From: Planctomycetota bacterium | Lineage (GTDB): Bacteria > Planctomycetota > Phycisphaerae > UBA1845 | Length of the DNA: 64,000 bases | Assembly: GCA_024280855.1 (NCBI GenBank) | Contig: JAJRPG010000024.1 | Location: forward strand, 1-64,000 | Direction: 5' to 3' | Part shown: positions 1 through 64,000 of the stretch, in pieces | How positions within the stretch are numbered: position 1 is the stretch's first letter | How the letters are laid out: each line of letters starts with the position of its first letter | The notes under the pieces: model-generated | The model's database searches: none | Told to the model about the DNA's origin: nothing | The model's input: the letters and a program-made list of their open reading frames with translations, nothing else | Made by a program: the position numbers and the translations under genes

Positions 1-898
1 TCACCGATTCACTAACATGGCCGACCATGCGTAACACAAGCCGGCTTCCGTTACTCTTGCACGTAGCTGAAAAAGCTGATATCCCTTCAAATAATGTGTC
101 GCTCGTTCGCCAGTGATCTGCAGATCCTACATAGGTTAATTCATATTCGGGCCGCGCTTGAGCATCACTATTTTCCGCTAGACCGCGAAAATCGCTTACG
201 TCATAGCCGTTTGTAATCGTCACAAATTTTTCTGCTTGCCCTGGCACATGCGAAGCCAATATCTCAGTTTGCATTGGCGTGACACCAACCACGATGTCCG
301 CAGCTTCAAGAATTTCTTGCTCCCATCGACGATGTGCCCGTCGCCATTTGTTCGCTTCCTCGAGATAACGATAATCGTCGGTCCATAGATCACGAAAGTC
401 TGCTACCCATGAGCAGCCTGTATGTCTTTTAAGCGAAAGTGCGAGAAGGTGATTTGAAGCAGGGCTATATGTCGAGTAGATGGCATCAAACGCACCTGAC
501 TCTAACTTTTCAATCAGCGGTGAGACGCTGGCCCGTGCCCAATCAACCATCGGGTCAGGCTGACTAAATCGATGATGCATCGCTTGAAATCGCCAGGCTA
601 AAGCGCCCGAAAGAAAAGATTGGCCACGAGTTTCGCTTGCGCTCTCACCGGCTCGCAATTCGCCACGATCATATATTTTCACGCACGCAGGCAAGTCTTT
701 CAGCAAGGACTCATCTTGCGGCAACTCCGACAGGCGTCCGGCTGTCCAGACCGTCGGCTGCCATCCAAATTGCGGCAAGTACTTCGCAAACTTAGCAGAC
801 CGCTGAACGCCAGGCCCACCATTAGGACCAAACACCGCGCTCACCATCAGAACCCTACTAGCCTGCGTCTCTGATGAATCATCCGTTGTTGTTATCAT
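1..898 (-). CDS. Glycosyltransferase family 4, C-terminus cut by window edge
   Basis: The reading frame is open from ATG 898 to base 1, so 299 codons are visible and the C-terminal part lies outside the window. The N-terminus has the glycine-rich acceptor loop FGPNGGPGVQR near residue 22. Further on are DFRDLWTDD and GVTPMQTEIL followed by TITNGYD, which is the usual order in GT4 enzymes: an N-terminal Rossmann domain, then the link to the nucleotide-sugar domain. An AGGGA Shine-Dalgarno lies five bases before the ATG. It is the last visible gene of a minus-strand run (ABC exporter, GT4, this gene), so it probably adds a sugar to the exported polysaccharide at the cytoplasmic face of the membrane. 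Donor and acceptor cannot be read from the sequence. Confidence 0.85.
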   Translation of the reverse strand, partial: MITTTDDSSETQASRVLMVSAVFGPNGGPGVQRSAKFAKYLPQFGWQPTVWTAGRLSELPQDESLLKDLPACVKIYDRGELRAGESASETRGQSFLSGALAWRFQAMHHRFSQPDPMVDWARASVSPLIEKLESGAFDAIYSTYSPASNHLLALSLKRHTGCSWVADFRDLWTDDYRYLEEANKWRRAHRRWEQEILEAADIVVGVTPMQTEILASHVPGQAEKFVTITNGYDVSDFRGLAENSDAQARPEYELTYVGSADHWRTSDTLFEGISAFSATCKSNGSRLVLRMVGHVSESV

Positions 899-1060
899 GC
901 GATTCCCTGCCTTCTGAAAACCTATAAACACCATCGCCCATGCGCAATTACTGCGCACGCATTCACTACCACAATGAGTTATCGGTTCTTAATTCGAGTT
1001 GCTTTTGAACAGAATTGCCGTAATTGGAGCAAAAACCGCCTATTTTCAAGCTTAATAATA

Positions 1061-2158
1061 CTAAACCATGCACACGACACGTTCGCGGGCTTCCTTATAG
1101 GTTTCCACCCAGCGGTCAAGAATGGTGTTCCAGTCGTATTCCCGCCGTACCATCTCGCGCCCTGCAGTGCCTTTGGCTTGTCGCATCTCGTTGTCGCTTA
1201 ATGCTTTGATTATAGCATCAGCTAACTGTTCCGGTGCTTGCGGAGGCACTAGCCATCCTGTCTCGCCATCACGCACCGTTTCATGAAGCCCGCCCACATC
1301 AGAAGCAACGACAGGTACGCACATCGCAGAAGACTCCAGCGCAGTGGCCCCGAAACTTTCGCACGCTGAGGGCACGACGGATAAATCCCACCCAGCTATA
1401 TGCCCCGGCAAGCTGCCATGCGTTTGTCGCTTAATCCACTTGATTTGAAAATCAACCCCGTACATGCCAGCTAACTGCTTACACTTAACCAGCTCCGGCC
1501 CGTCTCCTATCATATGAAATTTTGTCTGTGGAAATTCACTAAGCACGGTAGGCATCGCACGCAACAAAAACGTCGCGCCGTACACAGGCCTAAACCCTTT
1601 GAAAAAGCCTACTTTGTGAGGGCTACCCGCAGGCTTAACTGAAGACTTCATCGGTTCGAATAAGTCCAAATCAACGCCTAAAGGCAACAACGATATTTCA
1701 GACTCTTCAATTTGAGCATAGTCAGCCGTCGTCCGCGCCAAGTAAGGCCCCCACGCTGTCACCTTAGCTGCACACCGTAGCATCATCTTGCGCTCTTCAA
1801 TAACACTTTCAGTCGGACGACCTTCGCCAGGCGGCTGAACAATGTCTGACCCCCATGTCGAAGCCATGAAACAACCGTCGTCAATTATTTCCGGTGTAAA
1901 GCCCCACGGAGACAAAAAGTGAACATGCACCACATCAAAACGATTCATAAAATCGCGTAAGTACTTACGCCAACGACTCTGCCATCGACGCGGGTTCATC
2001 AAAGTTGCAGGAGGAATACGAAATGCTTCAACGGTTGCCCCCTCAACTGTCATGGGCTTTTGCGTAACTATGTGTACACTTACACCGCGCGCAGCTAACC
2101 CCGCGCTAATGCGTTGCACATGAACCGACCGAGCGTCAGCGAACAGGCATATTTTCAT
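1061..2158 (-). CDS. Glycosyltransferase family 4
   Basis: A 365-residue GT-B enzyme. The N-terminal domain starts KICLFADARSVHVQRISAGL and has VVHVHFLSPWG and STWGSDI. The C-terminal donor domain has VVPSACESFGATALESSAM, in which the ESFG and E of the EX7E motif mark the GT4 donor site, then DVGGLHE and GETGWLVPP. A GTG four bases further upstream is possible, but AGGGAAGG five bases before ATG 2158 favours the ATG. The start overlaps the end of the ATPase gene upstream by 23 bases, so the two are probably translated together. The role is sugar transfer from a nucleotide donor to a lipid-linked glycan in the cytoplasm; the sugar is unknown. Confidence 0.92.
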   Translation of the reverse strand: MKICLFADARSVHVQRISAGLAARGVSVHIVTQKPMTVEGATVEAFRIPPATLMNPRRWQSRWRKYLRDFMNRFDVVHVHFLSPWGFTPEIIDDGCFMASTWGSDIVQPPGEGRPTESVIEERKMMLRCAAKVTAWGPYLARTTADYAQIEESEISLLPLGVDLDLFEPMKSSVKPAGSPHKVGFFKGFRPVYGATFLLRAMPTVLSEFPQTKFHMIGDGPELVKCKQLAGMYGVDFQIKWIKRQTHGSLPGHIAGWDLSVVPSACESFGATALESSAMCVPVVASDVGGLHETVRDGETGWLVPPQAPEQLADAIIKALSDNEMRQAKGTAGREMVRREYDWNTILDRWVETYKEARERVVCMV

Positions 2159-3446
2159 GTTCACCTTCCCTCATTTTAACGTCGTCACTGAGATTGGCAT
2201 GTGGCTTGGGGATACTAATCGTAGACTTTGATCGGACGACAGACCATTCATGATCGAGACAAAGAATGCCCGTCGCCCGACCACCATCGTCTATGCAAAG
2301 CGGATATCGAAACGGCGAATCGCACAGCATCTCACCGCTATCGCCATTCCACATGCGCACATTCCAAAAATACTGCCCGCCGCGAACCGGCAGACCTGGT
2401 ATGGTCAATTCAATTTCTTGCTCGCCCGCCCCGGCCTGAATCGTGATCCCGTCTCGACCGGAGTTTATACTTACCAGGTTCTCACTCACCATCGCTCGCA
2501 TATTTAGTTCGACAACAAGCTTGGGCACAGACCGCGCCAAGGTGAACTTCACTTTCGCCGTAAGTTTGTGCCCACTCCGCATCCATACGACGCCCCGATT
2601 TCCGCCATCATAAAACGATAAGTTTTTCAGCTCGACATCCTTTGATACTTGCCCACCACCAGTAAGATCGCCGCGATGAGACATGTAAGTTTTCGACATC
2701 GCTTGCATGTAATGAGCCACCGCACTTTGCGAAGGGCCGTCAAACGCCATCCGGCCCTGGTCCAATACGATCGCCCTATCGCATACTGACTGCATCTGAT
2801 CCAAGTTATGTGATACCAATATCAAAGTCGTACCATTGCGAACCAACTCGTTCATGCGGTCCATACAGCGCAACCGAAAAACAGCATCCCCGACGGATAA
2901 CACTTCATCTACCAGCAGCACGTCAGGATCAACATGCGCAGCTATACTAAAACCAAGCCGCGCATACATGCCAGAGCTATATCGTTTTACTGGCGTGTCT
3001 AAAAATTTCTCAAGTCCAGCAAAGGCCACAATGTCATCAAGTTTTCGCCGCACCTCTGCCCGAGTCATACCGAGAATCGCGCCGTTGAGATATACATTTT
3101 CACGACCGGTTAAATCGCCGTGAAAACCAGCGCCGACCTCGATCAAAGCAGCTAACCGACCATGCACCTGGACCTCGCCGTAGTCTGGCCGAATAATCCC
3201 AGCTAGAATTTTCAGCGCCGTACTCTTGCCAGCACCGTTGGGGCCAATGATCCCTAGCGCTTCCCCCCGTTGTATTGAAAAATCTACATCGGTGAGTGCG
3301 CGAACGGTTGGCTTGCGACGACCGCGAGATCTGCGACCAGATAATTTACGAATACCTGCCGCAAGTATATCGCGTAGTGAATCGTGACCAGCGCCAAGGC
3401 GAAACCGCTTGGATACTCGACTAAATCTTACGACTTCGTCACCCAT
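2136..3446 (-). CDS. wzt: Wzt-type polysaccharide ABC transporter ATPase
   Basis: A 436-residue ATPase subunit of a polysaccharide exporter. Walker A is GPNGAGKST (residues 68-76), the signature is YSSGM (156-160), Walker B DVLLVDE (175-181) and the switch His is 213. About 190 further residues form a beta-rich C-terminal extension of the Wzt_C kind, which in O-antigen exporters binds the non-reducing end of the finished chain. The frame is open 43 codons further upstream, but those residues are low-complexity and would run inside the permease gene. ATG 3446 shares one base with the permease stop (TGATG), which fixes the start. With the permease it should move a completed glycan on its lipid carrier across the inner membrane. 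Confidence 0.93.
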   Translation of the reverse strand: MGDEVVRFSRVSKRFRLGAGHDSLRDILAAGIRKLSGRRSRGRRKPTVRALTDVDFSIQRGEALGIIGPNGAGKSTALKILAGIIRPDYGEVQVHGRLAALIEVGAGFHGDLTGRENVYLNGAILGMTRAEVRRKLDDIVAFAGLEKFLDTPVKRYSSGMYARLGFSIAAHVDPDVLLVDEVLSVGDAVFRLRCMDRMNELVRNGTTLILVSHNLDQMQSVCDRAIVLDQGRMAFDGPSQSAVAHYMQAMSKTYMSHRGDLTGGGQVSKDVELKNLSFYDGGNRGVVWMRSGHKLTAKVKFTLARSVPKLVVELNMRAMVSENLVSINSGRDGITIQAGAGEQEIELTIPGLPVRGGQYFWNVRMWNGDSGEMLCDSPFRYPLCIDDGGRATGILCLDHEWSVVRSKSTISIPKPHANLSDDVKMREGEHENMPVR

Positions 3447-4279
3447 CAAATACACTCCGCAAATCGATACGACGCCCGCCGGAAAATCATCCAGCCGCAT
3501 ACAAAGAAAACCATCGCCGTCGCACACGCATACAAAAATCCACCAGCCGCGGGCAAATGGCCATAAACAATACAATCTCGATAAGCACCAATCAGCGGAA
3601 CCAGTGGATTTAGTGAAAGGATTAGTGACAATATGCTGTCATCTTTAGGAACAGGAACAACAACCGCAGAGACAAACATGAGCAACTGTACACCTACGCC
3701 GGCAATCTGACGGACGTCGCGATAAAACAAGTTCGCCATCCCCAGCAGCATCCCCAGGCCAATGGTGAATAACACCTGCACCAAGACAATCACAGGGACA
3801 AACAAGAGCGACGGATGAAGGACAAACTCCCATTCGCCTGTCATATGAAAATAACCCATCAGCGCCACGAGAACAGACATCGCAATACCAAAATCAACTA
3901 ATCCGCTAGCCACGCAAGACAACGGAAAAACCTCACGCGGGAAATATACTTTGGTCACTAAATTACGATTGGCTACTAAAGAGTTTACGCACCCCATTAG
4001 ACTCATGCTGAAAAAAGTCCACGGGACCAGTCCGGTGTACGCAAACAAGGCATAAGGCATATCCACCGCCATGAGCGACGACGCCTGTATCGCGCGGGTA
4101 AACACGAAGGTAAAAACCATCATCATCGAAAGCGGCATCAAAATCGCCCAGGCGACGCCGAGCAAAGATTGCTTGTACCGAACCCGAATATCTCGCCAGG
4201 TCAGGCTCCACAGCAAATGTCGATATCGAAGCCAATCGAACATGGACGAATCGGAATGAGTTGCCATCTGAGCGCGCAC
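3446..4279 (-). CDS. wzm: Wzm-type polysaccharide ABC transporter permease
   Basis: A 277-residue ABC-2 type membrane protein with about six hydrophobic segments. The amphipathic N-terminal stretch LLWSLTWRDIRVRYKQSLLG is typical of Wzm/TagG/KpsM permeases, and GMANLFYRDVRQI lies before the last helices. GTG 4279 has AGAGGA ten bases upstream; ATG 4267 is the alternative and would remove four residues. The stop overlaps the start of the Wzt ATPase by one base, so the two subunits are made in coupled fashion. It forms the inner-membrane channel for the glycan built by the adjoining glycosyltransferases. Confidence 0.92.
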   Translation of the reverse strand: MRAQMATHSDSSMFDWLRYRHLLWSLTWRDIRVRYKQSLLGVAWAILMPLSMMMVFTFVFTRAIQASSLMAVDMPYALFAYTGLVPWTFFSMSLMGCVNSLVANRNLVTKVYFPREVFPLSCVASGLVDFGIAMSVLVALMGYFHMTGEWEFVLHPSLLFVPVIVLVQVLFTIGLGMLLGMANLFYRDVRQIAGVGVQLLMFVSAVVVPVPKDDSILSLILSLNPLVPLIGAYRDCIVYGHLPAAGGFLYACATAMVFFVCGWMIFRRASYRFAECI

Positions 4280-4497
4280 TGTAGGTGATTCCTCTGATAA
4301 ATAAAATCCCGTCCTTCACACGCCGGTTTATCGGTCTCCCACAATCGCGTCTTTGCTAGAGCAAGACCAATTTACGCTCATGAATTTCGTGAATACCTGG
4401 ATTCGGGAACGAAAAAACAGGATAGGTAAGTTCCGATAACAATTGCAGATATTGCTAATAGCGGCCCCAAGAGCAGTTGTTAGGATGTTTATTGGGA

Positions 4498-5511
4498 TTA
4501 AGGCTCTGAACGTAATCGGCGGGTCATCAATCTCTCAATCGCCTCTGCTGGACTTTCGCCTTCAAAAAGAACGGCGGAGATGGCTTCGACAATGGGCATT
4601 TCAACTTCATGCTTATTGGCTAACTCGACAATACTGCGGGTGGTGGGAATCCCCTCAATCACCGAAGCCGTCGTAGCTAGCACCTGCTCGGTAGTTTCAC
4701 CCCGGCCTATACGCTCGCCAGCCGAACGGTTTCGGCCTACTTTTGACACGCACGTCGTGAATAAATCGCCTACCCCAGCTAGGCCTCGAAATGTCTCTGG
4801 ATGGGCATCGAAAACTTCCCCTAACCGGGCAATTTCTACCAGGCCGCGAGTTAGCAAGGACGCTTTCGCGTTATCGCCTGCGCCAATGCCGTCACAAATA
4901 CCTGCGGCAATAGCGATCACATTTTTCGCAGCGCCAGCTAACTCGACGCCAACGTGGTCCGTGCTGGAATAAACACGCACATATGACGTACTAAATGATT
5001 GCTGCACAAGCTTAGCTACGGACTCATCATCCGATGCTACCACGAGGCTCGCCGGTTTATGGGCCGCCACTTCCGACGCGATGCTAGGCCCTGACAAACA
5101 CGCCGTCGAAACATGACTCAGGCACGCCTTCATAATAGCTGATGGCAACAGCAACGTGGTTATTTCGATCCCCTTAGCGACGCTCACAATCGGTACGCCA
5201 CTCTGAAAATGTCCGGCTAACTTTGACCATATCCCACGCATAAACTGAACTGGTACAGCTGAGACAATTAATTCCGCGCCGCTAAATGCGATGTCGGCAT
5301 CATTAGTAACCTTTAGAGAATCCGGAAACGAAAACCCCGAAAGATACTTCTTATTCTCGCGGTCCCGACAAAGCGATTCGACATGCGCCGGGCTACGTCC
5401 CCAAAGCGTTACGTTGATGCCCTGCTCGCATAATATCAATGCGCACACTGTCCCCATCGCACCATCACCGACTACACAAGCTCTGGAAATCGGAATAGAC
5501 ATGGCGTTCAC
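4498..5511 (-). CDS. gpsA: Glycerol-3-phosphate dehydrogenase [NAD(P)+]
   Basis: A 337-residue enzyme that reduces dihydroxyacetone phosphate to sn-glycerol 3-phosphate for phospholipid synthesis. The Rossmann loop is VVGDGAMGTVCA near residue 15 (GxGxxG read as GDGAMG). VSVAKGIE, LSGPSIASEV, the catalytic-Lys segment AGAAKNVIAIAAG, and GLAGVGDLFTTC follow in the normal order, and the length is normal. The first start is GTG 5511 and ATG 5502 is equally possible; an AGGA precedes both at imperfect spacing. The gene lies on the same strand upstream of the polysaccharide exporter genes with a 218-base gap, and downstream of two small exported proteins. It is a housekeeping gene whose place here may be accidental. 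Confidence 0.95.
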   Translation of the reverse strand: MNAMSIPISRACVVGDGAMGTVCALILCEQGINVTLWGRSPAHVESLCRDRENKKYLSGFSFPDSLKVTNDADIAFSGAELIVSAVPVQFMRGIWSKLAGHFQSGVPIVSVAKGIEITTLLLPSAIMKACLSHVSTACLSGPSIASEVAAHKPASLVVASDDESVAKLVQQSFSTSYVRVYSSTDHVGVELAGAAKNVIAIAAGICDGIGAGDNAKASLLTRGLVEIARLGEVFDAHPETFRGLAGVGDLFTTCVSKVGRNRSAGERIGRGETTEQVLATTASVIEGIPTTRSIVELANKHEVEMPIVEAISAVLFEGESPAEAIERLMTRRLRSEP

Positions 5512-5550
5512 AAATCCTGACGTCGTGATATCGAAGAAACCGCGCGACGC

Positions 5551-5727
5551 CTAGACGAGATTAAACGCACCAAATACGAAATCGGAAATGAACGTGCCCA
5601 CAATTTGAGTGGTCAATCCAGCTACGACAGAGTTCGTATCAAACGAACAGCCACCAGCCTGAAATAACATCCCCGCAGTGATAATAAGTGAAGCCTTTTG
5701 CGCATACATTGATAATCGTCGTTTCAT
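5551..5727 (-). CDS. Small lipoprotein of unknown function (58 aa)
   Basis: From ATG 5727 the protein begins MKRRLSMYAQKAS, then a hydrophobic stretch ending AGGCSF, which is a good lipobox with the acylated Cys at about residue 29. The mature part is only about 30 residues and ends in a hydrophobic, Phe-rich tail (FISDFVFGAF). Frames further upstream to 5787 are open but would put a polar stretch before the signal. The size and layout resemble the 69-residue exported protein at 24526-24735, although the sequences are not clearly alignable. It lies in line between the SH3 protein gene and gpsA. I recognise no function. Confidence 0.6.
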   Translation of the reverse strand: MKRRLSMYAQKASLIITAGMLFQAGGCSFDTNSVVAGLTTQIVGTFISDFVFGAFNLV

Positions 5728-5800
5728 AAAACCAAGGCCACCTTCCATCATATTTGTATTACACAACAAGTCGCGGTCTTGCGACATCTTTCATGAAGCA

Positions 5801-7045
5801 TCAATTATTATCATTCGACGTCGCGGGATTCAATGCCACTAATTCGCTGGCAACATAGATTGGGACAGAATTTACACTGCCCGACTGCAAACGCTTGGAC
5901 GATGCGCGAACGCCGACATATCGCCCGATGAAATCGCTGACGTTTATTTCCGAACGAGCAGGAATCTCGACGTAGCCAATCGTTCGGGCAGTCATACCGG
6001 AGGTATCCACTAATCGCAACCGCCGTGGCCGCACGGTCGCGGGATACAAAGCGCTCTCACGCAACTCGCCCTGAATATCTAACCCTAGCGGCGCTGGCGG
6101 ATCAACCGAATGGATCGAACCTCGCTGCACTAAAAATTGCCGTCGCTTCTCATCCGTTTTCTCATTCATGGTTCGCAAACTGCGAACCGTACCAGCCAAG
6201 CTAGTCATTTCTTCAATCTGTCGCAAACGCCCAGCCGCATACTTTTTGGAAAATTGGTCCTCATCCTGAGAAGCAATGGTCTTATATTTTCCTATCAGCG
6301 AACCAAAATTTCGACTAAGTAATGGCTTTTCCAATTCCGTTTTGAGCGGAGCCTCAAGAGCTTCCAGTGATCGCCGATGAGGCGTAGGCTCCATATAACC
6401 AAACGGTGAAGATCTACCATCATCATCCGATGTTTTTACCTTCTCATCACTATCTGCAGTTTCACCAGTCGAGTTTTTTTGGCTGTTGATAGCCTCTTCT
6501 TGTACAGGTGTACTCCCCACAACCGGAGTTGAAGAGTCCTGACCAGAAGTGACTGGCTCTATGAATTTTTTACTGACCCAAAGCGTAGCACCGTCGGGAG
6601 GCGTGATGCGCAGAAAGCCATCAGGATTACGACCTAAAACCGTAACCTCGTCACCTTTGGATAGCTGAACCTGTACGGTGTACTTGCTGGAATTCAGAAG
6701 AGAACCAGCGCGAACGCGGACATTCTTTCCATTAACAACGCCACGCTTGCTATCTGCGGTATCGACATAATCGCCAGAAATCAGGCTAAATGTAGAAGCT
6801 GGCGGCGTAATCGCGTACCAATCGTCCTTTTCACCTACGATCTGCACACGTTCACCAGCGCTTAATTTCGCAATGGTGTAATGGTTCAAGCTGGGGCCAC
6901 TGCGCACATACACATCGTCAGCTACGACCTCACCTGCGGAAGGCAGCGAAGCTTGCGTCGCTTGCACGGGCATAAAAAGCAATAGCGACCAAGTAGTTAA
7001 AATAGTAAAAACAAGTTGACCGTATCGAAGACGTGCGCACAACAT
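5801..7045 (-). CDS. Exported protein with two bacterial SH3 domains
   Basis: A 414-residue protein with a Sec signal peptide (hydrophobic core LVFTILTTWSLLLFMP, cut likely near residue 32). Two SH3b repeats follow: one with DDVYVRSGPSLNHYTIAKL (about 40-95) and a second with NGKNVRVRAGSLLNSSKYTV (about 103-165), each with the V-R-x-G-P/S signature. After them come a Ser/Thr/Asp-rich linker (about 170-220), a charged, probably helical region, and a C-terminal stretch with VRPRRLRLVDTSG that looks beta-rich. SH3b domains in exported bacterial proteins usually bind peptidoglycan or other envelope polymers, so an envelope role is inferred. GGGAGG stands eight bases before the ATG. It heads a minus-strand run leading into gpsA and is divergent from pabB. 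Confidence 0.8.
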   Translation of the reverse strand: MLCARLRYGQLVFTILTTWSLLLFMPVQATQASLPSAGEVVADDVYVRSGPSLNHYTIAKLSAGERVQIVGEKDDWYAITPPASTFSLISGDYVDTADSKRGVVNGKNVRVRAGSLLNSSKYTVQVQLSKGDEVTVLGRNPDGFLRITPPDGATLWVSKKFIEPVTSGQDSSTPVVGSTPVQEEAINSQKNSTGETADSDEKVKTSDDDGRSSPFGYMEPTPHRRSLEALEAPLKTELEKPLLSRNFGSLIGKYKTIASQDEDQFSKKYAAGRLRQIEEMTSLAGTVRSLRTMNEKTDEKRRQFLVQRGSIHSVDPPAPLGLDIQGELRESALYPATVRPRRLRLVDTSGMTARTIGYVEIPARSEINVSDFIGRYVGVRASSKRLQSGSVNSVPIYVASELVALNPATSNDNN

Positions 7046-7127
7046 GTCTAGCCACCTCCCTGTGTCGAAATCCGTAGAAGTTTACATTACACTAAAGCAA
7101 TGAAAACTCTATCCCTCAAGGCACGAA

Positions 7128-8633
7128 GTGTCAATCCGAGATAAGCCACATGCGGGTCTGCAATCGTCGCGAATTCTGATATACTACGACGACAAAATTA
7201 TGATGTACGCGCCAAATACAACTCACACCTCACTCATCGTCGAACCCGTCTCATCCACGCTTTCTCCAGATGAGGTAGTTGTGAGTTTTTGCCGACTGCG
7301 CGAACCTGCCATTCTGGAAAGCCTTATCCAGCCACATACTTATGCACGATTTTCGATTTTTGCGTTTGATCCTGTCGATGATTTCACAACTAAAATATCT
7401 GACGCAAGCTGCCCGTTTCAACGGCTCGCAGAGCGCGTCGCACCCCATACTACGACGGCAGCCAGCCCTTCCGGATTCCCTTTTCACGGAGGCTGGATTG
7501 GATATTTTACTTACGAAGCTGGAGTGCTTACAGGAAAAAACATCGCATCCGCGCGCCCCTCCCACCACTTGACGGACCTCGCCCTAGCTAATTTCAAGCT
7601 CTACGACACAGCCGCAGTCTATGACCACGACGCACGGCAATGGTTCGCAGTCGCCGTAAACCTGGCGACTTCGAGAACCGCTATGGCTGAACGCATTCAA
7701 ACTATCACTACGTTGTTACAACAGGCGCCAAGCGCCATCGCCACTTACGATTGCCATCCACCAACTCCGTCGCGCGTGCGCTCGAACATGACGTATGACC
7801 AATACATTCAAAAAGTTCTTCGGGCCAAAGCTTACATCGCAGCCGGGGACATTTTTGAAGTCAATCTATCGCAGCGGTTCGAGGTTCAGGTTGATGCCTC
7901 GCCCGAAGACATTTATCGAAGACTCCGAGCCGCTAGCCCTTCGTCTCACGCCGCATTCCTCCCCTGGCGAAATATGGCTGTCATGTCCTCGTCACCGGAG
8001 TTATTTCTACAATTGGCCGATGGCCATGTAGTTACGCGCCCCATCAAAGGAACCAGCCCCCGAGGCAGCGACGACGTATCCGACATTTATAATCGTCAAG
8101 CATTAGCCGCCAGCGAAAAAGACCGTGCGGAATTAACGATGATCGTCGATCTCATGCGCAACGACCTTGGCCGAGTTTGCGAATATGGTAGCGTTATTGT
8201 GCGTGAATCTGCGACGATTGAATCCCTGCCTCATGTGTTCCATCAGGTAGCGGCGGTCGAAGGCAAGCTAAAATCGAACGCCACCTGGCTCGAATTACTT
8301 CGGGCCACGTTCCCAGGCGGTTCGATTACCGGCGCGCCTAAAATTCGTGCTATGCAAATAATCAACGAACTGGAACAATCGCCACGAGGCGTATATTGTG
8401 GCTCTATAGGGCTGATCGGATTAGACGGAAGCATGTCTCTTAACATCGCTATTCGCACGATGGTCCAACAAGGCAGCACGGTTCGTTTCGATGCCGGCGG
8501 TGCGATAGTAGCCGATAGCAACCCGCACCAGGAATACGAGGAAATCATGGCTAAGGCAAAAGGTATGATGCAGGCACTAAACTGCACGATACACCCAAGC
8601 CCCATACGCAATCAGGAGTTGACACCCGCGTGA
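7128..8633 (+). CDS. pabB: Aminodeoxychorismate synthase component I
   Basis: A 501-residue chorismate-using enzyme of the TrpE/PabB family. The core carries AGDIFEVNLSQRFEV, ELFLQL, the motif RPIKGTSPRG, DRAELTMIVDLMRNDLGRV, FPGGSITGAPKIRAM and FDAGGAIVADS. The Lys of PIKGT, which forms the covalent intermediate in PabB and is Ala in anthranilate synthase, points to aminodeoxychorismate (folate pathway) rather than tryptophan. The N-terminal domain has GGWIGYFTYEAG. GTG 7128 follows AAGG at six bases; the double ATG at 7200/7203 is the alternative and would remove a 24-residue extension with no family similarity. It overlaps pabC by four bases (GTGA). No amidotransferase subunit (pabA) is nearby. 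Confidence 0.93.
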   Translation: MSIRDKPHAGLQSSRILIYYDDKIMMYAPNTTHTSLIVEPVSSTLSPDEVVVSFCRLREPAILESLIQPHTYARFSIFAFDPVDDFTTKISDASCPFQRLAERVAPHTTTAASPSGFPFHGGWIGYFTYEAGVLTGKNIASARPSHHLTDLALANFKLYDTAAVYDHDARQWFAVAVNLATSRTAMAERIQTITTLLQQAPSAIATYDCHPPTPSRVRSNMTYDQYIQKVLRAKAYIAAGDIFEVNLSQRFEVQVDASPEDIYRRLRAASPSSHAAFLPWRNMAVMSSSPELFLQLADGHVVTRPIKGTSPRGSDDVSDIYNRQALAASEKDRAELTMIVDLMRNDLGRVCEYGSVIVRESATIESLPHVFHQVAAVEGKLKSNATWLELLRATFPGGSITGAPKIRAMQIINELEQSPRGVYCGSIGLIGLDGSMSLNIAIRTMVQQGSTVRFDAGGAIVADSNPHQEYEEIMAKAKGMMQALNCTIHPSPIRNQELTPA

Positions 8634-9502
8634 CACCAATCATTTATTACAATGGCGAGTTCATCCCCGAAAACCAGGCCCTATTGCCTGTCCACGATGG
8701 TGGCTGGTTACACGGCGCAGGTCTTTTTGAAACCATGCGAGCGGAAAACAGTCGAATTTTTCGGGTCGAATCACATGTTGAAAGACTTCTTCAATCTGCT
8801 GAAAAACTTCTTAGACCTGTATCGAGAAGTGAATTGCCTTCTCGTGTGGACTTTCTCGACTTGCTGGAACGTAATGAACTCAAAGTTGCCCGCGTCAGAA
8901 TGACCGTGTCCATTGGCTCTGTGCATTCGCCAACCCCTACCGCAGACCAGCCACCACCGCTAACCGTCTGCGTCACGACAGCCCCCCTTTCACCGCCGAA
9001 TCAATCACTTTACGAAAACGGCGTGCAGGTCTGCATTTCCAGCTACAAAGTTTCGCCCCAAGACCCATTAGCCGGACACAAAACGACTGCGTATCTTGGC
9101 CGACTGCTGGGACTGCGGCAAGCGCAACAATGTAAATGCTTTGAGGCGTTATGGTTTAATACCAACAACATGTTAGCCGAGGGATGTATCACTAACGTCT
9201 TCATTATCAAAGATGGCCAGTTAAAAACGCCGCCGTTGGACACGCCGGTTCTAGGCGGTATCGCGCGAAACGTCGTTCTCGACATCGCAAAAAATTTAGA
9301 CCTGAATCCTATTCAAACGGCGCTGAATATTAACGACCTTCTCGATGCCGACGAACTTTTTCTCACCAACGCCATCATCCAGGTTCTGCCCGTCATTCGC
9401 GTCGAACAACACGACATCGCTGAGGGGCGCGTAGGCAAAATTACTGGAAAATTTCTCAAAGCCTTTCGTGCGCAGACTAAAAAGGAATGTACACAGGAAT
9501 GA
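8630..9502 (+). CDS. pabC: Aminodeoxychorismate lyase (class IV aminotransferase)
   Basis: A 290-residue fold-type IV PLP enzyme. It begins YYNGEF with DGGWLHGAGLFETMR (residues 23-37), then the catalytic Lys in AGHKTTAYLG (K151), NNMLAEGCITNVF and VLGGIARNVVL. ADELFLTNAI near residue 240 completes the fold. Class IV covers PabC, D-alanine and branched-chain aminotransferases. The GTGA overlap with a PIKGT-type pabB makes aminodeoxychorismate lyase, which releases pyruvate to give p-aminobenzoate, the best call. It starts with GTG. Its stop overlaps the start of the NIF3 gene by ATGA, so pabB, pabC and that gene form one translationally coupled unit. Confidence 0.88.
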   Translation: MTPIIYYNGEFIPENQALLPVHDGGWLHGAGLFETMRAENSRIFRVESHVERLLQSAEKLLRPVSRSELPSRVDFLDLLERNELKVARVRMTVSIGSVHSPTPTADQPPPLTVCVTTAPLSPPNQSLYENGVQVCISSYKVSPQDPLAGHKTTAYLGRLLGLRQAQQCKCFEALWFNTNNMLAEGCITNVFIIKDGQLKTPPLDTPVLGGIARNVVLDIAKNLDLNPIQTALNINDLLDADELFLTNAIIQVLPVIRVEQHDIAEGRVGKITGKFLKAFRAQTKKECTQE

Positions 9503-10644
9503 GCAAAACATCTGCTAAAACCAAGAAACGCGAGCAAGCTTCGATTAACAACTTGTGTGATGCTATGGACGAAATCGCCCCGCTAAGTCTTGCCCAAGAT
9601 TGGGACAACGTCGGCTTACTTCTCGGCGACCCACGTCAACAATTAAAGCATACGCTGCTATGTATTGACCTTACGCCAGACGTGCTAAAAGAAGCCATTC
9701 GATTAAAAGTTCAAGCTATCCTCGCGTATCATCCGCCTATTTTCAAACCACTCAACCGGCTCGTCGGCGGCACGACTAACATGGCGTCACTGGTATGGGA
9801 ATGCGCGCTAAACAATATCGCTATCTATGCCACGCACACGGCACTAGACGCAGCTGAGGGTGGCGCTAACGACGTACTCGCAGACATGTGCGGCCTGAAG
9901 CAAACGCAACCCCTGGAATATGTGGGGCAACCTGGCCAAGCTGAGTGTAAAATCGTCACTTTTGTACCAGAAAATAATGTTCGAGCCATCTCAGACGCAG
10001 TCTTCGACGCTGGCGCAGGCCATATTGGAGACTATTCTCATTGCAGTTTCGGCACTAAAGGTCAGGGAAGTTTTCTGGGGCAATCATCGACCAAACCAAG
10101 CATCGGCCAGCGTGGAAAATTTGAAACGGTGGGCGAGATACGACTGGAATTTGTAGCGCCCCAGCGTAAGCTATCCGCCGTCATCGCCGCATTGCTTCAA
10201 GCGCACCCTTACGACGAGCCGGCTTTCGACATTTATCCATTACAACCCAAACCAGCCAAAGGCATTGGTCGCGTCGGTAAATTACCGCGAACCACCACGC
10301 TGAAAAAATTAGCCACAAATCTTAAACGGAAGCTCAAGGCTAACTGCGTCCAAATAATCGGCACGCCTTCCCAAAAAATCGAACGCATTATCGTAGTTGT
10401 AGGAGCCGCCGGGAACCTCCCCTTCAAAATCCCATTGGGAAATCGCGACGTCATCATCACCGGAGAAATTCGACATCACGACGCATTAGCATTCAATCGG
10501 ATAGGATGCGGCGCAATCGCACTCAATCATTGGACCAGCGAAAGGCCAATCCTCGCCTCACTGGCCAAGCGTTTATCTGAAAAAGTTCCAGGCGTGAAAT
10601 CCCGCATAAGCACCGCCGATTGCGAACCGTTTCAAAAAGTGTGA
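9499..10644 (+). CDS. NIF3-family dinuclear metal centre protein
   Basis: A 381-residue member of the NIF3/DUF34 family (sometimes annotated GTP cyclohydrolase 1 type 2). QDWDNVGLLLGD is the family start signature. The metal ligands are visible as YHPPIF, ATHTALDAAEGGAND and, near the C-terminus, GEIRHHDALAFN. The length fits the longer subgroup in which a central domain of about 120 residues (here about 125-255, with VRAISDAVFDAGAGHIGDYS) is inserted between the two metal-binding halves. ATG 9499 overlaps the pabC stop (ATGA); ATG 9487 is in frame but lies inside pabC. The biochemical role of the family is unsettled, and coupling to p-aminobenzoate genes is suggestive only. Confidence 0.9.
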   Translation: MSKTSAKTKKREQASINNLCDAMDEIAPLSLAQDWDNVGLLLGDPRQQLKHTLLCIDLTPDVLKEAIRLKVQAILAYHPPIFKPLNRLVGGTTNMASLVWECALNNIAIYATHTALDAAEGGANDVLADMCGLKQTQPLEYVGQPGQAECKIVTFVPENNVRAISDAVFDAGAGHIGDYSHCSFGTKGQGSFLGQSSTKPSIGQRGKFETVGEIRLEFVAPQRKLSAVIAALLQAHPYDEPAFDIYPLQPKPAKGIGRVGKLPRTTTLKKLATNLKRKLKANCVQIIGTPSQKIERIIVVVGAAGNLPFKIPLGNRDVIITGEIRHHDALAFNRIGCGAIALNHWTSERPILASLAKRLSEKVPGVKSRISTADCEPFQKV

Positions 10645-10654
10645 TTTATCCTTC

Positions 10655-10680
10655 GAGCCGCGGGCTTCAGCCCGCGCGGA
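10655..10680 (+). repeat. Palindromic intergenic repeat, family R1, copy A
   Basis: A 26-base GC-rich element between the convergent NIF3 and lyase genes. Its core is a perfect 7-bp stem (CGCGGGC, loop TTCA, GCCCGCG). The reverse complement of 44903-44928 matches it at 25 of 26 positions, and a weaker copy lies at 62968-62989. All three lie outside genes, like REP-type repeats. In this position it could also fold as a terminator stem, but no T-run follows. Confidence 0.7.
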
Positions 10681-10722
10681 GTGACGGTCGTCAATCTGCT
10701 CAGAAAATCAGTAGACGTTACG

Positions 10723-12915
10723 TCAATCGACACTCAACACTACCTCTGAATCGTCACGACCAAGACCAGCGAGTCTTACCGTCTTTTGGCTCTCCCCCGT
10801 CGTCAATGACCAAGACTGTGAGTCTGAACGTGAAGCCGACACATCCTCCAAACGCCCTATTTCGACCGGACTCCCACCTAACTGAATAGCTGTTACGATG
10901 CGAAATTTCTCACGAAATGCGCAAGCAACCTCCAATGTTGGCGTCGTCAGTTTTGCATTGTAATACGGCGACACTAGCCCCATGACCTCGCCAGATTTAT
11001 CTCCACCGTTAATAAGATTATGCGATATTGTCTCTGCTGAATTTGAAGACACCGCTATGGAAACATCGCCATGTGGCGTCTTTGCGATCGCGCGACCCGC
11101 CTCGGCATCCAATGCCCAAGGCCAATCTGTCAAGTGCCATCGCAATGTCGCTTGATGGTCCCCTGCTCCAAACAAATCATCTACAATCAACCACAGATTA
11201 TCCGTCAAACAAATTGCGCATCGTCGATGCATCACCATCCAAGACTTGCGATCATAATCATAACGTTCGCCAACCATCCACGCTGGCCCGTCGCCGCCGG
11301 AGTGATAATGCTTCATCTTGCCTTTTAGCCAAGGTAGCATCAAAAATCTCGATACGAATTCCGTTGGTTCGGCCCTATCAATTTCAACCGTGTTATGCGC
11401 TCGTGTCGATTTGAAGTATGACTCGACCTCCTGCTTACCAGCTGCGAAGTACAAATAAGTACCCGCGTCCTGCAATACATTGATCCCTTGCCACCATAAA
11501 TCAAGATGAAGCTGATCGTTATGCGCAGGCCTGTCACGATATTCATGACACCGCATCATCGCCCAGGAGGACTTGTCTCTAAGCGTATAATATCCACCCA
11601 CTTCAAATGCCGACGATGTCGCGGGCACACTGGCTGGCGCTTCCCCAGTTATCGCTTTCTCAGCATCATCGCCAAACAACCAGCACACATCCTCGTCCCA
11701 CATCCCAGACGGCAACAATCTTTCACGATGCACCAAGAAATGAACGGCCTGCAACACGGGACGATAATCCGTGAAATCGCATTCGCTAAGTGGCAACACC
11801 AACGCCCCATCATTGTTACCATAGTTAGGCGTGCGACCGGCTTGCTCATCGACGTGTGCATGCAAAAACGTCTTAGCGTTGTCTAGCAAATTGTAAATAT
11901 CGCGTTCAAACGGTTCGTCAGCAATTTCCGCAATCCGCAGAGCCATCAAGCTAACGTGTAACATGACGCGATGATAATTAAACGAATGTTGAATATAGCT
12001 GCCGTCGTCGTAAATCTGCTCACGAAGCTGCTGCGACATGACCCGACGCCCCATCTCTCGCCAATGCGACGCAGCTTGAAACTCCGGAAAAAGATATCCA
12101 ATCAACATCAATCCATAGGCTTCGGATAGCGCATGATTATTCCGCTGCGATATGGCGTAATCTATATGATGCTCGATGCGATATCCCGTCGCCCAGGCAA
12201 GCTTGGCTATATGTCCCCAGCGATGCGGTTCCGCTTCACCCTCGAAAGCCCAAAACCCAAACAGGATCGCCGTCAGTCGCACCGCGCTTTCCTGACCACA
12301 CATCCACTGGCAACCATCGAATGGCTGATTATCATCCATCCACGAATCAACCCATCGCCAGAACTCAGCCGCATGTGTTTGATCCCCATCCCGGCTCGCT
12401 GCTCGCGCAAGATCATACGCCCAAGCCGCCCGCGAAGGCTCCCACATCACTCGCGCATCTCCCAACGCCTCATCAAAGAAGGACAAGTCCGACCAGACCC
12501 AATCCCTAGCACTGCTGCCACCCGTAAATGGATTTTTATGCCAATCGTTTTTTTCCGGAGAAGGCGAATGAAAAAAGTACACGCACTTATCTTCTCGAAG
12601 CAGCTCAATCCGCTCAGCTAATGACGGAGACCGCCCCCCCTCAAAGCCTTTAAGATGACTAGCCAAATTCGGCGGCTGTCCAGGCGAGAAGAAAAATGGC
12701 AATGACTGCCCGCGTTTTAGCGAAGCGTATCCCTCAACATCTGTCGGCACTCCGGCTTCGCAAATATCCTCAAGACAGATTGCTGCCCAGGGCCTGCGCT
12801 TAAACACCCGCCGATTTCCCCCCAGCCTATTTTTCACCGACATGCCCAGCCGTTGCGCGAGCAAGCCGGGACCGATGTGCTTGAGTAGGTAATATGTCTT
12901 TGAGAAAAAGTTCAC
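10723..12915 (-). CDS. Heparinase II/III-family polysaccharide lyase-like protein
   Basis: A 730-residue protein with the alpha-toroid plus beta-sandwich layout of heparinase II/III and alginate lyases. The helical half carries SQRNNHALSEAYGLMLIG (about residue 290), the NNH segment of the family. The beta half begins GGYYTLRD and includes MRCHEYRDRPAHNDQLHLDL, with the conserved metal-site His, and RAHNTVEID. I see no clear signal peptide, so it may act in the cytoplasm or be exported by another route. TTG 12918 and GTG 12915 are adjacent; GGGG five bases before the GTG favours the latter. Such genes recur in exopolysaccharide loci beside glycosyltransferases and two-domain oxidoreductases like the one at 21545. 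The substrate is probably a uronic-acid-containing polymer; this is inference. Confidence 0.87.
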   Translation of the reverse strand: MNFFSKTYYLLKHIGPGLLAQRLGMSVKNRLGGNRRVFKRRPWAAICLEDICEAGVPTDVEGYASLKRGQSLPFFFSPGQPPNLASHLKGFEGGRSPSLAERIELLREDKCVYFFHSPSPEKNDWHKNPFTGGSSARDWVWSDLSFFDEALGDARVMWEPSRAAWAYDLARAASRDGDQTHAAEFWRWVDSWMDDNQPFDGCQWMCGQESAVRLTAILFGFWAFEGEAEPHRWGHIAKLAWATGYRIEHHIDYAISQRNNHALSEAYGLMLIGYLFPEFQAASHWREMGRRVMSQQLREQIYDDGSYIQHSFNYHRVMLHVSLMALRIAEIADEPFERDIYNLLDNAKTFLHAHVDEQAGRTPNYGNNDGALVLPLSECDFTDYRPVLQAVHFLVHRERLLPSGMWDEDVCWLFGDDAEKAITGEAPASVPATSSAFEVGGYYTLRDKSSWAMMRCHEYRDRPAHNDQLHLDLWWQGINVLQDAGTYLYFAAGKQEVESYFKSTRAHNTVEIDRAEPTEFVSRFLMLPWLKGKMKHYHSGGDGPAWMVGERYDYDRKSWMVMHRRCAICLTDNLWLIVDDLFGAGDHQATLRWHLTDWPWALDAEAGRAIAKTPHGDVSIAVSSNSAETISHNLINGGDKSGEVMGLVSPYYNAKLTTPTLEVACAFREKFRIVTAIQLGGSPVEIGRLEDVSASRSDSQSWSLTTGESQKTVRLAGLGRDDSEVVLSVD

Positions 12916-13110
12916 CAAAGCCCCGAAAACAGAAAATCAGATAGCCAACACGACATAGCGCCAGAGGGTCTATCGGCCATCCGCGATAATTTGCAACGCC
13001 CAAGCGCTCTCCTGCCGCTATCGACACAAAACAGCCGATATATCGCTCATAGCGCCCTGATTGGCTGATTAGCCTCTGATTACTTTAGCGCCCAAACTAA
13101 CGACCGACGA

Positions 13111-14379
13111 GTGAATATGTCCCGAATTCTCAGGCTTTCTCGATACGCCTCTTGGAATGCCGCCGACCAGGTCATCACCCTCGGCGTCCCCCGCCTTGTA
13201 CTATTCCCGATTTTGGGGGCGATGCTCGGCGAAGACTCTTTCGGCACCTTCGTCATCGCGCTCGGACTTATCAACATCGTTGGCCTGTCACCAAGTCAGG
13301 GCCTGGTAGGCTATATTATCCGCGACCTCGTCAAGCAGGATGAATCTTCCCAGCCATTGCTGCTGCGAACATCACTCACGCTGAGCATTGCTACCACGCT
13401 CCCATTCACGTTATTTTTTATATTTGGCGCAGATCATTTAGCAGGTCTCTATCACAACAACCCAGGCCTAATCAGCCTGTTGCCTTGGCTGGGGGCATTT
13501 CTGTTACTGACAAACGTCGTCGAGACTTCGCTCACCATGCAGCGTGTCCGCCGAAACTTTCACATCTCAGCCCTGATTCACACGCTCCAAACAGCCATGC
13601 TGTTCCTAGCTATCCCTTTATATCGAATCTACGGTGTACAAGGCATAGCTATCGCCTATGTACCTGCAACCACAGCAGCCCTGGTGGTTTCAATCGTATC
13701 TGAAAAGTCCACATACTTGCGCTGGCCATTATATTCGAGCGGGTTCGCCAAAGCAGCCATGCGCGTTTGGCCAGCGTTTTCTATTTCAGCTTTTATCTCG
13801 TTATCCGCAGGATATCTTGACCGACTCGTGCTGGGCTATTGGTGGTCACCGGCGGTAGTCGCCCCATTTTTCGCCGCAGTCAGCACGGCTAGCATGTTCA
13901 GCGTCCCTGCGATTCAAGCATCCAATTTAATGCTCAGCATGCTTGGCAAGTTTGAGCGTAAGGACCAATTCGAGAAAAAATTCTATCGCCGATACGCATG
14001 GTTCATTATCGCGTGGACCATCATGGCATTCGTCGTTGGCGTTTTTCTTGGTAAGCCCATTCTTTCGCTTTTATACCCACGATACATCGAACAAGCCTTG
14101 CCGCTTTGGCCTTACGCCGTCGCCGCATTCGCCATTTCCAATGTGCCCATGCTTTGTCGCCCGTTTGTATCCAAGTTTCTCAGTCCCAGCTATCTACCGG
14201 CCCTTTCAACAATAAGCCTGATTTCGCGCGTGATACCACTCGTAATTTTCGTCCCCACAGGCGGGCAACACGGGGCAGTACTGGCGCTGCTCATCGGTTC
14301 CGCCATCACCGCCGTCGCCTGGCTGGCATTATACCTTCGCCATTTCGTATTCGCCGCCGACATCCCGCAAAGTAAATAA
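13111..14379 (+). CDS. Polysaccharide flippase, MATE/Wzx-like (first)
   Basis: A 422-residue integral membrane protein with about twelve hydrophobic segments and the N-terminal pattern of the oligosaccharide flippase family (LRLSRYASWNAADQV, then paired helices with short charged loops such as RDLVKQDESS). It would flip an undecaprenyl-linked repeat unit to the periplasm. GTG 13111 is followed by ATG 13117 in frame, with no strong Shine-Dalgarno for either. It is divergent from the lyase gene with a 195-base gap and starts the plus-strand half of the polysaccharide locus. A second, distinct flippase follows at 17904. Confidence 0.85.
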   Translation: MNMSRILRLSRYASWNAADQVITLGVPRLVLFPILGAMLGEDSFGTFVIALGLINIVGLSPSQGLVGYIIRDLVKQDESSQPLLLRTSLTLSIATTLPFTLFFIFGADHLAGLYHNNPGLISLLPWLGAFLLLTNVVETSLTMQRVRRNFHISALIHTLQTAMLFLAIPLYRIYGVQGIAIAYVPATTAALVVSIVSEKSTYLRWPLYSSGFAKAAMRVWPAFSISAFISLSAGYLDRLVLGYWWSPAVVAPFFAAVSTASMFSVPAIQASNLMLSMLGKFERKDQFEKKFYRRYAWFIIAWTIMAFVVGVFLGKPILSLLYPRYIEQALPLWPYAVAAFAISNVPMLCRPFVSKFLSPSYLPALSTISLISRVIPLVIFVPTGGQHGAVLALLIGSAITAVAWLALYLRHFVFAADIPQSK

Positions 14380-14587
14380 TTCAAAACCTAAGTTACACGC
14401 ACAACGACTTTACAGCCTGTAATTGTACTTTGCAGAGAGTTAGCGACATAATGTTATGGACCGATAATCCGAATGCGCAGCGGTGTTAGACGGCCCAATA
14501 GCCGATAATCACACAGGCGCAGGCTGGATGGCGTGACCGGCGCGTAGCTGGGTGAGGTTGAAGTCTACATTGATGTGGCGAGTTGAT

Positions 14588-16390
14588 ATGAGTCAGGTAA
14601 ATCCCCGAAGTCTCGTTTGCCTACTCAACTTACCGTTGCTATTCGTAGTGATTTGTGTCTCAAGTCAGACCAGTCAGGCTGAGAATTCCGGACAGACAAG
14701 TAACACGCCCCCCCGCCCACATTTTGCCATTCGCGTCGGAAACCAACCTCTAAAAATTTACACTGACTCTCAGGTCGCGGATGAGTGGATTTCAGCAGTG
14801 GTTACGCACTTAAATCCGAAGGCTAGCACATGGGAACTTCAAATCAAAGTGAAAGATAGCGAGCTGACAGAGGTTTGGTTTCCTTGGGAGTCAGAACCCA
14901 AGGCTACGTCGCATGAATCGAAAGATGACATTGTATATTCCACCTATCGGTTAGGCGTTGCTCATCTTGCGTCGTCGCTATCGTCGAAAACCTGGCTAGG
15001 CCACATGTATCCCGGTGAAGCCTTTGCTCCGTTGGTAGTCACGGCTAACGAGACGCATGGTCGCATGGTCGCGGCAGTGAATTGGCCACCAAAGCAAGCC
15101 ACGGCAAAATTCGCTCGCGGACGAATGGCTGTCTTGTATCATGGAAAATTATTACGACAACGTAATTATGATTTCAAAACCATGATCGCTACGGCCGAGT
15201 CCGACTCCATAAATATGACACGACCTTGGCATCTCCTGTTGGACAAATATAAAGCCTGGCTATTACCCCATATGAAAGAGGAAAAGCTCTACCCCATCGC
15301 ATACACGAACGAGGTTCGCAAGGCGAACGGATGGATGCATGTCTCTCTACACTGGCTTCCAAAATTTGATGCCCACGAAATCCAGAAACTATATGACGAT
15401 TACAAAGAGACTTTTCCGTGGATTCAGTTCTGGGGGCAAATGAGTAACTACCAGCGAGCCCCAGGAGAAGGTCGGAAGGCATTTGCTACACCACCTTTGT
15501 CGCCAAATGAAAAGGTCGGGTGCTGCGTCGATCGACCAAGCGTTCACCGCCGGTATCAGCCACAACTTAAAGAGGTTTTCGAATATATAACAAAACAAGG
15601 CGGTATGATTGGTTTTTATACCAGACCGAAATCACCATATAAACCGCTAACGCATCCAGATTGTGCCGATCTTAAATTCCTCACGGACTGGATACAAGAG
15701 AATAAACTGGCAGGTGCAAACGCATTCTATCTGGACGTCTTGGGGGCGAAATATTTCGGCGATGCGCTTGGCATGGCTAACATTCTCAAAAAGACGCTGC
15801 CGGGAAACTCCATCATTGAATGGCCTGTGGACATCTACCCTACGTCGTTTCTAATCGGCGGGTCTCTCTGGGGCGGGCTGAAGTACAACACACGGCCCGG
15901 ACAATCACTATCGTCGCTCGGCGAGAATAAGGACAAAGTCACCTTCGTTAATTTTGGACGATACCTGCTGGATGACCGAATCATGTTCCTCGGCCGGTCC
16001 AACGGCGACTGGATGTGGTGGGGCAATTTTCGCAAATATCATAATTGGACTGAACGACAAGCGTTCCTGCTCGGTGCAAAATTTGACGCCGCCACTAGAT
16101 TCAAAGGCCAACGTGGGTGGATTAATCCAGTTAACTCGGTTGTCAAAAGTGTGGTTGAGGAATGGAAACGGGTACATTGGTGGGAGCGTCAGCTAAAGTA
16201 TCGTGATCGCGTGGGCATTGAGTATATTCCTGATGGTTTTAATGTGAGAAGGTTTGTCGATGAAGACGGAATAAACTTTTTCGTCGTGGACAATCTCAGA
16301 TCGCAAACAGGGCAGTTTATGAAATTTGAAGGCCGTAGCATCGCGTTGCCTGCAAAAAAGATTTCCATCGTGGTCGATAAAGTAAAATAA
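14588..16390 (+). CDS. Exported protein of unknown function, possibly a TIM-barrel glycosidase
   Basis: A 600-residue protein starting at ATG 14588 with a clear signal peptide (NLPLLFVVICVSS, cut near residue 32). An N-terminal beta region (about 40-230) contains KIYTDSQVADEWISAV and WESEPK. The rest has alternating strand/helix character with aromatic-rich patches: WMHVSLHWLPKFDAHE, FPWIQFWGQM, GFYTRPKSPY and FYLDVLGAKYFGDALGM. The Asp of YLDVLG and the Glu of IIEWPVD are placed as acids are in retaining glycosidases of the (beta/alpha)8 type, but I cannot assign a family. GTG 14552 is in frame but would put a charged extension before the signal. It sits between a flippase and a polymerase gene, so processing of the exported polysaccharide is a reasonable guess. 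Confidence 0.65.
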   Translation: MSQVNPRSLVCLLNLPLLFVVICVSSQTSQAENSGQTSNTPPRPHFAIRVGNQPLKIYTDSQVADEWISAVVTHLNPKASTWELQIKVKDSELTEVWFPWESEPKATSHESKDDIVYSTYRLGVAHLASSLSSKTWLGHMYPGEAFAPLVVTANETHGRMVAAVNWPPKQATAKFARGRMAVLYHGKLLRQRNYDFKTMIATAESDSINMTRPWHLLLDKYKAWLLPHMKEEKLYPIAYTNEVRKANGWMHVSLHWLPKFDAHEIQKLYDDYKETFPWIQFWGQMSNYQRAPGEGRKAFATPPLSPNEKVGCCVDRPSVHRRYQPQLKEVFEYITKQGGMIGFYTRPKSPYKPLTHPDCADLKFLTDWIQENKLAGANAFYLDVLGAKYFGDALGMANILKKTLPGNSIIEWPVDIYPTSFLIGGSLWGGLKYNTRPGQSLSSLGENKDKVTFVNFGRYLLDDRIMFLGRSNGDWMWWGNFRKYHNWTERQAFLLGAKFDAATRFKGQRGWINPVNSVVKSVVEEWKRVHWWERQLKYRDRVGIEYIPDGFNVRRFVDEDGINFFVVDNLRSQTGQFMKFEGRSIALPAKKISIVVDKVK

Positions 16391-16448
16391 TCTAATGAGA
16401 CTCGAATATGTTTAAGGCTCCGCAAAATAATAGTCAGGTTATTCCGCA

Positions 16449-17861
16449 ATGATCGTGCTGCTTCATTTAACAGTCACTGCGTTATGCGCATTAGAGTGCC
16501 TCTTTGCACTAGCCAACATTCGCGGAAAATTCCCCAAGCTAGTCATTTTCGGCGGCATGGGACTTATCCACGGCATTGTCCCCGTACTCACCCCGCCCGG
16601 AATGCGCTGGACAGGCTTGAGCGAAAACTCCCACATTTTTGCAGGTGTCCTTGCCCTCGTCGGCGTCATCATGCTATCGCTTGGCTGGCGACTTTATGAA
16701 CATTTTCACATCCAATGGCCCGGTCTGTCGCCGGGGGTTTTCGCCACCATAGAAAGTCCGCGCGGCCAGCGATGGCTGCGACGTTTATTCTGGACCACGA
16801 GCATACTAAGTGTAGCGGCCTGGCTGATGAGCATGATCGTATCCGCCGGCTCGTTGCAAGCGGCATTTCATGCCGGTCGATTTCAATTTCGCGGCGAAGG
16901 ACCGATTTATTCGCGGGCTATCTTGCAACACATCGCAAGCCTCATCGTCGTGCCTGGATTCATATGCTTTTTCATGCCACGAAAATACAGGCCTGTCGGC
17001 GTTTTATTTGCATTATCTGCCACGGCGTTCGTATTTTGGACAAGCCAAGGCGCTCGCGGATTGGCACTCGGGATACTCGGCGCATTGATGCTGGGCTATA
17101 CTTTTCGACACAAATTCGCGGTCCACCGTTTTGTCCTTCTCGTCACTTCCGCTGTCGTGGTCGTATTGCTTTCGACTTCTCTGTACGAAGTTCGAAAGGT
17201 AATGTCTCGTTCCACAGCGAGTGATATAACTAGAATCGTTTTCTCAACCGAGGCTTATCGGGATGCGCTGACTCGTGACCCGCTCAACTATCACCAAATA
17301 CTCTCAGCCGCCGTCGAACATTTCCCCAGAGACCATCCGTACCTCAACGGCGCAACCTATCGCCGCATGTTGCTGTTTTATCTACCGCGTACATACTTCT
17401 CATCGATCAAACCAGCCGACACGCATAATACATTTGCAGATGTCGTCCTGGGCAATAAATCTACAACTACCATTCCGCCAACGATGATAGGCGATGGGTA
17501 CATAAACTTCTGGGGCCTGCCTGGCGTAGTCGTCACCATGTTCATTAACGGATTGATTCTCGCTTACGCCTCTCAAAAGATGCGGGAGAATGTGTTATTT
17601 TTCGTCGTTATCGGCGCGTCATTTATGCGATTGGCCCTTCTGGCGATTCGCGGCTCGCCCTATGAAATCATGGCTTTGCTTATTAGCGGCACGGCGCTTG
17701 TCTGGATAATTTCGTTCGGAACAGGCATCTCGTTTGCCGCGACGCAGCAGTCCGTAAGAAAAGTGAATCGTAAAGCTGCAGCACCAGCGAGTCGTCCGCG
17801 AAGGCCCCGAAAAATCGTAGGCAGTGGACGTGCGCGAAGAGAACCTGTGAGCGCAGACTAA
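16449..17861 (+). CDS. Probable oligosaccharide repeat-unit polymerase (Wzy-like)
   Basis: A 470-residue membrane protein with about ten to twelve hydrophobic helices and a basic, Arg/Pro-rich cytoplasmic tail (RKVNRKAAAPASRPRRPRKI). A large polar loop of about 100 residues (about 260-360, with HFPRDHPYLNGATYRRMLLF and NTFADVVLGNK, then GDGYINFWGLPG) is typical of O-antigen and exopolysaccharide polymerases, in which a long periplasmic loop carries catalytic Arg residues. Sequence identity is low across this family, so the call rests on topology, loop and context between flippase and glycosyltransferase genes. It would join flipped repeat units in the periplasm. Confidence 0.75.
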   Translation: MIVLLHLTVTALCALECLFALANIRGKFPKLVIFGGMGLIHGIVPVLTPPGMRWTGLSENSHIFAGVLALVGVIMLSLGWRLYEHFHIQWPGLSPGVFATIESPRGQRWLRRLFWTTSILSVAAWLMSMIVSAGSLQAAFHAGRFQFRGEGPIYSRAILQHIASLIVVPGFICFFMPRKYRPVGVLFALSATAFVFWTSQGARGLALGILGALMLGYTFRHKFAVHRFVLLVTSAVVVVLLSTSLYEVRKVMSRSTASDITRIVFSTEAYRDALTRDPLNYHQILSAAVEHFPRDHPYLNGATYRRMLLFYLPRTYFSSIKPADTHNTFADVVLGNKSTTTIPPTMIGDGYINFWGLPGVVVTMFINGLILAYASQKMRENVLFFVVIGASFMRLALLAIRGSPYEIMALLISGTALVWIISFGTGISFAATQQSVRKVNRKAAAPASRPRRPRKIVGSGRARREPVSAD

Positions 17862-17903
17862 GGCGCATGATAAACGTGAATTTCGGAGACTGAAACGCAA
17901 GAC

Positions 17904-19268
17904 ATGCTAGCCCCTGTAATACGACAAGTATGGCGAAACATTAGCCAGGTAGGCCTCTCGTCTCGATTGCGATCCGAGGCGAGTTGGGTACTGTGCAATA
18001 AGGTCGGCGAATTCGGAATTGCTTTTGTAGAGCTAAAGTTGCTCGCGGTGTTAATGGGGCCTCTTATCTTTGCAGAGTATCGACTCGTTCTAACCGCGCT
18101 GCTTCTGCTTGGTCATGCCCTCATCATGCCAATGCAGCAGGCCTACCTGCGATATAGTCATACCGCTCAGAGCGAGGGAACGTCTTCCGCTGCAGATAGA
18201 ACGGCTAAACGCTGGCTGACTGTCGTTACGATAAGTGTCGTCATCCTGGCAGCGGCAGCTTCAAAACCCTTGGCTAACCTTCTCGGGTTGCAGCCCTGGA
18301 CTTTATTGGCTGGCGGCTTGGTGTTCATGGGAAATCGATGGCGAACCTTTACACTGCAATCGTTAGATTTCCAACGACGCCGCCGTATCGTAGCTATTCT
18401 TAATATAGGGTTCTTAGCTGCCGCCTTAGGAACGGTGGTGTTGGTGTTAAACATGGGGTCGGTGTCCGCGACAGCTGCGCTCCTAGGCTACGCATCAGTC
18501 GCATTCGTATTTGGCGTCATCGGATTGAAATATCTTCCGCGACACGAAACGCAATCTCCCCAAAAGTCTAAGAACGGTTTGCCCGATTTAATAAAAAAGT
18601 TTGGCTTACCCTACGCAGCCTTGCTCATCTTTCAATGGCTATTCAATTTCTCAGAGAGATATGTGCTGGGCATCCAATTGGATTTGAGTACGGTAGGCGT
18701 GTATATCGCAGCGTACATCGTCTGCGGATTTCCCTACATGATGGGCTTGGCATTCATCAAAGGACTGCTACTTCCCATTGCCTATCAAAAATCGAGCGAC
18801 GAGACAGACGTGAAACGATTCTGGTCGGCTAACGTCATCCTGCTAACAGGCATGGCGGCCTACTTAGTCATAGGCGCATTGACGATACCTCTATATTGGC
18901 TTTTCGGAGCGAGTTTTTTAGAATTCATGACGAGTTCTGAATTCGCCGTCCCCACTGGCACGATATTATGTATAGCTATCGCCCGATATTTTCAGTGCTT
19001 AGGGATGCTGGTCGAGATGATTTTCGCGGTACATAAACGTGTCTCAGGATTTCTACGATACCGCGTGATAGGCGGCGTGGTGGTTATCCCGTTGTTTTGG
19101 TACGCCATCAAATGGTATGGCCTGCCAGGCGCGGCCCAGGGATTACTCGTGGCGAATGTCGTTTTTATTGTAGCGGTAACAATAGGCCCAGGCGGCTGCC
19201 TGGGGATGGTCAAAGTGGCGCGGCGTAACGCATCGCAGGCAGGGCAACCAGAACACCAATCGGTATAA
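17904..19268 (+). CDS. Polysaccharide flippase, Wzx-like (second)
   Basis: A 454-residue membrane protein with about twelve hydrophobic segments. It differs clearly from the first flippase at 13111. Its N-terminus has LRSEASWVLCNKVGEFG, a form of the amphipathic start of the family, and the middle has FGLPYAALLIFQWLFNFSER, similar to the Wzx7/8 helices. It starts at ATG 17904, 42 bases after the polymerase stop, and ends seven bases before the next gene, so the polymerase, this flippase and the glycosyltransferase are probably one transcript. Two flippases suggest two glycans or a two-step pathway. Confidence 0.83.
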   Translation: MLAPVIRQVWRNISQVGLSSRLRSEASWVLCNKVGEFGIAFVELKLLAVLMGPLIFAEYRLVLTALLLLGHALIMPMQQAYLRYSHTAQSEGTSSAADRTAKRWLTVVTISVVILAAAASKPLANLLGLQPWTLLAGGLVFMGNRWRTFTLQSLDFQRRRRIVAILNIGFLAAALGTVVLVLNMGSVSATAALLGYASVAFVFGVIGLKYLPRHETQSPQKSKNGLPDLIKKFGLPYAALLIFQWLFNFSERYVLGIQLDLSTVGVYIAAYIVCGFPYMMGLAFIKGLLLPIAYQKSSDETDVKRFWSANVILLTGMAAYLVIGALTIPLYWLFGASFLEFMTSSEFAVPTGTILCIAIARYFQCLGMLVEMIFAVHKRVSGFLRYRVIGGVVVIPLFWYAIKWYGLPGAAQGLLVANVVFIVAVTIGPGGCLGMVKVARRNASQAGQPEHQSV

Positions 19269-19275
19269 TTGCAAA

Positions 19276-20466
19276 ATGACCAAACTCACCGTTCTAATCC
19301 CGGCCTTCTCTTATGCGGTAAAGCATGTCCGCCCAGGCCTGTCTCTTCACCTTGCGAATCAAGCCTTAGCCTTGCGCCGCATAGCTAAAACGATGGACGT
19401 TCGCGTCGTCATCGTATCGACGCCAGAAGAAGATTCTCCAGGCCTCTGGGAACAGGTCCGTAAAGAATTCGATGAACAGGACATTTACCTGCTTGATAGC
19501 GATGCCGAATCGCTACCGCGCGTCGCGCGTGACATTGTCAAGCAACATGGGCGCGTAGTGGTTCATGTGCACGGCACACGGCAACTGCGCGCATTATCCA
19601 GTCTCAAAACCGAATATCCCGACCTGGTACGCATCGTTTACACCGTACATTCTTTTCGTAATGCATCATGGAAGCGGCGACTTTACTCGTGGGTATTGTC
19701 TCAAATGCTTCGGCGAAGCGTCGATTACACGTTGTTTCTTACGCCATACGCGGTGAATCAGTTCGTCAATCACCAAACCGTGTTCAAAGCGGGAAGAGGC
19801 GGCATTGTGCCATTAGGCATCGAGCAAGACGACTATGATGCAACCGACAAACCGGACCTCAGCTTTCTCGACGAAAATCACCAGCGAGAAATCCAAAATG
19901 ATGACGCCTTCAACTTCGTTTACTTAGCCGCGTTTAAACCTGGCAAAGGGCACGAATGGATGATTCGAAGCCTCGCGCCGGTATTTGCCCAACATCGCAA
20001 CGCCCAACTTATTCTACCAGGCTGGGGAAGCGAGGCTATTCAAAATTCGTTACGCTCTCTCGCAATTCGTCTGGACATTTCGTCTCAAATCATTTGGCCA
20101 GGTAAAATAAGCAGGGCTGCGGTTGCGAATCTGCTTCGATGTTGCCATGTTGGCATTGTCCCCTCCCTATCGGAAACATTCGGGCAGTGCATCGTCGAAC
20201 CCATGGCTGCTGGTTTACCAGTCATTGGCACACGAAAAGGCGTAGGCGAATGGCTCATCATGGACTACAGCACAGGAATTGGCGTCGGATATGGCGACGA
20301 AAAAGCCCTGGCCCGCGCAGCTAATTTTTGCTTAACGCACCAGGAAGAAGTTTCCGCGATGGGGCAGCGAGCGGCGAATCTGGTGAACCTGATTTTCGAC
20401 TGGAATGCCATCACGGCTTCTCACCTACGTATGTACGATTCTCTTTTTAGCCAAAGTTCGAAATAA
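19276..20466 (+). CDS. Glycosyltransferase family 4
   Basis: A 396-residue GT-B enzyme. The N-terminal domain includes VVVHVHGTRQLRALS and VYTVHSFRNASWKRR. The donor domain starts FNFVYLAAFKPGKGHEWMI and has LPGWGSE, VGIVPSLSETFGQCIVEP (the EX7E motif) and GLPVIGTRKGVGEW. The start lies seven bases after the flippase stop and the stop four bases before the sulfotransferase start. It should add one sugar to a lipid-linked intermediate on the cytoplasmic side; donor and linkage are unknown. Confidence 0.92.
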   Translation: MTKLTVLIPAFSYAVKHVRPGLSLHLANQALALRRIAKTMDVRVVIVSTPEEDSPGLWEQVRKEFDEQDIYLLDSDAESLPRVARDIVKQHGRVVVHVHGTRQLRALSSLKTEYPDLVRIVYTVHSFRNASWKRRLYSWVLSQMLRRSVDYTLFLTPYAVNQFVNHQTVFKAGRGGIVPLGIEQDDYDATDKPDLSFLDENHQREIQNDDAFNFVYLAAFKPGKGHEWMIRSLAPVFAQHRNAQLILPGWGSEAIQNSLRSLAIRLDISSQIIWPGKISRAAVANLLRCCHVGIVPSLSETFGQCIVEPMAAGLPVIGTRKGVGEWLIMDYSTGIGVGYGDEKALARAANFCLTHQEEVSAMGQRAANLVNLIFDWNAITASHLRMYDSLFSQSSK

Positions 20467-20470
20467 CAAC

Positions 20471-21331
20471 ATGGCTAACCACACAAAACCAGACGCTAAA
20501 ATATGTTTCGTTCACATCGAACGAGCTGGCGGAACGACTTTGCACACCATCTTTCGTAACAACTACCCGTTCTCGTACATGCCCCTTTCGCCACGCTCCA
20601 TATGGGCGAATGAAGACGACCATGCGCTAACACTAAATCATGCGAAAAAGCTCTTTTCATTGTTCCCGTTCGTCGTCGGTTTCGGCGGGCACACAGTGCG
20701 CCCTTATATCGATTATGAAACAGCTATTGGCAAGCCGATTCAATATATTACTTACATGCGAAATCCGATCGCACGATACATTTCCCACTACAATTACCAT
20801 CGCAACATCAAGAAAATCGATTGGTCACTCAACGACTTTCTAAACGAAAAACGACTCCATAACTTCGCCACCAAACGCCTCGCCGGCTGCTTCGATTTAG
20901 AACGAGCCAAAGAGCAACTTTCACAGCGGTTTACTTTCGTCGGGTTGACAGACAGGTTCGACGAGTCGCTTCTATTGCTACGCGCCGAATTAGGCATCCC
21001 CAAGCTCAACATTTTCTACGAAAAGCAAAATGCCAGCCGCGTCGCCCATTATGAAAAAGACCCGGAGCTTCAATCAGCAGAGACTCAACTGCGGATCAAA
21101 GAGGTCAACGCACTAGACATTGAGCTTTATGAATTTGTGAAAAAGGAACTCTATCCACAATATGTCAAAAGATTCGGGTCTAGTCTCGACCAGGAGGTCG
21201 CCAAGTTTCAAGAAGAAAATCGAACCTACAAATTCAGCAAAGTCCGGCGGATGTACTGGCGGGCATTTAGATATCTTGGCTATCGAAATCTGGAAATTGT
21301 CCTCAACAAGTATTTCACGGCGAAACCATGA
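20471..21331 (+). CDS. Sulfotransferase family 2-like protein
   Basis: A 286-residue protein. From ATG 20471, residues 11-24 (ICFVHIERAGGTTL) match the 5'-phosphosulfate-binding loop of PAPS-dependent sulfotransferases, in which the usual KTGGTS is here RAGGTT. YMRNPIARYISHYNY has R97 and S105 as the 3'-phosphate-binding pair. The C-terminal third is basic and probably helical. There is no signal peptide. The frame is open upstream to 20405 but that part overlaps the preceding gene and is not family-like. Set in a glycan operon, it probably sulfates the polysaccharide or a sugar nucleotide. No PAPS-making genes lie in the window. Confidence 0.82.
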   Translation: MANHTKPDAKICFVHIERAGGTTLHTIFRNNYPFSYMPLSPRSIWANEDDHALTLNHAKKLFSLFPFVVGFGGHTVRPYIDYETAIGKPIQYITYMRNPIARYISHYNYHRNIKKIDWSLNDFLNEKRLHNFATKRLAGCFDLERAKEQLSQRFTFVGLTDRFDESLLLLRAELGIPKLNIFYEKQNASRVAHYEKDPELQSAETQLRIKEVNALDIELYEFVKKELYPQYVKRFGSSLDQEVAKFQEENRTYKFSKVRRMYWRAFRYLGYRNLEIVLNKYFTAKP

Positions 21332-21544
21332 TGACGCACATAAGGTCATAATGACCACATCTATCGTGATATTGGCCTTAAATTCAACGCTTTCAAACGC
21401 TTACGGGGAATCATCCGATAGAGCTTAGGGACGGATCAGGTTAGTATGAGCCTGCGCTGGCAAGGTCCGATAGATTGCTCGCTAAAATCGTTCTAGTATA
21501 TGAAGGACGGCTCAAGGTTTTTTGCTAAGTAAAGGTTTATATTC

Positions 21545-23782
21545 GTGCGACAAGTGCTGCAACATTTACGATCTGGTGAAATTGAGGTCGCACAGGTTCC
21601 ATGCCCCGCTATTCGCCCCGGCCATCTACTGATTCAAACCACCCGAAGCCTCATATCTGCGGGAACCGAGCGAAGCCTGGTCGAATTTAGTCAAGCGAGC
21701 CTCTTGGGCAAAGCCCGCGCTCAGCCGGATAAGGTTCGACAGGTTCTTCAAAAAATTAAAACCGATGGCTTAATGCCCACGCTGGAAGTCGTGTTCCAGC
21801 GCCTCGATGAACCCATGCCTCTTGGCTATTGCAATGTAGGCAAGGTCGTCGCTATCGGCGCAGGCGTGCGAGGCTATCGCGTGGGTGATCGCGTAGTTTC
21901 CAACGGCGCGCATGCCGAGATGGTCTGCATACCGACCACCCTTGCCGCCAAAATTCCAGACAATGTAAGCGACGACGCTGCGAGCTTTACCGTCCTCGGA
22001 GCCATTGGCCTACATGGCATCCGCCTGGCTGCGCCAACCTTCGGCGAACAGTTCACCGTCATCGGGCTAGGTCTTGTAGGCCTGCTCACCATGCAACTAC
22101 TCCGGCAGCATGGCTGCCGCGTACTTGGTATCGACCCTAATCCACAGCGCTGCGAGATAGCTGAGAAATTGGGCGGACAGGCGATTTGTGTTCGAGATGC
22201 TAGCCATGCAGTCTCGTCAGCCACTTCATTCTCTAATGGACTAGGCGTAGACGGCGTATTGATAACCGCGTCAGCTAAGACCAACGACATTGTCCATCAA
22301 GCCGCGCAAATGTGCCGAAAACGAGGTCGCATCGTACTGGTCGGCGTCGTGGGACTGGAATTACGCCGCAGCGATTTTTATGCCAAAGAGGTGACATTCC
22401 AAGTATCGTGTTCATACGGGCCTGGCCGGTACGATGACGAATACGAAGCCAAAGTACGCGACTATCCGCTACCCTACGTCAGATGGACAGCCGCGAGGAA
22501 TTTTGAAGCGGTTTTAGAGAGCATGTCCCAAGGCGGCGTCAAAGCGGAGCCTCTAATTTCCTCGCGTGTTGAGCATATGGAGGCTAGCAAGGCCTATAAA
22601 AAAATCGTTGACGACCCGTCTTCTTTAGGCGTGATGCTTACTTACTCAGAGCAAGCTACGCCCGACAATAGAAGCGTACACCTAAAGCCAATCACGACAA
22701 ACGCGACATCAGCGACCAAGCCAATCATCGGCGTTATCGGTGCGGGGCAGTTCACTAAATTGGTTTTATTGCCTGCCATCAAAGCCGCTGGTGGAAACAT
22801 AGAAACCATCGCCAGCGCCGGAGGCGTCTCAGCGGCTCATGCGAGTCGAACCGTCGGCGCGGACACTGCAACCACTGACATTGAGGAAATTCTCAGTAGT
22901 GAATCGATCAACACGGTATTTATCGCAACACGCCATCACACCCACGCGGACCTTGTCTGCCGGGCATTATCCGCAGGCAAGCATGTGTTCGTCGAAAAAC
23001 CCCTAGCTATAGATGAGTCTCAATTACAAGAAATACGCGAAGTCTATCAAGCGCATTCCCATCAACATTTGATGGTTGGTTTTAATCGCCGATTCGCCCC
23101 GCACACGCAGCATGTCAGCTCGTTGCTCGGCTCTCGAACATCGCCGATCAACGTAATTATCACTGTCAACGCGGGAGCAATTCCGCTGGATAGTTGGCAT
23201 CATGACCCGGAGGTAGGCGGTGGTCGAATTGTTGGCGAAGGATGCCACTTTATCGACTTGTTGGCGCACCTGGTGGATCAACCCATCACCAGCGTCCAGG
23301 CCTTAGCTATGCAAGGCGCAGGAAGCAGCTTAACCAGCGATACTATCACGATGCAATTAAGCTTTGCAGATGGATCGCTCGGCACGATTCATTACTTCGC
23401 CAATGGCCCGAAGTCTTTTCCAAAAGAGCGCGTAGAAGTATTCAGTGAGGGACGTGGTCTTGTCATAGACAACTGGCGATTAGTCCACGGATTCGATTGG
23501 TCCGGCGTCAAGAAAATGCGTATCCGTCAGGACAAAGGTCATCGTGCGGAAGTCGCAGCCTTCTTGCAAAACATCCAGCAAGGCAGACCATCGCCCATCC
23601 CCTTCTCCCAACTGGACATGGTCACAGCCGCGAGCTTTGCGATAAACGAGTCGCTGAAAACTGACCAACCGATCACAATCCAATACGGCGACGAGCCGCG
23701 TAAACAAGATGTTCCCGGTTCTGCGAATAATGACACTTCCGCTGCCCCGGACGACCGCCAAGCTGCGCAAGCAAAATCTTAG
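21545..23782 (+). CDS. Two-domain oxidoreductase: MDR dehydrogenase fused to Gfo/Idh/MocA
   Basis: A 745-residue fusion. Residues 1-370 are a medium-chain dehydrogenase/reductase: SAGTERSLVEFSQASLLGKA, PLGYCNVGKVVAIGAGV, GDRVVSNGAHAE and the nucleotide loop VIGLGLVGLLTMQLL. The Cys and GHE ligands of zinc alcohol dehydrogenases are absent, so this half is zinc-free. Residues about 395-720 are a Gfo/Idh/MocA oxidoreductase: GVIGAGQFTKLVLLPAIKAA, VFVEKPLAIDE (the EKP motif) and GGRIVGEGCHFIDL with the catalytic-type His. The start is GTG 21545 with AAAGG nine bases before. This fusion is a known family, common in polysaccharide loci beside heparinase II/III-type genes. It probably makes or modifies a sugar or sugar acid; the substrate is unknown. 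Confidence 0.9.
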   Translation: MRQVLQHLRSGEIEVAQVPCPAIRPGHLLIQTTRSLISAGTERSLVEFSQASLLGKARAQPDKVRQVLQKIKTDGLMPTLEVVFQRLDEPMPLGYCNVGKVVAIGAGVRGYRVGDRVVSNGAHAEMVCIPTTLAAKIPDNVSDDAASFTVLGAIGLHGIRLAAPTFGEQFTVIGLGLVGLLTMQLLRQHGCRVLGIDPNPQRCEIAEKLGGQAICVRDASHAVSSATSFSNGLGVDGVLITASAKTNDIVHQAAQMCRKRGRIVLVGVVGLELRRSDFYAKEVTFQVSCSYGPGRYDDEYEAKVRDYPLPYVRWTAARNFEAVLESMSQGGVKAEPLISSRVEHMEASKAYKKIVDDPSSLGVMLTYSEQATPDNRSVHLKPITTNATSATKPIIGVIGAGQFTKLVLLPAIKAAGGNIETIASAGGVSAAHASRTVGADTATTDIEEILSSESINTVFIATRHHTHADLVCRALSAGKHVFVEKPLAIDESQLQEIREVYQAHSHQHLMVGFNRRFAPHTQHVSSLLGSRTSPINVIITVNAGAIPLDSWHHDPEVGGGRIVGEGCHFIDLLAHLVDQPITSVQALAMQGAGSSLTSDTITMQLSFADGSLGTIHYFANGPKSFPKERVEVFSEGRGLVIDNWRLVHGFDWSGVKKMRIRQDKGHRAEVAAFLQNIQQGRPSPIPFSQLDMVTAASFAINESLKTDQPITIQYGDEPRKQDVPGSANNDTSAAPDDRQAAQAKS

Positions 23783-23860
23783 TATCCGCATACAACATCA
23801 ATGCAGAAATGGTTTCTGAAGCGATGGACATTGTTCGATCATGCAGGTTATTTGTGGCAC

Positions 23861-24433
23861 CTAATTGCTTCGCACTTCAACGACAATTTCGACAAAATGA
23901 TAGCTGGCTATATCCTCACCGATCACGCCACAGCTATCGGTATCTATGATTTCTCTGATGATATCATTTTCCACGCGAAGACGGATATAATGCACACCAA
24001 TATCCATACGTTGCAGAGGCATTTCTTCTGAAGAAAACGCTTGACCATCAGCTAGAGTACAAGGGTCCGTGTCCGTCGCGCCAGTACTCCAGCGATATGT
24101 CAATGACATCGCTCCGTTGCCCGCGATGCTATCGCTTGCACTTAACTGCACATCAAAACCGCCCTGATCGCTCTGGCCGGTAATTGTAAAACCATCGTCT
24201 GTCGCCGTCACAGTCTGTCCTTCTATGGCAACGACTGTGGGCACTGCCGTGGGCCAGGAGCTGGTACATGTAAACACCGCCTGGGCACATTGACTAGCTA
24301 TAGTCGAACGTGAAGCCTCTGCAGAGAGCGAGGAACTTAACTGCGGCACTGTAACCTGCGGACACCCCACTGTGAGCGACAGTAGCGACAGTACTAATCC
24401 ATGAGATAACGAAAAACGATACGATGACCACAT
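23861..24433 (-). CDS. Exported lipoprotein with PKD-like beta domain
   Basis: A 190-residue protein. Its signal has the hydrophobic core LVLSLLSLTVGC, where VGC is a lipobox with Cys at residue 24. The mature part is Ser/Thr-rich, then a beta domain with GFDVQLSASDSIAGNGAMSL and TYRWSTGA, resembling PKD/Ig-like folds in which the YxW strand follows an Asp-rich loop. Six mature Cys residues may form disulfides. It is the last of four consecutive minus-strand genes for small exported proteins (26381 down to 23861) and converges on the oxidoreductase gene. No function is recognised. Confidence 0.7.
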   Translation of the reverse strand: MWSSYRFSLSHGLVLSLLSLTVGCPQVTVPQLSSSLSAEASRSTIASQCAQAVFTCTSSWPTAVPTVVAIEGQTVTATDDGFTITGQSDQGGFDVQLSASDSIAGNGAMSLTYRWSTGATDTDPCTLADGQAFSSEEMPLQRMDIGVHYIRLRVENDIIREIIDTDSCGVIGEDIASYHFVEIVVEVRSN

Positions 24434-24525
24434 ATTACGCCCATGTTTCTATAAAACGCCAAAGCGCAAAACGCATTAGCAAATCGGAAAGGGAAAGTCG
24501 CAGCTTAACGACTGCACAACAACCA

Positions 24526-24735
24526 CTACTGCCCTGAAGTGGAATCGTCACTTAAGCCGGCGACAATGGATTCCGTTACTGTTGCTGCAAACTGGGGAGA
24601 TAGAAAAAATTCTCTAGTACCACCAAAAATGGTGTCCTTGAACTGCGTTGTACATGTACTAAATAACATGCCTCCACTTAGCGCCGCCATCACCGAAAAC
24701 CCCCAACCCACAGCCGTAGACCGACGAAATTTCAT
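24526..24735 (-). CDS. Small exported protein of unknown function (69 aa)
   Basis: A 69-residue protein with an N-terminal signal (AVGWGFSVMAALSGGMLF) and Cys at residue 28 in LFSTC, a poor lipobox. The mature part is about 40 residues with FFLSPQFAATVTESIVAGL. AGGAG eight bases before ATG 24735 supports the start. It resembles in size and layout the 58-residue lipoprotein at 5551-5727: a signal, a Cys, then a short hydrophobic tail. Function unknown. Confidence 0.65.
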   Translation of the reverse strand: MKFRRSTAVGWGFSVMAALSGGMLFSTCTTQFKDTIFGGTREFFLSPQFAATVTESIVAGLSDDSTSGQ

Positions 24736-24795
24736 ATGCTTACTCCTTTAGCATGCCATGCGCCCGCCCGATGATACACATCGACGCTCATAAAA

Positions 24796-25482
24796 CTATT
24801 GATCTTCCGGCGTTTGCGACTCCAGAAATGCCTGAAGATTCGCAAACGTACTCGGGCCGGAGAACTGTGTAGGTTGCAGGCCGCCCTGAAGCGTGAAGGA
24901 TTCAATTTTCACGCCACCAGTCACACCGGTGCTGCGGATCGCACGAAAAATCACCGTATCACCGCAACTAAAATTGCCCGCAACGCGAGAAAGCGGATTT
25001 ACCGTTGACGCTGGAATACCAAAACCTGTCGTACCGCCAGTCCCCGCACCACCAATAAACACCGCCGCGTCTGTTGGCAAAAGGTTTTCACCTAGGCCGA
25101 CTATGTTGATGGGCGAAGCCGCACAGTCGAACAACACGCCTAATTCATTGGCCGGCGACAACGTCCCCGTAGTCAGGCGTTTTGTTTCTCGCAAAGGCCT
25201 GGTGACCAGATTGCCCTCGTCATCGAATAGTGCATTGCCGTCATCGTCAACTTCAATTACATCTCGCTCAATAGTCACAGTAAATTCCGCAACTTGAGCA
25301 GTTTCATTGACTACGCGAACCAGAACATAATCAGCACTAGGCCCTGGTGTTAATGGAAAAACACCGCCGCTAGTAGCATTCACAAATGCAGGATTGAACA
25401 CTCCCGCGCCGCAACCTGTACAAATACAGGTGACAAGGCCTAACCACGCACATTTCAATATTTTACTGGAACAATTAAACAC
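24796..25482 (-). CDS. Lipoprotein of the NPAFV type (first)
   Basis: A 228-residue lipoprotein. The signal ends CICTGCGAG, with the likely acylated Cys at about residue 24, followed at once by FNPAFVN. The mature domain looks like a single beta-sandwich: YVLVRVVNETAQVAEFTVTI, acidic turns EVDDDGNALFDDEGN, and FSCGDTVIFRAI. GTG 25482 has AGGAG nine bases upstream. The neighbouring 281-residue lipoprotein has the same post-lipobox motif (GCGSLNPAFVD) and a matching first strand (HVVIQFINNAEVDERLIAF), so the two are probably old tandem duplicates. No function is recognised; surface or periplasmic location is inferred from the signal. Confidence 0.72.
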   Translation of the reverse strand: MFNCSSKILKCAWLGLVTCICTGCGAGVFNPAFVNATSGGVFPLTPGPSADYVLVRVVNETAQVAEFTVTIERDVIEVDDDGNALFDDEGNLVTRPLRETKRLTTGTLSPANELGVLFDCAASPINIVGLGENLLPTDAAVFIGGAGTGGTTGFGIPASTVNPLSRVAGNFSCGDTVIFRAIRSTGVTGGVKIESFTLQGGLQPTQFSGPSTFANLQAFLESQTPEDQ

Positions 25483-25535
25483 GAAGTTATTCTCCTATCG
25501 ATCAAACAGCACGGATGCCGCTTTTACTTTAACTA

Positions 25536-26381
25536 TTATTGCACGCCAACACTGAATTCGAATCGCCCGCCAATACTCGCCACCGTGCTCGCATCGTCCT
25601 GATCAAAACTGGGGCTATCATCAACCCCGTCTAAAAACGGCACTCGAAGTGCGCCATCCATCGTAATCGTTATGACAGAACCACAAATCGGATCGGTAAT
25701 CGGTGCGGGCTGGTCCCGAACGCCGACATTAGCCGTGACAATAACATTTCCATCTGCATCAATCTGATCGACCTGCAACGGTCGAAAAATTGGCAGGGTC
25801 AACTGGCGCTGAATGAATTGCAAAACATTATTCGCACCACCGGTGTTTACCGACACCAATTGATACCCCTGAAGCGCCGTTGGAATAAATACATCCGTCG
25901 AACCAGGCATTATCGTCACGGATTGCACATCGCAAACGACGACAAGATTATCCAAGTCGTTCTGATTCAGATCGGGAGTTGCCTGGGTATTAAAATTTTG
26001 ATCAATCAGATTAGCACTGCCGTCAACAATTTCAAATGTCGTACTAACTCCGTTGCGGAACACAACCCTAACGCGCAATCGAACGCGAGGACGCAATGCA
26101 CGCTTCTCCGCAGCAGTGAGCTGCAAGTTGCCGCCGTCAGCACTTTCCAAAAACGCAATCAGTCGTTCATCCACTTCAGCATTATTGATGAACTGAATCA
26201 CCACATGCCCAGGGGCATTGTCCAGGCGGGCGGATTGACCCGAAGGATCAACCAAATCCACAAAGGCAGGGTTAAGCGAACCACAACCGACCAGTGCAGC
26301 CAGCGATATCGCCATAGCTGCGAATCCAGCGAATAGCTCTCGGTCAACTAGAGACCCGACCCGTTCACGTTTTGAGTTCAT
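25536..26381 (-). CDS. Lipoprotein of the NPAFV type (second)
   Basis: A 281-residue lipoprotein. ATG 26381 has GAGGA five bases before it; ATG 26393 is in frame four codons upstream. The signal runs FAGFAAMAISLAALVGCG, and the mature N-terminus SLNPAFVDLVDPSGQ shares NPAFV with the gene downstream. The mature part is beta-rich with VIQFINNAEVDERLIAF, TFEIVDGSANLIDQNF and a conserved-looking Cys in LVVVCDVQSVTI; the C-terminus is acidic (DDSPSFDQDDAST). The 54-base gap to the next gene suggests one transcript. Function unknown. Confidence 0.72.
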   Translation of the reverse strand: MNSKRERVGSLVDRELFAGFAAMAISLAALVGCGSLNPAFVDLVDPSGQSARLDNAPGHVVIQFINNAEVDERLIAFLESADGGNLQLTAAEKRALRPRVRLRVRVVFRNGVSTTFEIVDGSANLIDQNFNTQATPDLNQNDLDNLVVVCDVQSVTIMPGSTDVFIPTALQGYQLVSVNTGGANNVLQFIQRQLTLPIFRPLQVDQIDADGNVIVTANVGVRDQPAPITDPICGSVITITMDGALRVPFLDGVDDSPSFDQDDASTVASIGGRFEFSVGVQ

Positions 26382-26854
26382 AAATTTCCTCATTCTGTTT
26401 TAGCCCCCCACATCGGTCCCATCAAAATACGCCCGAGTTCAACCGAACTTCGCAGCCATGTTACCATAGCCCCGCATCAGCCGTGAACACCCAGCGCCTA
26501 TATAATGTATCCGTGGTCTGGTTGTCCGGTCAAGATGCGCCTCCTACGACACCCAAACCTCGATATTATACGTCACTTCGAGACAACGCCCCGCTTTATA
26601 CCTAAAACATCGCAACTACGCACGAATCTTCCACATATTTGAAACTGTTTCAAGCATTTTGGCTACCACAATTCAGGCAAGATATATTTTCTCTCCGCTC
26701 ATTCTTGGCATCTATCTCGATGGGATATCTGTAGAACGATTGATTTTCCACCGAATTGTTCTACAAAGGTCGTCTAGCCAATGTCGCTTGCGTCCTCAAA
26801 GGAGAACGGATCGCAAGAGACGGGCTAATAACGCTGATTCTTAGGAGTATTGTC
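26382..26854 (+). other. Divergent intergenic region and aspS leader
   Basis: 473 bases between the divergent lipoprotein and aspS genes, so it must hold promoters for both. I could not find a pair of -35 and -10 boxes with correct spacing; TATAAT at 26501-26506 has no matching -35. Two inverted repeats lie in the part nearest aspS: TGTAGAAC (26730-26737) with GTTCTACA (26758-26765), and CTTGCG (26787-26792) with CGCAAG (26812-26817) enclosing a smaller TCCT/AGGA stem. They could fold in an aspS leader RNA. No known aminoacyl-tRNA synthetase leader type, such as a T-box, is recognisable. Confidence 0.35.
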
Positions 26855-28645
26855 TTGACTGTAAAATATAACCAACGAACCCATAAATGTGGTGATCTTC
26901 GGGCAACCGCTGTCGGTGAAACCGTCATTCTGACCGGTTGGGTGAATTCCTTTCGCGATCATGGCGGCATGACCTTCATCGATTTACGCGATCATACTGG
27001 CCTAACGCAACTGCGTTTCAACCCAGACCATGCGGCAGATGCCCACTTGCTCGCCCGCAAGCTTCGCAACGAATATGTCGTAGCCATCAAGGGGCGGGTG
27101 GTTAGCCGTGGGGAGTGGGTCAATCCAAAGCTTCCCACCGGAGAGATCGAAGTCGAGGTCGATGAAATCGATATTCTAAGCGAATGCGATCCTCTACCCT
27201 TCCAGATCAACGACGACTTTGACGCGGCTGAGGAACTTTGCCTGCGACATCGCTATCTACACTTGCGTCGGCCTGAGATGCAAAAAACTTTTCGACTACG
27301 GCACCGCATTGGCCAAGCTATTCGAGATTATTTTAATCAAAAAGATTTTGTCGAAATCGAAACGCCTTTTCTTACGAAATCAACACCGGAAGGTGCGCGA
27401 GATTATCTCGTCCCCTCGCGCGTGCGACCGGGCAGCTTTTATGCCCTGCCTCAATCTCCGCAGATTTTCAAACAACTTCTGATGATCGCAGGCTACGATC
27501 GATACGCACAACTTGTACGCTGTTTTCGTGATGAAGACCTGCGGGCAGACAGGCAACCAGAGTTTACGCAGCTCGATATGGAAATGGCGTTCGTCCAGGC
27601 TGATGATGTGATGAACATGGTCGAAGGGTGCGTGAAAAAAATCTTCAAAGAAGGACTGGGCTTGGACGTGCCCACTCCCTTCCCACGAATGACTGAAGAA
27701 GAAGCCACGCGGCGTTTCGGCATCGACAGGCCTGATCTGCGATTCGGCATGGAGCTTCAAGACGTTACCGAAACCGTCAGTGCATCTGATTTCCGTGTTT
27801 TCAAAGGTGCGATTGATGCAGGCGGCGTCGTTAAATGCTTAGTAGCTAAGGGTAACGACATACTAACCCGCAAAATCACGGACGGTCTCACCGAGGAAAT
27901 CAAAGGTATCGGAGGCTCAGGCCTGCCAATTGTCAAAGTCATTCAAGGCGACAGCGGCGTTGAATTTTCCACGGGCATCGCTAAGTTCATTCAGCCATTG
28001 TGTGCGAAATTATGTAGCGAAATCGGCGCGGAAGTTGGCGATACTATCTTCTTCATGCCTGGCACTTATGTCGATGTAAGCAAGTATTTGCATTACACGC
28101 GAACACGATTAGCCAGCATTCTCAACCTCATCCCGGAAGATGTTTGGAACATGCTATGGGTCGTAGACTTCCCGCTTGTGGTTTGGGATGAAGAAGAAAA
28201 ACGCTGGACCAGCACCCACCATCCTTTCACCGCCCCGCGTGACGAAGACATTCACCTGCTGGAAACTGACCCCGGCAAAGTCTTGGCTAAGGCTTACGAC
28301 TTGGTGCTAAACGGTACGGAAATGGCTGGGGGAAGTATTCGTATCCACCAGAAGAGCGTGCAAAGCAAAGTCTTCGAACTGCTTGGCATTGGTGAAGAAG
28401 AGGCTAATGAAAAGTTCGAGTTTCTGCTTGATGCGCTGCGTTTCGGCGCACCTCCTCATGGCGGAATCGCATTTGGCTTTGACCGCTGGGCGATGATGCT
28501 CAATAAATCAGATAGCCTGCGTGAAGTGATTGCGTTCCCAAAAACGCAGCGTGCGATATGCCCGCTTACCAACGCGCCGGGAATCGTAGCGAAGCAGCAG
28601 CTAGACGATTTGTTTATCGCAACCAAGCCATTACCCAAGAAGTAG
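26855..28645 (+). CDS. aspS: Aspartyl-tRNA synthetase
   Basis: A 596-residue class II synthetase. An OB-fold anticodon-binding domain (LTGWVNSFRDHGGMTFIDLR) is followed by motif 1 (about residue 140), motif 2 FRDEDLRADRQPEFTQLDME, the bacterial GAD insert (about 280-400, FRVFKGAIDAGGVV) and motif 3 GGIAFGFDRWAMML. The frame is open 33 codons upstream to 26756, but AGGAG seven bases before TTG 26855 and the normal family length make TTG the start. It is followed after nine bases by a dehydrogenase gene, whose Shine-Dalgarno overlaps the aspS stop. gatB at 59188 shows that the organism has an amidotransferase route, so whether this enzyme also charges tRNA-Asn is open. Confidence 0.96.
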   Translation: MTVKYNQRTHKCGDLRATAVGETVILTGWVNSFRDHGGMTFIDLRDHTGLTQLRFNPDHAADAHLLARKLRNEYVVAIKGRVVSRGEWVNPKLPTGEIEVEVDEIDILSECDPLPFQINDDFDAAEELCLRHRYLHLRRPEMQKTFRLRHRIGQAIRDYFNQKDFVEIETPFLTKSTPEGARDYLVPSRVRPGSFYALPQSPQIFKQLLMIAGYDRYAQLVRCFRDEDLRADRQPEFTQLDMEMAFVQADDVMNMVEGCVKKIFKEGLGLDVPTPFPRMTEEEATRRFGIDRPDLRFGMELQDVTETVSASDFRVFKGAIDAGGVVKCLVAKGNDILTRKITDGLTEEIKGIGGSGLPIVKVIQGDSGVEFSTGIAKFIQPLCAKLCSEIGAEVGDTIFFMPGTYVDVSKYLHYTRTRLASILNLIPEDVWNMLWVVDFPLVVWDEEEKRWTSTHHPFTAPRDEDIHLLETDPGKVLAKAYDLVLNGTEMAGGSIRIHQKSVQSKVFELLGIGEEEANEKFEFLLDALRFGAPPHGGIAFGFDRWAMMLNKSDSLREVIAFPKTQRAICPLTNAPGIVAKQQLDDLFIATKPLPKK

Positions 28646-28654
28646 GAGCTGATT

Positions 28655-29761
28655 GTGGGCACTTCTCAGCTAGCTGTCGCTGCGGTCATGCCTCAGCCAA
28701 AGGCGGACGTTGAGCTTCGTGAGATTGCGATGCCGGAGCTAGAGCCAAACTCTGCCCTGATGCGCGTCGAGTGTAGCGAAGTTTGCGGTACAGACCTCTA
28801 CCTTCAACAAGGCCTATTAGCTGGCGTGCCTTATCCTATTATTCCGGGCCATGTTTCGGTTGGTGTGCTGGAGAAAATTCGCGGGGAAATCAGAGACGTT
28901 TATGGCCAATGTTTTTCCGAAGGCGACCGCATCACTTTTTTAGATGTTCACGAAACCTGTCACGCCTGTTGGCACTGCTTGGTCGCAAAGGCATCGACGC
29001 GATGTCCGCACCGCAAAGTTTATGGCATTACCTATGGCATCGAAGATGGGCTGACCGGCGGGTGGGCGGAGTATCTATACATCAAGCCCGGCGTGCATTG
29101 CATTCGTCTTGACGACGTGCCCACCGACATCTTCATGGCTGGCGGGTGCTCTTTGCCGACAGCGCTTCACGCCGTAGATAGAGCCAATATAAAACTGGGG
29201 GACTCAGTTCTGATTCTAGGATCAGGCCCGGTAGGATTATCAGCCATAGCGCTAGCTACACTGCGCGGTGCGGGAAGCGTGCTTTGCATCGGCGGGCCTA
29301 AGAATCGCCTCGCTTGTGCGAAGCAGATGGGCGCATCTAGCGCATTGGATTTCAAGACAGCTTCTGCGCCGCAGCGAGAACAATGGGTGCGTAATAAAAC
29401 GAGTGGTCGAGGCGCGGATGTCACGATTGAATGCACCGGCGCGCCCTCAGCGGTGACTGATGCGATGCGCTCGACGCGAGATGCGGGTACAGTTGTGATT
29501 GTCGGACAATATACCGACCACGGCGAAATCCCTTTCAACCCGCATTTAGACCTCAACAAAAAACATCTTGACGTATTAGGCTGTTGGGGAAGCGACTATT
29601 CCCATTTTCATCGCGGCGTTGAATTGCTGAGGCTTGAGCGAAATCAATCGCTTTGGTCGAATATGAGCCTTGAGCGATACAAGCTATCTCAAACCAACGA
29701 AGCGCTCGCAGCTATTGCTTCTGGCAGCGTCGTGAAAGCGCTAGTCACACCAACCACATGA
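28655..29761 (+). CDS. Zinc-binding alcohol dehydrogenase family protein
   Basis: A 368-residue medium-chain dehydrogenase. The catalytic zinc Cys is in EVCGTDLY (C44) and His in PGHVSVG (H66); the Glu that usually follows the His (GHE) is Val here. The structural zinc lobe is complete, with Cys at 102, 105, 108 and 117. The nucleotide loop is VLILGSGPVGLSAIALA. GTG 28655 has AGGAG six bases upstream. It lies nine bases after aspS and overlaps the next gene by ATGA. Its substrate cannot be read from the sequence; polyol or threonine dehydrogenase-like activity is typical of the family. Confidence 0.88.
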   Translation: MGTSQLAVAAVMPQPKADVELREIAMPELEPNSALMRVECSEVCGTDLYLQQGLLAGVPYPIIPGHVSVGVLEKIRGEIRDVYGQCFSEGDRITFLDVHETCHACWHCLVAKASTRCPHRKVYGITYGIEDGLTGGWAEYLYIKPGVHCIRLDDVPTDIFMAGGCSLPTALHAVDRANIKLGDSVLILGSGPVGLSAIALATLRGAGSVLCIGGPKNRLACAKQMGASSALDFKTASAPQREQWVRNKTSGRGADVTIECTGAPSAVTDAMRSTRDAGTVVIVGQYTDHGEIPFNPHLDLNKKHLDVLGCWGSDYSHFHRGVELLRLERNQSLWSNMSLERYKLSQTNEALAAIASGSVVKALVTPTT

Positions 29762-30006
29762 ATCGCGTCACATTTTTCACCAAGCCTGATTGCACGTTGT
29801 GTCATGCGGCGATGTATGTCGTAAGGCGTGTGCAGTCACAAATGCCGTTTGAACTTGAAAGCGTAGATATTTCAGCGCCGGGCAATGAAACCTTTTTTGC
29901 AGACTACAAACATGACATTCCGGTTGTCCACCTGAATGATGTGGAGATATTTCGACATCGCGTGGATGAACGTCATCTAAAGGAATTCCTGCGGAATTCA
30001 CGCTAA
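29758..30006 (+). CDS. Glutaredoxin-like thioredoxin-fold protein
   Basis: An 82-residue single-domain protein. VTFFTKPDCTLCHAAMYVV gives a CTLC redox motif after the first strand, and DIPVVHLNDVEIFRHRVDE has the cis-Pro loop, both as in the small glutaredoxin-like DUF836 family. There is no signal peptide, so it is cytoplasmic. ATG 29758 overlaps the dehydrogenase stop (ATGA), so aspS, the dehydrogenase and this gene form an operon, closed by a bidirectional terminator. Confidence 0.88.
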   Translation: MNRVTFFTKPDCTLCHAAMYVVRRVQSQMPFELESVDISAPGNETFFADYKHDIPVVHLNDVEIFRHRVDERHLKEFLRNSR

Positions 30007-30117
30007 TGATAATACATATGCCACCAGAGCCGCACGGCGCAAGCCTGCGGACATGCTGATAGGCAATCTGCCGTAATGCTCGCGGCGTGGCACTCAGTAC
30101 CGCTAGCGATATAAGAA

Positions 30118-30161
30118 ACCGGCACGAATCTCGCCCCAATCGAGGCTGAACTCGTGCCGGT
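30118..30161 (+). terminator. Bidirectional hairpin terminator between convergent genes
   Basis: ACCGGCACGA (30118-30127) pairs perfectly with TCGTGCCGGT (30152-30161), and a smaller stem may fold in the loop. A T-rich stretch follows on the plus strand and A-rich sequence precedes it. It lies between the glutaredoxin-like gene and the converging metalloprotease gene, so it can serve both. Confidence 0.65.
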
Positions 30162-30192
30162 ATTTCATATTATTTTCTATCGCGTTCGTCAA

Positions 30193-32406
30193 TTATGGAC
30201 AACTGGGAACACATGTACCTGTTGAGCAATCCGTACCAAAGGGATACGGTTGGCTGGAAAATCCCAGAACAACACTGAGTATATCATCGCCAGCAATGAT
30301 TGTGTTGGCTGTTTGAGGTACGAGGTCTACTCTGGCTTTATGAGGCGCGAATGGACTTAGCTGAAATGTGAGTACGACGGCAAGTACGTCGTTTGCAGTC
30401 ACAAGCCCGTCAGGAGCCGCCCAATCTATACCATTGAAAACCCCAATCACATCTCCGTACTCGCGCGGCGATGGTACACTAGTCGTTACCGCAGCAAATG
30501 GCGTCGAAAATGCAATATCATCCAGCGTTGACTCAACATCGTAAGAGTTACCCGGAGCGAATTCACATCCGCGAACATGTATAACGGTTTCTGGCCAAAC
30601 ACGAAATTCCGGAGCGTTAACCAATTGAGCGAAAAATCCCGAAGCACCTTGGTCCTGAACATTACCTACGTATTTGAAACCGCCTCCTGGAACAGCTACC
30701 CGAATAGCGACAGTTTCACTTCCGTTTCCAGAAGGATCAAAAGAAATATATCGATCTTTGGAGATGTTAAGTGGCGCAACCGCAGCTACTGGCGGTAAAG
30801 CTGCAGGTGGATCCGTGACTGCAACGCTTAGTCTGTAAAGCTGCGTCTGCCCATCTGCAGTATCAAGAACTCGCCCGCTCACGCGAATAAAATAAGACCC
30901 GGCGACTGCTAATCGTACATCAGAAAGAACCTCTTCGCTTCCGATAGCCAAGTCAGATTCTGCCATAGGCACGCCACAAGTCGCACCACAGGTTCCCCCC
31001 GGACACTCTAGAGACGAAGTACACATAAGACCGTTAGCACCACCGCCAATACATATATCGTTAGGCAAGCAATCCACATTAGTGGCACAAACATCGCCTA
31101 TATTATCACCAGTCGCACAAACAAACCCGGCGGTGTTGAAAAGCTGAAGCTTCAGGTCTGAAGCCATCGTACTATTGATCGGGATACCTGGGGCTCCAGG
31201 GCAACTGCCATCGCCGTTTTGCGGGCTATTGTCATAGGCAATCCCACGAGGCGATGCAAGGATTGTCACACCAGTTTCTTCGGTAACGGTAAACTGAAAC
31301 CAATCTTCTTCGCTATCGTCATCGATACTCAAATTATCGGTGAAGTTAATATTGGGTGACGGTACGAGCCCCACAATCTGTGAGTCTCCGATATTAAAAA
31401 TACCCAAGTCTGTCGCTTCGGCCACGGTGTTATCAGGTTCAAATGGGTCGCCATGCTGCCGTTGGGCGGCGCGTACATCATCGTGCTGCAAACCATCAAA
31501 AGAAGTGTTGATGAACGGTTCCATGAGATGATTACTATTGGAAGAACACAGATGGAAAAGACCAATGCCGTGTCCATGCTCGTGCATTAACACATTCCGA
31601 AAGAATCTGAAATTGTTGGCGCTATTCGCCCAATTATTATCCGTGTCTATTACCATGTCTGCGTTGGTGGGGAAAAAGTTAAAAGCCAGGATATTCGATC
31701 CAGTCCCCCCATCGATTGATCGACCTGAAATTCGAATGTCACCACGAGTGGCACTTCCTGGACTTGTGTTAAAAGCCGCGCCATCATCCCAGTCCACGCC
31801 CGCTTGAGTAATGCGCACATATGTATTGCCGTTAAGCTCTGTCCAACGCTCTAGAAACTGCTCGACTAAACTTACCCATGTTGCTCTACCGCCAGCGGCT
31901 GCAAACTGAGCATCAAAAGTAGCAAACATATCACTACTGGCGCCAGCACCAGTACCGAAACTAGGGATGAATGTTCCGTCAGGAACTAAACTCCATGTAA
32001 GTGTTAATCCTTCTCCAACCGGCGTCCAACTTGTCCCAGTAAAAAAAGCAAGAGGGTTAGGTGGTGGTGGATTTCCTAGAAGTGGGTACTTCAATAGAAT
32101 AGCCGCTTCTTCTTCAGGTGTCCCATGCGAGAAACAGGTAAATGCAGGCTCCGTAGCAGCAAGGTGAAATGTCCGCAAGAATCCATCAAACTCATCCAAG
32201 TTTGATAGCGAACCTGCTAACAGCGCTTCATTCGCGCGATCACTTACACGGACATTTGCCCCTGATAATTGAGCCAGCCAAGAATCGCCTGACGATAATT
32301 CCACCATCGGCGATGACGGATGGCTAGACATCATGTGCGGAGCCATACAAAATGCTGCGAAAATCGCAACAAGACCACTAATTTTCACCAAAACGTGCCG
32401 TTTCAT
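30193..32406 (-). CDS. Secreted matrixin-type zinc metalloprotease with PPC and dockerin-like domains
   Basis: A 737-residue secreted protein with a signal peptide (ISGLVAIFAAFCMAP). The catalytic domain carries HEHGHGIGLFH (275-285), which fits HExxHxxGxxH with Glu276 catalytic, and a Met-turn at LMEP (M295), as in metzincin and matrixin peptidases. DPFEPDNTVAEATDLG starts a pre-peptidase C-terminal (PPC) domain, with a Cys-rich insertion (CPGGTCGATCG). The last 170 residues are a beta domain followed by two EF-hand-like segments (LVTANDVLAVVLTFQLS; GDDILSVVLGF) and a CVPSCP tail. The giant repeat protein at 52618-57831 ends in the same module. It probably degrades extracellular protein. How it is held at the surface is unknown, since no cohesin partner is seen. 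Confidence 0.88.
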   Translation of the reverse strand: MKRHVLVKISGLVAIFAAFCMAPHMMSSHPSSPMVELSSGDSWLAQLSGANVRVSDRANEALLAGSLSNLDEFDGFLRTFHLAATEPAFTCFSHGTPEEEAAILLKYPLLGNPPPPNPLAFFTGTSWTPVGEGLTLTWSLVPDGTFIPSFGTGAGASSDMFATFDAQFAAAGGRATWVSLVEQFLERWTELNGNTYVRITQAGVDWDDGAAFNTSPGSATRGDIRISGRSIDGGTGSNILAFNFFPTNADMVIDTDNNWANSANNFRFFRNVLMHEHGHGIGLFHLCSSNSNHLMEPFINTSFDGLQHDDVRAAQRQHGDPFEPDNTVAEATDLGIFNIGDSQIVGLVPSPNINFTDNLSIDDDSEEDWFQFTVTEETGVTILASPRGIAYDNSPQNGDGSCPGAPGIPINSTMASDLKLQLFNTAGFVCATGDNIGDVCATNVDCLPNDICIGGGANGLMCTSSLECPGGTCGATCGVPMAESDLAIGSEEVLSDVRLAVAGSYFIRVSGRVLDTADGQTQLYRLSVAVTDPPAALPPVAAVAPLNISKDRYISFDPSGNGSETVAIRVAVPGGGFKYVGNVQDQGASGFFAQLVNAPEFRVWPETVIHVRGCEFAPGNSYDVESTLDDIAFSTPFAAVTTSVPSPREYGDVIGVFNGIDWAAPDGLVTANDVLAVVLTFQLSPFAPHKARVDLVPQTANTIIAGDDILSVVLGFSSQPYPFGTDCSTGTCVPSCP

Positions 32407-32717
32407 CTTTTCCCTCTTTCCTCGTCAATGACGCCCAGGCCCGGCCTTACTTTTTTGAAATATCTGCAGGTACAAACCGTAGGCCAGTGTAGCGGAAAAT
32501 GACCTTAGAAAGCAACTTAATTCCTGCTATCCGCAGCGAATAACTTTCGCCTACATACTTATAGGCCCTGAACATCATGCCAGGCAACACGAAAGTTATT
32601 TCAGGCGTGCTTTAATCTTGTAGTGATTATGGTAGCTAAATGAGGTTCTGCATGAAGGCCCCCTCTCCGAATACGCTTTCAGCTAAACGAATATCGGGCG
32701 TAACGAAATCAATCATT
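32407..32717 (+). other. Intergenic region upstream of the metalloprotease
   Basis: 311 bases after the symporter stop and before the metalloprotease start, both on the minus strand. The only structure seen is an 11-bp inverted repeat, AATAACTTTCG (32539-32549) with CGAAAGTTATT (32590-32600), 40 bases apart. It may be a terminator with a large loop or an operator. No clear promoter was found. Confidence 0.3.
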
Positions 32718-34010
32718 CTACTTGTGTGAAGTTGTCTCCGCGGGTCTTCCCTCGAAACGATCCATGACCGCGCACGCTGTTGAATCACTCCAGACATTGA
32801 TGGACGTCCGATACATATCCAACACGCGATCCACGGCTAGAATGAGTCCCACAGCTGAGATGGGCAGGCCTACGGCACTCAAGACCACCACCATCATCAC
32901 CGTGCCAGCGTGCGGGATTCCGGCGGCGCCGATGCTGGCAAGTAAGGCTGTAATGGCTACGACGACCTGTTGACCAAAGGCTAATTCGTGTCCCGTGACC
33001 TGTGCGATGAATAGCACCGCTACGGCTTCGTAGAGCGCGGTGCCGTCCATGTTGATGGTCGCGCCTAGAGGTAACACAAATGAACTAATCCGGTTACTAA
33101 TTCCGGCACGTTCCTCTACGCATGTAAGTGTCAGCGGAAGTGATCCATTGCTACTTGCTGTGCTGAACGCTGTAAGCAAAGCTGGAGACATAGCCTGGAA
33201 GTATGCCCAAGGGGAACGCTTGGCAATGAACACCAAAATCAGCGGGAGCGTGATGAATGCGTGGATGCTAAGGGCAATGGCTACGGTTAGCACATACCAG
33301 CCGAGGGCGCGAAAAACGTCGATGCCTTTCCCGGCTGAGGCGTATAGCATGAAGCCGAGAACGCCAATCGGAGCAAAACGAATGATGAACATAGTCATCT
33401 TCATCATGACTTCGTATGAGCTATTGAAAAACTTCGTCAAAAATTCGCGGGTCTCATCGCCTGAGGCGTTGATAAAAACGCCGAACATGATTGAGAAAAA
33501 GATCACACCAAGAATCGAACGATTACTCGGATCCGACAACGAATTAAACGGATTGCCCGGAATGAGTGTAAACAACTGGTTCCACATCGTTTGGCCAAGT
33601 GTTTGTTCGACCATGTGAGGGGCGGCGGAAAGTGTTTCTGCGCCTTGTTCGAGAATAGCTAGGTTGGCTCCTTCGCCTGGTGAGATTACGTTGAAAACCA
33701 ACATGCCGGTGACGATAGCTATCATGCTGGTGGAGAGGTAATAGAACATGGTTCGGCCACCAAGTCGGCCTAGCCCTTTGGCGTTGCCGGTGCAGGTGAC
33801 GCCGGTTATTAGAGATGTCACGATGAGAGGGGCTACGATCATGGAGAGTAGGCGCAGGAATACGTCGCCAACGCCTTTTCCGTACATGGCGACTGTTTGA
33901 GGGACAGACACGTCTATGTCACCTCGGTAGGCGAGATAGTTTAGGGGTAGGCCAATGCCTGCGCCGAAAATCATGGCGATGAGTATCTGGTAATGAAGCT
34001 TTAATTTCAT
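32718..34010 (-). CDS. Dicarboxylate/amino acid:cation symporter (DAACS family)
   Basis: A 430-residue membrane transporter of the GltP/DctA family. The two signature regions are present: a Ser-rich re-entrant hairpin (STASSNGSLPLTL) and NMDGTALYEAVAVLFIAQ in the seventh helix, the cation- and substrate-binding stretch. AAGIPHAGTVMMVVVLSAVG forms the second hairpin. The family takes up glutamate, aspartate or C4-dicarboxylates with Na+ or H+. The start is ATG 34010. It is transcribed alone, divergent from kdsB. Confidence 0.92.
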   Translation of the reverse strand: MKLKLHYQILIAMIFGAGIGLPLNYLAYRGDIDVSVPQTVAMYGKGVGDVFLRLLSMIVAPLIVTSLITGVTCTGNAKGLGRLGGRTMFYYLSTSMIAIVTGMLVFNVISPGEGANLAILEQGAETLSAAPHMVEQTLGQTMWNQLFTLIPGNPFNSLSDPSNRSILGVIFFSIMFGVFINASGDETREFLTKFFNSSYEVMMKMTMFIIRFAPIGVLGFMLYASAGKGIDVFRALGWYVLTVAIALSIHAFITLPLILVFIAKRSPWAYFQAMSPALLTAFSTASSNGSLPLTLTCVEERAGISNRISSFVLPLGATINMDGTALYEAVAVLFIAQVTGHELAFGQQVVVAITALLASIGAAGIPHAGTVMMVVVLSAVGLPISAVGLILAVDRVLDMYRTSINVWSDSTACAVMDRFEGRPAETTSHK

Positions 34011-34083
34011 GTTGCTATCTCAGTTTTGTTGACTCAAATGAACTTTGAGAAGATTAACAAGTCATTAACCATTGATAAGACAC

Positions 34084-34113
34084 GGATAAGCTGGTGCTAC
34101 CCATGCCACCCTG
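34084..34113 (+). repeat. Intergenic repeat, family R3, copy A
   Basis: GGATAAGCTGGTGCTACCCATGCCACCCTG resembles 60721-60752 over its whole length, with a few substitutions and a short gap. Here the palindrome is decayed; at 60721 it is perfect. Both copies are intergenic. Confidence 0.45.
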
Positions 34114-34233
34114 CCTACTACTACCAAACCATCTACTGTTGGCGAATGCTACACTAAGACAAGTGCAGACGACAATGTAGCTAAGATTGCAAATCACCCG
34201 TCTTCACATTTGTTGATTTTCACACCTTATTTA

Positions 34234-34262
34234 TTGACAAAAATGAGTATGTCGATTAGTGT
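34234..34262 (+). promoter_or_regulatory. Candidate promoter for kdsB-pyrG operon
   Basis: A perfect -35 box TTGACA (34234-34239) is followed after 17 bases by TAGTGT (34257-34262), a weak -10. It lies 50 bases before the kdsB ATG on the correct strand. Spacing and position are good and the -10 is poor. Confidence 0.4.
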
Positions 34263-34312
34263 TGCCTCGTGCTACAGTACGTTATGACATTTTCGATGCA
34301 ACGGGTGGCAGG

Positions 34313-35122
34313 ATGAAAGCTACGGCGATCATCCCGGCTCGCTTCGCCTCCACACGATTCCCTGGGAAACCCCTCGCTAAAGACACTGGCAAGTACCTCG
34401 TTCAACATGTGTACGAACAGGTTGCAAGCTGCCCTGCTATTGGTGATGTAGTCGTAGCTACGGATGATGAGCGTATTGCTCAGGCGGTTGAATCGTTTGG
34501 CGGTCGTTACTGCATGACACGGTCCGATCATCCTAGCGGTACCGACCGCATAGCGGAGGCTGTTTCACAGCTTGGGCTTAGTGATGACGCTCTTGTGCTG
34601 AACGTGCAAGGCGATGAGCCTGACATTAGTTCAGACGTTTTGGTAAGGCTGGTCCATGACATGTTAGAAAGTCACAACAGTTGTCGTATCGGCACGCTGG
34701 CTTGCCCATTTTGTGATGATGGACCTAAGTCCGGCGCGGGGTCGCCTGCTGATCCAAATTGTGTCAAAGTTGTCGTAGACGAAACGGACAAGGCGTTGTA
34801 TTTTTCACGCAGCCTGATTCCCTACCCGCGCGAAACCGAAGGCGTGGTCGATCAGCCTTCTCGCTGGCTATTGCATGTTGGCGTTTACGCTTTTCGTGTT
34901 GATACGTTGCAGCGAATCGTTGGGGATAAAAAGGTGAGTGGCCAGTCGCTGGAAGCAAGCGAGTCACTAGAACAGTTACGTTGGTTGGCGATGGGCGAAG
35001 ATATTAAAGTCTCCATCGTTGACCATTATGCGGTTGGAATAGATACGCCAGAAGATTACGCTGCTTTCGTCGAAAGATTTCAGCACAATCAAAACAAGAC
35101 CCAAGCCGAGGTGCCCCTATGA
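34313..35122 (+). CDS. kdsB: 3-deoxy-manno-octulosonate cytidylyltransferase
   Basis: A 269-residue CMP-Kdo synthetase, which activates Kdo with CTP for lipopolysaccharide core assembly. The N-terminal signature TAIIPARFASTRFPGKPLA binds the nucleotide. DEERIAQAVESFGG, TRSDHPSGTDRIAEA and NVQGDEP, in which the Asp binds magnesium, follow in normal order. The frame is open upstream to 34259, but ATG 34313, with GGTGGCAGG just before, starts at the family N-terminus. Its stop overlaps pyrG by ATGA. CTP made by PyrG is the KdsB substrate, so the coupling makes metabolic sense; the same pair is adjacent in chlamydiae. It implies a Kdo-containing outer membrane glycolipid. Confidence 0.95.
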   Translation: MKATAIIPARFASTRFPGKPLAKDTGKYLVQHVYEQVASCPAIGDVVVATDDERIAQAVESFGGRYCMTRSDHPSGTDRIAEAVSQLGLSDDALVLNVQGDEPDISSDVLVRLVHDMLESHNSCRIGTLACPFCDDGPKSGAGSPADPNCVKVVVDETDKALYFSRSLIPYPRETEGVVDQPSRWLLHVGVYAFRVDTLQRIVGDKKVSGQSLEASESLEQLRWLAMGEDIKVSIVDHYAVGIDTPEDYAAFVERFQHNQNKTQAEVPL

Positions 35123-36918
35123 GTTCTAAAAATGTTCTTTCATCGCTCACTCACGCCAGCGACGATACAGAATTCTTCACGCCGATGCCCTCAGCGTATG
35201 AGCCTGGCAAGACTAAATATGTCGTGGTCTTTGGGACCGTCATGAGCGGCCTGGGCAAAGGTATCTTCTCCAGCTCCCTGGCTAAAATTTTCAAGGACAA
35301 AGGACTAAGCGTCTCCCCTATCAAACTCGAAGGCTACTTAAACCGCGATAGCGGCACACTTAATCCTCACCGTCATGGCGAAGTGTTCGTGCTTGACGAT
35401 GGTGTTGAATGCGACATGGACCTTGGTACTTACGAGCGCATGCTCAATATGGACCTGAGTCGTCTGAATTTCACGACCAGTGGCCAAATTTTCTCCTCGG
35501 TTCTCGATAAAGAGCGGCAGGGTAAATATCTTGGCCGCGATGTGCAGATGATTCCGCATGTTACCGGCGAAGTGAAATTGCGACTGCGTGAATTGGCTGT
35601 GGCGACGGAAGCGGATGTTGTCTTTGTCGAAATCGGCGGCACGGTCGGCGACGTGGAGAATGCGTATTACATCGAAGCCGTGCGCGAAATGGCCTTTGAA
35701 GAAGGTCGAGATAATTTCTGTTTCGTAGCACTAACTTATATTGTCGAACCGAAAATTTTGGGTGAGCAAAAATCAAAGCCCGCCCAGATGAACCTCAAGC
35801 TACTCAACGCAGCCGGTATTCATCCAAACATTATTGCTTGTCGGGCGAGCGGACCGGTTGATAAAAAAGTGCGCGAGAAAATTGCGTTATTTGCCAATGT
35901 GCCGATGGAAGACGTTTTCTCTATGCACGATAGCGATAGTGTCTATGTCGTGCCGGAAATGCTTCGCGGCGCAGGGATTGATACCACAGTCCTTAAGCTG
36001 CTAGGGCTAACTGATCGGGCGGATAATGTCGCAGAAGAACGCGCTAGAAAAACCTGGGCGAATTACATCGCACGTTTTCGCGCGGCTGCCAACCCTATTA
36101 AAATTGGCATCATTGGAAAATACACGGCGGTTCGTGATAGCTATGCGAGCATTATTCAGTCTGTCGAACACGCCGGAACGCATCTTGGCGCTAAAGTTCA
36201 ATTAGAATGGGTTGATAGTACGGACCTTAACGAAGACAACGTTGGGCAGCAGCTAGACGATTTGCATGGCGTAATAGTGCCTGGCGGTTTTGGTTTTCGT
36301 GGCGTAGATGGCAAGCTGGCGTGTATTCGTTATGCCAGAGAGCATGGCGTACCGTATCTTGGCTTGTGTTATGGCATGCAGATAGCCGTGATTGAATTCG
36401 CTAGAAATGTTTGTGGCCTTGCGCATGCCAATAGCGCTGAAATAGAGTTGGACTGCCCTGAGCCTGTCATTGATTTGTTACCTGAACAGAAAAAGATAGA
36501 AGGTCTTGGCGGAAACATGAGGCTGGGCGGTTTTGACGTGGCTATTACGGAAGATACGCTTGCTTATAGGCTATTTGGAAACCGCGATCATATTCGACTT
36601 CGCTTCCGTCATCGCTACGAGGTCAATCCTGACTATATCGAAAAACTGGAATCTCATGGATTGATTTTCTCTGGTAGAAGCCCGGCTGCTCCGATTATGC
36701 AGATTTTGGAATTGTCACCGGACAAGCATCCGTTCTTCATGGCGACCCAGGCGCATCCAGAGTTGACGAGCCGACCTTTGGACCCTCAGCCTATGTTCCT
36801 TGGTTTTATCAGAGCAGCGATTCAACGAAGCGGTGTAGATGAGTCAGCTATTCCTTCTTTGGAAGTGGATGGCGTGCCCCACCGTCAATCATCCGACGCC
36901 GCAGCGCCCACCGCATGA
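35119..36918 (+). CDS. pyrG: CTP synthase, divergent synthetase-domain motifs
   Basis: A 599-residue enzyme that aminates UTP to CTP with glutamine. The synthetase domain starts after a 30-residue extension: GTVMSGLGKGIFSSS (39-53; usually GGVVSSLGKGI), then KLEGYLNRDSGTLNPHRHGE, where the common form is KxDPYxNVDPGTMxPxxHGE, and DDGVECDMDLG with the magnesium Asp. VEIGGTVGD is intact. The glutaminase domain has GGFGFRG, the nucleophile Cys in LGLCYGMQ (about 416) and QAHPE (about 545). The active-site Lys and acids are kept, so it should be active, but the DPY and PGTM changes mark an unusual branch. It overlaps kdsB before and the methylase after by ATGA. Confidence 0.93.
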   Translation: MSSKNVLSSLTHASDDTEFFTPMPSAYEPGKTKYVVVFGTVMSGLGKGIFSSSLAKIFKDKGLSVSPIKLEGYLNRDSGTLNPHRHGEVFVLDDGVECDMDLGTYERMLNMDLSRLNFTTSGQIFSSVLDKERQGKYLGRDVQMIPHVTGEVKLRLRELAVATEADVVFVEIGGTVGDVENAYYIEAVREMAFEEGRDNFCFVALTYIVEPKILGEQKSKPAQMNLKLLNAAGIHPNIIACRASGPVDKKVREKIALFANVPMEDVFSMHDSDSVYVVPEMLRGAGIDTTVLKLLGLTDRADNVAEERARKTWANYIARFRAAANPIKIGIIGKYTAVRDSYASIIQSVEHAGTHLGAKVQLEWVDSTDLNEDNVGQQLDDLHGVIVPGGFGFRGVDGKLACIRYAREHGVPYLGLCYGMQIAVIEFARNVCGLAHANSAEIELDCPEPVIDLLPEQKKIEGLGGNMRLGGFDVAITEDTLAYRLFGNRDHIRLRFRHRYEVNPDYIEKLESHGLIFSGRSPAAPIMQILELSPDKHPFFMATQAHPELTSRPLDPQPMFLGFIRAAIQRSGVDESAIPSLEVDGVPHRQSSDAAAPTA

Positions 36919-37988
36919 CCCCCAACCAAGGTTTAGGCGTGGCATCAGCCAAAACGCCCTTTCTCTTTCCCTCTACCAGATATCAAGGTAGCAAGCGGAA
37001 AATCGCTCAGCGAATTGTCTCCGAATTAAGCGAATTGGATTATGCGAGCGTGCTCGACGCCTTCGGAGGGACAGGGGCGGTTTCTTATGCTTTCAAAATT
37101 GCGGGGAAACACGTCACCTATAACGACACCTTGCGGTTTAATGAACAAATTGGGGTTGCACTCATAGAAAACGACTCTGTTACGCTAGATGACGATGCAA
37201 CTGCGAACATTGGCGAGCGTCGCGATGGTGTCACTTACGGATCAGTAATCCAAAATAATTTTAGCGGCATCTACTTCACGGACGAGGAAAATCAATGGCT
37301 TGATGTAGCCGTTGGGAATATCCGCGCGATGGGAAATAGATTCGCTCAATCTCTTGCATGGTTTTCATTGTTCCAATCTGCGATGAGTAAGCGGCCTTAC
37401 AATCTTTTTCATAGGCGCAATTTGTACATGCGCACGTCTGAAGTCGAGCGGTCCTTTGGCAATAAAAAAACCTGGGATCGAAGTTTTGAGGATCATTTCC
37501 GCAAATTCGCAGCACTAGCGAATGCTTCGATTGTTGATGGCGGAAACCATTGCGTCGCGTGCTGCAAAGATGCGATGGACTTTAACGCGCGAGATATGGA
37601 CTTGGTGTATATCGACCCGCCTTATGTTAGCGCGTCAGGAACAGGCGTTGACTACCACAGCTTTTACCATTTTCTTGAGGGTATGATGCACTACGACGAT
37701 TGGTCTGGCATGATCGATCGGAATTCCAAACATCTTCGATTGCTATCCGAAAAAAATGGCTGGTGTAGCGAGAAGACAAACGAAAAGATGTTTCATCTCA
37801 TATTCGAAAAATACGAATCATGCCTGATAGCTGTTTCTTATCGAAGCGACGGAAGCCCGTCGATTGAAGTGTTAGTTTCGCTGCTGAATCGTTTTAAGGC
37901 TAACGTCCGCGTGGTGGACATTTCTCGGCATCAATACGCCCTGTCGAATCGCAAGAATACACGTGAAATGCTTATTGTCGGATTTTAG
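36915..37988 (+). CDS. D12-class DNA adenine methyltransferase, orphan
   Basis: A 357-residue N6-adenine methyltransferase. TRYQGSKRKIAQ (21-32) is the AdoMet motif X, VLDAFGGTGAVSYAFK (47-61) is motif I, and VYIDPPYV (231-238) carries the DPPY catalytic motif. This is the Dam/D12 order. The central target-recognition part (about 85-215) is long, with HRRNLYMRTSEV. ATG 36915 overlaps the pyrG stop, so it is translated with pyrG and kdsB. No restriction endonuclease or specificity gene is adjacent. It could be a housekeeping methylase or the remnant of a restriction-modification system. The recognition site cannot be inferred. Confidence 0.87.
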   Translation: MTPNQGLGVASAKTPFLFPSTRYQGSKRKIAQRIVSELSELDYASVLDAFGGTGAVSYAFKIAGKHVTYNDTLRFNEQIGVALIENDSVTLDDDATANIGERRDGVTYGSVIQNNFSGIYFTDEENQWLDVAVGNIRAMGNRFAQSLAWFSLFQSAMSKRPYNLFHRRNLYMRTSEVERSFGNKKTWDRSFEDHFRKFAALANASIVDGGNHCVACCKDAMDFNARDMDLVYIDPPYVSASGTGVDYHSFYHFLEGMMHYDDWSGMIDRNSKHLRLLSEKNGWCSEKTNEKMFHLIFEKYESCLIAVSYRSDGSPSIEVLVSLLNRFKANVRVVDISRHQYALSNRKNTREMLIVGF

Positions 37989-38379
37989 ATGATATAAAAG
38001 TCCTAATATGATCCGCCTGAAAACCCTTAGGTATTTCACGCCCGGTGGTACAGCGCCACTGTAATTACATGCCCAAGTAAACTAATATTGATGCACTTCC
38101 GATGATACCCTCAGCGATGAATTGCATGCGGTTGGGGAATAGCCCTTGAGGTTCAAACCTTACTGATCTCAAGAATCTGAGTACTGCTACCCAGTATAGA
38201 GATTGCGTTCATACGATATTTGATGATCGCTGTAGTCACCCCGACCGTAGTCATTTCCAACAGTGACAGAGGTGTCACAGAATGATGCGCGGGTAAATGT
38301 CTAGCTTTACGCAAAAAGAAGTCGTGAGAGTTCAGTATTCGGGAAAGATAATGTATTACATCAAGAATTGGGGGAGTTT
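37989..38379 (+). other. Long leader of the HDOD-GGDEF gene
   Basis: 391 bases with no credible ORF. GTGAC (38263-38267) and GTCAC (38274-38278) form a short inverted repeat. I looked for a cyclic-di-GMP riboswitch because of the downstream gene and did not recognise one. A tRNA-like GGTTCAAACC at 38150 does not fold as a tRNA. Confidence 0.35.
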
Positions 38380-39876
38380 ATGAATTCACTATTGTTTAAG
38401 AAGATCGAAGTTTCACCGAGGTTGCCCACGCCGCCTGCAGTTGTCATGAGGTTGTTGGAATTAACTCAAAATGAAAATACGACGATCCAGGAATTAGCGG
38501 ACACGATTGCTCTTGACCCTGCACTGACGTCGAAAGTGCTACGTTTTGTGAATTCTCCGATGTCGGGAATATCACGAACCGTAACTTCACTGCCTCACGC
38601 TGTGGCTATGCTTGGCGTGCGAGCCGTCAAATTGCTTGCATTGTCGTTATCGTTTTTAGCGCCGCGAAGCGATTGTGACTGCCCTGGCTTCGACGTGCAA
38701 ACATTTACCATGCAATCGGCGACTTGCGGTATAGCCTCACGGAAACTTGCAGAATTCACCAAAACAACGCCTCCTCAGGAAGCTTTTCTTGCGGGATTGT
38801 TGAGCCAAATTGGTCGGCTCATGGTCGCGATGACCATTCCGAAAGAATACGGTGAAGTACTCGAGCAATCGAATGAATCACCAACAGACTTAGCGTTGAT
38901 CGAACAAGATATTCTCGGCTTTAATTATGGTGACATCGGCGCACGCGTGTTACGTCGTTGGCGATTGCCCATAAACATTTGCGATGCGATTTCTCAATTT
39001 CGACAAAGCCAGCCACAGCCGCCGCAAATGGTATTAGGGAGAATACTTCTAGCTGCAGAATCAGTGGCTGTTATGATCAGTCCGTCATCAAATAAGATAC
39101 CAACTGAGCGCGACGTATATTTCAATAAAATGGAAATACTATTTGATATGGACCAAACTCAAGCATCACAATTCTTGTCGGAGGTGGCTAGTGAAGCTGA
39201 TGAGATGAGGAAAACTTTGTCATTGCCATCCGGTAGCATGCGCGCGACAGAAGAACTTGAGTATGCGATGAAAGAACGCGTGGCCGAGCTTAGTATGGCC
39301 GTTCATTTAGAACATAAGGAAATGGCCGAAAACCAGGAAGAATTGATGCGGCGGGCAACGACCGACGCACTGACAGGTATCGGAAATCGTGCGGCTTTTG
39401 ATGCACGCATGTCCCTGGAATTAGAGCGCATTACACGGTCGGGGCAGTCGTTTGGTTTATTGATGATTGATGTCGATAACTTCAAAGTGTTCAATGACAC
39501 GCATGGTCATCAAGCTGGCGATTGTGTGCTAAAAGAAGTGGCAAAAGTTCTGGATGATAACGCGCGTAAAATTGACTATGTAGCGCGGTACGGCGGAGAA
39601 GAGTTTGCGGTCATTGCACCTGAAACAGGGATGAATGGTCTCGTGCTGTTGTCGGAGCGCCTTCGTCAGGCGGTGGAAAGCTTAAGTGTTCCTTGGCATG
39701 ATGCGCCGCTTAAAGTGACGATCAGCATTGGCGTGGCGGAGATTACTGAAGTCATGAGCGTTGACTCGTCGGCGGCGATTATCAAGATAGCTGACGATCA
39801 ACTTTATGAAGCTAAAGCTAGCGGTCGAAATTGCGTACGAGGTCAGAGCGTCACAGGCGCGGCACTTTGCGTGTGA
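38380..39876 (+). CDS. HDOD-GGDEF signalling protein (diguanylate cyclase)
   Basis: A 498-residue two-domain regulator. Residues about 10-215 are an HDOD domain (LPTPPAVVMRLLELTQ, LDPALTSKVLRFVNSP, LPHAVAMLGVRAVKLLALSL), a degenerate HD fold used for protein contacts. A helical, charged linker (about 280-325) leads to a GGDEF domain: DALTGIGNRAAFD, MIDVDNFKVFNDTHGHQAGD and the active site GGEEF (405-409). RKID (396-399) sits exactly five residues before it and forms the RxxD inhibitory site, so cyclic-di-GMP synthesis from GTP should be feedback-inhibited. There are no membrane segments. ATG 38380 follows GGGGGAG; TTG 38368 is less likely. No target gene is obvious nearby. Confidence 0.93.
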   Translation: MNSLLFKKIEVSPRLPTPPAVVMRLLELTQNENTTIQELADTIALDPALTSKVLRFVNSPMSGISRTVTSLPHAVAMLGVRAVKLLALSLSFLAPRSDCDCPGFDVQTFTMQSATCGIASRKLAEFTKTTPPQEAFLAGLLSQIGRLMVAMTIPKEYGEVLEQSNESPTDLALIEQDILGFNYGDIGARVLRRWRLPINICDAISQFRQSQPQPPQMVLGRILLAAESVAVMISPSSNKIPTERDVYFNKMEILFDMDQTQASQFLSEVASEADEMRKTLSLPSGSMRATEELEYAMKERVAELSMAVHLEHKEMAENQEELMRRATTDALTGIGNRAAFDARMSLELERITRSGQSFGLLMIDVDNFKVFNDTHGHQAGDCVLKEVAKVLDDNARKIDYVARYGGEEFAVIAPETGMNGLVLLSERLRQAVESLSVPWHDAPLKVTISIGVAEITEVMSVDSSAAIIKIADDQLYEAKASGRNCVRGQSVTGAALCV

Positions 39877-40183
39877 TTGTCGAATGCCAGAAAACTATGC
39901 TGTCCTACGATAGTGCCAGACTCCGATAAATGCCCTATCATTGGGCGTAATAGTAAAGACAGGTCAACCTTCCGCCAGTAGGCGGAAGAACGACCTGCCC
40001 TACGAACTTGTCCTTGTTTTATATTTTTCGTGGACTGGCCTTGGTTGTCCCCCCCATCCTGCCATTGGCATCTAAAACCAACAAAGCGTGGTTTACGGAT
40101 CTATTGAGTTAGTAAATAATTACAACTGAGACGGATATATCTGATTCGACGTCTAAGCCGTCTAAAGTTTGGAGATAGTAGTT
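39877..40183 (+). other. Intergenic region between HDOD-GGDEF and msrB genes
   Basis: 307 bases holding the R2 repeat (39960-40003) and a small GCCC/GGGC hairpin (39932-39946). The R2 hairpin may act as a terminator of the upstream gene, although no T-run follows closely. No promoter for msrB could be fixed. Confidence 0.35.
39960..40003 (+). repeat. Structured palindromic repeat, family R2, copy A
   Basis: A 44-base element with an outer stem CAGGTC/GACCTG and an inner 8-bp stem CTTCCGCC-AGTA-GGCGGAAG. The reverse complement of 60779-60822 matches 41 of 44 bases. One G-C pair of the outer stem is T-A in the other copy, with both sides changed, which indicates selection for the fold. It resembles REP-type elements. 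Confidence 0.7.
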
Positions 40184-40723
40184 ATGAACCGGATGAAAAC
40201 TGTAATGGTTTGTTTCATGGTACTGGCGACGACACTCGTGGGTTGTGCGGAGTCTTCGGCTGGTCGAACGATGAGTAAGGGAGAGGTTTCATCCTCGCAG
40301 GCGCCGTCGCAAGGCTCGAAAAATGCTGAGGATTACGCACGGTTTACTGAAGCGGATTGGCGAAAACGTCTTTCGGCGAAGCAGTTTCGCATTCTGCGTG
40401 AAAAAGGTACTGAGGGTTCATTTACAGGAGCCTATTGGGATCACAAGGGCAAAGGGGTTTACAAATGCGCCGCTTGTCGGCTTGTGTTGTTTGATTCCAA
40501 AACGAAATTCAAATCTGGTACAGGTTGGCCAAGCTTTTGGAAGCCGGCGAATGGGCAATCTGTCCATACGAAATCTGATGGGAGTCTTGGTATGCGAAGG
40601 ACGGAAGCGTTATGCAAACGGTGCAAATCTCATCTTGGCCATGTTTTTGAAGATGGACCTCAGCCGACGGGAATGCGTTATTGCATCAACTCCGCGTCAT
40701 TGATTTTTGAGAGTCGTCAATAG
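40184..40723 (+). CDS. msrB: Lipoprotein peptide-methionine (R)-S-oxide reductase
   Basis: A 179-residue MsrB with a lipoprotein signal: FMVLATTLVGC, Cys at residue 21. The mature domain begins about residue 60. It has two zinc pairs, CAAC and CKRC, the TGWPSFWKP core and the catalytic Cys in RYCINSAS, with HLGHVFEDGP before it. It reduces methionine-R-sulfoxide in envelope proteins. ATG 40184 has GGAG eight bases upstream. A lipoprotein MsrA is encoded 6 kb downstream (46710) and a cytoplasmic MsrB at 60976. The electron donor for the periplasmic pair is unknown. Confidence 0.93.
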   Translation: MNRMKTVMVCFMVLATTLVGCAESSAGRTMSKGEVSSSQAPSQGSKNAEDYARFTEADWRKRLSAKQFRILREKGTEGSFTGAYWDHKGKGVYKCAACRLVLFDSKTKFKSGTGWPSFWKPANGQSVHTKSDGSLGMRRTEALCKRCKSHLGHVFEDGPQPTGMRYCINSASLIFESRQ

Positions 40724-40727
40724 TCTG

Positions 40728-40979
40728 GTGAATTACGCATCTTGCCAAGATTGTGCTAATGTCGCAGATCGTTACATAACCGAAGCGGTTACGTCAGACG
40801 AGCGAGTTGCGATTGCGCATCATCTGCTGGCTTGTCAGCCTTGCAGGGATTATCTTGAGTCCTATGAAAACACTGTTTATATTGTGCAATCATTGGGGCG
40901 TCGCCCGGAATTTACGATGGGGAAAGAGCTAGTGCCAGAGAGTTTGATCGAAGCGATTTTGGCCAAACGTGCTGAGTAA
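40728..40979 (+). CDS. Small zinc-finger protein, anti-sigma-like (83 aa)
   Basis: An 83-residue protein with the zf-HC2 pattern: CQDCANVADRYI at the start, then AHHLLACQPCRDYL, giving HxxxCxxC ligands. This domain is the sigma-binding part of many anti-sigma factors. Here there is no membrane segment and no ECF sigma gene beside it. GTG 40728 gives the family start; TTG 40707 would overlap msrB. It may be a soluble redox-sensing anti-sigma factor for a sigma encoded elsewhere, which its place after msrB suggests. Confidence 0.65.
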   Translation: MNYASCQDCANVADRYITEAVTSDERVAIAHHLLACQPCRDYLESYENTVYIVQSLGRRPEFTMGKELVPESLIEAILAKRAE

Positions 40980-41151
40980 TGTTCGTAACTGTGAGGCGAG
41001 GTGTTTACGAGTGTCCTTCCCCCACCCTTCGGCAGTAACCGAAGAATGGGGCCCCCGAATGAACGGGCAACGGGAATAAATGGTGTCAAGGATGTCGGCG
41101 TAGTAAAATTTCGCTTCACCTGATTGCCAGTAACTAAAGGGCAAATACGTT

Positions 41152-43404
41152 ATGTTGCTTAAAAAATATACGAGGTGGCTACACACAAGTTGGCCTGCGG
41201 GGAAGATCGAAAAGTTGCCCGATGTGCGGGAGGATGGCACGACGGCGGTTCCCGGATTGCGGGTCGTTGGCGATTTGTCTGGTGTACCACTGCTCAAGTT
41301 TTCTGCGGACACTGGCGTGAAGGCGGTACGTGCTATCCTGGCTGAGCCTAATTTTCAAAAGGCTAATGGCGACGGCGAACTTCTCGATATCGCGATTATT
41401 GGCGGTGGCGTATCGGGCATGGCTGCGGCGATTGAGGCGAAAAAGGCTGGGTTGAAATTTGAGGTTTACGAAGCGTCTCAACCGTTTGCAACGATAGTTA
41501 ATTTCCCTAAAGGCAAGCCTATTTTCACTTATCCGTCGGACATGACACCGGCGGGCGATTTACAGTTTTCGGCTACGGTTAAAGAGGATTTGCTTGAAGA
41601 GATGGACCGTCAGCGATTGGCGGCTGGTATTGAGCCGATCATTCAGCGCATTGAGGGGATTGATCGTAAACGCGGCGAGTTGATTCTTCGATATGGAGAT
41701 GAGCAGGTTCGGACGCAGCGCGTCATTGTAGCTATTGGCCGAAGTGGCAATTATCGAAAATTAGGCGTGCCTGGTGAAGACCTGGCTAAGGTTTATAACC
41801 GATTGCATGATCCGCGCGTGTTCAATGGGAAACATGTGCTGGTGGTCGGGGGCGGTGACTCGGCGATTGAATCGTCAATTGCATTGGCTATGGCGGGCGC
41901 AAAGGTAACGCACAGTTACCGTCGCGACTCTTTTTCCAGACCCAAGCCGGAGAATGTCGAGAAGCTTAATAAACTGACGGGAGAAGGTTCAATCTGTTTG
42001 GCGCTTCCGTCGCAGATTGTAGAGATTCGTGAAACCGAAGTCGTACTCAAAGGCGCGGATAGCGAACCCGAAACACTGGCCAATGATGTAGTCTTTACAT
42101 TGATAGGTCGAGAGCCACCGTTAGATTTTTTCCGACGCGCGGGCGTGCCAATTCGTGGTGAATGGAAAGCGAAAACGTATATAAGTTTTGGAATGTTCGC
42201 AGCATTTTGCGTGTTTCTTTATCACTGGAAAACAAACGCGCCGGAGCTTCCTATTCAGGCTTGGTTTCAGCAGCGAGGCTGGTTTCCGTTTAATATGGAT
42301 AGGCTATTTGCGGCGATGGGTGGAACGATTGAGTCTGCATCGAATTCTAAGACTAATTTACTATACACTCTGAAACATTCCATGAGTGACGGCGGTTTTT
42401 ATTACACACTGGCCTATTGTTTTTGCGTGGTCGTGTTTGGCATTCGTCGTATAAGACGCCGTAAAACGCCTTATATAAAGCTTCAAACCTATACACTGAT
42501 GGCTATCCAGTGCTTCCCGCTTTTTATTCTGCCGCAGATTCTACTTCCCTGGGCCGGCAACAATGGCTGGTTTGAAAGCGGAGCTATGGGGTGGATTGGT
42601 GAACAGTTTTTCCCTGATGCGTCATATTGGCGGGCCTATGGTTTCGTACTGGCTTGGCCTTTGTTCGCATGGAATGTGTTTACGCCTCAGCCTATCTGGG
42701 GCTGGTTGATTCTTAGCTTTATTCAAACATTTATCATTTTACCACTCATCATTCGCCGCTGGGGTAAGGGTGCGTATTGCGGGTGGATTTGTTCTTGTGG
42801 CGCATTGGCTGAGACGCTTGGTGACACGCATCGTCACAAAATGCCGCACGGACCAAAATGGAATCGACTTAACATGCTGGGGCAATTTGTATTGGCGTTT
42901 GCGTTCGTGCTTTTTGCGTTGCGTGTGGGTGGATGGATTTGGCCTGGCTCGGTGTTTCAGTCTGGGTTTGAATATGCTGTTAAGAAAACACCTTTTCTAA
43001 ATTATAAGTGGTTAGTAGATGTCATGCTGGCGGGCGTGTTGGGCGTGGCCTGCTATTTCTGGTTTAGCGGGCGGGTGTGGTGTCGGTTTGCTTGCCCATT
43101 GGCTGCGTTGATGCACATTTATGCCAGGTTCTCCAGGTTTCGTATTTTTTCCGAGAAAAAAAAGTGTATTTCGTGTAACGTGTGTACATCAGTATGCCAT
43201 CAGGGTATTGATATTATGAACTTTGCCAACAAAGGGCTGCCGATGGAAGACCCGGAGTGCGTGCGATGTTCGGCGTGTGTGCAAAGCTGCCCTACCGGCG
43301 TTCTTTCATTCGGGCGATTTGATGCGGGTGGTGAAATCGTGCGTGATAAGCTGGTTGCGTCGTTGGTGCGCGTCGAAGATGTGGGGCTGCCGTCTCGGTC
43401 TTGA
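41152..43404 (+). CDS. Membrane fusion of NAD(P)H flavoprotein and NapH-like polyferredoxin
   Basis: A 750-residue fusion protein. Residues 78-335 are a two-dinucleotide flavoprotein: FAD loop IIGGGVSGM (82-90), NAD(P) loop VVGGGDSAIES (231-241), and VIVAIGRSGN. There is no CxxC disulfide, so it is not a thioredoxin reductase; it is closer to ferredoxin-NADP reductases of that fold or to YpdA. Residues about 343-640 have roughly six membrane helices and the NapH/NosR/CcoG motif YCGWICSCGALAE (542-554), then WCRFACPLAA. The C-terminus has two 4Fe-4S sites, CISCNVCTSVC (672-682) and CVRCSACVQSCP (703-714). It could carry electrons from NAD(P)H to a membrane or periplasmic acceptor. The direction and partner are inference. 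Confidence 0.85.
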   Translation: MLLKKYTRWLHTSWPAGKIEKLPDVREDGTTAVPGLRVVGDLSGVPLLKFSADTGVKAVRAILAEPNFQKANGDGELLDIAIIGGGVSGMAAAIEAKKAGLKFEVYEASQPFATIVNFPKGKPIFTYPSDMTPAGDLQFSATVKEDLLEEMDRQRLAAGIEPIIQRIEGIDRKRGELILRYGDEQVRTQRVIVAIGRSGNYRKLGVPGEDLAKVYNRLHDPRVFNGKHVLVVGGGDSAIESSIALAMAGAKVTHSYRRDSFSRPKPENVEKLNKLTGEGSICLALPSQIVEIRETEVVLKGADSEPETLANDVVFTLIGREPPLDFFRRAGVPIRGEWKAKTYISFGMFAAFCVFLYHWKTNAPELPIQAWFQQRGWFPFNMDRLFAAMGGTIESASNSKTNLLYTLKHSMSDGGFYYTLAYCFCVVVFGIRRIRRRKTPYIKLQTYTLMAIQCFPLFILPQILLPWAGNNGWFESGAMGWIGEQFFPDASYWRAYGFVLAWPLFAWNVFTPQPIWGWLILSFIQTFIILPLIIRRWGKGAYCGWICSCGALAETLGDTHRHKMPHGPKWNRLNMLGQFVLAFAFVLFALRVGGWIWPGSVFQSGFEYAVKKTPFLNYKWLVDVMLAGVLGVACYFWFSGRVWCRFACPLAALMHIYARFSRFRIFSEKKKCISCNVCTSVCHQGIDIMNFANKGLPMEDPECVRCSACVQSCPTGVLSFGRFDAGGEIVRDKLVASLVRVEDVGLPSRS

Positions 43405-43522
43405 ATGTAGTCATGTTTTATTTTCGAAATTTTATGGCTCTTATGCTGTATCCTATGCGTCTAACTGACATCTAATTTTTTTGTACGAGAACGCGAAACG
43501 TCCGATTTAGAAGGAATTAGTT

Positions 43523-44821
43523 ATGAGCAACGAAAAGGCGACTAGTTTATTTGACGATGCCATAAGCCGATTGGATGACGCAGCGGCTCATGCAAAGATT
43601 GAGGCCGAGGCACTCCTACGACTCAGACGTCCTAAGGCGTTTATGGAAGTTTCCATCCCGGTTCGCATGGACGACGGTACGCTGCGCGTCTTTACGGGAT
43701 ATCGTTCACGACATGACGATTCTCGCGGACCTGCGAAAGGTGGCATTCGTTTTCATCCCAATGTTTCGCCAGAGGAGGTCAAGGCCCTGGCATTTTGGAT
43801 GACGTGTAAATGTGCGTGCGTGGGCATCCCCTATGGGGGCGGCAAAGGTGGCGTAACTGTTAACCCTAAAGAACTTTCTCGCTTGGAATTAGAGCGGTTA
43901 AGTCGTGGGTATATTCGACAGGTAGCTGATTTCATCGGACCAGATACCGATGTGCCTGCGCCGGATGTTTATACTAATGCTACGGTAATGGGTTGGATGA
44001 TGGATGAGTATTCAAAAATTCATCGCCAGCGAACGCCAGCGGTTATTACGGGCAAGCCTATTGCGCTTGGTGGCAGCCTAGGCAGAGATGATGCGACGGG
44101 ACGCGGTGCTTATTATTGCATTAAAGAATTAGAAAAATTGCGAGACTGGAAGCCGTCGGAGATGCGGGTAGCGGTGCAAGGGTTCGGTAACGCCGGGCAG
44201 CATGTCGCGCGATTGCTACATGCTGATGGTTATAAAATCGTGGCTGTCAGCGATTCTCGTGGCGGGATTTATTCAGCGGAGGGATTCGACATACCAAGCC
44301 TCATCAAGATGAAGCGGGATTCACGTCGCCTGGAAGCAGTGTATTGCCATGAAACGATCTGTGAAACGGTTGATGCTCAGAAAATTACGAACGAAGAGCT
44401 GCTTGAACTGGATGTAGACTTACTATTACCAGCGGCGCTGGAAAATCAGATTACGACTGACAACGTAGCTAACATCAAGGCCCCAGTTATTGTTGAGCTA
44501 GCTAATGGTCCTACGACAAGCGATGCGGATGAAGTCTTAGCTAAGCGCGGGACGTTGGTTGTGCCAGACATTTTAGCCAATGCTGGTGGCGTGACGGTGA
44601 GTTATTTTGAGTGGGTGCAAAACAAAGCTGGCTATTACTGGACGGTTGAAGAAATCCATCGAAAGCTTCGCCCTATTATGGTGAGTGCGTTTCATGCGAT
44701 TTATGAAGTGATGGAAAACAAGAAGATAGATATGCGCACCGCAGCTTATGTGGTCGCCTTGGAACGCATTGGTGAGGCTATTGCGGCGCAGGGGACGGCG
44801 GAGTTTTTTGTTAAGACTTAG
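43523..44821 (+). CDS. gdhA: Glutamate dehydrogenase (Glu/Leu/Phe/Val family)
   Basis: A 432-residue amino acid dehydrogenase. The N-terminal domain has AKGGIRFHP and the catalytic Lys in PYGGGKGGVTVNP (about 107-119), then GPDTDVPAPDVYTN. The Rossmann domain has VQGFGNAGQHVARLL and ANAGGVTVSYFEWVQN. These match the hexameric glutamate dehydrogenases better than leucine or phenylalanine dehydrogenases, which are shorter. GAAGGA precedes ATG 43523. It interconverts glutamate and 2-oxoglutarate plus ammonia; the acidic SDSRGG after the second strand suggests NAD rather than NADP. It is transcribed alone or with the preceding gene (118-base gap). Confidence 0.92.
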   Translation: MSNEKATSLFDDAISRLDDAAAHAKIEAEALLRLRRPKAFMEVSIPVRMDDGTLRVFTGYRSRHDDSRGPAKGGIRFHPNVSPEEVKALAFWMTCKCACVGIPYGGGKGGVTVNPKELSRLELERLSRGYIRQVADFIGPDTDVPAPDVYTNATVMGWMMDEYSKIHRQRTPAVITGKPIALGGSLGRDDATGRGAYYCIKELEKLRDWKPSEMRVAVQGFGNAGQHVARLLHADGYKIVAVSDSRGGIYSAEGFDIPSLIKMKRDSRRLEAVYCHETICETVDAQKITNEELLELDVDLLLPAALENQITTDNVANIKAPVIVELANGPTTSDADEVLAKRGTLVVPDILANAGGVTVSYFEWVQNKAGYYWTVEEIHRKLRPIMVSAFHAIYEVMENKKIDMRTAAYVVALERIGEAIAAQGTAEFFVKT

Positions 44822-44902
44822 TTGTTATTATAGCTTGCTTAATAAATGTTGAAGCATTGTCGTACGTTTTTTAGCGTAAGCCAGGGCAAATAAAATCGTA
44901 AG

Positions 44903-44928
44903 TCCGCGCGGGCTGAAGCCTGCGGCTC
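44903..44928 (-). repeat. Palindromic intergenic repeat, family R1, copy B
   Basis: The inverse-orientation copy of 10655-10680, differing at one of 26 bases. It lies between the glutamate dehydrogenase and acetolactate synthase-like genes, which are co-directional, so a terminator or transcript-processing role is possible. Confidence 0.7.
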
Positions 44929-44979
44929 GTTTGATAAATGGACTCTGGACCATACTAATTATCCGTTAAAGGATACCGC

Positions 44980-46626
44980 ATGAATGCTTCTGATTTATTC
45001 GTAAAATGCCTTGAAAATGAAGGCGTGACACATATTTTCGGCGTACCCGGCGAGGAAAACGCCAACTTCATGATGTCGCTCGAAAATTCGTCTATTCAAT
45101 TCATACTTACACGTCACGAACAAGGCGCGGCATTCATGGCTGATGTTTATGGCAGACTTACTGGTAAGCCCGGTGTATGCCTGGCTACGCTTGGGCCTGG
45201 GGCCACGAATCTTGTAACTGGTGTCGCGGATGGCAATATGGACCGCGCGCCAATGGTTGTCATAACTGGTCAAGCGGATAGTAAACGGCAGCATAAGGAG
45301 AGCCATCAGAATATGGATGTCGTGGCGATGTTCAAGCCGATTACCAAATGGGCGACGCCGATACTTCATGCTGACAACATTCCGGAGATTGTGCGGAAAG
45401 CTTTTAAGATCGCAACGACGGAGAAGCCTGGCGCTTGTCATATTGAATTGGCGGAAGACATCGCGGCATCTCCCTCTTTGGATCAACCCTTGAAGCCTTG
45501 CACAGTGCGACGGCCTGTAGCGGACGATCATATTATCAACGAAGCGTGGGAATTGATTTGTAGCGCTAAGCGGCCTGTGATTCTGGCAGGTAACGGTACG
45601 ATACGAACGCGGGCTAGTAAGCAGTTGCGCAAGCTTGCTGACTCAACGGGAATTGGCGTGATTAGCACTTTCATGGGCAAAGGCTGCGTCGATCGACATG
45701 CTAATTATGCTCTGTTCACTGTGGGGTTGCAGTCGAAAGACGTTGTGGCCTGTGCTATCGACGCGGCTGACGTTGTGATTACGCTGGGTTACGACATGGT
45801 GGAATATCATCCACGTCTGTGGAATAAAGATCGGAATAAGGAAATCGTCCACTTGGACTTCCTGCCGGCTGAGGTCGATGCTCATTATCATGCCTCAGTC
45901 GAAGTAGTTGGCGACCTGGCTCATTCTTTGTGGATGCTAAATCAGCGCGTGATGCGCGAGCCTATTGATTTTCATACGAATCAACATGCCACGATACGCG
46001 AAGAAATGATGAGAGATTTTGCCACGCACAAAAACGACGACACCAAAGGATTGATCCGTCCGCAAAAAGCGATATGGGATGTTCGTCAGGCGCTCGGCTC
46101 TTGCGACATTCTGCTTAGCGATGTGGGGGCACACAAAATGTGGATCGCTCGATATTATCAGTGCGACGAGCCGAATACATGTTTGATTTCCAACGGCTTT
46201 TGTTCGATGGGTTTTGCGTTGCCTGGCGCTATCGCAGCTAAGATGATTTACCCCGAGCGCCGCGTCATGGCCATATGTGGAGACGCGGGATTCATGATGA
46301 ACGTGCAAGAAATCGAAACGGCTAGGCGAATTGGCGCGAATATCGTGGTCATGATTTGGGAGGATAAAGAGTACGGGCTAATCACCTGGAAGCAGCAAAA
46401 TCAATTTGGCAAGCATACTGACCTGAGCTTTAACAATCCCGATTTCGTGAAGTTAGCGGAGTCGTTTGATTGCCTGGGGCTTCGCGTGGAAAATTCCTGC
46501 GATCTCGCGCCAGCACTCGAAGAGGCGTTTAGCGCAGACCGGCCTTGCGTGCTAACTATTCCGATAGATTACAGAGAGAATGCGTTGCTGACACAACGAT
46601 TAGGGGAAATTGCCTGCCCGATTTAA
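44980..46626 (+). CDS. Acetolactate synthase-like ThDP enzyme (AlsS type)
   Basis: A 548-residue thiamine diphosphate enzyme. The N-terminal domain has GVPGEENANF, the cofactor-activating Glu in TRHEQGAAFMADVYGRLTG (about residue 48) and LGPGATNLVTG. The cofactor motif is GDAGFMMNVQEIETA (about 434). DVVITLGYDMVEYHPRLWN and SDVGAHKMWIARYY resemble Bacillus AlsS, the catabolic acetolactate synthase, rather than anabolic IlvB. No regulatory IlvN gene is adjacent, which also fits. AAGGA lies six bases before the ATG. It condenses two pyruvates to acetolactate if the AlsS reading is right; other ThDP decarboxylases of this branch remain possible. Confidence 0.82.
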   Translation: MNASDLFVKCLENEGVTHIFGVPGEENANFMMSLENSSIQFILTRHEQGAAFMADVYGRLTGKPGVCLATLGPGATNLVTGVADGNMDRAPMVVITGQADSKRQHKESHQNMDVVAMFKPITKWATPILHADNIPEIVRKAFKIATTEKPGACHIELAEDIAASPSLDQPLKPCTVRRPVADDHIINEAWELICSAKRPVILAGNGTIRTRASKQLRKLADSTGIGVISTFMGKGCVDRHANYALFTVGLQSKDVVACAIDAADVVITLGYDMVEYHPRLWNKDRNKEIVHLDFLPAEVDAHYHASVEVVGDLAHSLWMLNQRVMREPIDFHTNQHATIREEMMRDFATHKNDDTKGLIRPQKAIWDVRQALGSCDILLSDVGAHKMWIARYYQCDEPNTCLISNGFCSMGFALPGAIAAKMIYPERRVMAICGDAGFMMNVQEIETARRIGANIVVMIWEDKEYGLITWKQQNQFGKHTDLSFNNPDFVKLAESFDCLGLRVENSCDLAPALEEAFSADRPCVLTIPIDYRENALLTQRLGEIACPI

Positions 46627-46709
46627 TGTAACAGGCGAGGGCTATTAAGGACTTAGATTTGGGGCAGCCGAATAAATATTTCGGCTCAATTAAGATGAGG
46701 AAGATTCAG

Positions 46710-47339
46710 ATGAAAATGTTTACTAGACATTCAATGATGCGGCTGGCTTATGTGACGGTTATCGCCAGCGTGTTGAGCCTTGGCTGCGACAATAGAACAG
46801 AGGCGGGCGATTCAAAAGTTATCGAGAAAATTTTGGCGAAGGCGGATGCCAAAGTTCCAGCCAATGCCGAGAAGGCGACTTTCGCTGCGGGGTGCTTTTG
46901 GGGGGTCGAGTCTGCGTATCAGCAACTTGACGGAGTCATTAAAACTTCCGTCGGTTATACCGGTGGCAATTTGAACAAGCCGTCATACAAAGATGTTTGC
47001 AGCGGTCAGACAGGACATGCGGAAGCGGTTGAGGTTATTTTCGATCCAAGCAAAGTGAGTTATGAAAAACTCGTAGAAACTTTTTGGAATATCCACGACC
47101 CCACCACGCTGAATAGTCAAGGTCCAGATTTTGGTACACAGTATCGCTCAGCTATCTTTTTCCATAATCTCAAACAGCAGGCGATTGCGACGACCTCGAA
47201 ACAGGCTACACAGGCGTCGGGGAAATTTCCCAAAAAAATCGTCACAGAAGTCACGCAAGCCTCTTCGTTTTTCAAAGCTGAAGATTATCATCAGAGCTAT
47301 CTAGCAAAGCTTGGCAAGACTTCGTGCAAAACACCTTGA
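46710..47339 (+). CDS. msrA: Lipoprotein peptide-methionine (S)-S-oxide reductase
   Basis: A 209-residue MsrA with a lipoprotein signal VIASVLSLGC (Cys 26). The catalytic motif is GCFWGVESAYQQLDGV (nucleophile Cys 62), then SVGYTGG, GHAEAVEVIFDP and FWNIHDPTTLNSQGPDFGTQ, all standard. The C-terminal KTSCKTP provides a possible resolving Cys. GAGGA stands before ATG 46710; the open frame to 46659 adds a polar stretch before the signal. With the lipoprotein MsrB at 40184 it would repair both sulfoxide epimers outside the cytoplasm. Confidence 0.94.
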   Translation: MKMFTRHSMMRLAYVTVIASVLSLGCDNRTEAGDSKVIEKILAKADAKVPANAEKATFAAGCFWGVESAYQQLDGVIKTSVGYTGGNLNKPSYKDVCSGQTGHAEAVEVIFDPSKVSYEKLVETFWNIHDPTTLNSQGPDFGTQYRSAIFFHNLKQQAIATTSKQATQASGKFPKKIVTEVTQASSFFKAEDYHQSYLAKLGKTSCKTP

Positions 47340-47396
47340 GAAAACATCACGGGGATAGCTATATATCGCCGGTAAACATGGTGAGGGTGTAAGTCT

Positions 47397-48140
47397 ATGT
47401 ATCAAATTAAATGTGCGGAAATTTGGGGCGGGATTCGTAGCGAAGATACTGATATCTGCGCAGCGGGAATCACCGCTAGCCTTTATTCGGGCGCTTGCGA
47501 TGGTGGCAAAGGCGGAGACGTTTATTATTTCAGCGTTTGCGAAAGCGACATGCTGACGCGCATTGCGATAGCTGATGTCGTGGGTCATGGGGAAGCCGTT
47601 AGCGATATGAGCGGCTGGATGTACGGCGCGCTCGAATCGCGGATGAATAGCACAGCCGGAAATGATGTCCTTGCAGAATTGAATGGTTTGGCTTGTGAAC
47701 GCGGCTTTGATGCGCTTACGACCGCTGCGGTCGTGGGGTATTATACGGCTGACAATCATGCTTATTTTTCGTATGCAGGACATCACGCAACGCTGGTGCG
47801 TCACAGCGACGACGGCAAATGGGCTGCGGCTAATCTTCAAGATTCTCCAGACCAATTGGCTAATCTTCCACTTGGCGTTGATCCAAATGTGGTGTACACG
47901 CAGGGCCGCATGCCGCTCAATTCCGGCGATCGGATGTTCCTCTATACAGATGGTGTCACCGAAGCGCCAGACAAAGACACCACGCTCTTTGGCGAAGCGC
48001 AACTCATGTCCGTGCTACGCGAGACGAGTGGTGGTAGCTTTATGGAAATTAAACGGGCGGTACTCGATGCCATTCGCAAACATACGGGAGGCCCGCTGAC
48101 TCACGACGATGTGACGCTGCTAGTGATCGAAGTAAACTAG
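47397..48140 (+). CDS. SpoIIE/RsbU-type PP2C protein phosphatase
   Basis: A 247-residue single-domain serine phosphatase. Metal-binding acids lie in GGKGGDVYYFSV, IADVVGHGEAVSDM, YTDGVTEAPD and the C-terminal THDDVTLLVIE, which are the SpoIIE signatures. There is no receiver, PAS or membrane part, so it needs a partner for signal input. GAGGGTG lies nine bases before the ATG. Such enzymes dephosphorylate anti-anti-sigma (STAS) proteins in partner-switching cascades; no STAS or RsbW gene is in the window. A rho-independent terminator follows. Confidence 0.88.
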   Translation: MYQIKCAEIWGGIRSEDTDICAAGITASLYSGACDGGKGGDVYYFSVCESDMLTRIAIADVVGHGEAVSDMSGWMYGALESRMNSTAGNDVLAELNGLACERGFDALTTAAVVGYYTADNHAYFSYAGHHATLVRHSDDGKWAAANLQDSPDQLANLPLGVDPNVVYTQGRMPLNSGDRMFLYTDGVTEAPDKDTTLFGEAQLMSVLRETSGGSFMEIKRAVLDAIRKHTGGPLTHDDVTLLVIEVN

Positions 48141-48160
48141 ATTAAACGATTCAACTTTCG

Positions 48161-48182
48161 GAAGTGACGCCACTTCTTTTTT
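48161..48182 (+). terminator. Rho-independent terminator
   Basis: GAAGTG (48161-48166), loop ACGC, CACTTC (48171-48176), followed by six T. It lies 20 bases after the stop of the SpoIIE-type phosphatase gene on the same strand. Confidence 0.75.
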
Positions 48183-48242
48183 ACAACGCAAATGAAGCAA
48201 CACCAAACATTAGCCTAGCCTTAACCAGTAGACTGACAAGAC

Positions 48243-48926
48243 TTAGCCCGGAGCGGTTGTTGGTGTTAGCAATCGAAAAGTAAATGTACCCAATGGCGAC
48301 GTCCCCATAAATGGAAAGCTGTCGTTTAAGTTTGTGATTAGATCAGGTGGCTGCGTATCCGCGTTGCCCGAAGTGAATGTCGTGCCGCTGTCAGTACCTG
48401 CGTCGTAGGGGTCGAGGTCTACGACTACTTCGCCTTGCCATATTCCGTCAGTATTTCGAAGGTCGAGATTCGATACACCTACGAACCAATCGGGACTTGG
48501 CGCGATCATTGAAACCAATGTTACTAAAGAATGTGTATCGCTAACCTGAAATGTAAGCGTAACGGAACCGGGCGACGAGGAGATGCCACCGCCAGAGATA
48601 ACAGAAAACGCCTCGCCGGTATCGATAGACGCAGTAACTTCATTGGTTAGTGAGGTCTTACTACCTACCTCAGCCATCTGTTCTATACCAAGCGAGGCTA
48701 ATTCGCCCTCCTGCCAAAATGTAACATCGGCATTATGAGTCCCGCCGATTAAACCGGAAAAGTGCGGGCCTGGCGGAAAATCTTGTGGATGGGTTGCCTC
48801 GCTCCACGTGGCCTCGAACACGACCTCATATTCGACGACTTCACCGGTCGCGGGAATTGGGCCACATCCGGGTAATAAAATAACGTTAAGCAACAACACT
48901 AATCCCAATTTGATATATATTTTCAT
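48243..48926 (-). CDS. Spondin_N-domain lipoprotein
   Basis: A 227-residue lipoprotein. The signal LVLLLNVILLPGC has Cys at residue 21. The mature protein is one Spondin_N domain: YEVVFEATWSEATHPQDFPP (33-52), PHFSGLIGGTHN, WQEGELASLGIEQMAEVG and the hallmark SMIAPSPDWFVGVSNLDL (139-156), then DPYDAGTDSGTTF (172-184). In animals this domain starts F-spondin; bacterial members are exported and uncharacterised. ATG 48926 gives the signal start; the open frame to 49025 is polar. A surface-binding role is inferred from the fold only. Confidence 0.88.
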   Translation of the reverse strand: MKIYIKLGLVLLLNVILLPGCGPIPATGEVVEYEVVFEATWSEATHPQDFPPGPHFSGLIGGTHNADVTFWQEGELASLGIEQMAEVGSKTSLTNEVTASIDTGEAFSVISGGGISSSPGSVTLTFQVSDTHSLVTLVSMIAPSPDWFVGVSNLDLRNTDGIWQGEVVVDLDPYDAGTDSGTTFTSGNADTQPPDLITNLNDSFPFMGTSPLGTFTFRLLTPTTAPG

Positions 48927-49132
48927 CTGAAAGCCGCTTCTTTTTTCTCTGGAATTCCAATTGACTGAAGCCAATCGAACTATCCTCTGGCAGCCAGTAT
49001 AGCCCACAAAGCCTTGTAGGACCAAAACTGTTACCTGGAATCGGCTACTTTTACTTGCTTCTCTATCCTCGTATAGTATATGCCTAAGTCGGGAGTTTGT
49101 TGCCGATTAGCTATTGTGGCAGGAGTGTACAT

Positions 49133-50158
49133 ATGAGACCTGATTCATCTTGGCAGCCCCCCATTCGTCGTCCTCGCAGATTACGTCAGAATGAAACGAT
49201 TCGCAGCCTGGTTCGCGAGACATCGCTACTACCTAGTCAGTTGGTGTTGCCTCAATTCATCGTAGAAGGTCATGACATTATTGAACCGATCGAAGCGATG
49301 CCAGGTAGATGTCGCCTTTCGATCGATCGCACGATAACTGAATGCAAACAGGCTATCGCCCTGGGTGTCAAAGTGTTTGCATTATTCCCGCGCGTTCCTG
49401 ATTCACTCAAGACCAACGATGGCCAGGAAGCCTTAAACCCCGACAGCTTGGTCAACCAGGCCATTCACGCCATTAAAGAAAACTGTCCCGATGCGTGCCT
49501 CGTAGCTGACATCGCGTTAGACCCCTATTCGGCAGTTGGACACGATGGATTAGTCAGCCCACAGGGGAAGGTGTTAAACGACGAGACCGTTAAGGTACTC
49601 GCGCAAATGGCTGTTAATCATGCTCAGGCTGGTGCCGATATTGTGGCACCTTCGGATATGATGGACGGACGTGTCGGTGCGATACGTTCTGCGCTCGACC
49701 ACGCAGGCTTCACGGATGTAGCCATACTTAGTTACACGGCAAAATATGCCTCATCATTTTATGGCCCCTTTCGTCAGGCACTTGAGTCTGCGCCGGTGGA
49801 TGCACCTAACGTGCCGCGAAACAAAAAAACCTATCAGATGGACCCCGCGAACTCGCGTGAAGCGATCATCGAAGCGATGCTGGATGAGGCTGAAGGGGCT
49901 GACATGCTCATGGTTAAGCCGGGTTTGCCATACCTGGACATCATTACGACGCTGCGAAGTCGTACGCAGTTGCCTATCGCAGCTTATCATGTTAGCGGTG
50001 AGTACGCGATGATTAAGGCGGCTGGTCGGCTCGGTTGGCTTGATGAAAAAGCGTGTATGCAAGAATCACTCATCGCTATAGCTCGCGCGGGGGCGGACAT
50101 TATTTTTACTTACGCAGCAATGGACTATGCACGATGGTGGCGTGAATCGCAGGCTTAG
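49133..50158 (+). CDS. hemB: Delta-aminolevulinic acid dehydratase
   Basis: A 341-residue porphobilinogen synthase, which condenses two 5-aminolevulinates. RRPRRLRQNETIRSLVRET is the family N-terminus. The Schiff-base lysines are K204 (SYTAKYASSFYGPFR) and K262 (MVKPGLPYLD). The metal region DIALDPYSAVGHDG (126-139) has the Asp/His form, not the Cys-rich zinc form, so this is the magnesium/potassium-dependent class. AGGAG eight bases before ATG 49133 fixes the start. Its 3' end overlaps that of hemC, on the other strand, by four bases. Confidence 0.96.
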   Translation: MRPDSSWQPPIRRPRRLRQNETIRSLVRETSLLPSQLVLPQFIVEGHDIIEPIEAMPGRCRLSIDRTITECKQAIALGVKVFALFPRVPDSLKTNDGQEALNPDSLVNQAIHAIKENCPDACLVADIALDPYSAVGHDGLVSPQGKVLNDETVKVLAQMAVNHAQAGADIVAPSDMMDGRVGAIRSALDHAGFTDVAILSYTAKYASSFYGPFRQALESAPVDAPNVPRNKKTYQMDPANSREAIIEAMLDEAEGADMLMVKPGLPYLDIITTLRSRTQLPIAAYHVSGEYAMIKAAGRLGWLDEKACMQESLIAIARAGADIIFTYAAMDYARWWRESQA

Positions 50159-51036
50159 CCAATTTGCCTGATGAGGACTTCGGCCAAGGACTTTCCCACT
50201 GATTCGGGGAGATGCCCTCGCAATGTCTCTGTCGCAACGCGCGATCCGCCTTCGCTAAACAATTGCCCTGACAACACGACTTCGTCGCCATCAAGATGAG
50301 CTAGAGCGCCCACTGGCGTATGGCATCCGGCTCCGATATGTCGAAGAAAGGCTCGCTCCGCAGTAACGATTTTTCGTGACGGGGCATGGTCGAGCATGCT
50401 AGCTATTCCCCTTGCGTTACCGTCGTCGCGGGTTTGCAAAGCCATCGCCCCTTGTGCCGGTGCGGGAACGAATACGTCCGTTGGCAGATCAATGCGATAC
50501 GTTGGATCGATACCTAATCTTTTTAGTCCAGCAGCAGCTAAGACCACGCCATCAAACTCGCCCAGGCTTAGCTTCTCAATTCGTGTCGGCACGTTGCCGC
50601 GAAGAGGGACTATTTCTACGTTTCCCAACCGACGAAACTGCGCAGCCCGACGCGGGCTACTGGTTCCAATCCGAAAGCCTTTAGGCAAATCGTGAACATC
50701 AACCGTAACATTCGTCACCAGCGTATCGTTGGCTACTTCTCTGACGGGGATGGCAGCCACGATCAATCCAGACGTCATCGCTGTCTGAAGGTCTTTATAG
50801 CTATGCACTGCGAGATCAATATCACTACTGAGGAGCGCTTGTTCAATCGTCCCCACAAAGCCGCCGACCGGCCAACGTGAATCAATGGGCTGACGGGGAG
50901 CGATATCGCCGTGTGTTTTAATAATAACCAGCTCTATTTCGAGTTTTGGTTCATGAGAAATGAGTTGTTGCGAGACCCAGTTTGCCTGCCAAAGCGCTAA
51001 TTCGCTACCGCGCGTGCCGACACGAATCTTATTCAC
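50155..51036 (-). CDS. hemC: Hydroxymethylbilane synthase
   Basis: A 293-residue porphobilinogen deaminase. IRVGTRGSELALWQANWV starts the protein. HSYKDLQT carries the catalytic Asp (82), GTSSPRRAAQ the substrate Arg pair, and GAGCHTPVGALA the Cys (238) that holds the dipyrromethane cofactor. GTG 51036 overlaps the hemL stop by GTGA, so the two are coupled. It polymerises four porphobilinogens in the cytoplasm. Confidence 0.96.
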   Translation of the reverse strand: MNKIRVGTRGSELALWQANWVSQQLISHEPKLEIELVIIKTHGDIAPRQPIDSRWPVGGFVGTIEQALLSSDIDLAVHSYKDLQTAMTSGLIVAAIPVREVANDTLVTNVTVDVHDLPKGFRIGTSSPRRAAQFRRLGNVEIVPLRGNVPTRIEKLSLGEFDGVVLAAAGLKRLGIDPTYRIDLPTDVFVPAPAQGAMALQTRDDGNARGIASMLDHAPSRKIVTAERAFLRHIGAGCHTPVGALAHLDGDEVVLSGQLFSEGGSRVATETLRGHLPESVGKSLAEVLIRQIG

Positions 51037-52339
51037 TTAATGATCTCCGCAAAACTTTCTGCGGCTGCCTGGCAAACGCGGTCTATTATTTCGTCATCGT
51101 GTGCGGATGATACGAACATCGCTTCATAGCCTGACGGCGGTAGCCACACACCTCGATTAAGCATGGCGTGAAAAAAACGTGCGTATAAATCGTGATCGCA
51201 CGCTGTAGCGTCTTCCATATTTTTCACGGGGGCAGACGAAAACGCCATGCCGAATAGGCCACCAACAAAACTGGTTTGGATAGCGACGCCAGCCTGCGCT
51301 GCGGCAGCATCTAGCCCGGCGCATAATCGCTGCGAGCTTGCGGCGAGTGAATCGTAAAAACCTTCTTGCTGACAAAGTGAAAGCGTGGCTAACCCTGTGG
51401 CCATGGCGACAGGATTTCCGCTTAGTGTGCCTGCCTGGTACATAGGTCCCAGCGGACTAACCAGTGACATCAACTCGCGCGAGCCACCGTATGCTGCAAC
51501 TGGCATGCCGCCCCCGATGACTTTTCCCAAGCACGTTATATCCGGCTGAACACCGCATATATTTTGATTCCCCCCCACGCGACACGAAACCCTGTCATCA
51601 CTTCATCAAAAATTAATAAACAATTATGTTGATCGCAAAGTGATCGCAAGCCAGCGAGGAAACCATTAGCCGGTGAAACAAATCCCATGTTGCCTGCGAT
51701 AGGTTCGACGATGATCGCAGCGACCTGGTTCGTATGGGCTTCCAGAATTTGAGTGAGCGTTTCCAAGTCGTTGTACGGCGCTAGCAAAGTTGTCTGAGCT
51801 ATCGTTTTCGGTACACCAGCTGAATCCGGAGTAGCACACGCCACAGCCCCCGAACCTGCAGCGACAAGCAGCGAATCCACATGGCCATGATATCCTCCGA
51901 TGAATTTGATAATGCTATCGCGCTTCGTCGCAGCGCGGGCAAGTCGTATAGCGCTCATCGTGGCTTCGGTGCCGCTATTTACGAAACGCAACATTTCCAG
52001 CGATGGAATCGCACTTACAATCATCTCGGCTAGTGCTTGTTCAGCTGCGCAGCAGGCGCCAAAACTAATACCGTCAGCGGCGGCTTGGTTAATAGCTTGT
52101 AAGACTTGGGGATGGGCATGACCAACTATGGCAGCCCCCCAACTGCCCACCAAGTCGATATATTTCTGGCCGTCTACGTCAGTCACAAAGGGACCGTTCG
52201 CGCGGGCGATAAATCGCGGGACACCGCCAACGGCTTTCATGGCGCGAACCGGGCTGTTTACACCGCCAGGCATCAAACGCTGGGCGGCTGAGAAGAGAGA
52301 TGTTGATTGCGACAACTCAGTGGAACGTACTCGCTGCAT
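51033..52339 (-). CDS. hemL: Glutamate-1-semialdehyde aminotransferase, frameshifted in a G7 run
   Basis: The full GSA aminomutase is spread over two frames. Residues 1-257 from ATG 52339 include LMPGGVNSPVRAM, NSGTEATMSAIRLARA, GGYHGHVD and LLIFDEVMTGFRVAWGG. The frame then reads 10 wrong codons to a stop. The other frame continues without a gap as NQNICGVQPDITCLGKVIGG, with the PLP lysine, MYQAGTLSGNPVAMATGL and the normal C-terminus to 51033. The shift lies in seven G (51570-51576 on the complement); eight would restore the gene, as would a -1 slip on G-GGG-GGA. It makes 5-aminolevulinate in the C5 haem pathway. A sequencing error, a real mutation and programmed slippage all fit the sequence. 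Confidence 0.9.
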
Positions 52340-52567
52340 AATCCGCGCTTTCTACAAGTGATGATTCCTACTAACGTAAGATAATATATCACTTCCGAAA
52401 GCGTGCAGTATAAGGGAAATTAACAGAGACTCCCAACCATGCCTCATTACGCGCGGTCCGCTCGCCCTGCACTCCATACGCCACACGAGTTCAAGCGATC
52501 ACACAGATTTGGATCAAAAAGAACCATATCTGGAGATTATAGTATAGCTTCAGTACGGTGTGCCGAT

Positions 52568-52597
52568 CACAAAGGGGCGAATTGTCGCCCCTTTGTG
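52568..52597 (-). terminator. Strong hairpin after the giant repeat gene
   Basis: CACAAAGGGGCGA (52568-52580) pairs over 13 bases with TCGCCCCTTTGTG (52585-52597) around a 4-base loop. It lies 20 bases beyond the stop of the 1737-residue protein gene. No T-run follows on the transcribed strand, so it may stabilise the 3' end rather than terminate on its own. Confidence 0.55.
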
Positions 52598-52617
52598 GAA
52601 CAGCTACCAGTTTGAGA

Positions 52618-55600
52618 TTATGGACAAGGCACAGGACACCCTGTTGCACTGTATGGGTCCAATTGGAAGGCCTTAACCACGAACAGAATATCGGCGGCAT
52701 TGATGATGCCGTTTGGTTCGCAAGGCGTGATATCAAAAGCTTCGAATGGAATGCCCAATGAGAAGTCCAACTGAAAAGCCAGCACAATGGCCAAAATGTC
52801 AGCAGAACTGACTAACCCATCCGAATTAACGTCACCCCACCCTACCATGTCAACAACGCCCGCAGGTGAAGCAAATAATCCACATATCGCTTCAATAGCG
52901 TATGAACTGTCAGGCCCAGGAACAATATCTATGCCTCGTACAATTACCGAGCCCCAAGTAGCTGGTAACTGTGTCACCGGCATGTCAACGAGTGCGCCGT
53001 TGGCATCGATGAATTTATCGAGGCAAGTCCAGTCCGTGGAAGTCAAACGCAAAGCTACGGGTGCAACAGAGCCTGCCGGTAATGGCGTCACGCGGAATGC
53101 TCTTGGGCCGACCGCTTCAACCAACGGTGCCTGAGGGATAGCCGTTCCGGCGCATACGCCTTGATCGCATGTATCACTTTCCGTGCAAACATCTGTGTCG
53201 TCGCACGACGATCCAGTGGCTATAAAGTTACTGTCACATGCACCTACGCCGTCACAAATGTCCGCGTTGTCGCATTGATCTGTACTTGGATCACCACAGG
53301 AAACGCCCATAGCTTCAAAGTTAGACAAGCAAACTCCGACGTTATCACAAGTATCGGGATTATCACACTGCGTATTTGCTGGATCGCCACAAGGGAAGCC
53401 AGGCCCTTCAAAATTGTCCAGACATGCACCAGTGCCATCACAGGTATCCGGGTTGTTGCAATCAGTATTTGCAACGTCGCCGCATGAAAATCCAATTACC
53501 TCGAAATTACTTTGACACGAACCTGTGCCGCTACAGGTGTCAGGATTGTCGCAGCCCGAATCTGCGGGATCACCACATGCCGTGCCGCCAGCAGTAAAGT
53601 TTGATAAGCACATGGAATTACCGTCACAAGTATCAGGATTATCGCATTGCGTGCTGGTGGGATCGCCACAAGGGAACCCGGCGACCCTTGACGGATGATC
53701 ACAAATGCCAGTCGCACACATATCTAACGTGCAAGCATTTCCATCGTCAGTACACGAGACACCGTCATTTTGGTTGTTTGGGTCACATAGCCCCGTACCA
53801 GTACACACGTCGGCGTTGTCACAATCCGAAGTGCTGGGATCACCGCAGGCAAGCCCTGCTGCTTCAAAATTGTCTAAACATGCCCCACCGCCATCACATG
53901 TATCAGGATTATTACATTGCGTATTAGCTGGGTCGCCGCAAGGGAAACCGTTAATTTCAAGGTTTGCCAAGCAACTGCCCCCGCCATCACAGGTGTCTGG
54001 ATTATCACATCCGGTATCCAACGGATCGCCACAGGACAAGCCCACTGGTTGGAAGTTGGACAGACACATGCCCGCACCATCACAACTATCGGGATTATTA
54101 CAGTCCGTGCTTGTAGGATCGCCACAAGCCGTACCCGAAAATTCAAAGTTAGACACGCACACGCTATTGCCATCACAGGTGTCAGGGTTGTCGCATTGCG
54201 TACTAGCTCCGTTACCACAAAGCGCGCCAGCCGCAGCTGAAGGATGTACGCAAACACCTATCGCACATTGGTCGAGCGTACATTCATTGCCATCGTCAGT
54301 ACACATCAATCCGTCAGGCTGATTGTTCACGTTGCACAGACCTGATCCATCACAAATATCGGCATTATCGCAATCCGATGTAGACGGATCACCGCAGGTA
54401 ACACCTGCCGGTACAAAATTTGTTCGACACAAACCAGCGCCGTCGCAAGTGTCCGCATTATCACATTCGGTCATCAGCGTGTTGCCACAAGACGTCCCTA
54501 CGGATTTGTTGGGGTGTGTACACGCGCCAGTGAAGCAAACGTCATCCGTACAGTCATTAGCATCGTCGGTGCAAAGTTCGCCGTCTGATTTATGATTGAC
54601 TTCGCACACGCCAAAGCCATTACATGTATCAGGTGCATCGCAATCAGTATCAGCGATATCACCACACAGTACGCCGGCGGATTGAGATGACCAATCGGTA
54701 CTCGTCAATAAAGGAATGCATATTTCGCAATCGTTAGTCGGGTTAGACTCGCCTGGCGAATAGCAAATGCCTCCGATGACACATCCATCTACGGTGGAAA
54801 TGTTTAACACGGTGTCGCCTACGTTATCCATGAAACCGGCGATTCGAATTAAATACGTTTGGCTATCGACCGCGTTAAACGCCAACGAGGAAAGCAAGCC
54901 ATTGCCATTGTCGTCATCACAAGCAATCTCTGTGCCTCCGCACGCATCGTAAACGGTCAATACAGTGTCATTAAATGGCAACAGCAAGCTACCATTCGTA
55001 TTCATCACGACCGGGCCTGTGCAAGTCGCCACATAGAAAAACCATATGTCATTGTTAGAATCGAATTGGCATGTCGCTTCGTCGTCATCTGGGCCACGGT
55101 TTTCGTTATTGCTATTGTTGACGCCATCAAAGACCTCTACGGCGTTGACGCAATCATCGTTGCATGTTGGATCAATGGTTCCTACGCACATACCTGCCGC
55201 GTCGCACATGTCTACACCAATGCCTGCCCCGCCAGTTCCCGTGCATGGATCGCCATCGTCACAAAGAGTTCCCACGGCTACGACATCCCAATCATTCGGC
55301 AAAGTAGCCGCAGAACAAATTTGACAACTATTCGCGGGATTGATCTGTCCATCCGTGTAACACACGCCGGCAATTAAACAAGAACCCGCTTGAAGGATAT
55401 TATCGCATTGAGTTAGCGCTTCGTTGCAACTATCCGTCGTACATGTCAGGTTATCATTGCAATCTGTTGATGTTGCGCCGCCGCAAGCCCCACCAACGCA
55501 AGTCGCGCCAGCATTACAGAACGATCCATCATCGCAGTTGGTGCCGTCCAACATGTCATTAGCCAGGCAAGAGCCAAAACCGTTGCAGGTGTCCGCACTG

Positions 55601-57831
55601 GTACATGCAGTACTTGATGGGTCTCCACATGCCGCCCCTGATGCGACTAGGTTAGGTAGGCATCCGCCCGTACCATCGCAAGCGTCCGCACTATCACACT
55701 CATTCGATGTTGGATCGCCACAGGCCGTACCTGCAATTAACACCGGATGCGTACAAATGCCCGTAGCACAGACATCGCCTCGACACTCATTTCCATCATC
55801 GGTACATGCCGTACCATCTGCGATACGATTACCTGCACAAACGCCCCCCCCATCACAGGTATCCGGATTATCACATTCCGACATACCAGGATTTCCACAG
55901 GCCGTACCTGCGAAAACAAAATTTCCATTACAGACGCCCGTACCATCACAGGTGTCCGGATCGTCGCATTGATTACCTACTTGATTGCCACAGGGCAGTC
56001 CCGAAGGTGAAACATTTGGCAGACATGCCCCCGATCCATCGCAGGTATCTGCATCGTCACAATCCGTATCAGACGGGTCTCCGCACGAAGTACCAGAAGC
56101 CGTTAAGTTATTCAAACACGAACCGGCGCCATCGCAGGAGTCCGCGCCATTACAATCAGTGGTTATCGCGCTGCCACATGCTGCGCCAGAAGGCTGAAGA
56201 TTTGTCGCACAAACTCCCGTGCCATCACAGGTATCTGCGTTATTGCATTCTGTTGTTGTTGGATCACCACACGTCGTGCCCGCCGCAGCTAGAGGGTGAG
56301 CGCACTGCCCTGACTGGCAAACGTCAGTTCGACATTCGTTGCCATCATCCGTACATGCTGTTCCGTCAGCTACGTTATTGCCACCACAGACGCCGGCTCC
56401 ATCACACGCATCAGCATTGTCACATTCTGAAACACTAGGGTCACCGCAGGTTGTTCCAGCCGGCAATGCATTGGATTGGCATAAACCACTGCCATTGCAC
56501 GAATCCGGGTCGTCACATTGGTTACCAACCGGATTCCCACAAGGCAATCCAGTTGGTTCATTATTCACTAAACATGCACCAATTCCGTCACAAGTGTCAG
56601 GATTGTCGCACTCTAAATCCGTTGGATCGCCGCAGGATGTGCCAGCAACAGGGATGTTCGCAAGGCAAACACCATTACCATCGCAGGTGTCGGCCGCGTT
56701 GCACTCAGTATTAGAGGGATTTCCACATGACGTTCCAGCCGTTTGTGGATTGGCTCGACACGTGCCCAAGCCATCACAAGTATCCGCATTATCGCATTCG
56801 GAAGTTGTGGGATCACCACAAGCCGCACCAGATGCTAGTGATCGATCGACACACGTACCAGCGCCATCACATGTGTCCTGAGCATCACATTCTCCGGCCG
56901 CAGCGTTACCGCACATCGCACCATCCGCCTGAGGCTGTTGCGTAACCATACCAGTTCCAGCATCGCACACACCAGTTGTACATTCATTGCCGTCATCGAT
57001 GGTCGTCGTGGCGCCAGTTGTCGGGTTGCAGCATTCGCTCGCCGGGTTAAATGTCGGCGTATTAACGCAAGTATTGTTAACGTCACAAACATCTGTCGTA
57101 CAAGTACTACCATCGTCACAATCCGCGTTATTCTGGCAGGCTATTGAAATCCTCGCTGGAGTTAAAGTAAGCGGCGTGAGTACCGTACCAGCGAAATCCA
57201 GCATGAAGCTGATCTGCGGATTATTTTTGAACGCAATCGTATAGGTTCCTGCAGCTGTAGCTGGAACATCGACTAATAGCGTGCCACCATAGCGAGCCGT
57301 GCCGTCGTCTGGCACTCCCGTTGTCGCGCCTGGTCCAGTCGTGCAAAAATATTCGTAATCAGGCAGGATCGTCGCGACCCCACAAAGCGGATCAAAACCC
57401 GCAACAACTAGCCCGGAATTATCAATGCAAAACTCACCAGCAGGGCAAGACGAAATATCGCATCGAGGGCCATTGGGATCGACCAACTGGCCAACAGTGC
57501 AACGCTTGAGGATAACAAACGCGCCAGCCGTGGCATCCGGGGTGGTAAAGGCAGTCAGAGGCGCCCCCGTGCCGCTAGAAAAGGATGCAGAGTCAAAGGC
57601 TACCTGGTAAGTTCCAAGCAGAGGCAGACCATCTAAATTCACATCCCACCCCGAAATCATGATCGCTAACTCGACGCGTTGCCCGCCGCCTTGCAAAATG
57701 ATTTCATCACCCGCAATCGTATGCGCACCATCCGCACCGATCGGGACAAAAGCGATTTCCTGAGCGCGACCAGTCGCAGCTAAGGTAAACATGACACCAG
57801 CGACCGCCAACCAATTTCCATACCTCGACAT
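52618..57831 (-). CDS. Giant secreted Cys-rich repeat protein (1737 aa) with dockerin-like end
   Basis: It has a signal peptide (WLAVAGVMFTLAATGRAQ) and a beta-sandwich-like N-terminal domain to about residue 225. Two blocks of Cys-rich repeats follow (about 229-755 and 1054-1535). The unit is about 24-28 residues, of the form CGDPxxTxCDNxDTCDGxGxC, with about 26 copies. After every five units or so comes a CTDDGNEC...HP spacer. Between the blocks (about 889-1040) is a PPC-like domain with NDIWFFYVATC. The C-terminus (about 1567-1737) is a beta domain plus two EF-hand-like segments, GDVNSDGLVSSADILAIVLA and NAADILFVVKAFQLD, then a CPVPCP tail, as in the metalloprotease at 30193. AGGAG precedes the ATG. 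It is probably a long, disulfide- or calcium-stiffened surface fibre. Function unknown. Confidence 0.85.
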   Translation of the reverse strand: MSRYGNWLAVAGVMFTLAATGRAQEIAFVPIGADGAHTIAGDEIILQGGGQRVELAIMISGWDVNLDGLPLLGTYQVAFDSASFSSGTGAPLTAFTTPDATAGAFVILKRCTVGQLVDPNGPRCDISSCPAGEFCIDNSGLVVAGFDPLCGVATILPDYEYFCTTGPGATTGVPDDGTARYGGTLLVDVPATAAGTYTIAFKNNPQISFMLDFAGTVLTPLTLTPARISIACQNNADCDDGSTCTTDVCDVNNTCVNTPTFNPASECCNPTTGATTTIDDGNECTTGVCDAGTGMVTQQPQADGAMCGNAAAGECDAQDTCDGAGTCVDRSLASGAACGDPTTSECDNADTCDGLGTCRANPQTAGTSCGNPSNTECNAADTCDGNGVCLANIPVAGTSCGDPTDLECDNPDTCDGIGACLVNNEPTGLPCGNPVGNQCDDPDSCNGSGLCQSNALPAGTTCGDPSVSECDNADACDGAGVCGGNNVADGTACTDDGNECRTDVCQSGQCAHPLAAAGTTCGDPTTTECNNADTCDGTGVCATNLQPSGAACGSAITTDCNGADSCDGAGSCLNNLTASGTSCGDPSDTDCDDADTCDGSGACLPNVSPSGLPCGNQVGNQCDDPDTCDGTGVCNGNFVFAGTACGNPGMSECDNPDTCDGGGVCAGNRIADGTACTDDGNECRGDVCATGICTHPVLIAGTACGDPTSNECDSADACDGTGGCLPNLVASGAACGDPSSTACTSADTCNGFGSCLANDMLDGTNCDDGSFCNAGATCVGGACGGATSTDCNDNLTCTTDSCNEALTQCDNILQAGSCLIAGVCYTDGQINPANSCQICSAATLPNDWDVVAVGTLCDDGDPCTGTGGAGIGVDMCDAAGMCVGTIDPTCNDDCVNAVEVFDGVNNSNNENRGPDDDEATCQFDSNNDIWFFYVATCTGPVVMNTNGSLLLPFNDTVLTVYDACGGTEIACDDDNGNGLLSSLAFNAVDSQTYLIRIAGFMDNVGDTVLNISTVDGCVIGGICYSPGESNPTNDCEICIPLLTSTDWSSQSAGVLCGDIADTDCDAPDTCNGFGVCEVNHKSDGELCTDDANDCTDDVCFTGACTHPNKSVGTSCGNTLMTECDNADTCDGAGLCRTNFVPAGVTCGDPSTSDCDNADICDGSGLCNVNNQPDGLMCTDDGNECTLDQCAIGVCVHPSAAAGALCGNGASTQCDNPDTCDGNSVCVSNFEFSGTACGDPTSTDCNNPDSCDGAGMCLSNFQPVGLSCGDPLDTGCDNPDTCDGGGSCLANLEINGFPCGDPANTQCNNPDTCDGGGACLDNFEAAGLACGDPSTSDCDNADVCTGTGLCDPNNQNDGVSCTDDGNACTLDMCATGICDHPSRVAGFPCGDPTSTQCDNPDTCDGNSMCLSNFTAGGTACGDPADSGCDNPDTCSGTGSCQSNFEVIGFSCGDVANTDCNNPDTCDGTGACLDNFEGPGFPCGDPANTQCDNPDTCDNVGVCLSNFEAMGVSCGDPSTDQCDNADICDGVGACDSNFIATGSSCDDTDVCTESDTCDQGVCAGTAIPQAPLVEAVGPRAFRVTPLPAGSVAPVALRLTSTDWTCLDKFIDANGALVDMPVTQLPATWGSVIVRGIDIVPGPDSSYAIEAICGLFASPAGVVDMVGWGDVNSDGLVSSADILAIVLAFQLDFSLGIPFEAFDITPCEPNGIINAADILFVVKAFQLDPYSATGCPVPCP
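53216..57145 (-). repeat. Coding tandem repeats, about 75-85 bases per unit, with a five-unit super-repeat
   Basis: The DNA of the two Cys-rich blocks repeats with a period of about 75-85 bases, and each unit contains a TGTGATGG-like core (complement strand). Units have drifted, so third positions vary while Cys, Asp and Gly codons are kept, which indicates selection on the protein. Units just before a spacer often carry LPCGNxVGNQCDDPD or FPCGDPANTQC, so blocks of five appear to have been copied as a whole. This is not a CRISPR array. Confidence 0.75.
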
Positions 57832-58310
57832 GGCTTCTTCTCCTAAAATCCCCTGTCAGACCTTATGGCTAAGGGCATCCCAAACGACGTTGGCCCAATA
57901 CCCCACCCAGCGATTATCGCAGCGTTCTCACAGTTCTGTTCAACGACACGACCAGTCACAACCTATATGAGTTACCAGCATATCAGGAATCTATAGCCGA
58001 TTCAACGATCTTTCTGATTTATGTGGCGACGGTATTCTGGGTGGTTCTGTAGTCGTAAAGCGTGGCGTTATATCGTCCAAGTTCATGGCGACCCGTCTTG
58101 TGCGTAGTAACCTTCTTTGGCATATCCTCATCACAATAACTCGCCCTCCGGAATAGTCCTGAACGCCCCAAATATGATAATCTCACATCGCATAGACAAA
58201 AAAATGGTGTCCGACTGAAAATTTTTCTGGTTGAATCATATCCATTCCGTTATAATTGAACGTGCGAGGACATGGTCTAGCCGAACACCTTTGGGAGGCA
58301 TGTATACCAA
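57832..58310 (+). other. Divergent intergenic region
   Basis: 479 bases between the giant repeat gene (minus) and the unknown gene at 58311 (plus). No ORF, repeat or RNA gene is supported. A good -10 box for the plus gene lies at 58251. Confidence 0.4.
58228..58256 (+). promoter_or_regulatory. Candidate promoter, perfect -10 box
   Basis: TATAAT at 58251-58256 stands 55 bases before ATG 58311. TTGAAT at 58231-58236 is 14 bases away, too close for an ordinary -35. At 17 bases the hexamer is TGGTTG, a weak match. Confidence 0.35.
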
Positions 58311-59066
58311 ATGGGAAATTATCTGGGCGCTGTTTGCGATGAATTTTATGTTAGTAGTCGACTTTTCCTCAAGCTCGATATGCCGCTTCAACGGGAAACG
58401 GTGTTGCATTTTTTCGACCGCATCCGTAAAGACTACCCCCATCTTACCAAAATGAATCGCCGTGAAGACGGGGCACTCATCTTGGAGGATGACGGGGCTG
58501 ATGACAGACCTCGACGGTGGTTGCGACTTGATCGCAATAGTATGCGACTGGGCCAATTTGCGCCTACCGATCTTGATGACGTTCAACAGTATGGACAACT
58601 CGCGTACACACAGGCCCCCTATCATTTAACTTTCAGCGATCTGGACTACGATCATTTGGAGATCGTCTTCGGATTTGAATTGAACTATCGCGGGAATCAC
58701 GATCAGCTAGTGGTCGAGGCCTTACAGCTCGACCAGACAGCCCTTGGTTCTCTGTTGGCCATCGAAAATGCGAAAATAATTGATGCCCAACCTTTTTTCG
58801 GCATCTCGCTAAATGAGGGGTGCGACCTTCAGGCTTATGTCGAAATTAAATCGCGAACCACAACCTTCGAGGTCCGACAAGATGCCTACGAAGATCAGCC
58901 TATTACTGTTATGCTGACACTTCGGAAATACTGGGGCGTCAATCCGCCGAAATCCTTGGCCGAGGCGTATACTTCTCTGTTTCAATCAGCCCACGAAATC
59001 GCCAGCGATAAAATCGTCCCCCATTTCGTGAATCCCTTAGCTATGGCGATTGCTACGAAATCGTGA
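58311..59066 (+). CDS. Conserved-looking protein of unknown function (251 aa)
   Basis: A 251-residue soluble protein with no signal peptide or membrane segment. It has balanced charge and mixed alpha/beta character: LKLDMPLQRETVLHFFDRIR near the start, EDGALILEDDGADDRPRRWL, and HLTFSDLDYDHLEIVFGFEL and VEIKSRTTTFEVR in the middle. The regular strand pattern and its normal codon use support a real gene. ATG 58311 has GGGAGG about 12 bases before, a long spacing. It precedes gatB by 121 bases on the same strand. I do not recognise a family. Confidence 0.72.
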   Translation: MGNYLGAVCDEFYVSSRLFLKLDMPLQRETVLHFFDRIRKDYPHLTKMNRREDGALILEDDGADDRPRRWLRLDRNSMRLGQFAPTDLDDVQQYGQLAYTQAPYHLTFSDLDYDHLEIVFGFELNYRGNHDQLVVEALQLDQTALGSLLAIENAKIIDAQPFFGISLNEGCDLQAYVEIKSRTTTFEVRQDAYEDQPITVMLTLRKYWGVNPPKSLAEAYTSLFQSAHEIASDKIVPHFVNPLAMAIATKS

Positions 59067-59187
59067 TGATTGTAACCATCAGAATTTCCCTGGCCGTTTG
59101 ACATACCCTTCGCTTAGGCGTTCGCATATACTCCGAGCCGAAAATAGCTTCAGGACGAGACGAAATTTACAGCCAATAGGATGTGTT

Positions 59188-60672
59188 GTGCCAGCGAAAC
59201 AAATTTTGAAAACGCGAATCATCGTCGGCATGGAAATCCATGTGCAACTGCGCACGCAAACCAAAATGTTTTGTGGGTGCAAGCTCTCGTTTGACGCCGC
59301 TCCGAATTCGTATGTCTGTCCGGTCTGTCTGGGACATCCTGGCTCACTCCCCGTTATCAATAAGCTGGCCCTTCGATTCGCCATGCTGGCTGGGCTGGCG
59401 ATGAATTGTAAAATCGCCTCATACACTAAGTGGGACCGAAAAAACTATTTTTATCCCGACCTGCCAAAAAATTATCAGGTTAGCCAATATGACCTTCCGA
59501 TTTGTGGTGAGGGATATTTTGATCTGCCATCAGACACGCCGCCCCAAAGGATTCGCATTCGTCGCGCTCATCTGGAAGAAGATGCGGGTAAAAATATCCA
59601 CGACTCTGGAAATCACACGCAAGTTGATCTCAACCGGGCCGGGACGCCGCTGTTGGAAATCGTCACGGAGCCTGATATTCATTCTGCGCAGGACGCTTAT
59701 GCCTTCTGCACGGAGTTGCATCGACTGGTGACATACATCGGCATTAGTGACGCCAATATGCAGATGGGGCAGATGCGTTTCGAGCCTAATGTCAACGTTG
59801 AAATCACCCACAGCGAAGGCGTGTCTAAAACACCTATCGCTGAAATTAAAAACCTCAATAGTTTTCGCGCCGTAAAAAACGCGATTGAATACGAAGCCCA
59901 ACGCCAGATAGCTGCGTGGGAGGAAGACTCCGAATACGTAATCGGTAAAGCGAACAATGAAAATCGCGGGTGGAATGATGATCGCGGCATGACGGAATTT
60001 CAGCGGACTAAGGAAGCAGCTCAGGACTATCGCTATCTGCCCGATCCGGATTTAGTGCCTGTCACCATTTCCGAAACGATGATAAATGAGATTCGTGCGG
60101 AGCTTCCCGAATTGCCACTCCCCCGACGGCTACGATTCATTAACAAGCTAACACTTTCCCCAAAGGACGCGGGGACGATTCTCGATCAGCGCACCACGGC
60201 TGATTTTTTTGAGGAGGCGATCAAGGCTGGTGGGCCGACGGATGTACTATGCAAACAAATCATAAATATCTGGCTCGGATTGGCTGGCGATCGACAATCT
60301 GACATCTCTAATCTCAGCGTGAGCGCAGCCAAGGTTGCAGAACTGGCTAGCATCACCGATCGAGGCGACATCAACAAGTCAGCGGCTAAGCAAATCGCGG
60401 AGGCGATGCTAACGGACGAAAAATCTCCCAGCGAATTGGCTAAGCAATTAGGCCTTATTCAAGTCAAAGACACAGCAGCTACACAAGCGTGGGTCCAAGA
60501 GGCCATTGATAATAATGCCCAAGCAGTGCAAGACACGATTGGCAACCCTAAGAAAGCCAAGGCTGCAATGGGGTTTTTACGTGGGCAGGTGATGAGAATC
60601 TCGGCGGGACAGGCTGACCCCAAGCTGGTGGGTGAGTTGATCGAAAAGCTGTTGATGCCTAAGTCAGAATAA
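59188..60672 (+). CDS. gatB: Asp-tRNA(Asn)/Glu-tRNA(Gln) amidotransferase subunit B
   Basis: A 494-residue GatB. RIIVGMEIHVQLRTQTKMF starts the catalytic cradle. Cys 29, 31, 44 and 47 (FCGCKLS; VCPVCLGHPG) form the zinc site. KNYFYPDLPKNYQVSQYDLP, RAHLEEDAGK and DLNRAGTPLLEIV follow. The C-terminal YqeY-like tail domain (about 400-494) binds the tRNA elbow. The frame is open 46 codons upstream to 59050, but GTG 59188 with AGGA six bases before matches the family start. It transfers ammonia to Glu- or Asp-tRNA; gatA and gatC are not in the window. Confidence 0.95.
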   Translation: MPAKQILKTRIIVGMEIHVQLRTQTKMFCGCKLSFDAAPNSYVCPVCLGHPGSLPVINKLALRFAMLAGLAMNCKIASYTKWDRKNYFYPDLPKNYQVSQYDLPICGEGYFDLPSDTPPQRIRIRRAHLEEDAGKNIHDSGNHTQVDLNRAGTPLLEIVTEPDIHSAQDAYAFCTELHRLVTYIGISDANMQMGQMRFEPNVNVEITHSEGVSKTPIAEIKNLNSFRAVKNAIEYEAQRQIAAWEEDSEYVIGKANNENRGWNDDRGMTEFQRTKEAAQDYRYLPDPDLVPVTISETMINEIRAELPELPLPRRLRFINKLTLSPKDAGTILDQRTTADFFEEAIKAGGPTDVLCKQIINIWLGLAGDRQSDISNLSVSAAKVAELASITDRGDINKSAAKQIAEAMLTDEKSPSELAKQLGLIQVKDTAATQAWVQEAIDNNAQAVQDTIGNPKKAKAAMGFLRGQVMRISAGQADPKLVGELIEKLLMPKSE

Positions 60673-60720
60673 TTCCTCTGCGGCAATTGCCTCTGTATAG
60701 TAACTGAATCTGGAAGACAT

Positions 60721-60752
60721 GGGTAAGCTAGGAGCTTACCCGTGCCACCCTG
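60721..60752 (+). repeat. Intergenic palindromic repeat, family R3, copy B
   Basis: GGGTAAGCT (60721-60729), loop AGG, AGCTTACCC (60733-60741) form a perfect 9-bp stem, followed by GTGCCACCCTG. The whole unit resembles 34084-34113. It could end gatB transcription but lacks a T-run. Confidence 0.55.
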
Positions 60753-60778
60753 AGGCGCTTACCAATGCCACCAGCCCG

Positions 60779-60822
60779 GTAGGGCATGTCGTTCTTTCGC
60801 CTACTGGCGGAAGGTTGACATG
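60779..60822 (-). repeat. Structured palindromic repeat, family R2, copy B
   Basis: The inverse-orientation copy of 39960-40003 with 41 of 44 bases identical. The outer stem reads CATGTC/GACATG here against CAGGTC/GACCTG there, a two-sided change that keeps the pair. The inner stem has one unpaired change (GGCGAAAG). Confidence 0.7.
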
Positions 60823-60975
60823 CCTGAACTATCGACACGCGAGCTGGCACCTCTACCGAATAATCATGCGGAGGGCAGGCTGATAATCGCGGCACACTTA
60901 TATAAATTATCGATTCATAGTAAAGGCAGGTCCACGACATTGCCCTACAAGATACAATGCCATCCATATGACACT

Positions 60976-61392
60976 TTAGACCTGGTCGGTTTTGTTACCC
61001 TTGAAATCTAATGACGCGGAGTTTATGCAATATCGTAGGCCTGTTGGGTCTGGGCCGTCTTCAAAAACATGGCCCAAGTGCGCGTCGCATTTGCTGCATC
61101 GTACTTCGATCCGATTTCGACCGCCCGTCCCGTCAGCGTGTTCGTCGATGTTGCCTTCGGTCGCAGGTTTGAAAAAGCTTGGCCAACCGCAACCCGGATC
61201 GTATTTAGTGTCAGACAAGAACAACACTTCGCCGCAGCAGACGCAGGTGTAGGTTCCCTTGAGATCGTGCTTATCATACTTGCCAGTGCCCGGAGCTTCG
61301 GTTCCACTTTCTCGTGTGACGCGATATTGCTCAGTTGTTAGTTGCTCTCGCCATTGGGCTTCGTCTTTTTTAACTTTGTCGTTTTCTGTCAT
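60976..61392 (-). CDS. msrB: Cytoplasmic peptide-methionine (R)-S-oxide reductase
   Basis: A 138-residue MsrB without a signal peptide. The zinc pairs are CVCC and CSKC, the core CGWPSFFKP, then HLGHVFEDGP and the catalytic Cys in RYCINSAS. ATG 61392 has AGGAG eight bases upstream; the frame is open to 61428 but without a ribosome site. It differs from the lipoprotein MsrB at 40184 in its N-terminus and loops, so this is the cytosolic paralogue. It converges on gatB. Confidence 0.94.
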   Translation of the reverse strand: MTENDKVKKDEAQWREQLTTEQYRVTRESGTEAPGTGKYDKHDLKGTYTCVCCGEVLFLSDTKYDPGCGWPSFFKPATEGNIDEHADGTGGRNRIEVRCSKCDAHLGHVFEDGPDPTGLRYCINSASLDFKGNKTDQV

Positions 61393-61517
61393 GAAACGTT
61401 CTCCTAAAGCTTGGCCAGCGGAAATCATCCTGCGTGACCATTTAACAAATTGACGACGCTTGCGATACGGTCAACAATTCTTTCATTGATTATGACAAAA
61501 CTCAAAGGAGAATCATC

Positions 61518-62882
61518 ATGCTGCTACACGGACGCATCGCCGGAGTAACTGCTGGAATAACAATATCCCTGTTGACCTGTATTGTCGAGGCACAGACGAA
61601 TGCGACGGGGCCACATTGGCCAAGCTTTCGCGGTGCTAACGCTGGCGGGGTTTCCGATGGAATGGCTTTGCCTGTCGTTTGGGATGGACCTTCGTCAAAA
61701 AATATCGCGTGGGAAACGCCAATCCCCGGCCTGGCACATTCTTCACCTATCGTGTGGGGCAACCGCCTTTACGTCACCTCCGCTGAAAGCAGCCAAGCGG
61801 ACCCTTATCTGAAAATCGGTTTGTTTGGCGCAAGCCCGGACCATCCGGAAAACTTCGAGCATGAATTTGTTACCTATTGTCTTGATAAAAATAACGGGGA
61901 AATACTTTGGCGTCAGGTAGCTCACAAAGGCGTCCCCAAAGTTAAGCGACATATTAAAGCTAGCCATGCGAACTGCACGCCGGCGACGGATGGGCAGCAC
62001 GTCGTATCATTTTTCGGATCAAACGGAATTTATTGTTACGACATGGATGGCCAATTGTTGTGGAAAAAAGACCTCGGGTATCTCGACATGGGACCAGCCA
62101 ACGCCAAGTCGTTGCAATGGGGATTCTCCAGCTCGCCGGTTATTCATGATAACATGGTCATCCTGCAATGCGCCGCTCGAAATGTTTCTTTTGTCACCGC
62201 GCTCAATATCAAAGACGGGTCTGAAGTATGGCGCACGTCGCGTGAGGTTTATCCTGGCTGGGGGACGCCTACGGTACTGGCTGACAAGCGTTTCCCGCAG
62301 GTTATTGCAAACGGATTCAAGCATATTGGCGCTTATGATCTGAACACTGGGAAGTCGCTATGGCATCTGCATGGCGGCGGTGATGTTCCCGTGCCCACGC
62401 CCATTTTCGCTAACGACTTAATTTATATCACCAGCGCCCACGGCGGGCAGGCTCCTGTATACGCCATTCGCGCGAGCGCCAAAGGTGACATCAACCTGAC
62501 AGATGGCAAAACCAGTAACGAGCATATCGCGTGGAGCCATATGAAAATCGGCAATTACATGCAAACACCGCTGGTCTATGGCCCGCACCTATACTGCTGC
62601 CGCGACTCTGGCATTCTTGCCTGCTATGACGCGAAGACAGGAAAGAAACAATATCGCAAACGCTTGGCTAGCGGAGTAGGTTTTACTTCGTCGCCGGTGG
62701 CTGGTGACAATAAGATTTATTTTACAAGTGAAGAAGGCGATGTATTTGTCATTAAGACTGGCAGCGATTACGAGCTTTTAGCCAAGAATACACTGGGTGA
62801 AATATGTATGTCTTCGCCGGCGATTTCTGAAGGACGTTTGTATTTTAGGACACAACACCATGTGATGGCTGTTGGGAAATAA
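61518..62882 (+). CDS. Exported PQQ-type beta-propeller protein
   Basis: A 454-residue exported protein with a signal peptide (GVTAGITISLLTCIVEAQ). The mature start HWPSFRGANAGGVSDGMALP is a hallmark of a large planctomycete family. PQQ-like propeller blades follow, with repeated D-x-x-T/N-G-x-x-x-W patterns: LDKNNGEILWRQVA, MDGQLLWKKDLG, LNIKDGSEVWRTSR, LNTGKSLWHLHG, YDAKTGKKQYRKR. No catalytic residues for a dehydrogenase are evident, so it is probably a scaffold or binding protein in the periplasm. AGGAG lies seven bases before the ATG. Confidence 0.88.
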   Translation: MLLHGRIAGVTAGITISLLTCIVEAQTNATGPHWPSFRGANAGGVSDGMALPVVWDGPSSKNIAWETPIPGLAHSSPIVWGNRLYVTSAESSQADPYLKIGLFGASPDHPENFEHEFVTYCLDKNNGEILWRQVAHKGVPKVKRHIKASHANCTPATDGQHVVSFFGSNGIYCYDMDGQLLWKKDLGYLDMGPANAKSLQWGFSSSPVIHDNMVILQCAARNVSFVTALNIKDGSEVWRTSREVYPGWGTPTVLADKRFPQVIANGFKHIGAYDLNTGKSLWHLHGGGDVPVPTPIFANDLIYITSAHGGQAPVYAIRASAKGDINLTDGKTSNEHIAWSHMKIGNYMQTPLVYGPHLYCCRDSGILACYDAKTGKKQYRKRLASGVGFTSSPVAGDNKIYFTSEEGDVFVIKTGSDYELLAKNTLGEICMSSPAISEGRLYFRTQHHVMAVGK

Positions 62883-62967
62883 TGACTCCAGTTTTAAGCA
62901 AACCTTCAAACAGCGCGTTGTCATTGTTGAGTTACTCATTTATGGATTGCACACTACAATCTAATCA

Positions 62968-62989
62968 CCGCGCAAGCTGAAGCATGCGG
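62968..62989 (-). repeat. Degenerate copy of family R1, copy C
   Basis: 22 bases matching copy B (44903-44928) at 19 positions, in the gap between convergent genes and just before the terminator. The stem is partly decayed. Confidence 0.45.
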
Positions 62990-63001
62990 TACAAAATAAA
63001 A

Positions 63002-63035
63002 GGGCACGGATGATTGTCACATCCGTGCCCTTTTT
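63002..63035 (+). terminator. Bidirectional rho-independent terminator
   Basis: GGGCACGGATG (63002-63012) pairs perfectly with CATCCGTGCCC (63020-63030) around a 7-base loop. TTTTT follows on the plus strand and an A-rich run precedes it, which gives a T-run on the minus strand. It serves the PQQ-propeller gene and the converging peptidase gene. Confidence 0.85.
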
Positions 63036-63065
63036 GCTGTCACAAAATTTTATACAATCAAAATC

Positions 63066-64000
63066 TTACGATTGACTTTTACTCGCTTCGATCAATTTCG
63101 CTGGGATGCCGCGAATTAATTCTCCCCCCGCAGGGATGGTTATCGACGAATCGCCAATATCCTCCGACATTGGCTCTACCCGGCCGCCAAGATATTTGCC
63201 TAGAAAAGCTTCTGTCACAGCGTTAAATGACATGCTGTTTGGTGGACGTCTGAAGCCATGCCCTTCGTCGGGGTAAAGCACATACGTCACCGGAATGTTA
63301 CGCTTATTCATTGCAGCTACAATCTGATCTGCCTCAGCTTGTTTCACGCGCGGGTCGTTAGCACCCTGGCCAATGAGTAGCGGCTTGCGGATTTTATCAA
63401 CGTGCGTGATCGGCGAACGCTCAAGTAAAAACTTACGGCCTTCTTCTGTGCGATAATCACCAACATTTTTCGTGAATAGTTCAATGATGGGTTTCCAATA
63501 TGGCGGAATCGATTCCATAAGCGTTACGATGCTCGATGGGCCTACGATGTCCACGCCGCAGGCAAATGTGTCAGGCGTGAAAGTTAAGCCAACAAGCGTC
63601 GCGTAACCGCCATAACTTCCGCCCATAATGCCGACACGATCTTTGTCTGCGATACCCTCTTTAATTGCCCAGGCGACAGCGTCGATGAGATCGTCGTGCA
63701 TTTTCCCGGCCCATTCAAGTTTGGACGCATTGATGAAGTCTTTTCCGAAACCAGTGGAGCCGCGATAATTCACGCTAAGTACAGCATATCCACGATTAGC
63801 CAGCCATTGATGATACGGGTTATATCCCCAGCTATCACGTGCCCAAGGGCCGCCATGCACAAATAGAACCATTGGCATCGCTTTGTCAGGCCGACCGTTG
63901 CCGTCATTGTCCGTGCCAACAGGCAACGTCAAAAATGACACCAGATTCAGCCCATCCCGTGATTTAATCACGGTCGGATACATCTTGGCTAACTTAGCTT
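63066..64000 (-). CDS. S9 prolyl oligopeptidase family protein, N-terminus outside window
   Basis: The frame is open through ATG 63983 to the window edge (AKLAK before MYPTV), so this is the C-terminal catalytic domain of a longer protein. In the family a beta-propeller would precede it. SRDGLNLVSFLTLP enters the alpha/beta hydrolase. FVHGGPWARDSWGYNP forms the oxyanion region, GIMGGSYGGYATLVG holds the nucleophile Ser, GANDPRVKQ the Asp and DEGHGF the His. It cleaves short peptides in the cytoplasm or periplasm; the signal, if any, lies outside. The C-terminal 30 residues (SSITIPAGGELIRGIPAKLI) extend beyond the usual domain end. Confidence 0.9.
   Translation of the reverse strand, partial: AKLAKMYPTVIKSRDGLNLVSFLTLPVGTDNDGNGRPDKAMPMVLFVHGGPWARDSWGYNPYHQWLANRGYAVLSVNYRGSTGFGKDFINASKLEWAGKMHDDLIDAVAWAIKEGIADKDRVGIMGGSYGGYATLVGLTFTPDTFACGVDIVGPSSIVTLMESIPPYWKPIIELFTKNVGDYRTEEGRKFLLERSPITHVDKIRKPLLIGQGANDPRVKQAEADQIVAAMNKRNIPVTYVLYPDEGHGFRRPPNSMSFNAVTEAFLGKYLGGRVEPMSEDIGDSSITIPAGGELIRGIPAKLIEASKSQS

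What the first reader, a model, noticed from the sequence alone, without database searches (positions are those of the whole stretch)
52618..57831. 1737-residue Cys-rich protein built from a five-unit super-repeat
About 26 units of the form CGDP..T.CDN.DTCDG.G.C lie in two blocks, broken by CTDDGNEC...HP spacers after every five units or so. Units at the same place relative to a spacer resemble each other more than their neighbours do (for example LPCGN.VGNQC in block I, FPCGDPANTQC in block II). So sets of five appear to have been duplicated whole. With six Cys or so per unit and many Asp in loops, it may be a long rigid fibre. I know of no described function for this layout.
Basis: partly seen in the sequence, partly recalled or inferred. 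Interest (0 to 1): 0.75.

Follow-up and report, generated by a model that had tools for sequence, protein, structure and literature searches.

The report
Bacterial disintegrin-arm repeat rod protein
A planctomycete makes a large secreted protein from 26 copies of a small disulphide-linked module that closely resembles the calcium-stabilised "arm" of animal ADAM and snake-venom disintegrin domains, and its length differs between genera by whole six-module blocks, which suggests an adjustable extracellular rod.

Summary
The ORF (52618-57831, minus strand, 1737 aa) has exactly 26 units of 31 aa in two blocks plus five 28-aa spacers. Each unit has four Cys, not six. The super-repeat (5 units + 1 spacer, 183 aa) is real: similarity peaks at a lag of six modules in all 13 blocks tested from seven genomes. 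In a tree of 141 units from five genomes, units group by super-repeat position (33 changes against about 83 expected), not by genome. Orthologues in other genera mostly differ by whole UUUUUS blocks; short paralogues lack the super-repeats.

In fold and calcium-ligand motif they resemble the ADAM/P-III venom disintegrin arm. A template-free three-unit model (pLDDT 96) matches only ADAM and venom disintegrin structures on structural re-alignment. 23 of 26 units keep the published Ca-site III motif with one loop residue fewer. Sister arrays in the same bacterial family carry that motif exactly in 65 of 69 units. The window's own Pfam score is below the curated cut-off.

Best reading: a secreted, Ca- and disulphide-stiffened rod with an N-terminal domain, a mid-chain galactose-binding-like domain and a C-terminal dockerin. 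The rod role is inferred.

The parts
52618..57831 (-). whole ORF, 1737 aa, secreted multi-domain Cys-rich protein
   Evidence: orthologues of the same layout at 81-87% identity in two congeneric genomes
57763..57831 (-). aa 1-23, likely signal peptide (MSRYGNWLAVAGVMFTLAATGRA)
   Evidence: sequence; hydrophobic stretch from aa 7; inferred, no signal-peptide predictor was available
57124..57759 (-). aa 25-236, N-terminal domain shared with several paralogues and orthologues; no Pfam or PDB family
   Evidence: 34-71% identity across relatives; no significant match; no cohesin match
56914..57120 (-). aa 238-306, two CTDC-like (Dictyostelium repeat) modules
   Evidence: PF00526 20.2 bits, E 5.1e-4, below cut-off 27; paralogue L022 35.2 bits, above cut-off
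55537..56913 (-). aa 307-765, block I: 13 disintegrin-arm-like units and 2 spacers
   Evidence: HMM of ADAM-like arrays 191.7 bits against a maximum of 87.5 in 1000 Cys-preserving shuffles
56272..56820 (-). aa 338-520, super-repeat I.a (5 units + spacer)
55723..56271 (-). aa 521-703, super-repeat I.b (5 units + spacer)
   Evidence: 65% aa identity to I.a; in-register best of 120
56272..56355 (-). aa 493-520, spacer (CTDDGNECRTDVCQSGQCAHP)
55723..55806 (-). aa 676-703, spacer; its RGD tripeptide is absent from orthologues
54820..55161 (-). aa 891-1004, galactose-binding-like domain (GBD_T9SS_assoc PF23759, overlapping PPC-like)
   Evidence: 32.3 bits, above cut-off 27
53206..54666 (-). aa 1056-1542, block II: 13 disintegrin-arm-like units and 3 spacers
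   Evidence: HMM 152.9 bits against a maximum of 77.8 in shuffles; PF00200 23.1 bits, E 1.3e-4, below cut-off 35.1
54490..54573 (-). aa 1087-1114, spacer
54220..54303 (-). aa 1177-1204, spacer, CTDC-like
   Evidence: PF00526 23.2 bits, E 5.9e-5, below cut-off 27
53671..53754 (-). aa 1360-1387, spacer, CTDC-like
   Evidence: PF00526 20.0 bits, E 6.1e-4, below cut-off 27
53671..54219 (-). aa 1205-1387, super-repeat II.a
53206..53670 (-). aa 1388-1542, super-repeat II.b (5 units, shifted by one against II.a; terminal short module instead of a spacer)
53848..54126 (-). aa 1236-1328, three units modelled at pLDDT 96.4
52669..52836 (-). aa 1666-1721, C-terminal dockerin type I domain
   Evidence: 25.2 bits and 23.8 bits when taken by place or segment, above cut-off 22.9; 19.6 bits when the whole protein was scanned

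Best explanation
This is a secreted extracellular rod (spacer) protein. Its two repeat blocks are tandem arrays of a 31-aa, four-Cys module with the fold and calcium-ligand motif of the arm subdomain of ADAM/P-III venom disintegrin domains. Each module probably binds one structural Ca2+ (ligands Asp/Asn10, Asp13 and Asn24 of the unit) and is closed by disulphides, so consecutive modules stack into a stiff, very acidic rod. A CTDC-like spacer follows every five units. The rod separates an N-terminal domain, a mid-chain galactose-binding-like domain and a C-terminal dockerin that may dock it to another surface protein. Its length evolved by gain or loss of whole 5+1 blocks. Shown: module order, super-repeat, block-wise length differences, predicted-fold match, motif. 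Inferred: calcium binding, stiffness, docking, and the biological role as a spacer or matrix protein.
For: Fold: a template-free AlphaFold2 model of three window units with 92 rows has mean pLDDT 96.4. Foldseek's first three hits are VAP1 (prob 0.99), VAP1 and ADAM17, and 8 of its 15 rows are VAP1/ADAM17/ADAM10. All 23 rows of the structural re-alignment are ADAM or venom disintegrin-containing proteins, aligned mainly over the arm and wrist (Z up to 5.2). Motif: 23 of 26 units match C[DN]xx[ED]xCxGx3Cxx[DN] (mean 0.06, maximum 2 in 2000 shuffles), which is the published Ca-site III consensus CDxx(E/D)xCxGx4Cxx(D/N) (PMC4885070) with one loop residue fewer and N allowed for the first D; 17 of 26 match with strict D. 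Sister arrays in the same bacterial family match the consensus exactly in 65 of 69 and 38 of 40 units, score 902 and 673 bits with PF00200, and one of them hits solved disintegrin domains by sequence (E 3e-11). An HMM from those arrays scores the window blocks at 191.7 and 152.9 bits against maxima of 87.5 and 77.8 in 1000 Cys-preserving shuffles. Array L128 has a window-type unit beside ADAM-type units. Length quantum: short forms UUU / USUU, long forms with two or three inserted six-module blocks per array. Secretion and docking: signal-like N-terminus, dockerin above cut-off, GBD above cut-off. Blocks carry 151 acidic against 9 basic residues.
Against: The window protein itself stays below the PF00200 cut-off (23.1 against 35.1 bits); block I and isolated three-unit pieces give no PF00200 match; the genome search with PF00200 gives none in G000. 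A first AlphaFold2 job on 276 aa with 19 rows was poor (pLDDT 52); no Foldseek E-value is below 0.1 and no structural Z exceeds 5.2. AlphaFold2 may recall disintegrin structures from training. The one RGD is not conserved. No cohesin partner was identified for this dockerin, and no conserved neighbours were seen outside the genus.
Confidence: 0.6

Rival explanations
1. Convergent Cys scaffold: the 31-aa unit is a bacterial small disulphide module that merely resembles the disintegrin arm because short Cys- and Asp-rich calcium loops converge. It still works as a stiff extracellular repeat, but is not related by descent to animal disintegrin domains.
For: The unit is only 31 aa. The window-level Pfam score is below the cut-off. 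A PDB profile search with the super-repeat gave no hit and with L076 pairs only a weak match to scytovirin. PF00200 was not found in 246 other genomes of the phylum at E 1e-6.
Against: Cys-preserving shuffles never matched PF00200 (0 of 7) and score far lower with the array HMM. A sister array matches solved disintegrin domains at E 3e-11 and holds the calcium motif exactly.
Confidence: 0.3
2. Adhesin or ligand-binding array: the units, rather than being a passive rod, carry binding surfaces (for glycans or proteins), and the array gives avidity.
For: A galactose-binding-like domain is in the same chain. A lectin (scytovirin) is a weak sequence match of related units. Positions within the super-repeat keep different side chains over genera, as specialised surfaces would.
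Against: Conserved columns of the unit are mainly Cys, Gly and the presumed calcium ligands, and aromatics are few (19 in 946 aa). Not tested directly.
Confidence: 0.25
3. Scaffold of a planctomycete cohesin-dockerin complex ('planctosome'-like), tethering enzymes such as the dockerin-bearing metalloprotease in the same window.
For: C-terminal dockerin, with 29 dockerin matches in the genome at E 0.01, most of them over the cut-off. A metalloprotease-like protein with a dockerin-type tail lies at 30193-32406. A cohesin-dockerin complex was proposed for freshwater planctomycetes (PMC6461901).
Against: Only two cohesin matches over the cut-off in the genome, neither in this protein. No binding partner is known.
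Confidence: 0.2
4. The super-repeat is only an assembly or gene-conversion artefact of a recent tandem duplication.
For: The contig is from a draft genome of 112 contigs.
Against: Copies are only 57-63% identical in DNA. The same module order occurs in two congeneric genomes and the same pattern in four other genera. Units group by phase across genera.
Confidence: 0.01

Closest known systems
Disintegrin domain (Pfam PF00200), arm subdomain (Da) of ADAM proteins and P-III snake venom metalloproteinases
   Same: Cys spacing, Ca-site III ligand motif, predicted fold; sister bacterial arrays match, mostly over profile positions 45-75, far above the cut-off
   Different: Here the arm-like piece alone is repeated 26 times without shoulder, metalloproteinase or ADAM_CR domains; the loop is one residue shorter; window score below the Pfam cut-off
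Dicty_CTDC repeat (Pfam PF00526) of Dictyostelium EcmA/EcmB extracellular-matrix proteins
   Same: Spacers and flanking modules with a CxDGNxCTxDxCxxxTGxC pattern; secreted proteins consisting mostly of Cys-rich repeats (EcmA/EcmB: PMC4406040; that CTDC is the EcmA/EcmB repeat is from own knowledge)
   Different: Used here only as one spacer per five units and at block edges; best window score 23.2 bits, below the cut-off of 27
Dockerin type I proteins of Planctomycetota ('planctosome' proposal, PMC6461901)
   Same: Secreted protein ending in a type I dockerin
   Different: No cohesin found in this protein; rod-like repeat body; no enzyme domain

Membership tests
Pfam PF00200 Disintegrin | score above the curated cut-off (35.1 bits) | tested here: not met
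   Window block II 23.1 bits, E 1.3e-4; block I and 3-unit pieces no match. 6 of 19 homologous super-repeat segments match at E 0.001 or better, best 6.2e-7. Relatives L076, L078, L126, L127, L128 are above the cut-off.
Disintegrin arm (Da) of ADAM / P-III SVMP | Ca-site III consensus CDxx(E/D)xCxGx4Cxx(D/N) | tested here: inconclusive
   Exact consensus 0 in the window; 23 of 26 with the loop one shorter and N allowed for the first D, 17 of 26 with strict D; exact in 65/69 and 38/40 units of sister arrays.
Disintegrin arm (Da) of ADAM / P-III SVMP | arm fold | tested here: met
   As a prediction: template-free model pLDDT 96.4; top Foldseek hits and all 23 re-aligned rows are ADAM/SVMP disintegrin structures, Z up to 5.2.
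Disintegrin arm (Da) of ADAM / P-III SVMP | disulphide pairing and bound calcium | not testable with these tools
   No coordinates accessible; needs experiment.
Disintegrin arm (Da) of ADAM / P-III SVMP | shoulder subdomain (Ca-site II) and ADAM_CR domain next to it | tested here: not met
   No ADAM_CR match in the protein; no shoulder-like segment seen between the units.
Pfam PF00526 Dicty_CTDC (spacers and flanks) | score above the curated cut-off (27 bits) | tested here: not met
   Best 23.2 bits for spacer aa 1177-1204 and 20.2 bits for aa 238-306; paralogue L022 35.2 bits.
Dockerin type I (PF00404) | score above the curated cut-off (22.9 bits) | tested here: met
   25.2 bits by genome search, 23.8 bits as a segment; 19.6 bits in a scan of the whole protein.
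Cohesin (PF00963), considered for the N-terminal domain | match of the profile to aa 25-236 | tested here: not met
   No match there in the genome search or hmmscan.

The most novel reading that the evidence does not exclude
Bacteria of one planctomycete family (and some Myxococcales/Deltaproteobacteria MAGs) use the disintegrin arm, known as an animal and venom module, as the building block of long calcium-stiffened surface rods, up to about 70 modules, some of whose lengths change over evolution in whole six-module steps. This would make the calcium-binding disintegrin arm a stand-alone tandem structural module outside animals.
Probability: 0.4. Interest if true: 0.75.

Novelty: new variant of a known kind. 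Interest (0 to 1): 0.62.

Why it matters
If right, a calcium-stiffened module known from ADAM sheddases and venom metalloproteinases has bacterial tandem arrays, which bears on where the disintegrin domain came from and what it does without an enzyme or an integrin. The clean 5+1 hierarchy, conserved over genera, is a natural test of how protein rods change length in fixed steps. It also gives an uncharacterised giant bacterial protein a concrete, testable structural model.

Tried and rejected
Whole-protein scans of Pfam and NCBIfam gave only weak dockerin and PPC matches, so segments were used. A PDB sequence search with P0001 or with the super-repeat profile gave no relative of the repeat; L076 gave only teneurin and, as a profile, scytovirin at weak E-values. 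The first structure job (nine modules, 19 rows) failed at pLDDT 52 and was not interpreted. Cohesin as the N-terminal fold: no match; a PDB profile search of the domain gave nothing convincing (best E 0.018). Integrin binding through RGD: one RGD, in the spacer at aa 676-703, not present in orthologues. Conserved gene neighbourhood: only within the genus, on one side. Disintegrin family in the wider phylum: none in 246 genomes at E 1e-6 (nothing rang in that call, although the same family rang in 15 of 60 relatives at E 0.001). A search of the myxobacterial phylum could not be run. Paper searches found no report of bacterial disintegrin arrays in the library held; that is not proof of absence.

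Full report
What is there. The ORF at 52618-57831 (minus strand) encodes 1737 aa. Parsing by Cys spacing gives 26 units of exactly 31 aa (C-x7-C-x5-C-x5-C-x10) and five spacers of 28 aa (C-x6-C-x4-C-x4-C-x10): block I UUUUUUSUUUUUSUU (aa 307-765) and block II USUUSUUUUUSUUUUU (aa 1056-1542). Each module has four Cys; the six in the finding is a miscount. Around the blocks lie a signal-like N-terminus, an N-terminal domain (aa 25-236) shared with paralogues, CTDC-like modules (aa 238-306), a galactose-binding-like domain (aa 891-1004, PF23759 32.3 bits, above its cut-off) and a type I dockerin (aa 1666-1721, 25.2 bits).

Is the super-repeat real? Yes. Pairing the five units of set I.a with I.b in register is the best of 120 orders, and II.a with II.b ranks 5 of 120; block I sets against block II sets are not significant inside the window. 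In 13 of 13 blocks from seven genomes the mean identity is highest at, or tied within noise only by lag 12 with, a lag of six modules. A tree of 141 units from five genomes needs 33 changes of super-repeat position against a shuffled mean of 83 (minimum 75), but 80 changes of genome against 84. The window-only tree is weak (31 columns; 11 changes against a mean of 15.8, equal to the shuffled minimum). It also shows that set II.b is shifted by one unit against II.a.

Length changes in whole blocks. The same genome holds a short paralogue of the form UUU ... USUU, and many family members have that short form. The long forms are U(UUUUUS)nUU in block I with n = 2 or 3, and US(UUSUUU)n in block II with n = 2 or 3, followed by UU or UUSUU. 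DNA identity between super-repeats is 57-63% and synonymous codons are mostly randomised, so this is not a recent or assembly duplication. That the short form came first is an inference.

What the unit is. Pfam's Disintegrin family (PF00200) matches window block II below its cut-off (23.1 bits, E 1.3e-4), six of 19 homologous segments at E 0.001 or better, and several relatives far above it. In the same bacterial family two proteins carry 69 and 40 four-Cys modules in tandem and match PF00200 at 902 and 673 bits, mostly over profile positions 45-75, the arm half. One of them hits solved P-III venom disintegrin domains by plain sequence search at E 3e-11. These units fit the published calcium-site III consensus CDxx(E/D)xCxGx4Cxx(D/N) (PMC4885070) exactly in 65 of 69 and 38 of 40 cases. 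In the window, 23 of 26 fit it with one loop residue fewer and N allowed at the first ligand, against at most 2 in 2000 shuffles. An HMM of those arrays scores blocks I and II at 191.7 and 152.9 bits; the best of 1000 Cys-preserving shuffles reach 87.5 and 77.8 (null2 correction off for both). Seven Cys-preserving shuffles gave no PF00200 match. One array (L128) contains a window-type unit followed by ADAM-type units.

Structure. A first job with nine modules and 19 rows failed (pLDDT 52). Three window units with 92 rows gave mean pLDDT 96.4 and pTM 0.74 without templates. Foldseek ranks VAP1 first and second and ADAM17 third, although no E-value is below 0.1; 8 of its 15 rows are VAP1, ADAM17 or ADAM10. 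In the structural re-alignment of Foldseek's own candidates all 23 rows are ADAM or venom disintegrin structures, aligned mainly over arm and wrist, with Z up to 5.2. Such Z values are modest and the module is small, so the agreement of sequence, motif and fold carries more weight than any one score. AlphaFold2 may recall such structures.

How it probably works (inference). The published arm is a rigid, disulphide-bonded piece with a buried structural calcium (PMC4885070). Tandem arms would give a stiff chain; the very acidic blocks (151 acidic, 9 basic residues) fit calcium loading. The spacers resemble the CTDC repeat named for Dictyostelium (PF00526 up to 23.2 bits, below cut-off); Dictyostelium EcmA/EcmB are secreted proteins made mostly of Cys-rich repeats (PMC4406040). 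A secreted rod that holds an N-terminal domain and a galactose-binding-like domain away from a dockerin anchor is the reading I prefer. Calcium binding, stiffness, docking and role are untested here.

Distribution. Of 60 relatives, 15 hold PF00200 matches at E 0.001, all in the window's own family; none of the 24 genomes from other families of the order, none of 246 further genomes of the phylum (at the stricter E 1e-6) and none of 14 control genomes do. Window-type super-repeat profiles ring in 34 of 51 family genomes. Named relatives are mostly Planctomycetota (Phycisphaerae) and Deltaproteobacteria/Myxococcales MAGs. No paper on bacterial disintegrin arrays was found in the library.

Verdict. 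It is best called a new variant of a known kind: it looks like a disintegrin arm repeated as a rod. Formal Pfam membership is not met by the window protein, so common descent with the animal domain is probable but not settled.

Noticed in passing
window 51033-52339 (-): The glutamate-1-semialdehyde aminotransferase (hemL-like) gene next door is split into two overlapping frames (51033-51578 and 51536-52339): a frameshift or an assembly error.
   Followed up: no
window 30193-32406 (-): A metalloprotease-like protein (HEHGHGIGLFH) with a dockerin-type C-terminus lies in the same window, a possible partner in a cohesin-dockerin system.
   Followed up: no
L127 (G012:C67), 703-9336 (-): A 2878-aa protein with about 69 tandem 32-aa units that match the ADAM Ca-site III consensus almost perfectly (PF00200 902 bits).
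   Followed up: partly
L126 (G017:C63), 3-5531 (-), and L128 (G013:C31), 2-2272 (+): Disintegrin-arm arrays joined to FG-GAP repeats (L126) or a VWA domain (L128), domain types that in animals occur in integrins.
   Followed up: no
L053-L056 (Phycisphaerae MAGs): Arrays of 14-17 units without spacers, following several CTDC-like modules and a gap of about 237 aa.
   Followed up: no
L025 3103-4476 and 4528-5955 (+): Paralogues with a similar N-terminal domain end in an IPTL-CTERM sorting motif instead of a dockerin (the motif was confirmed by Pfam in the first only).
   Followed up: no
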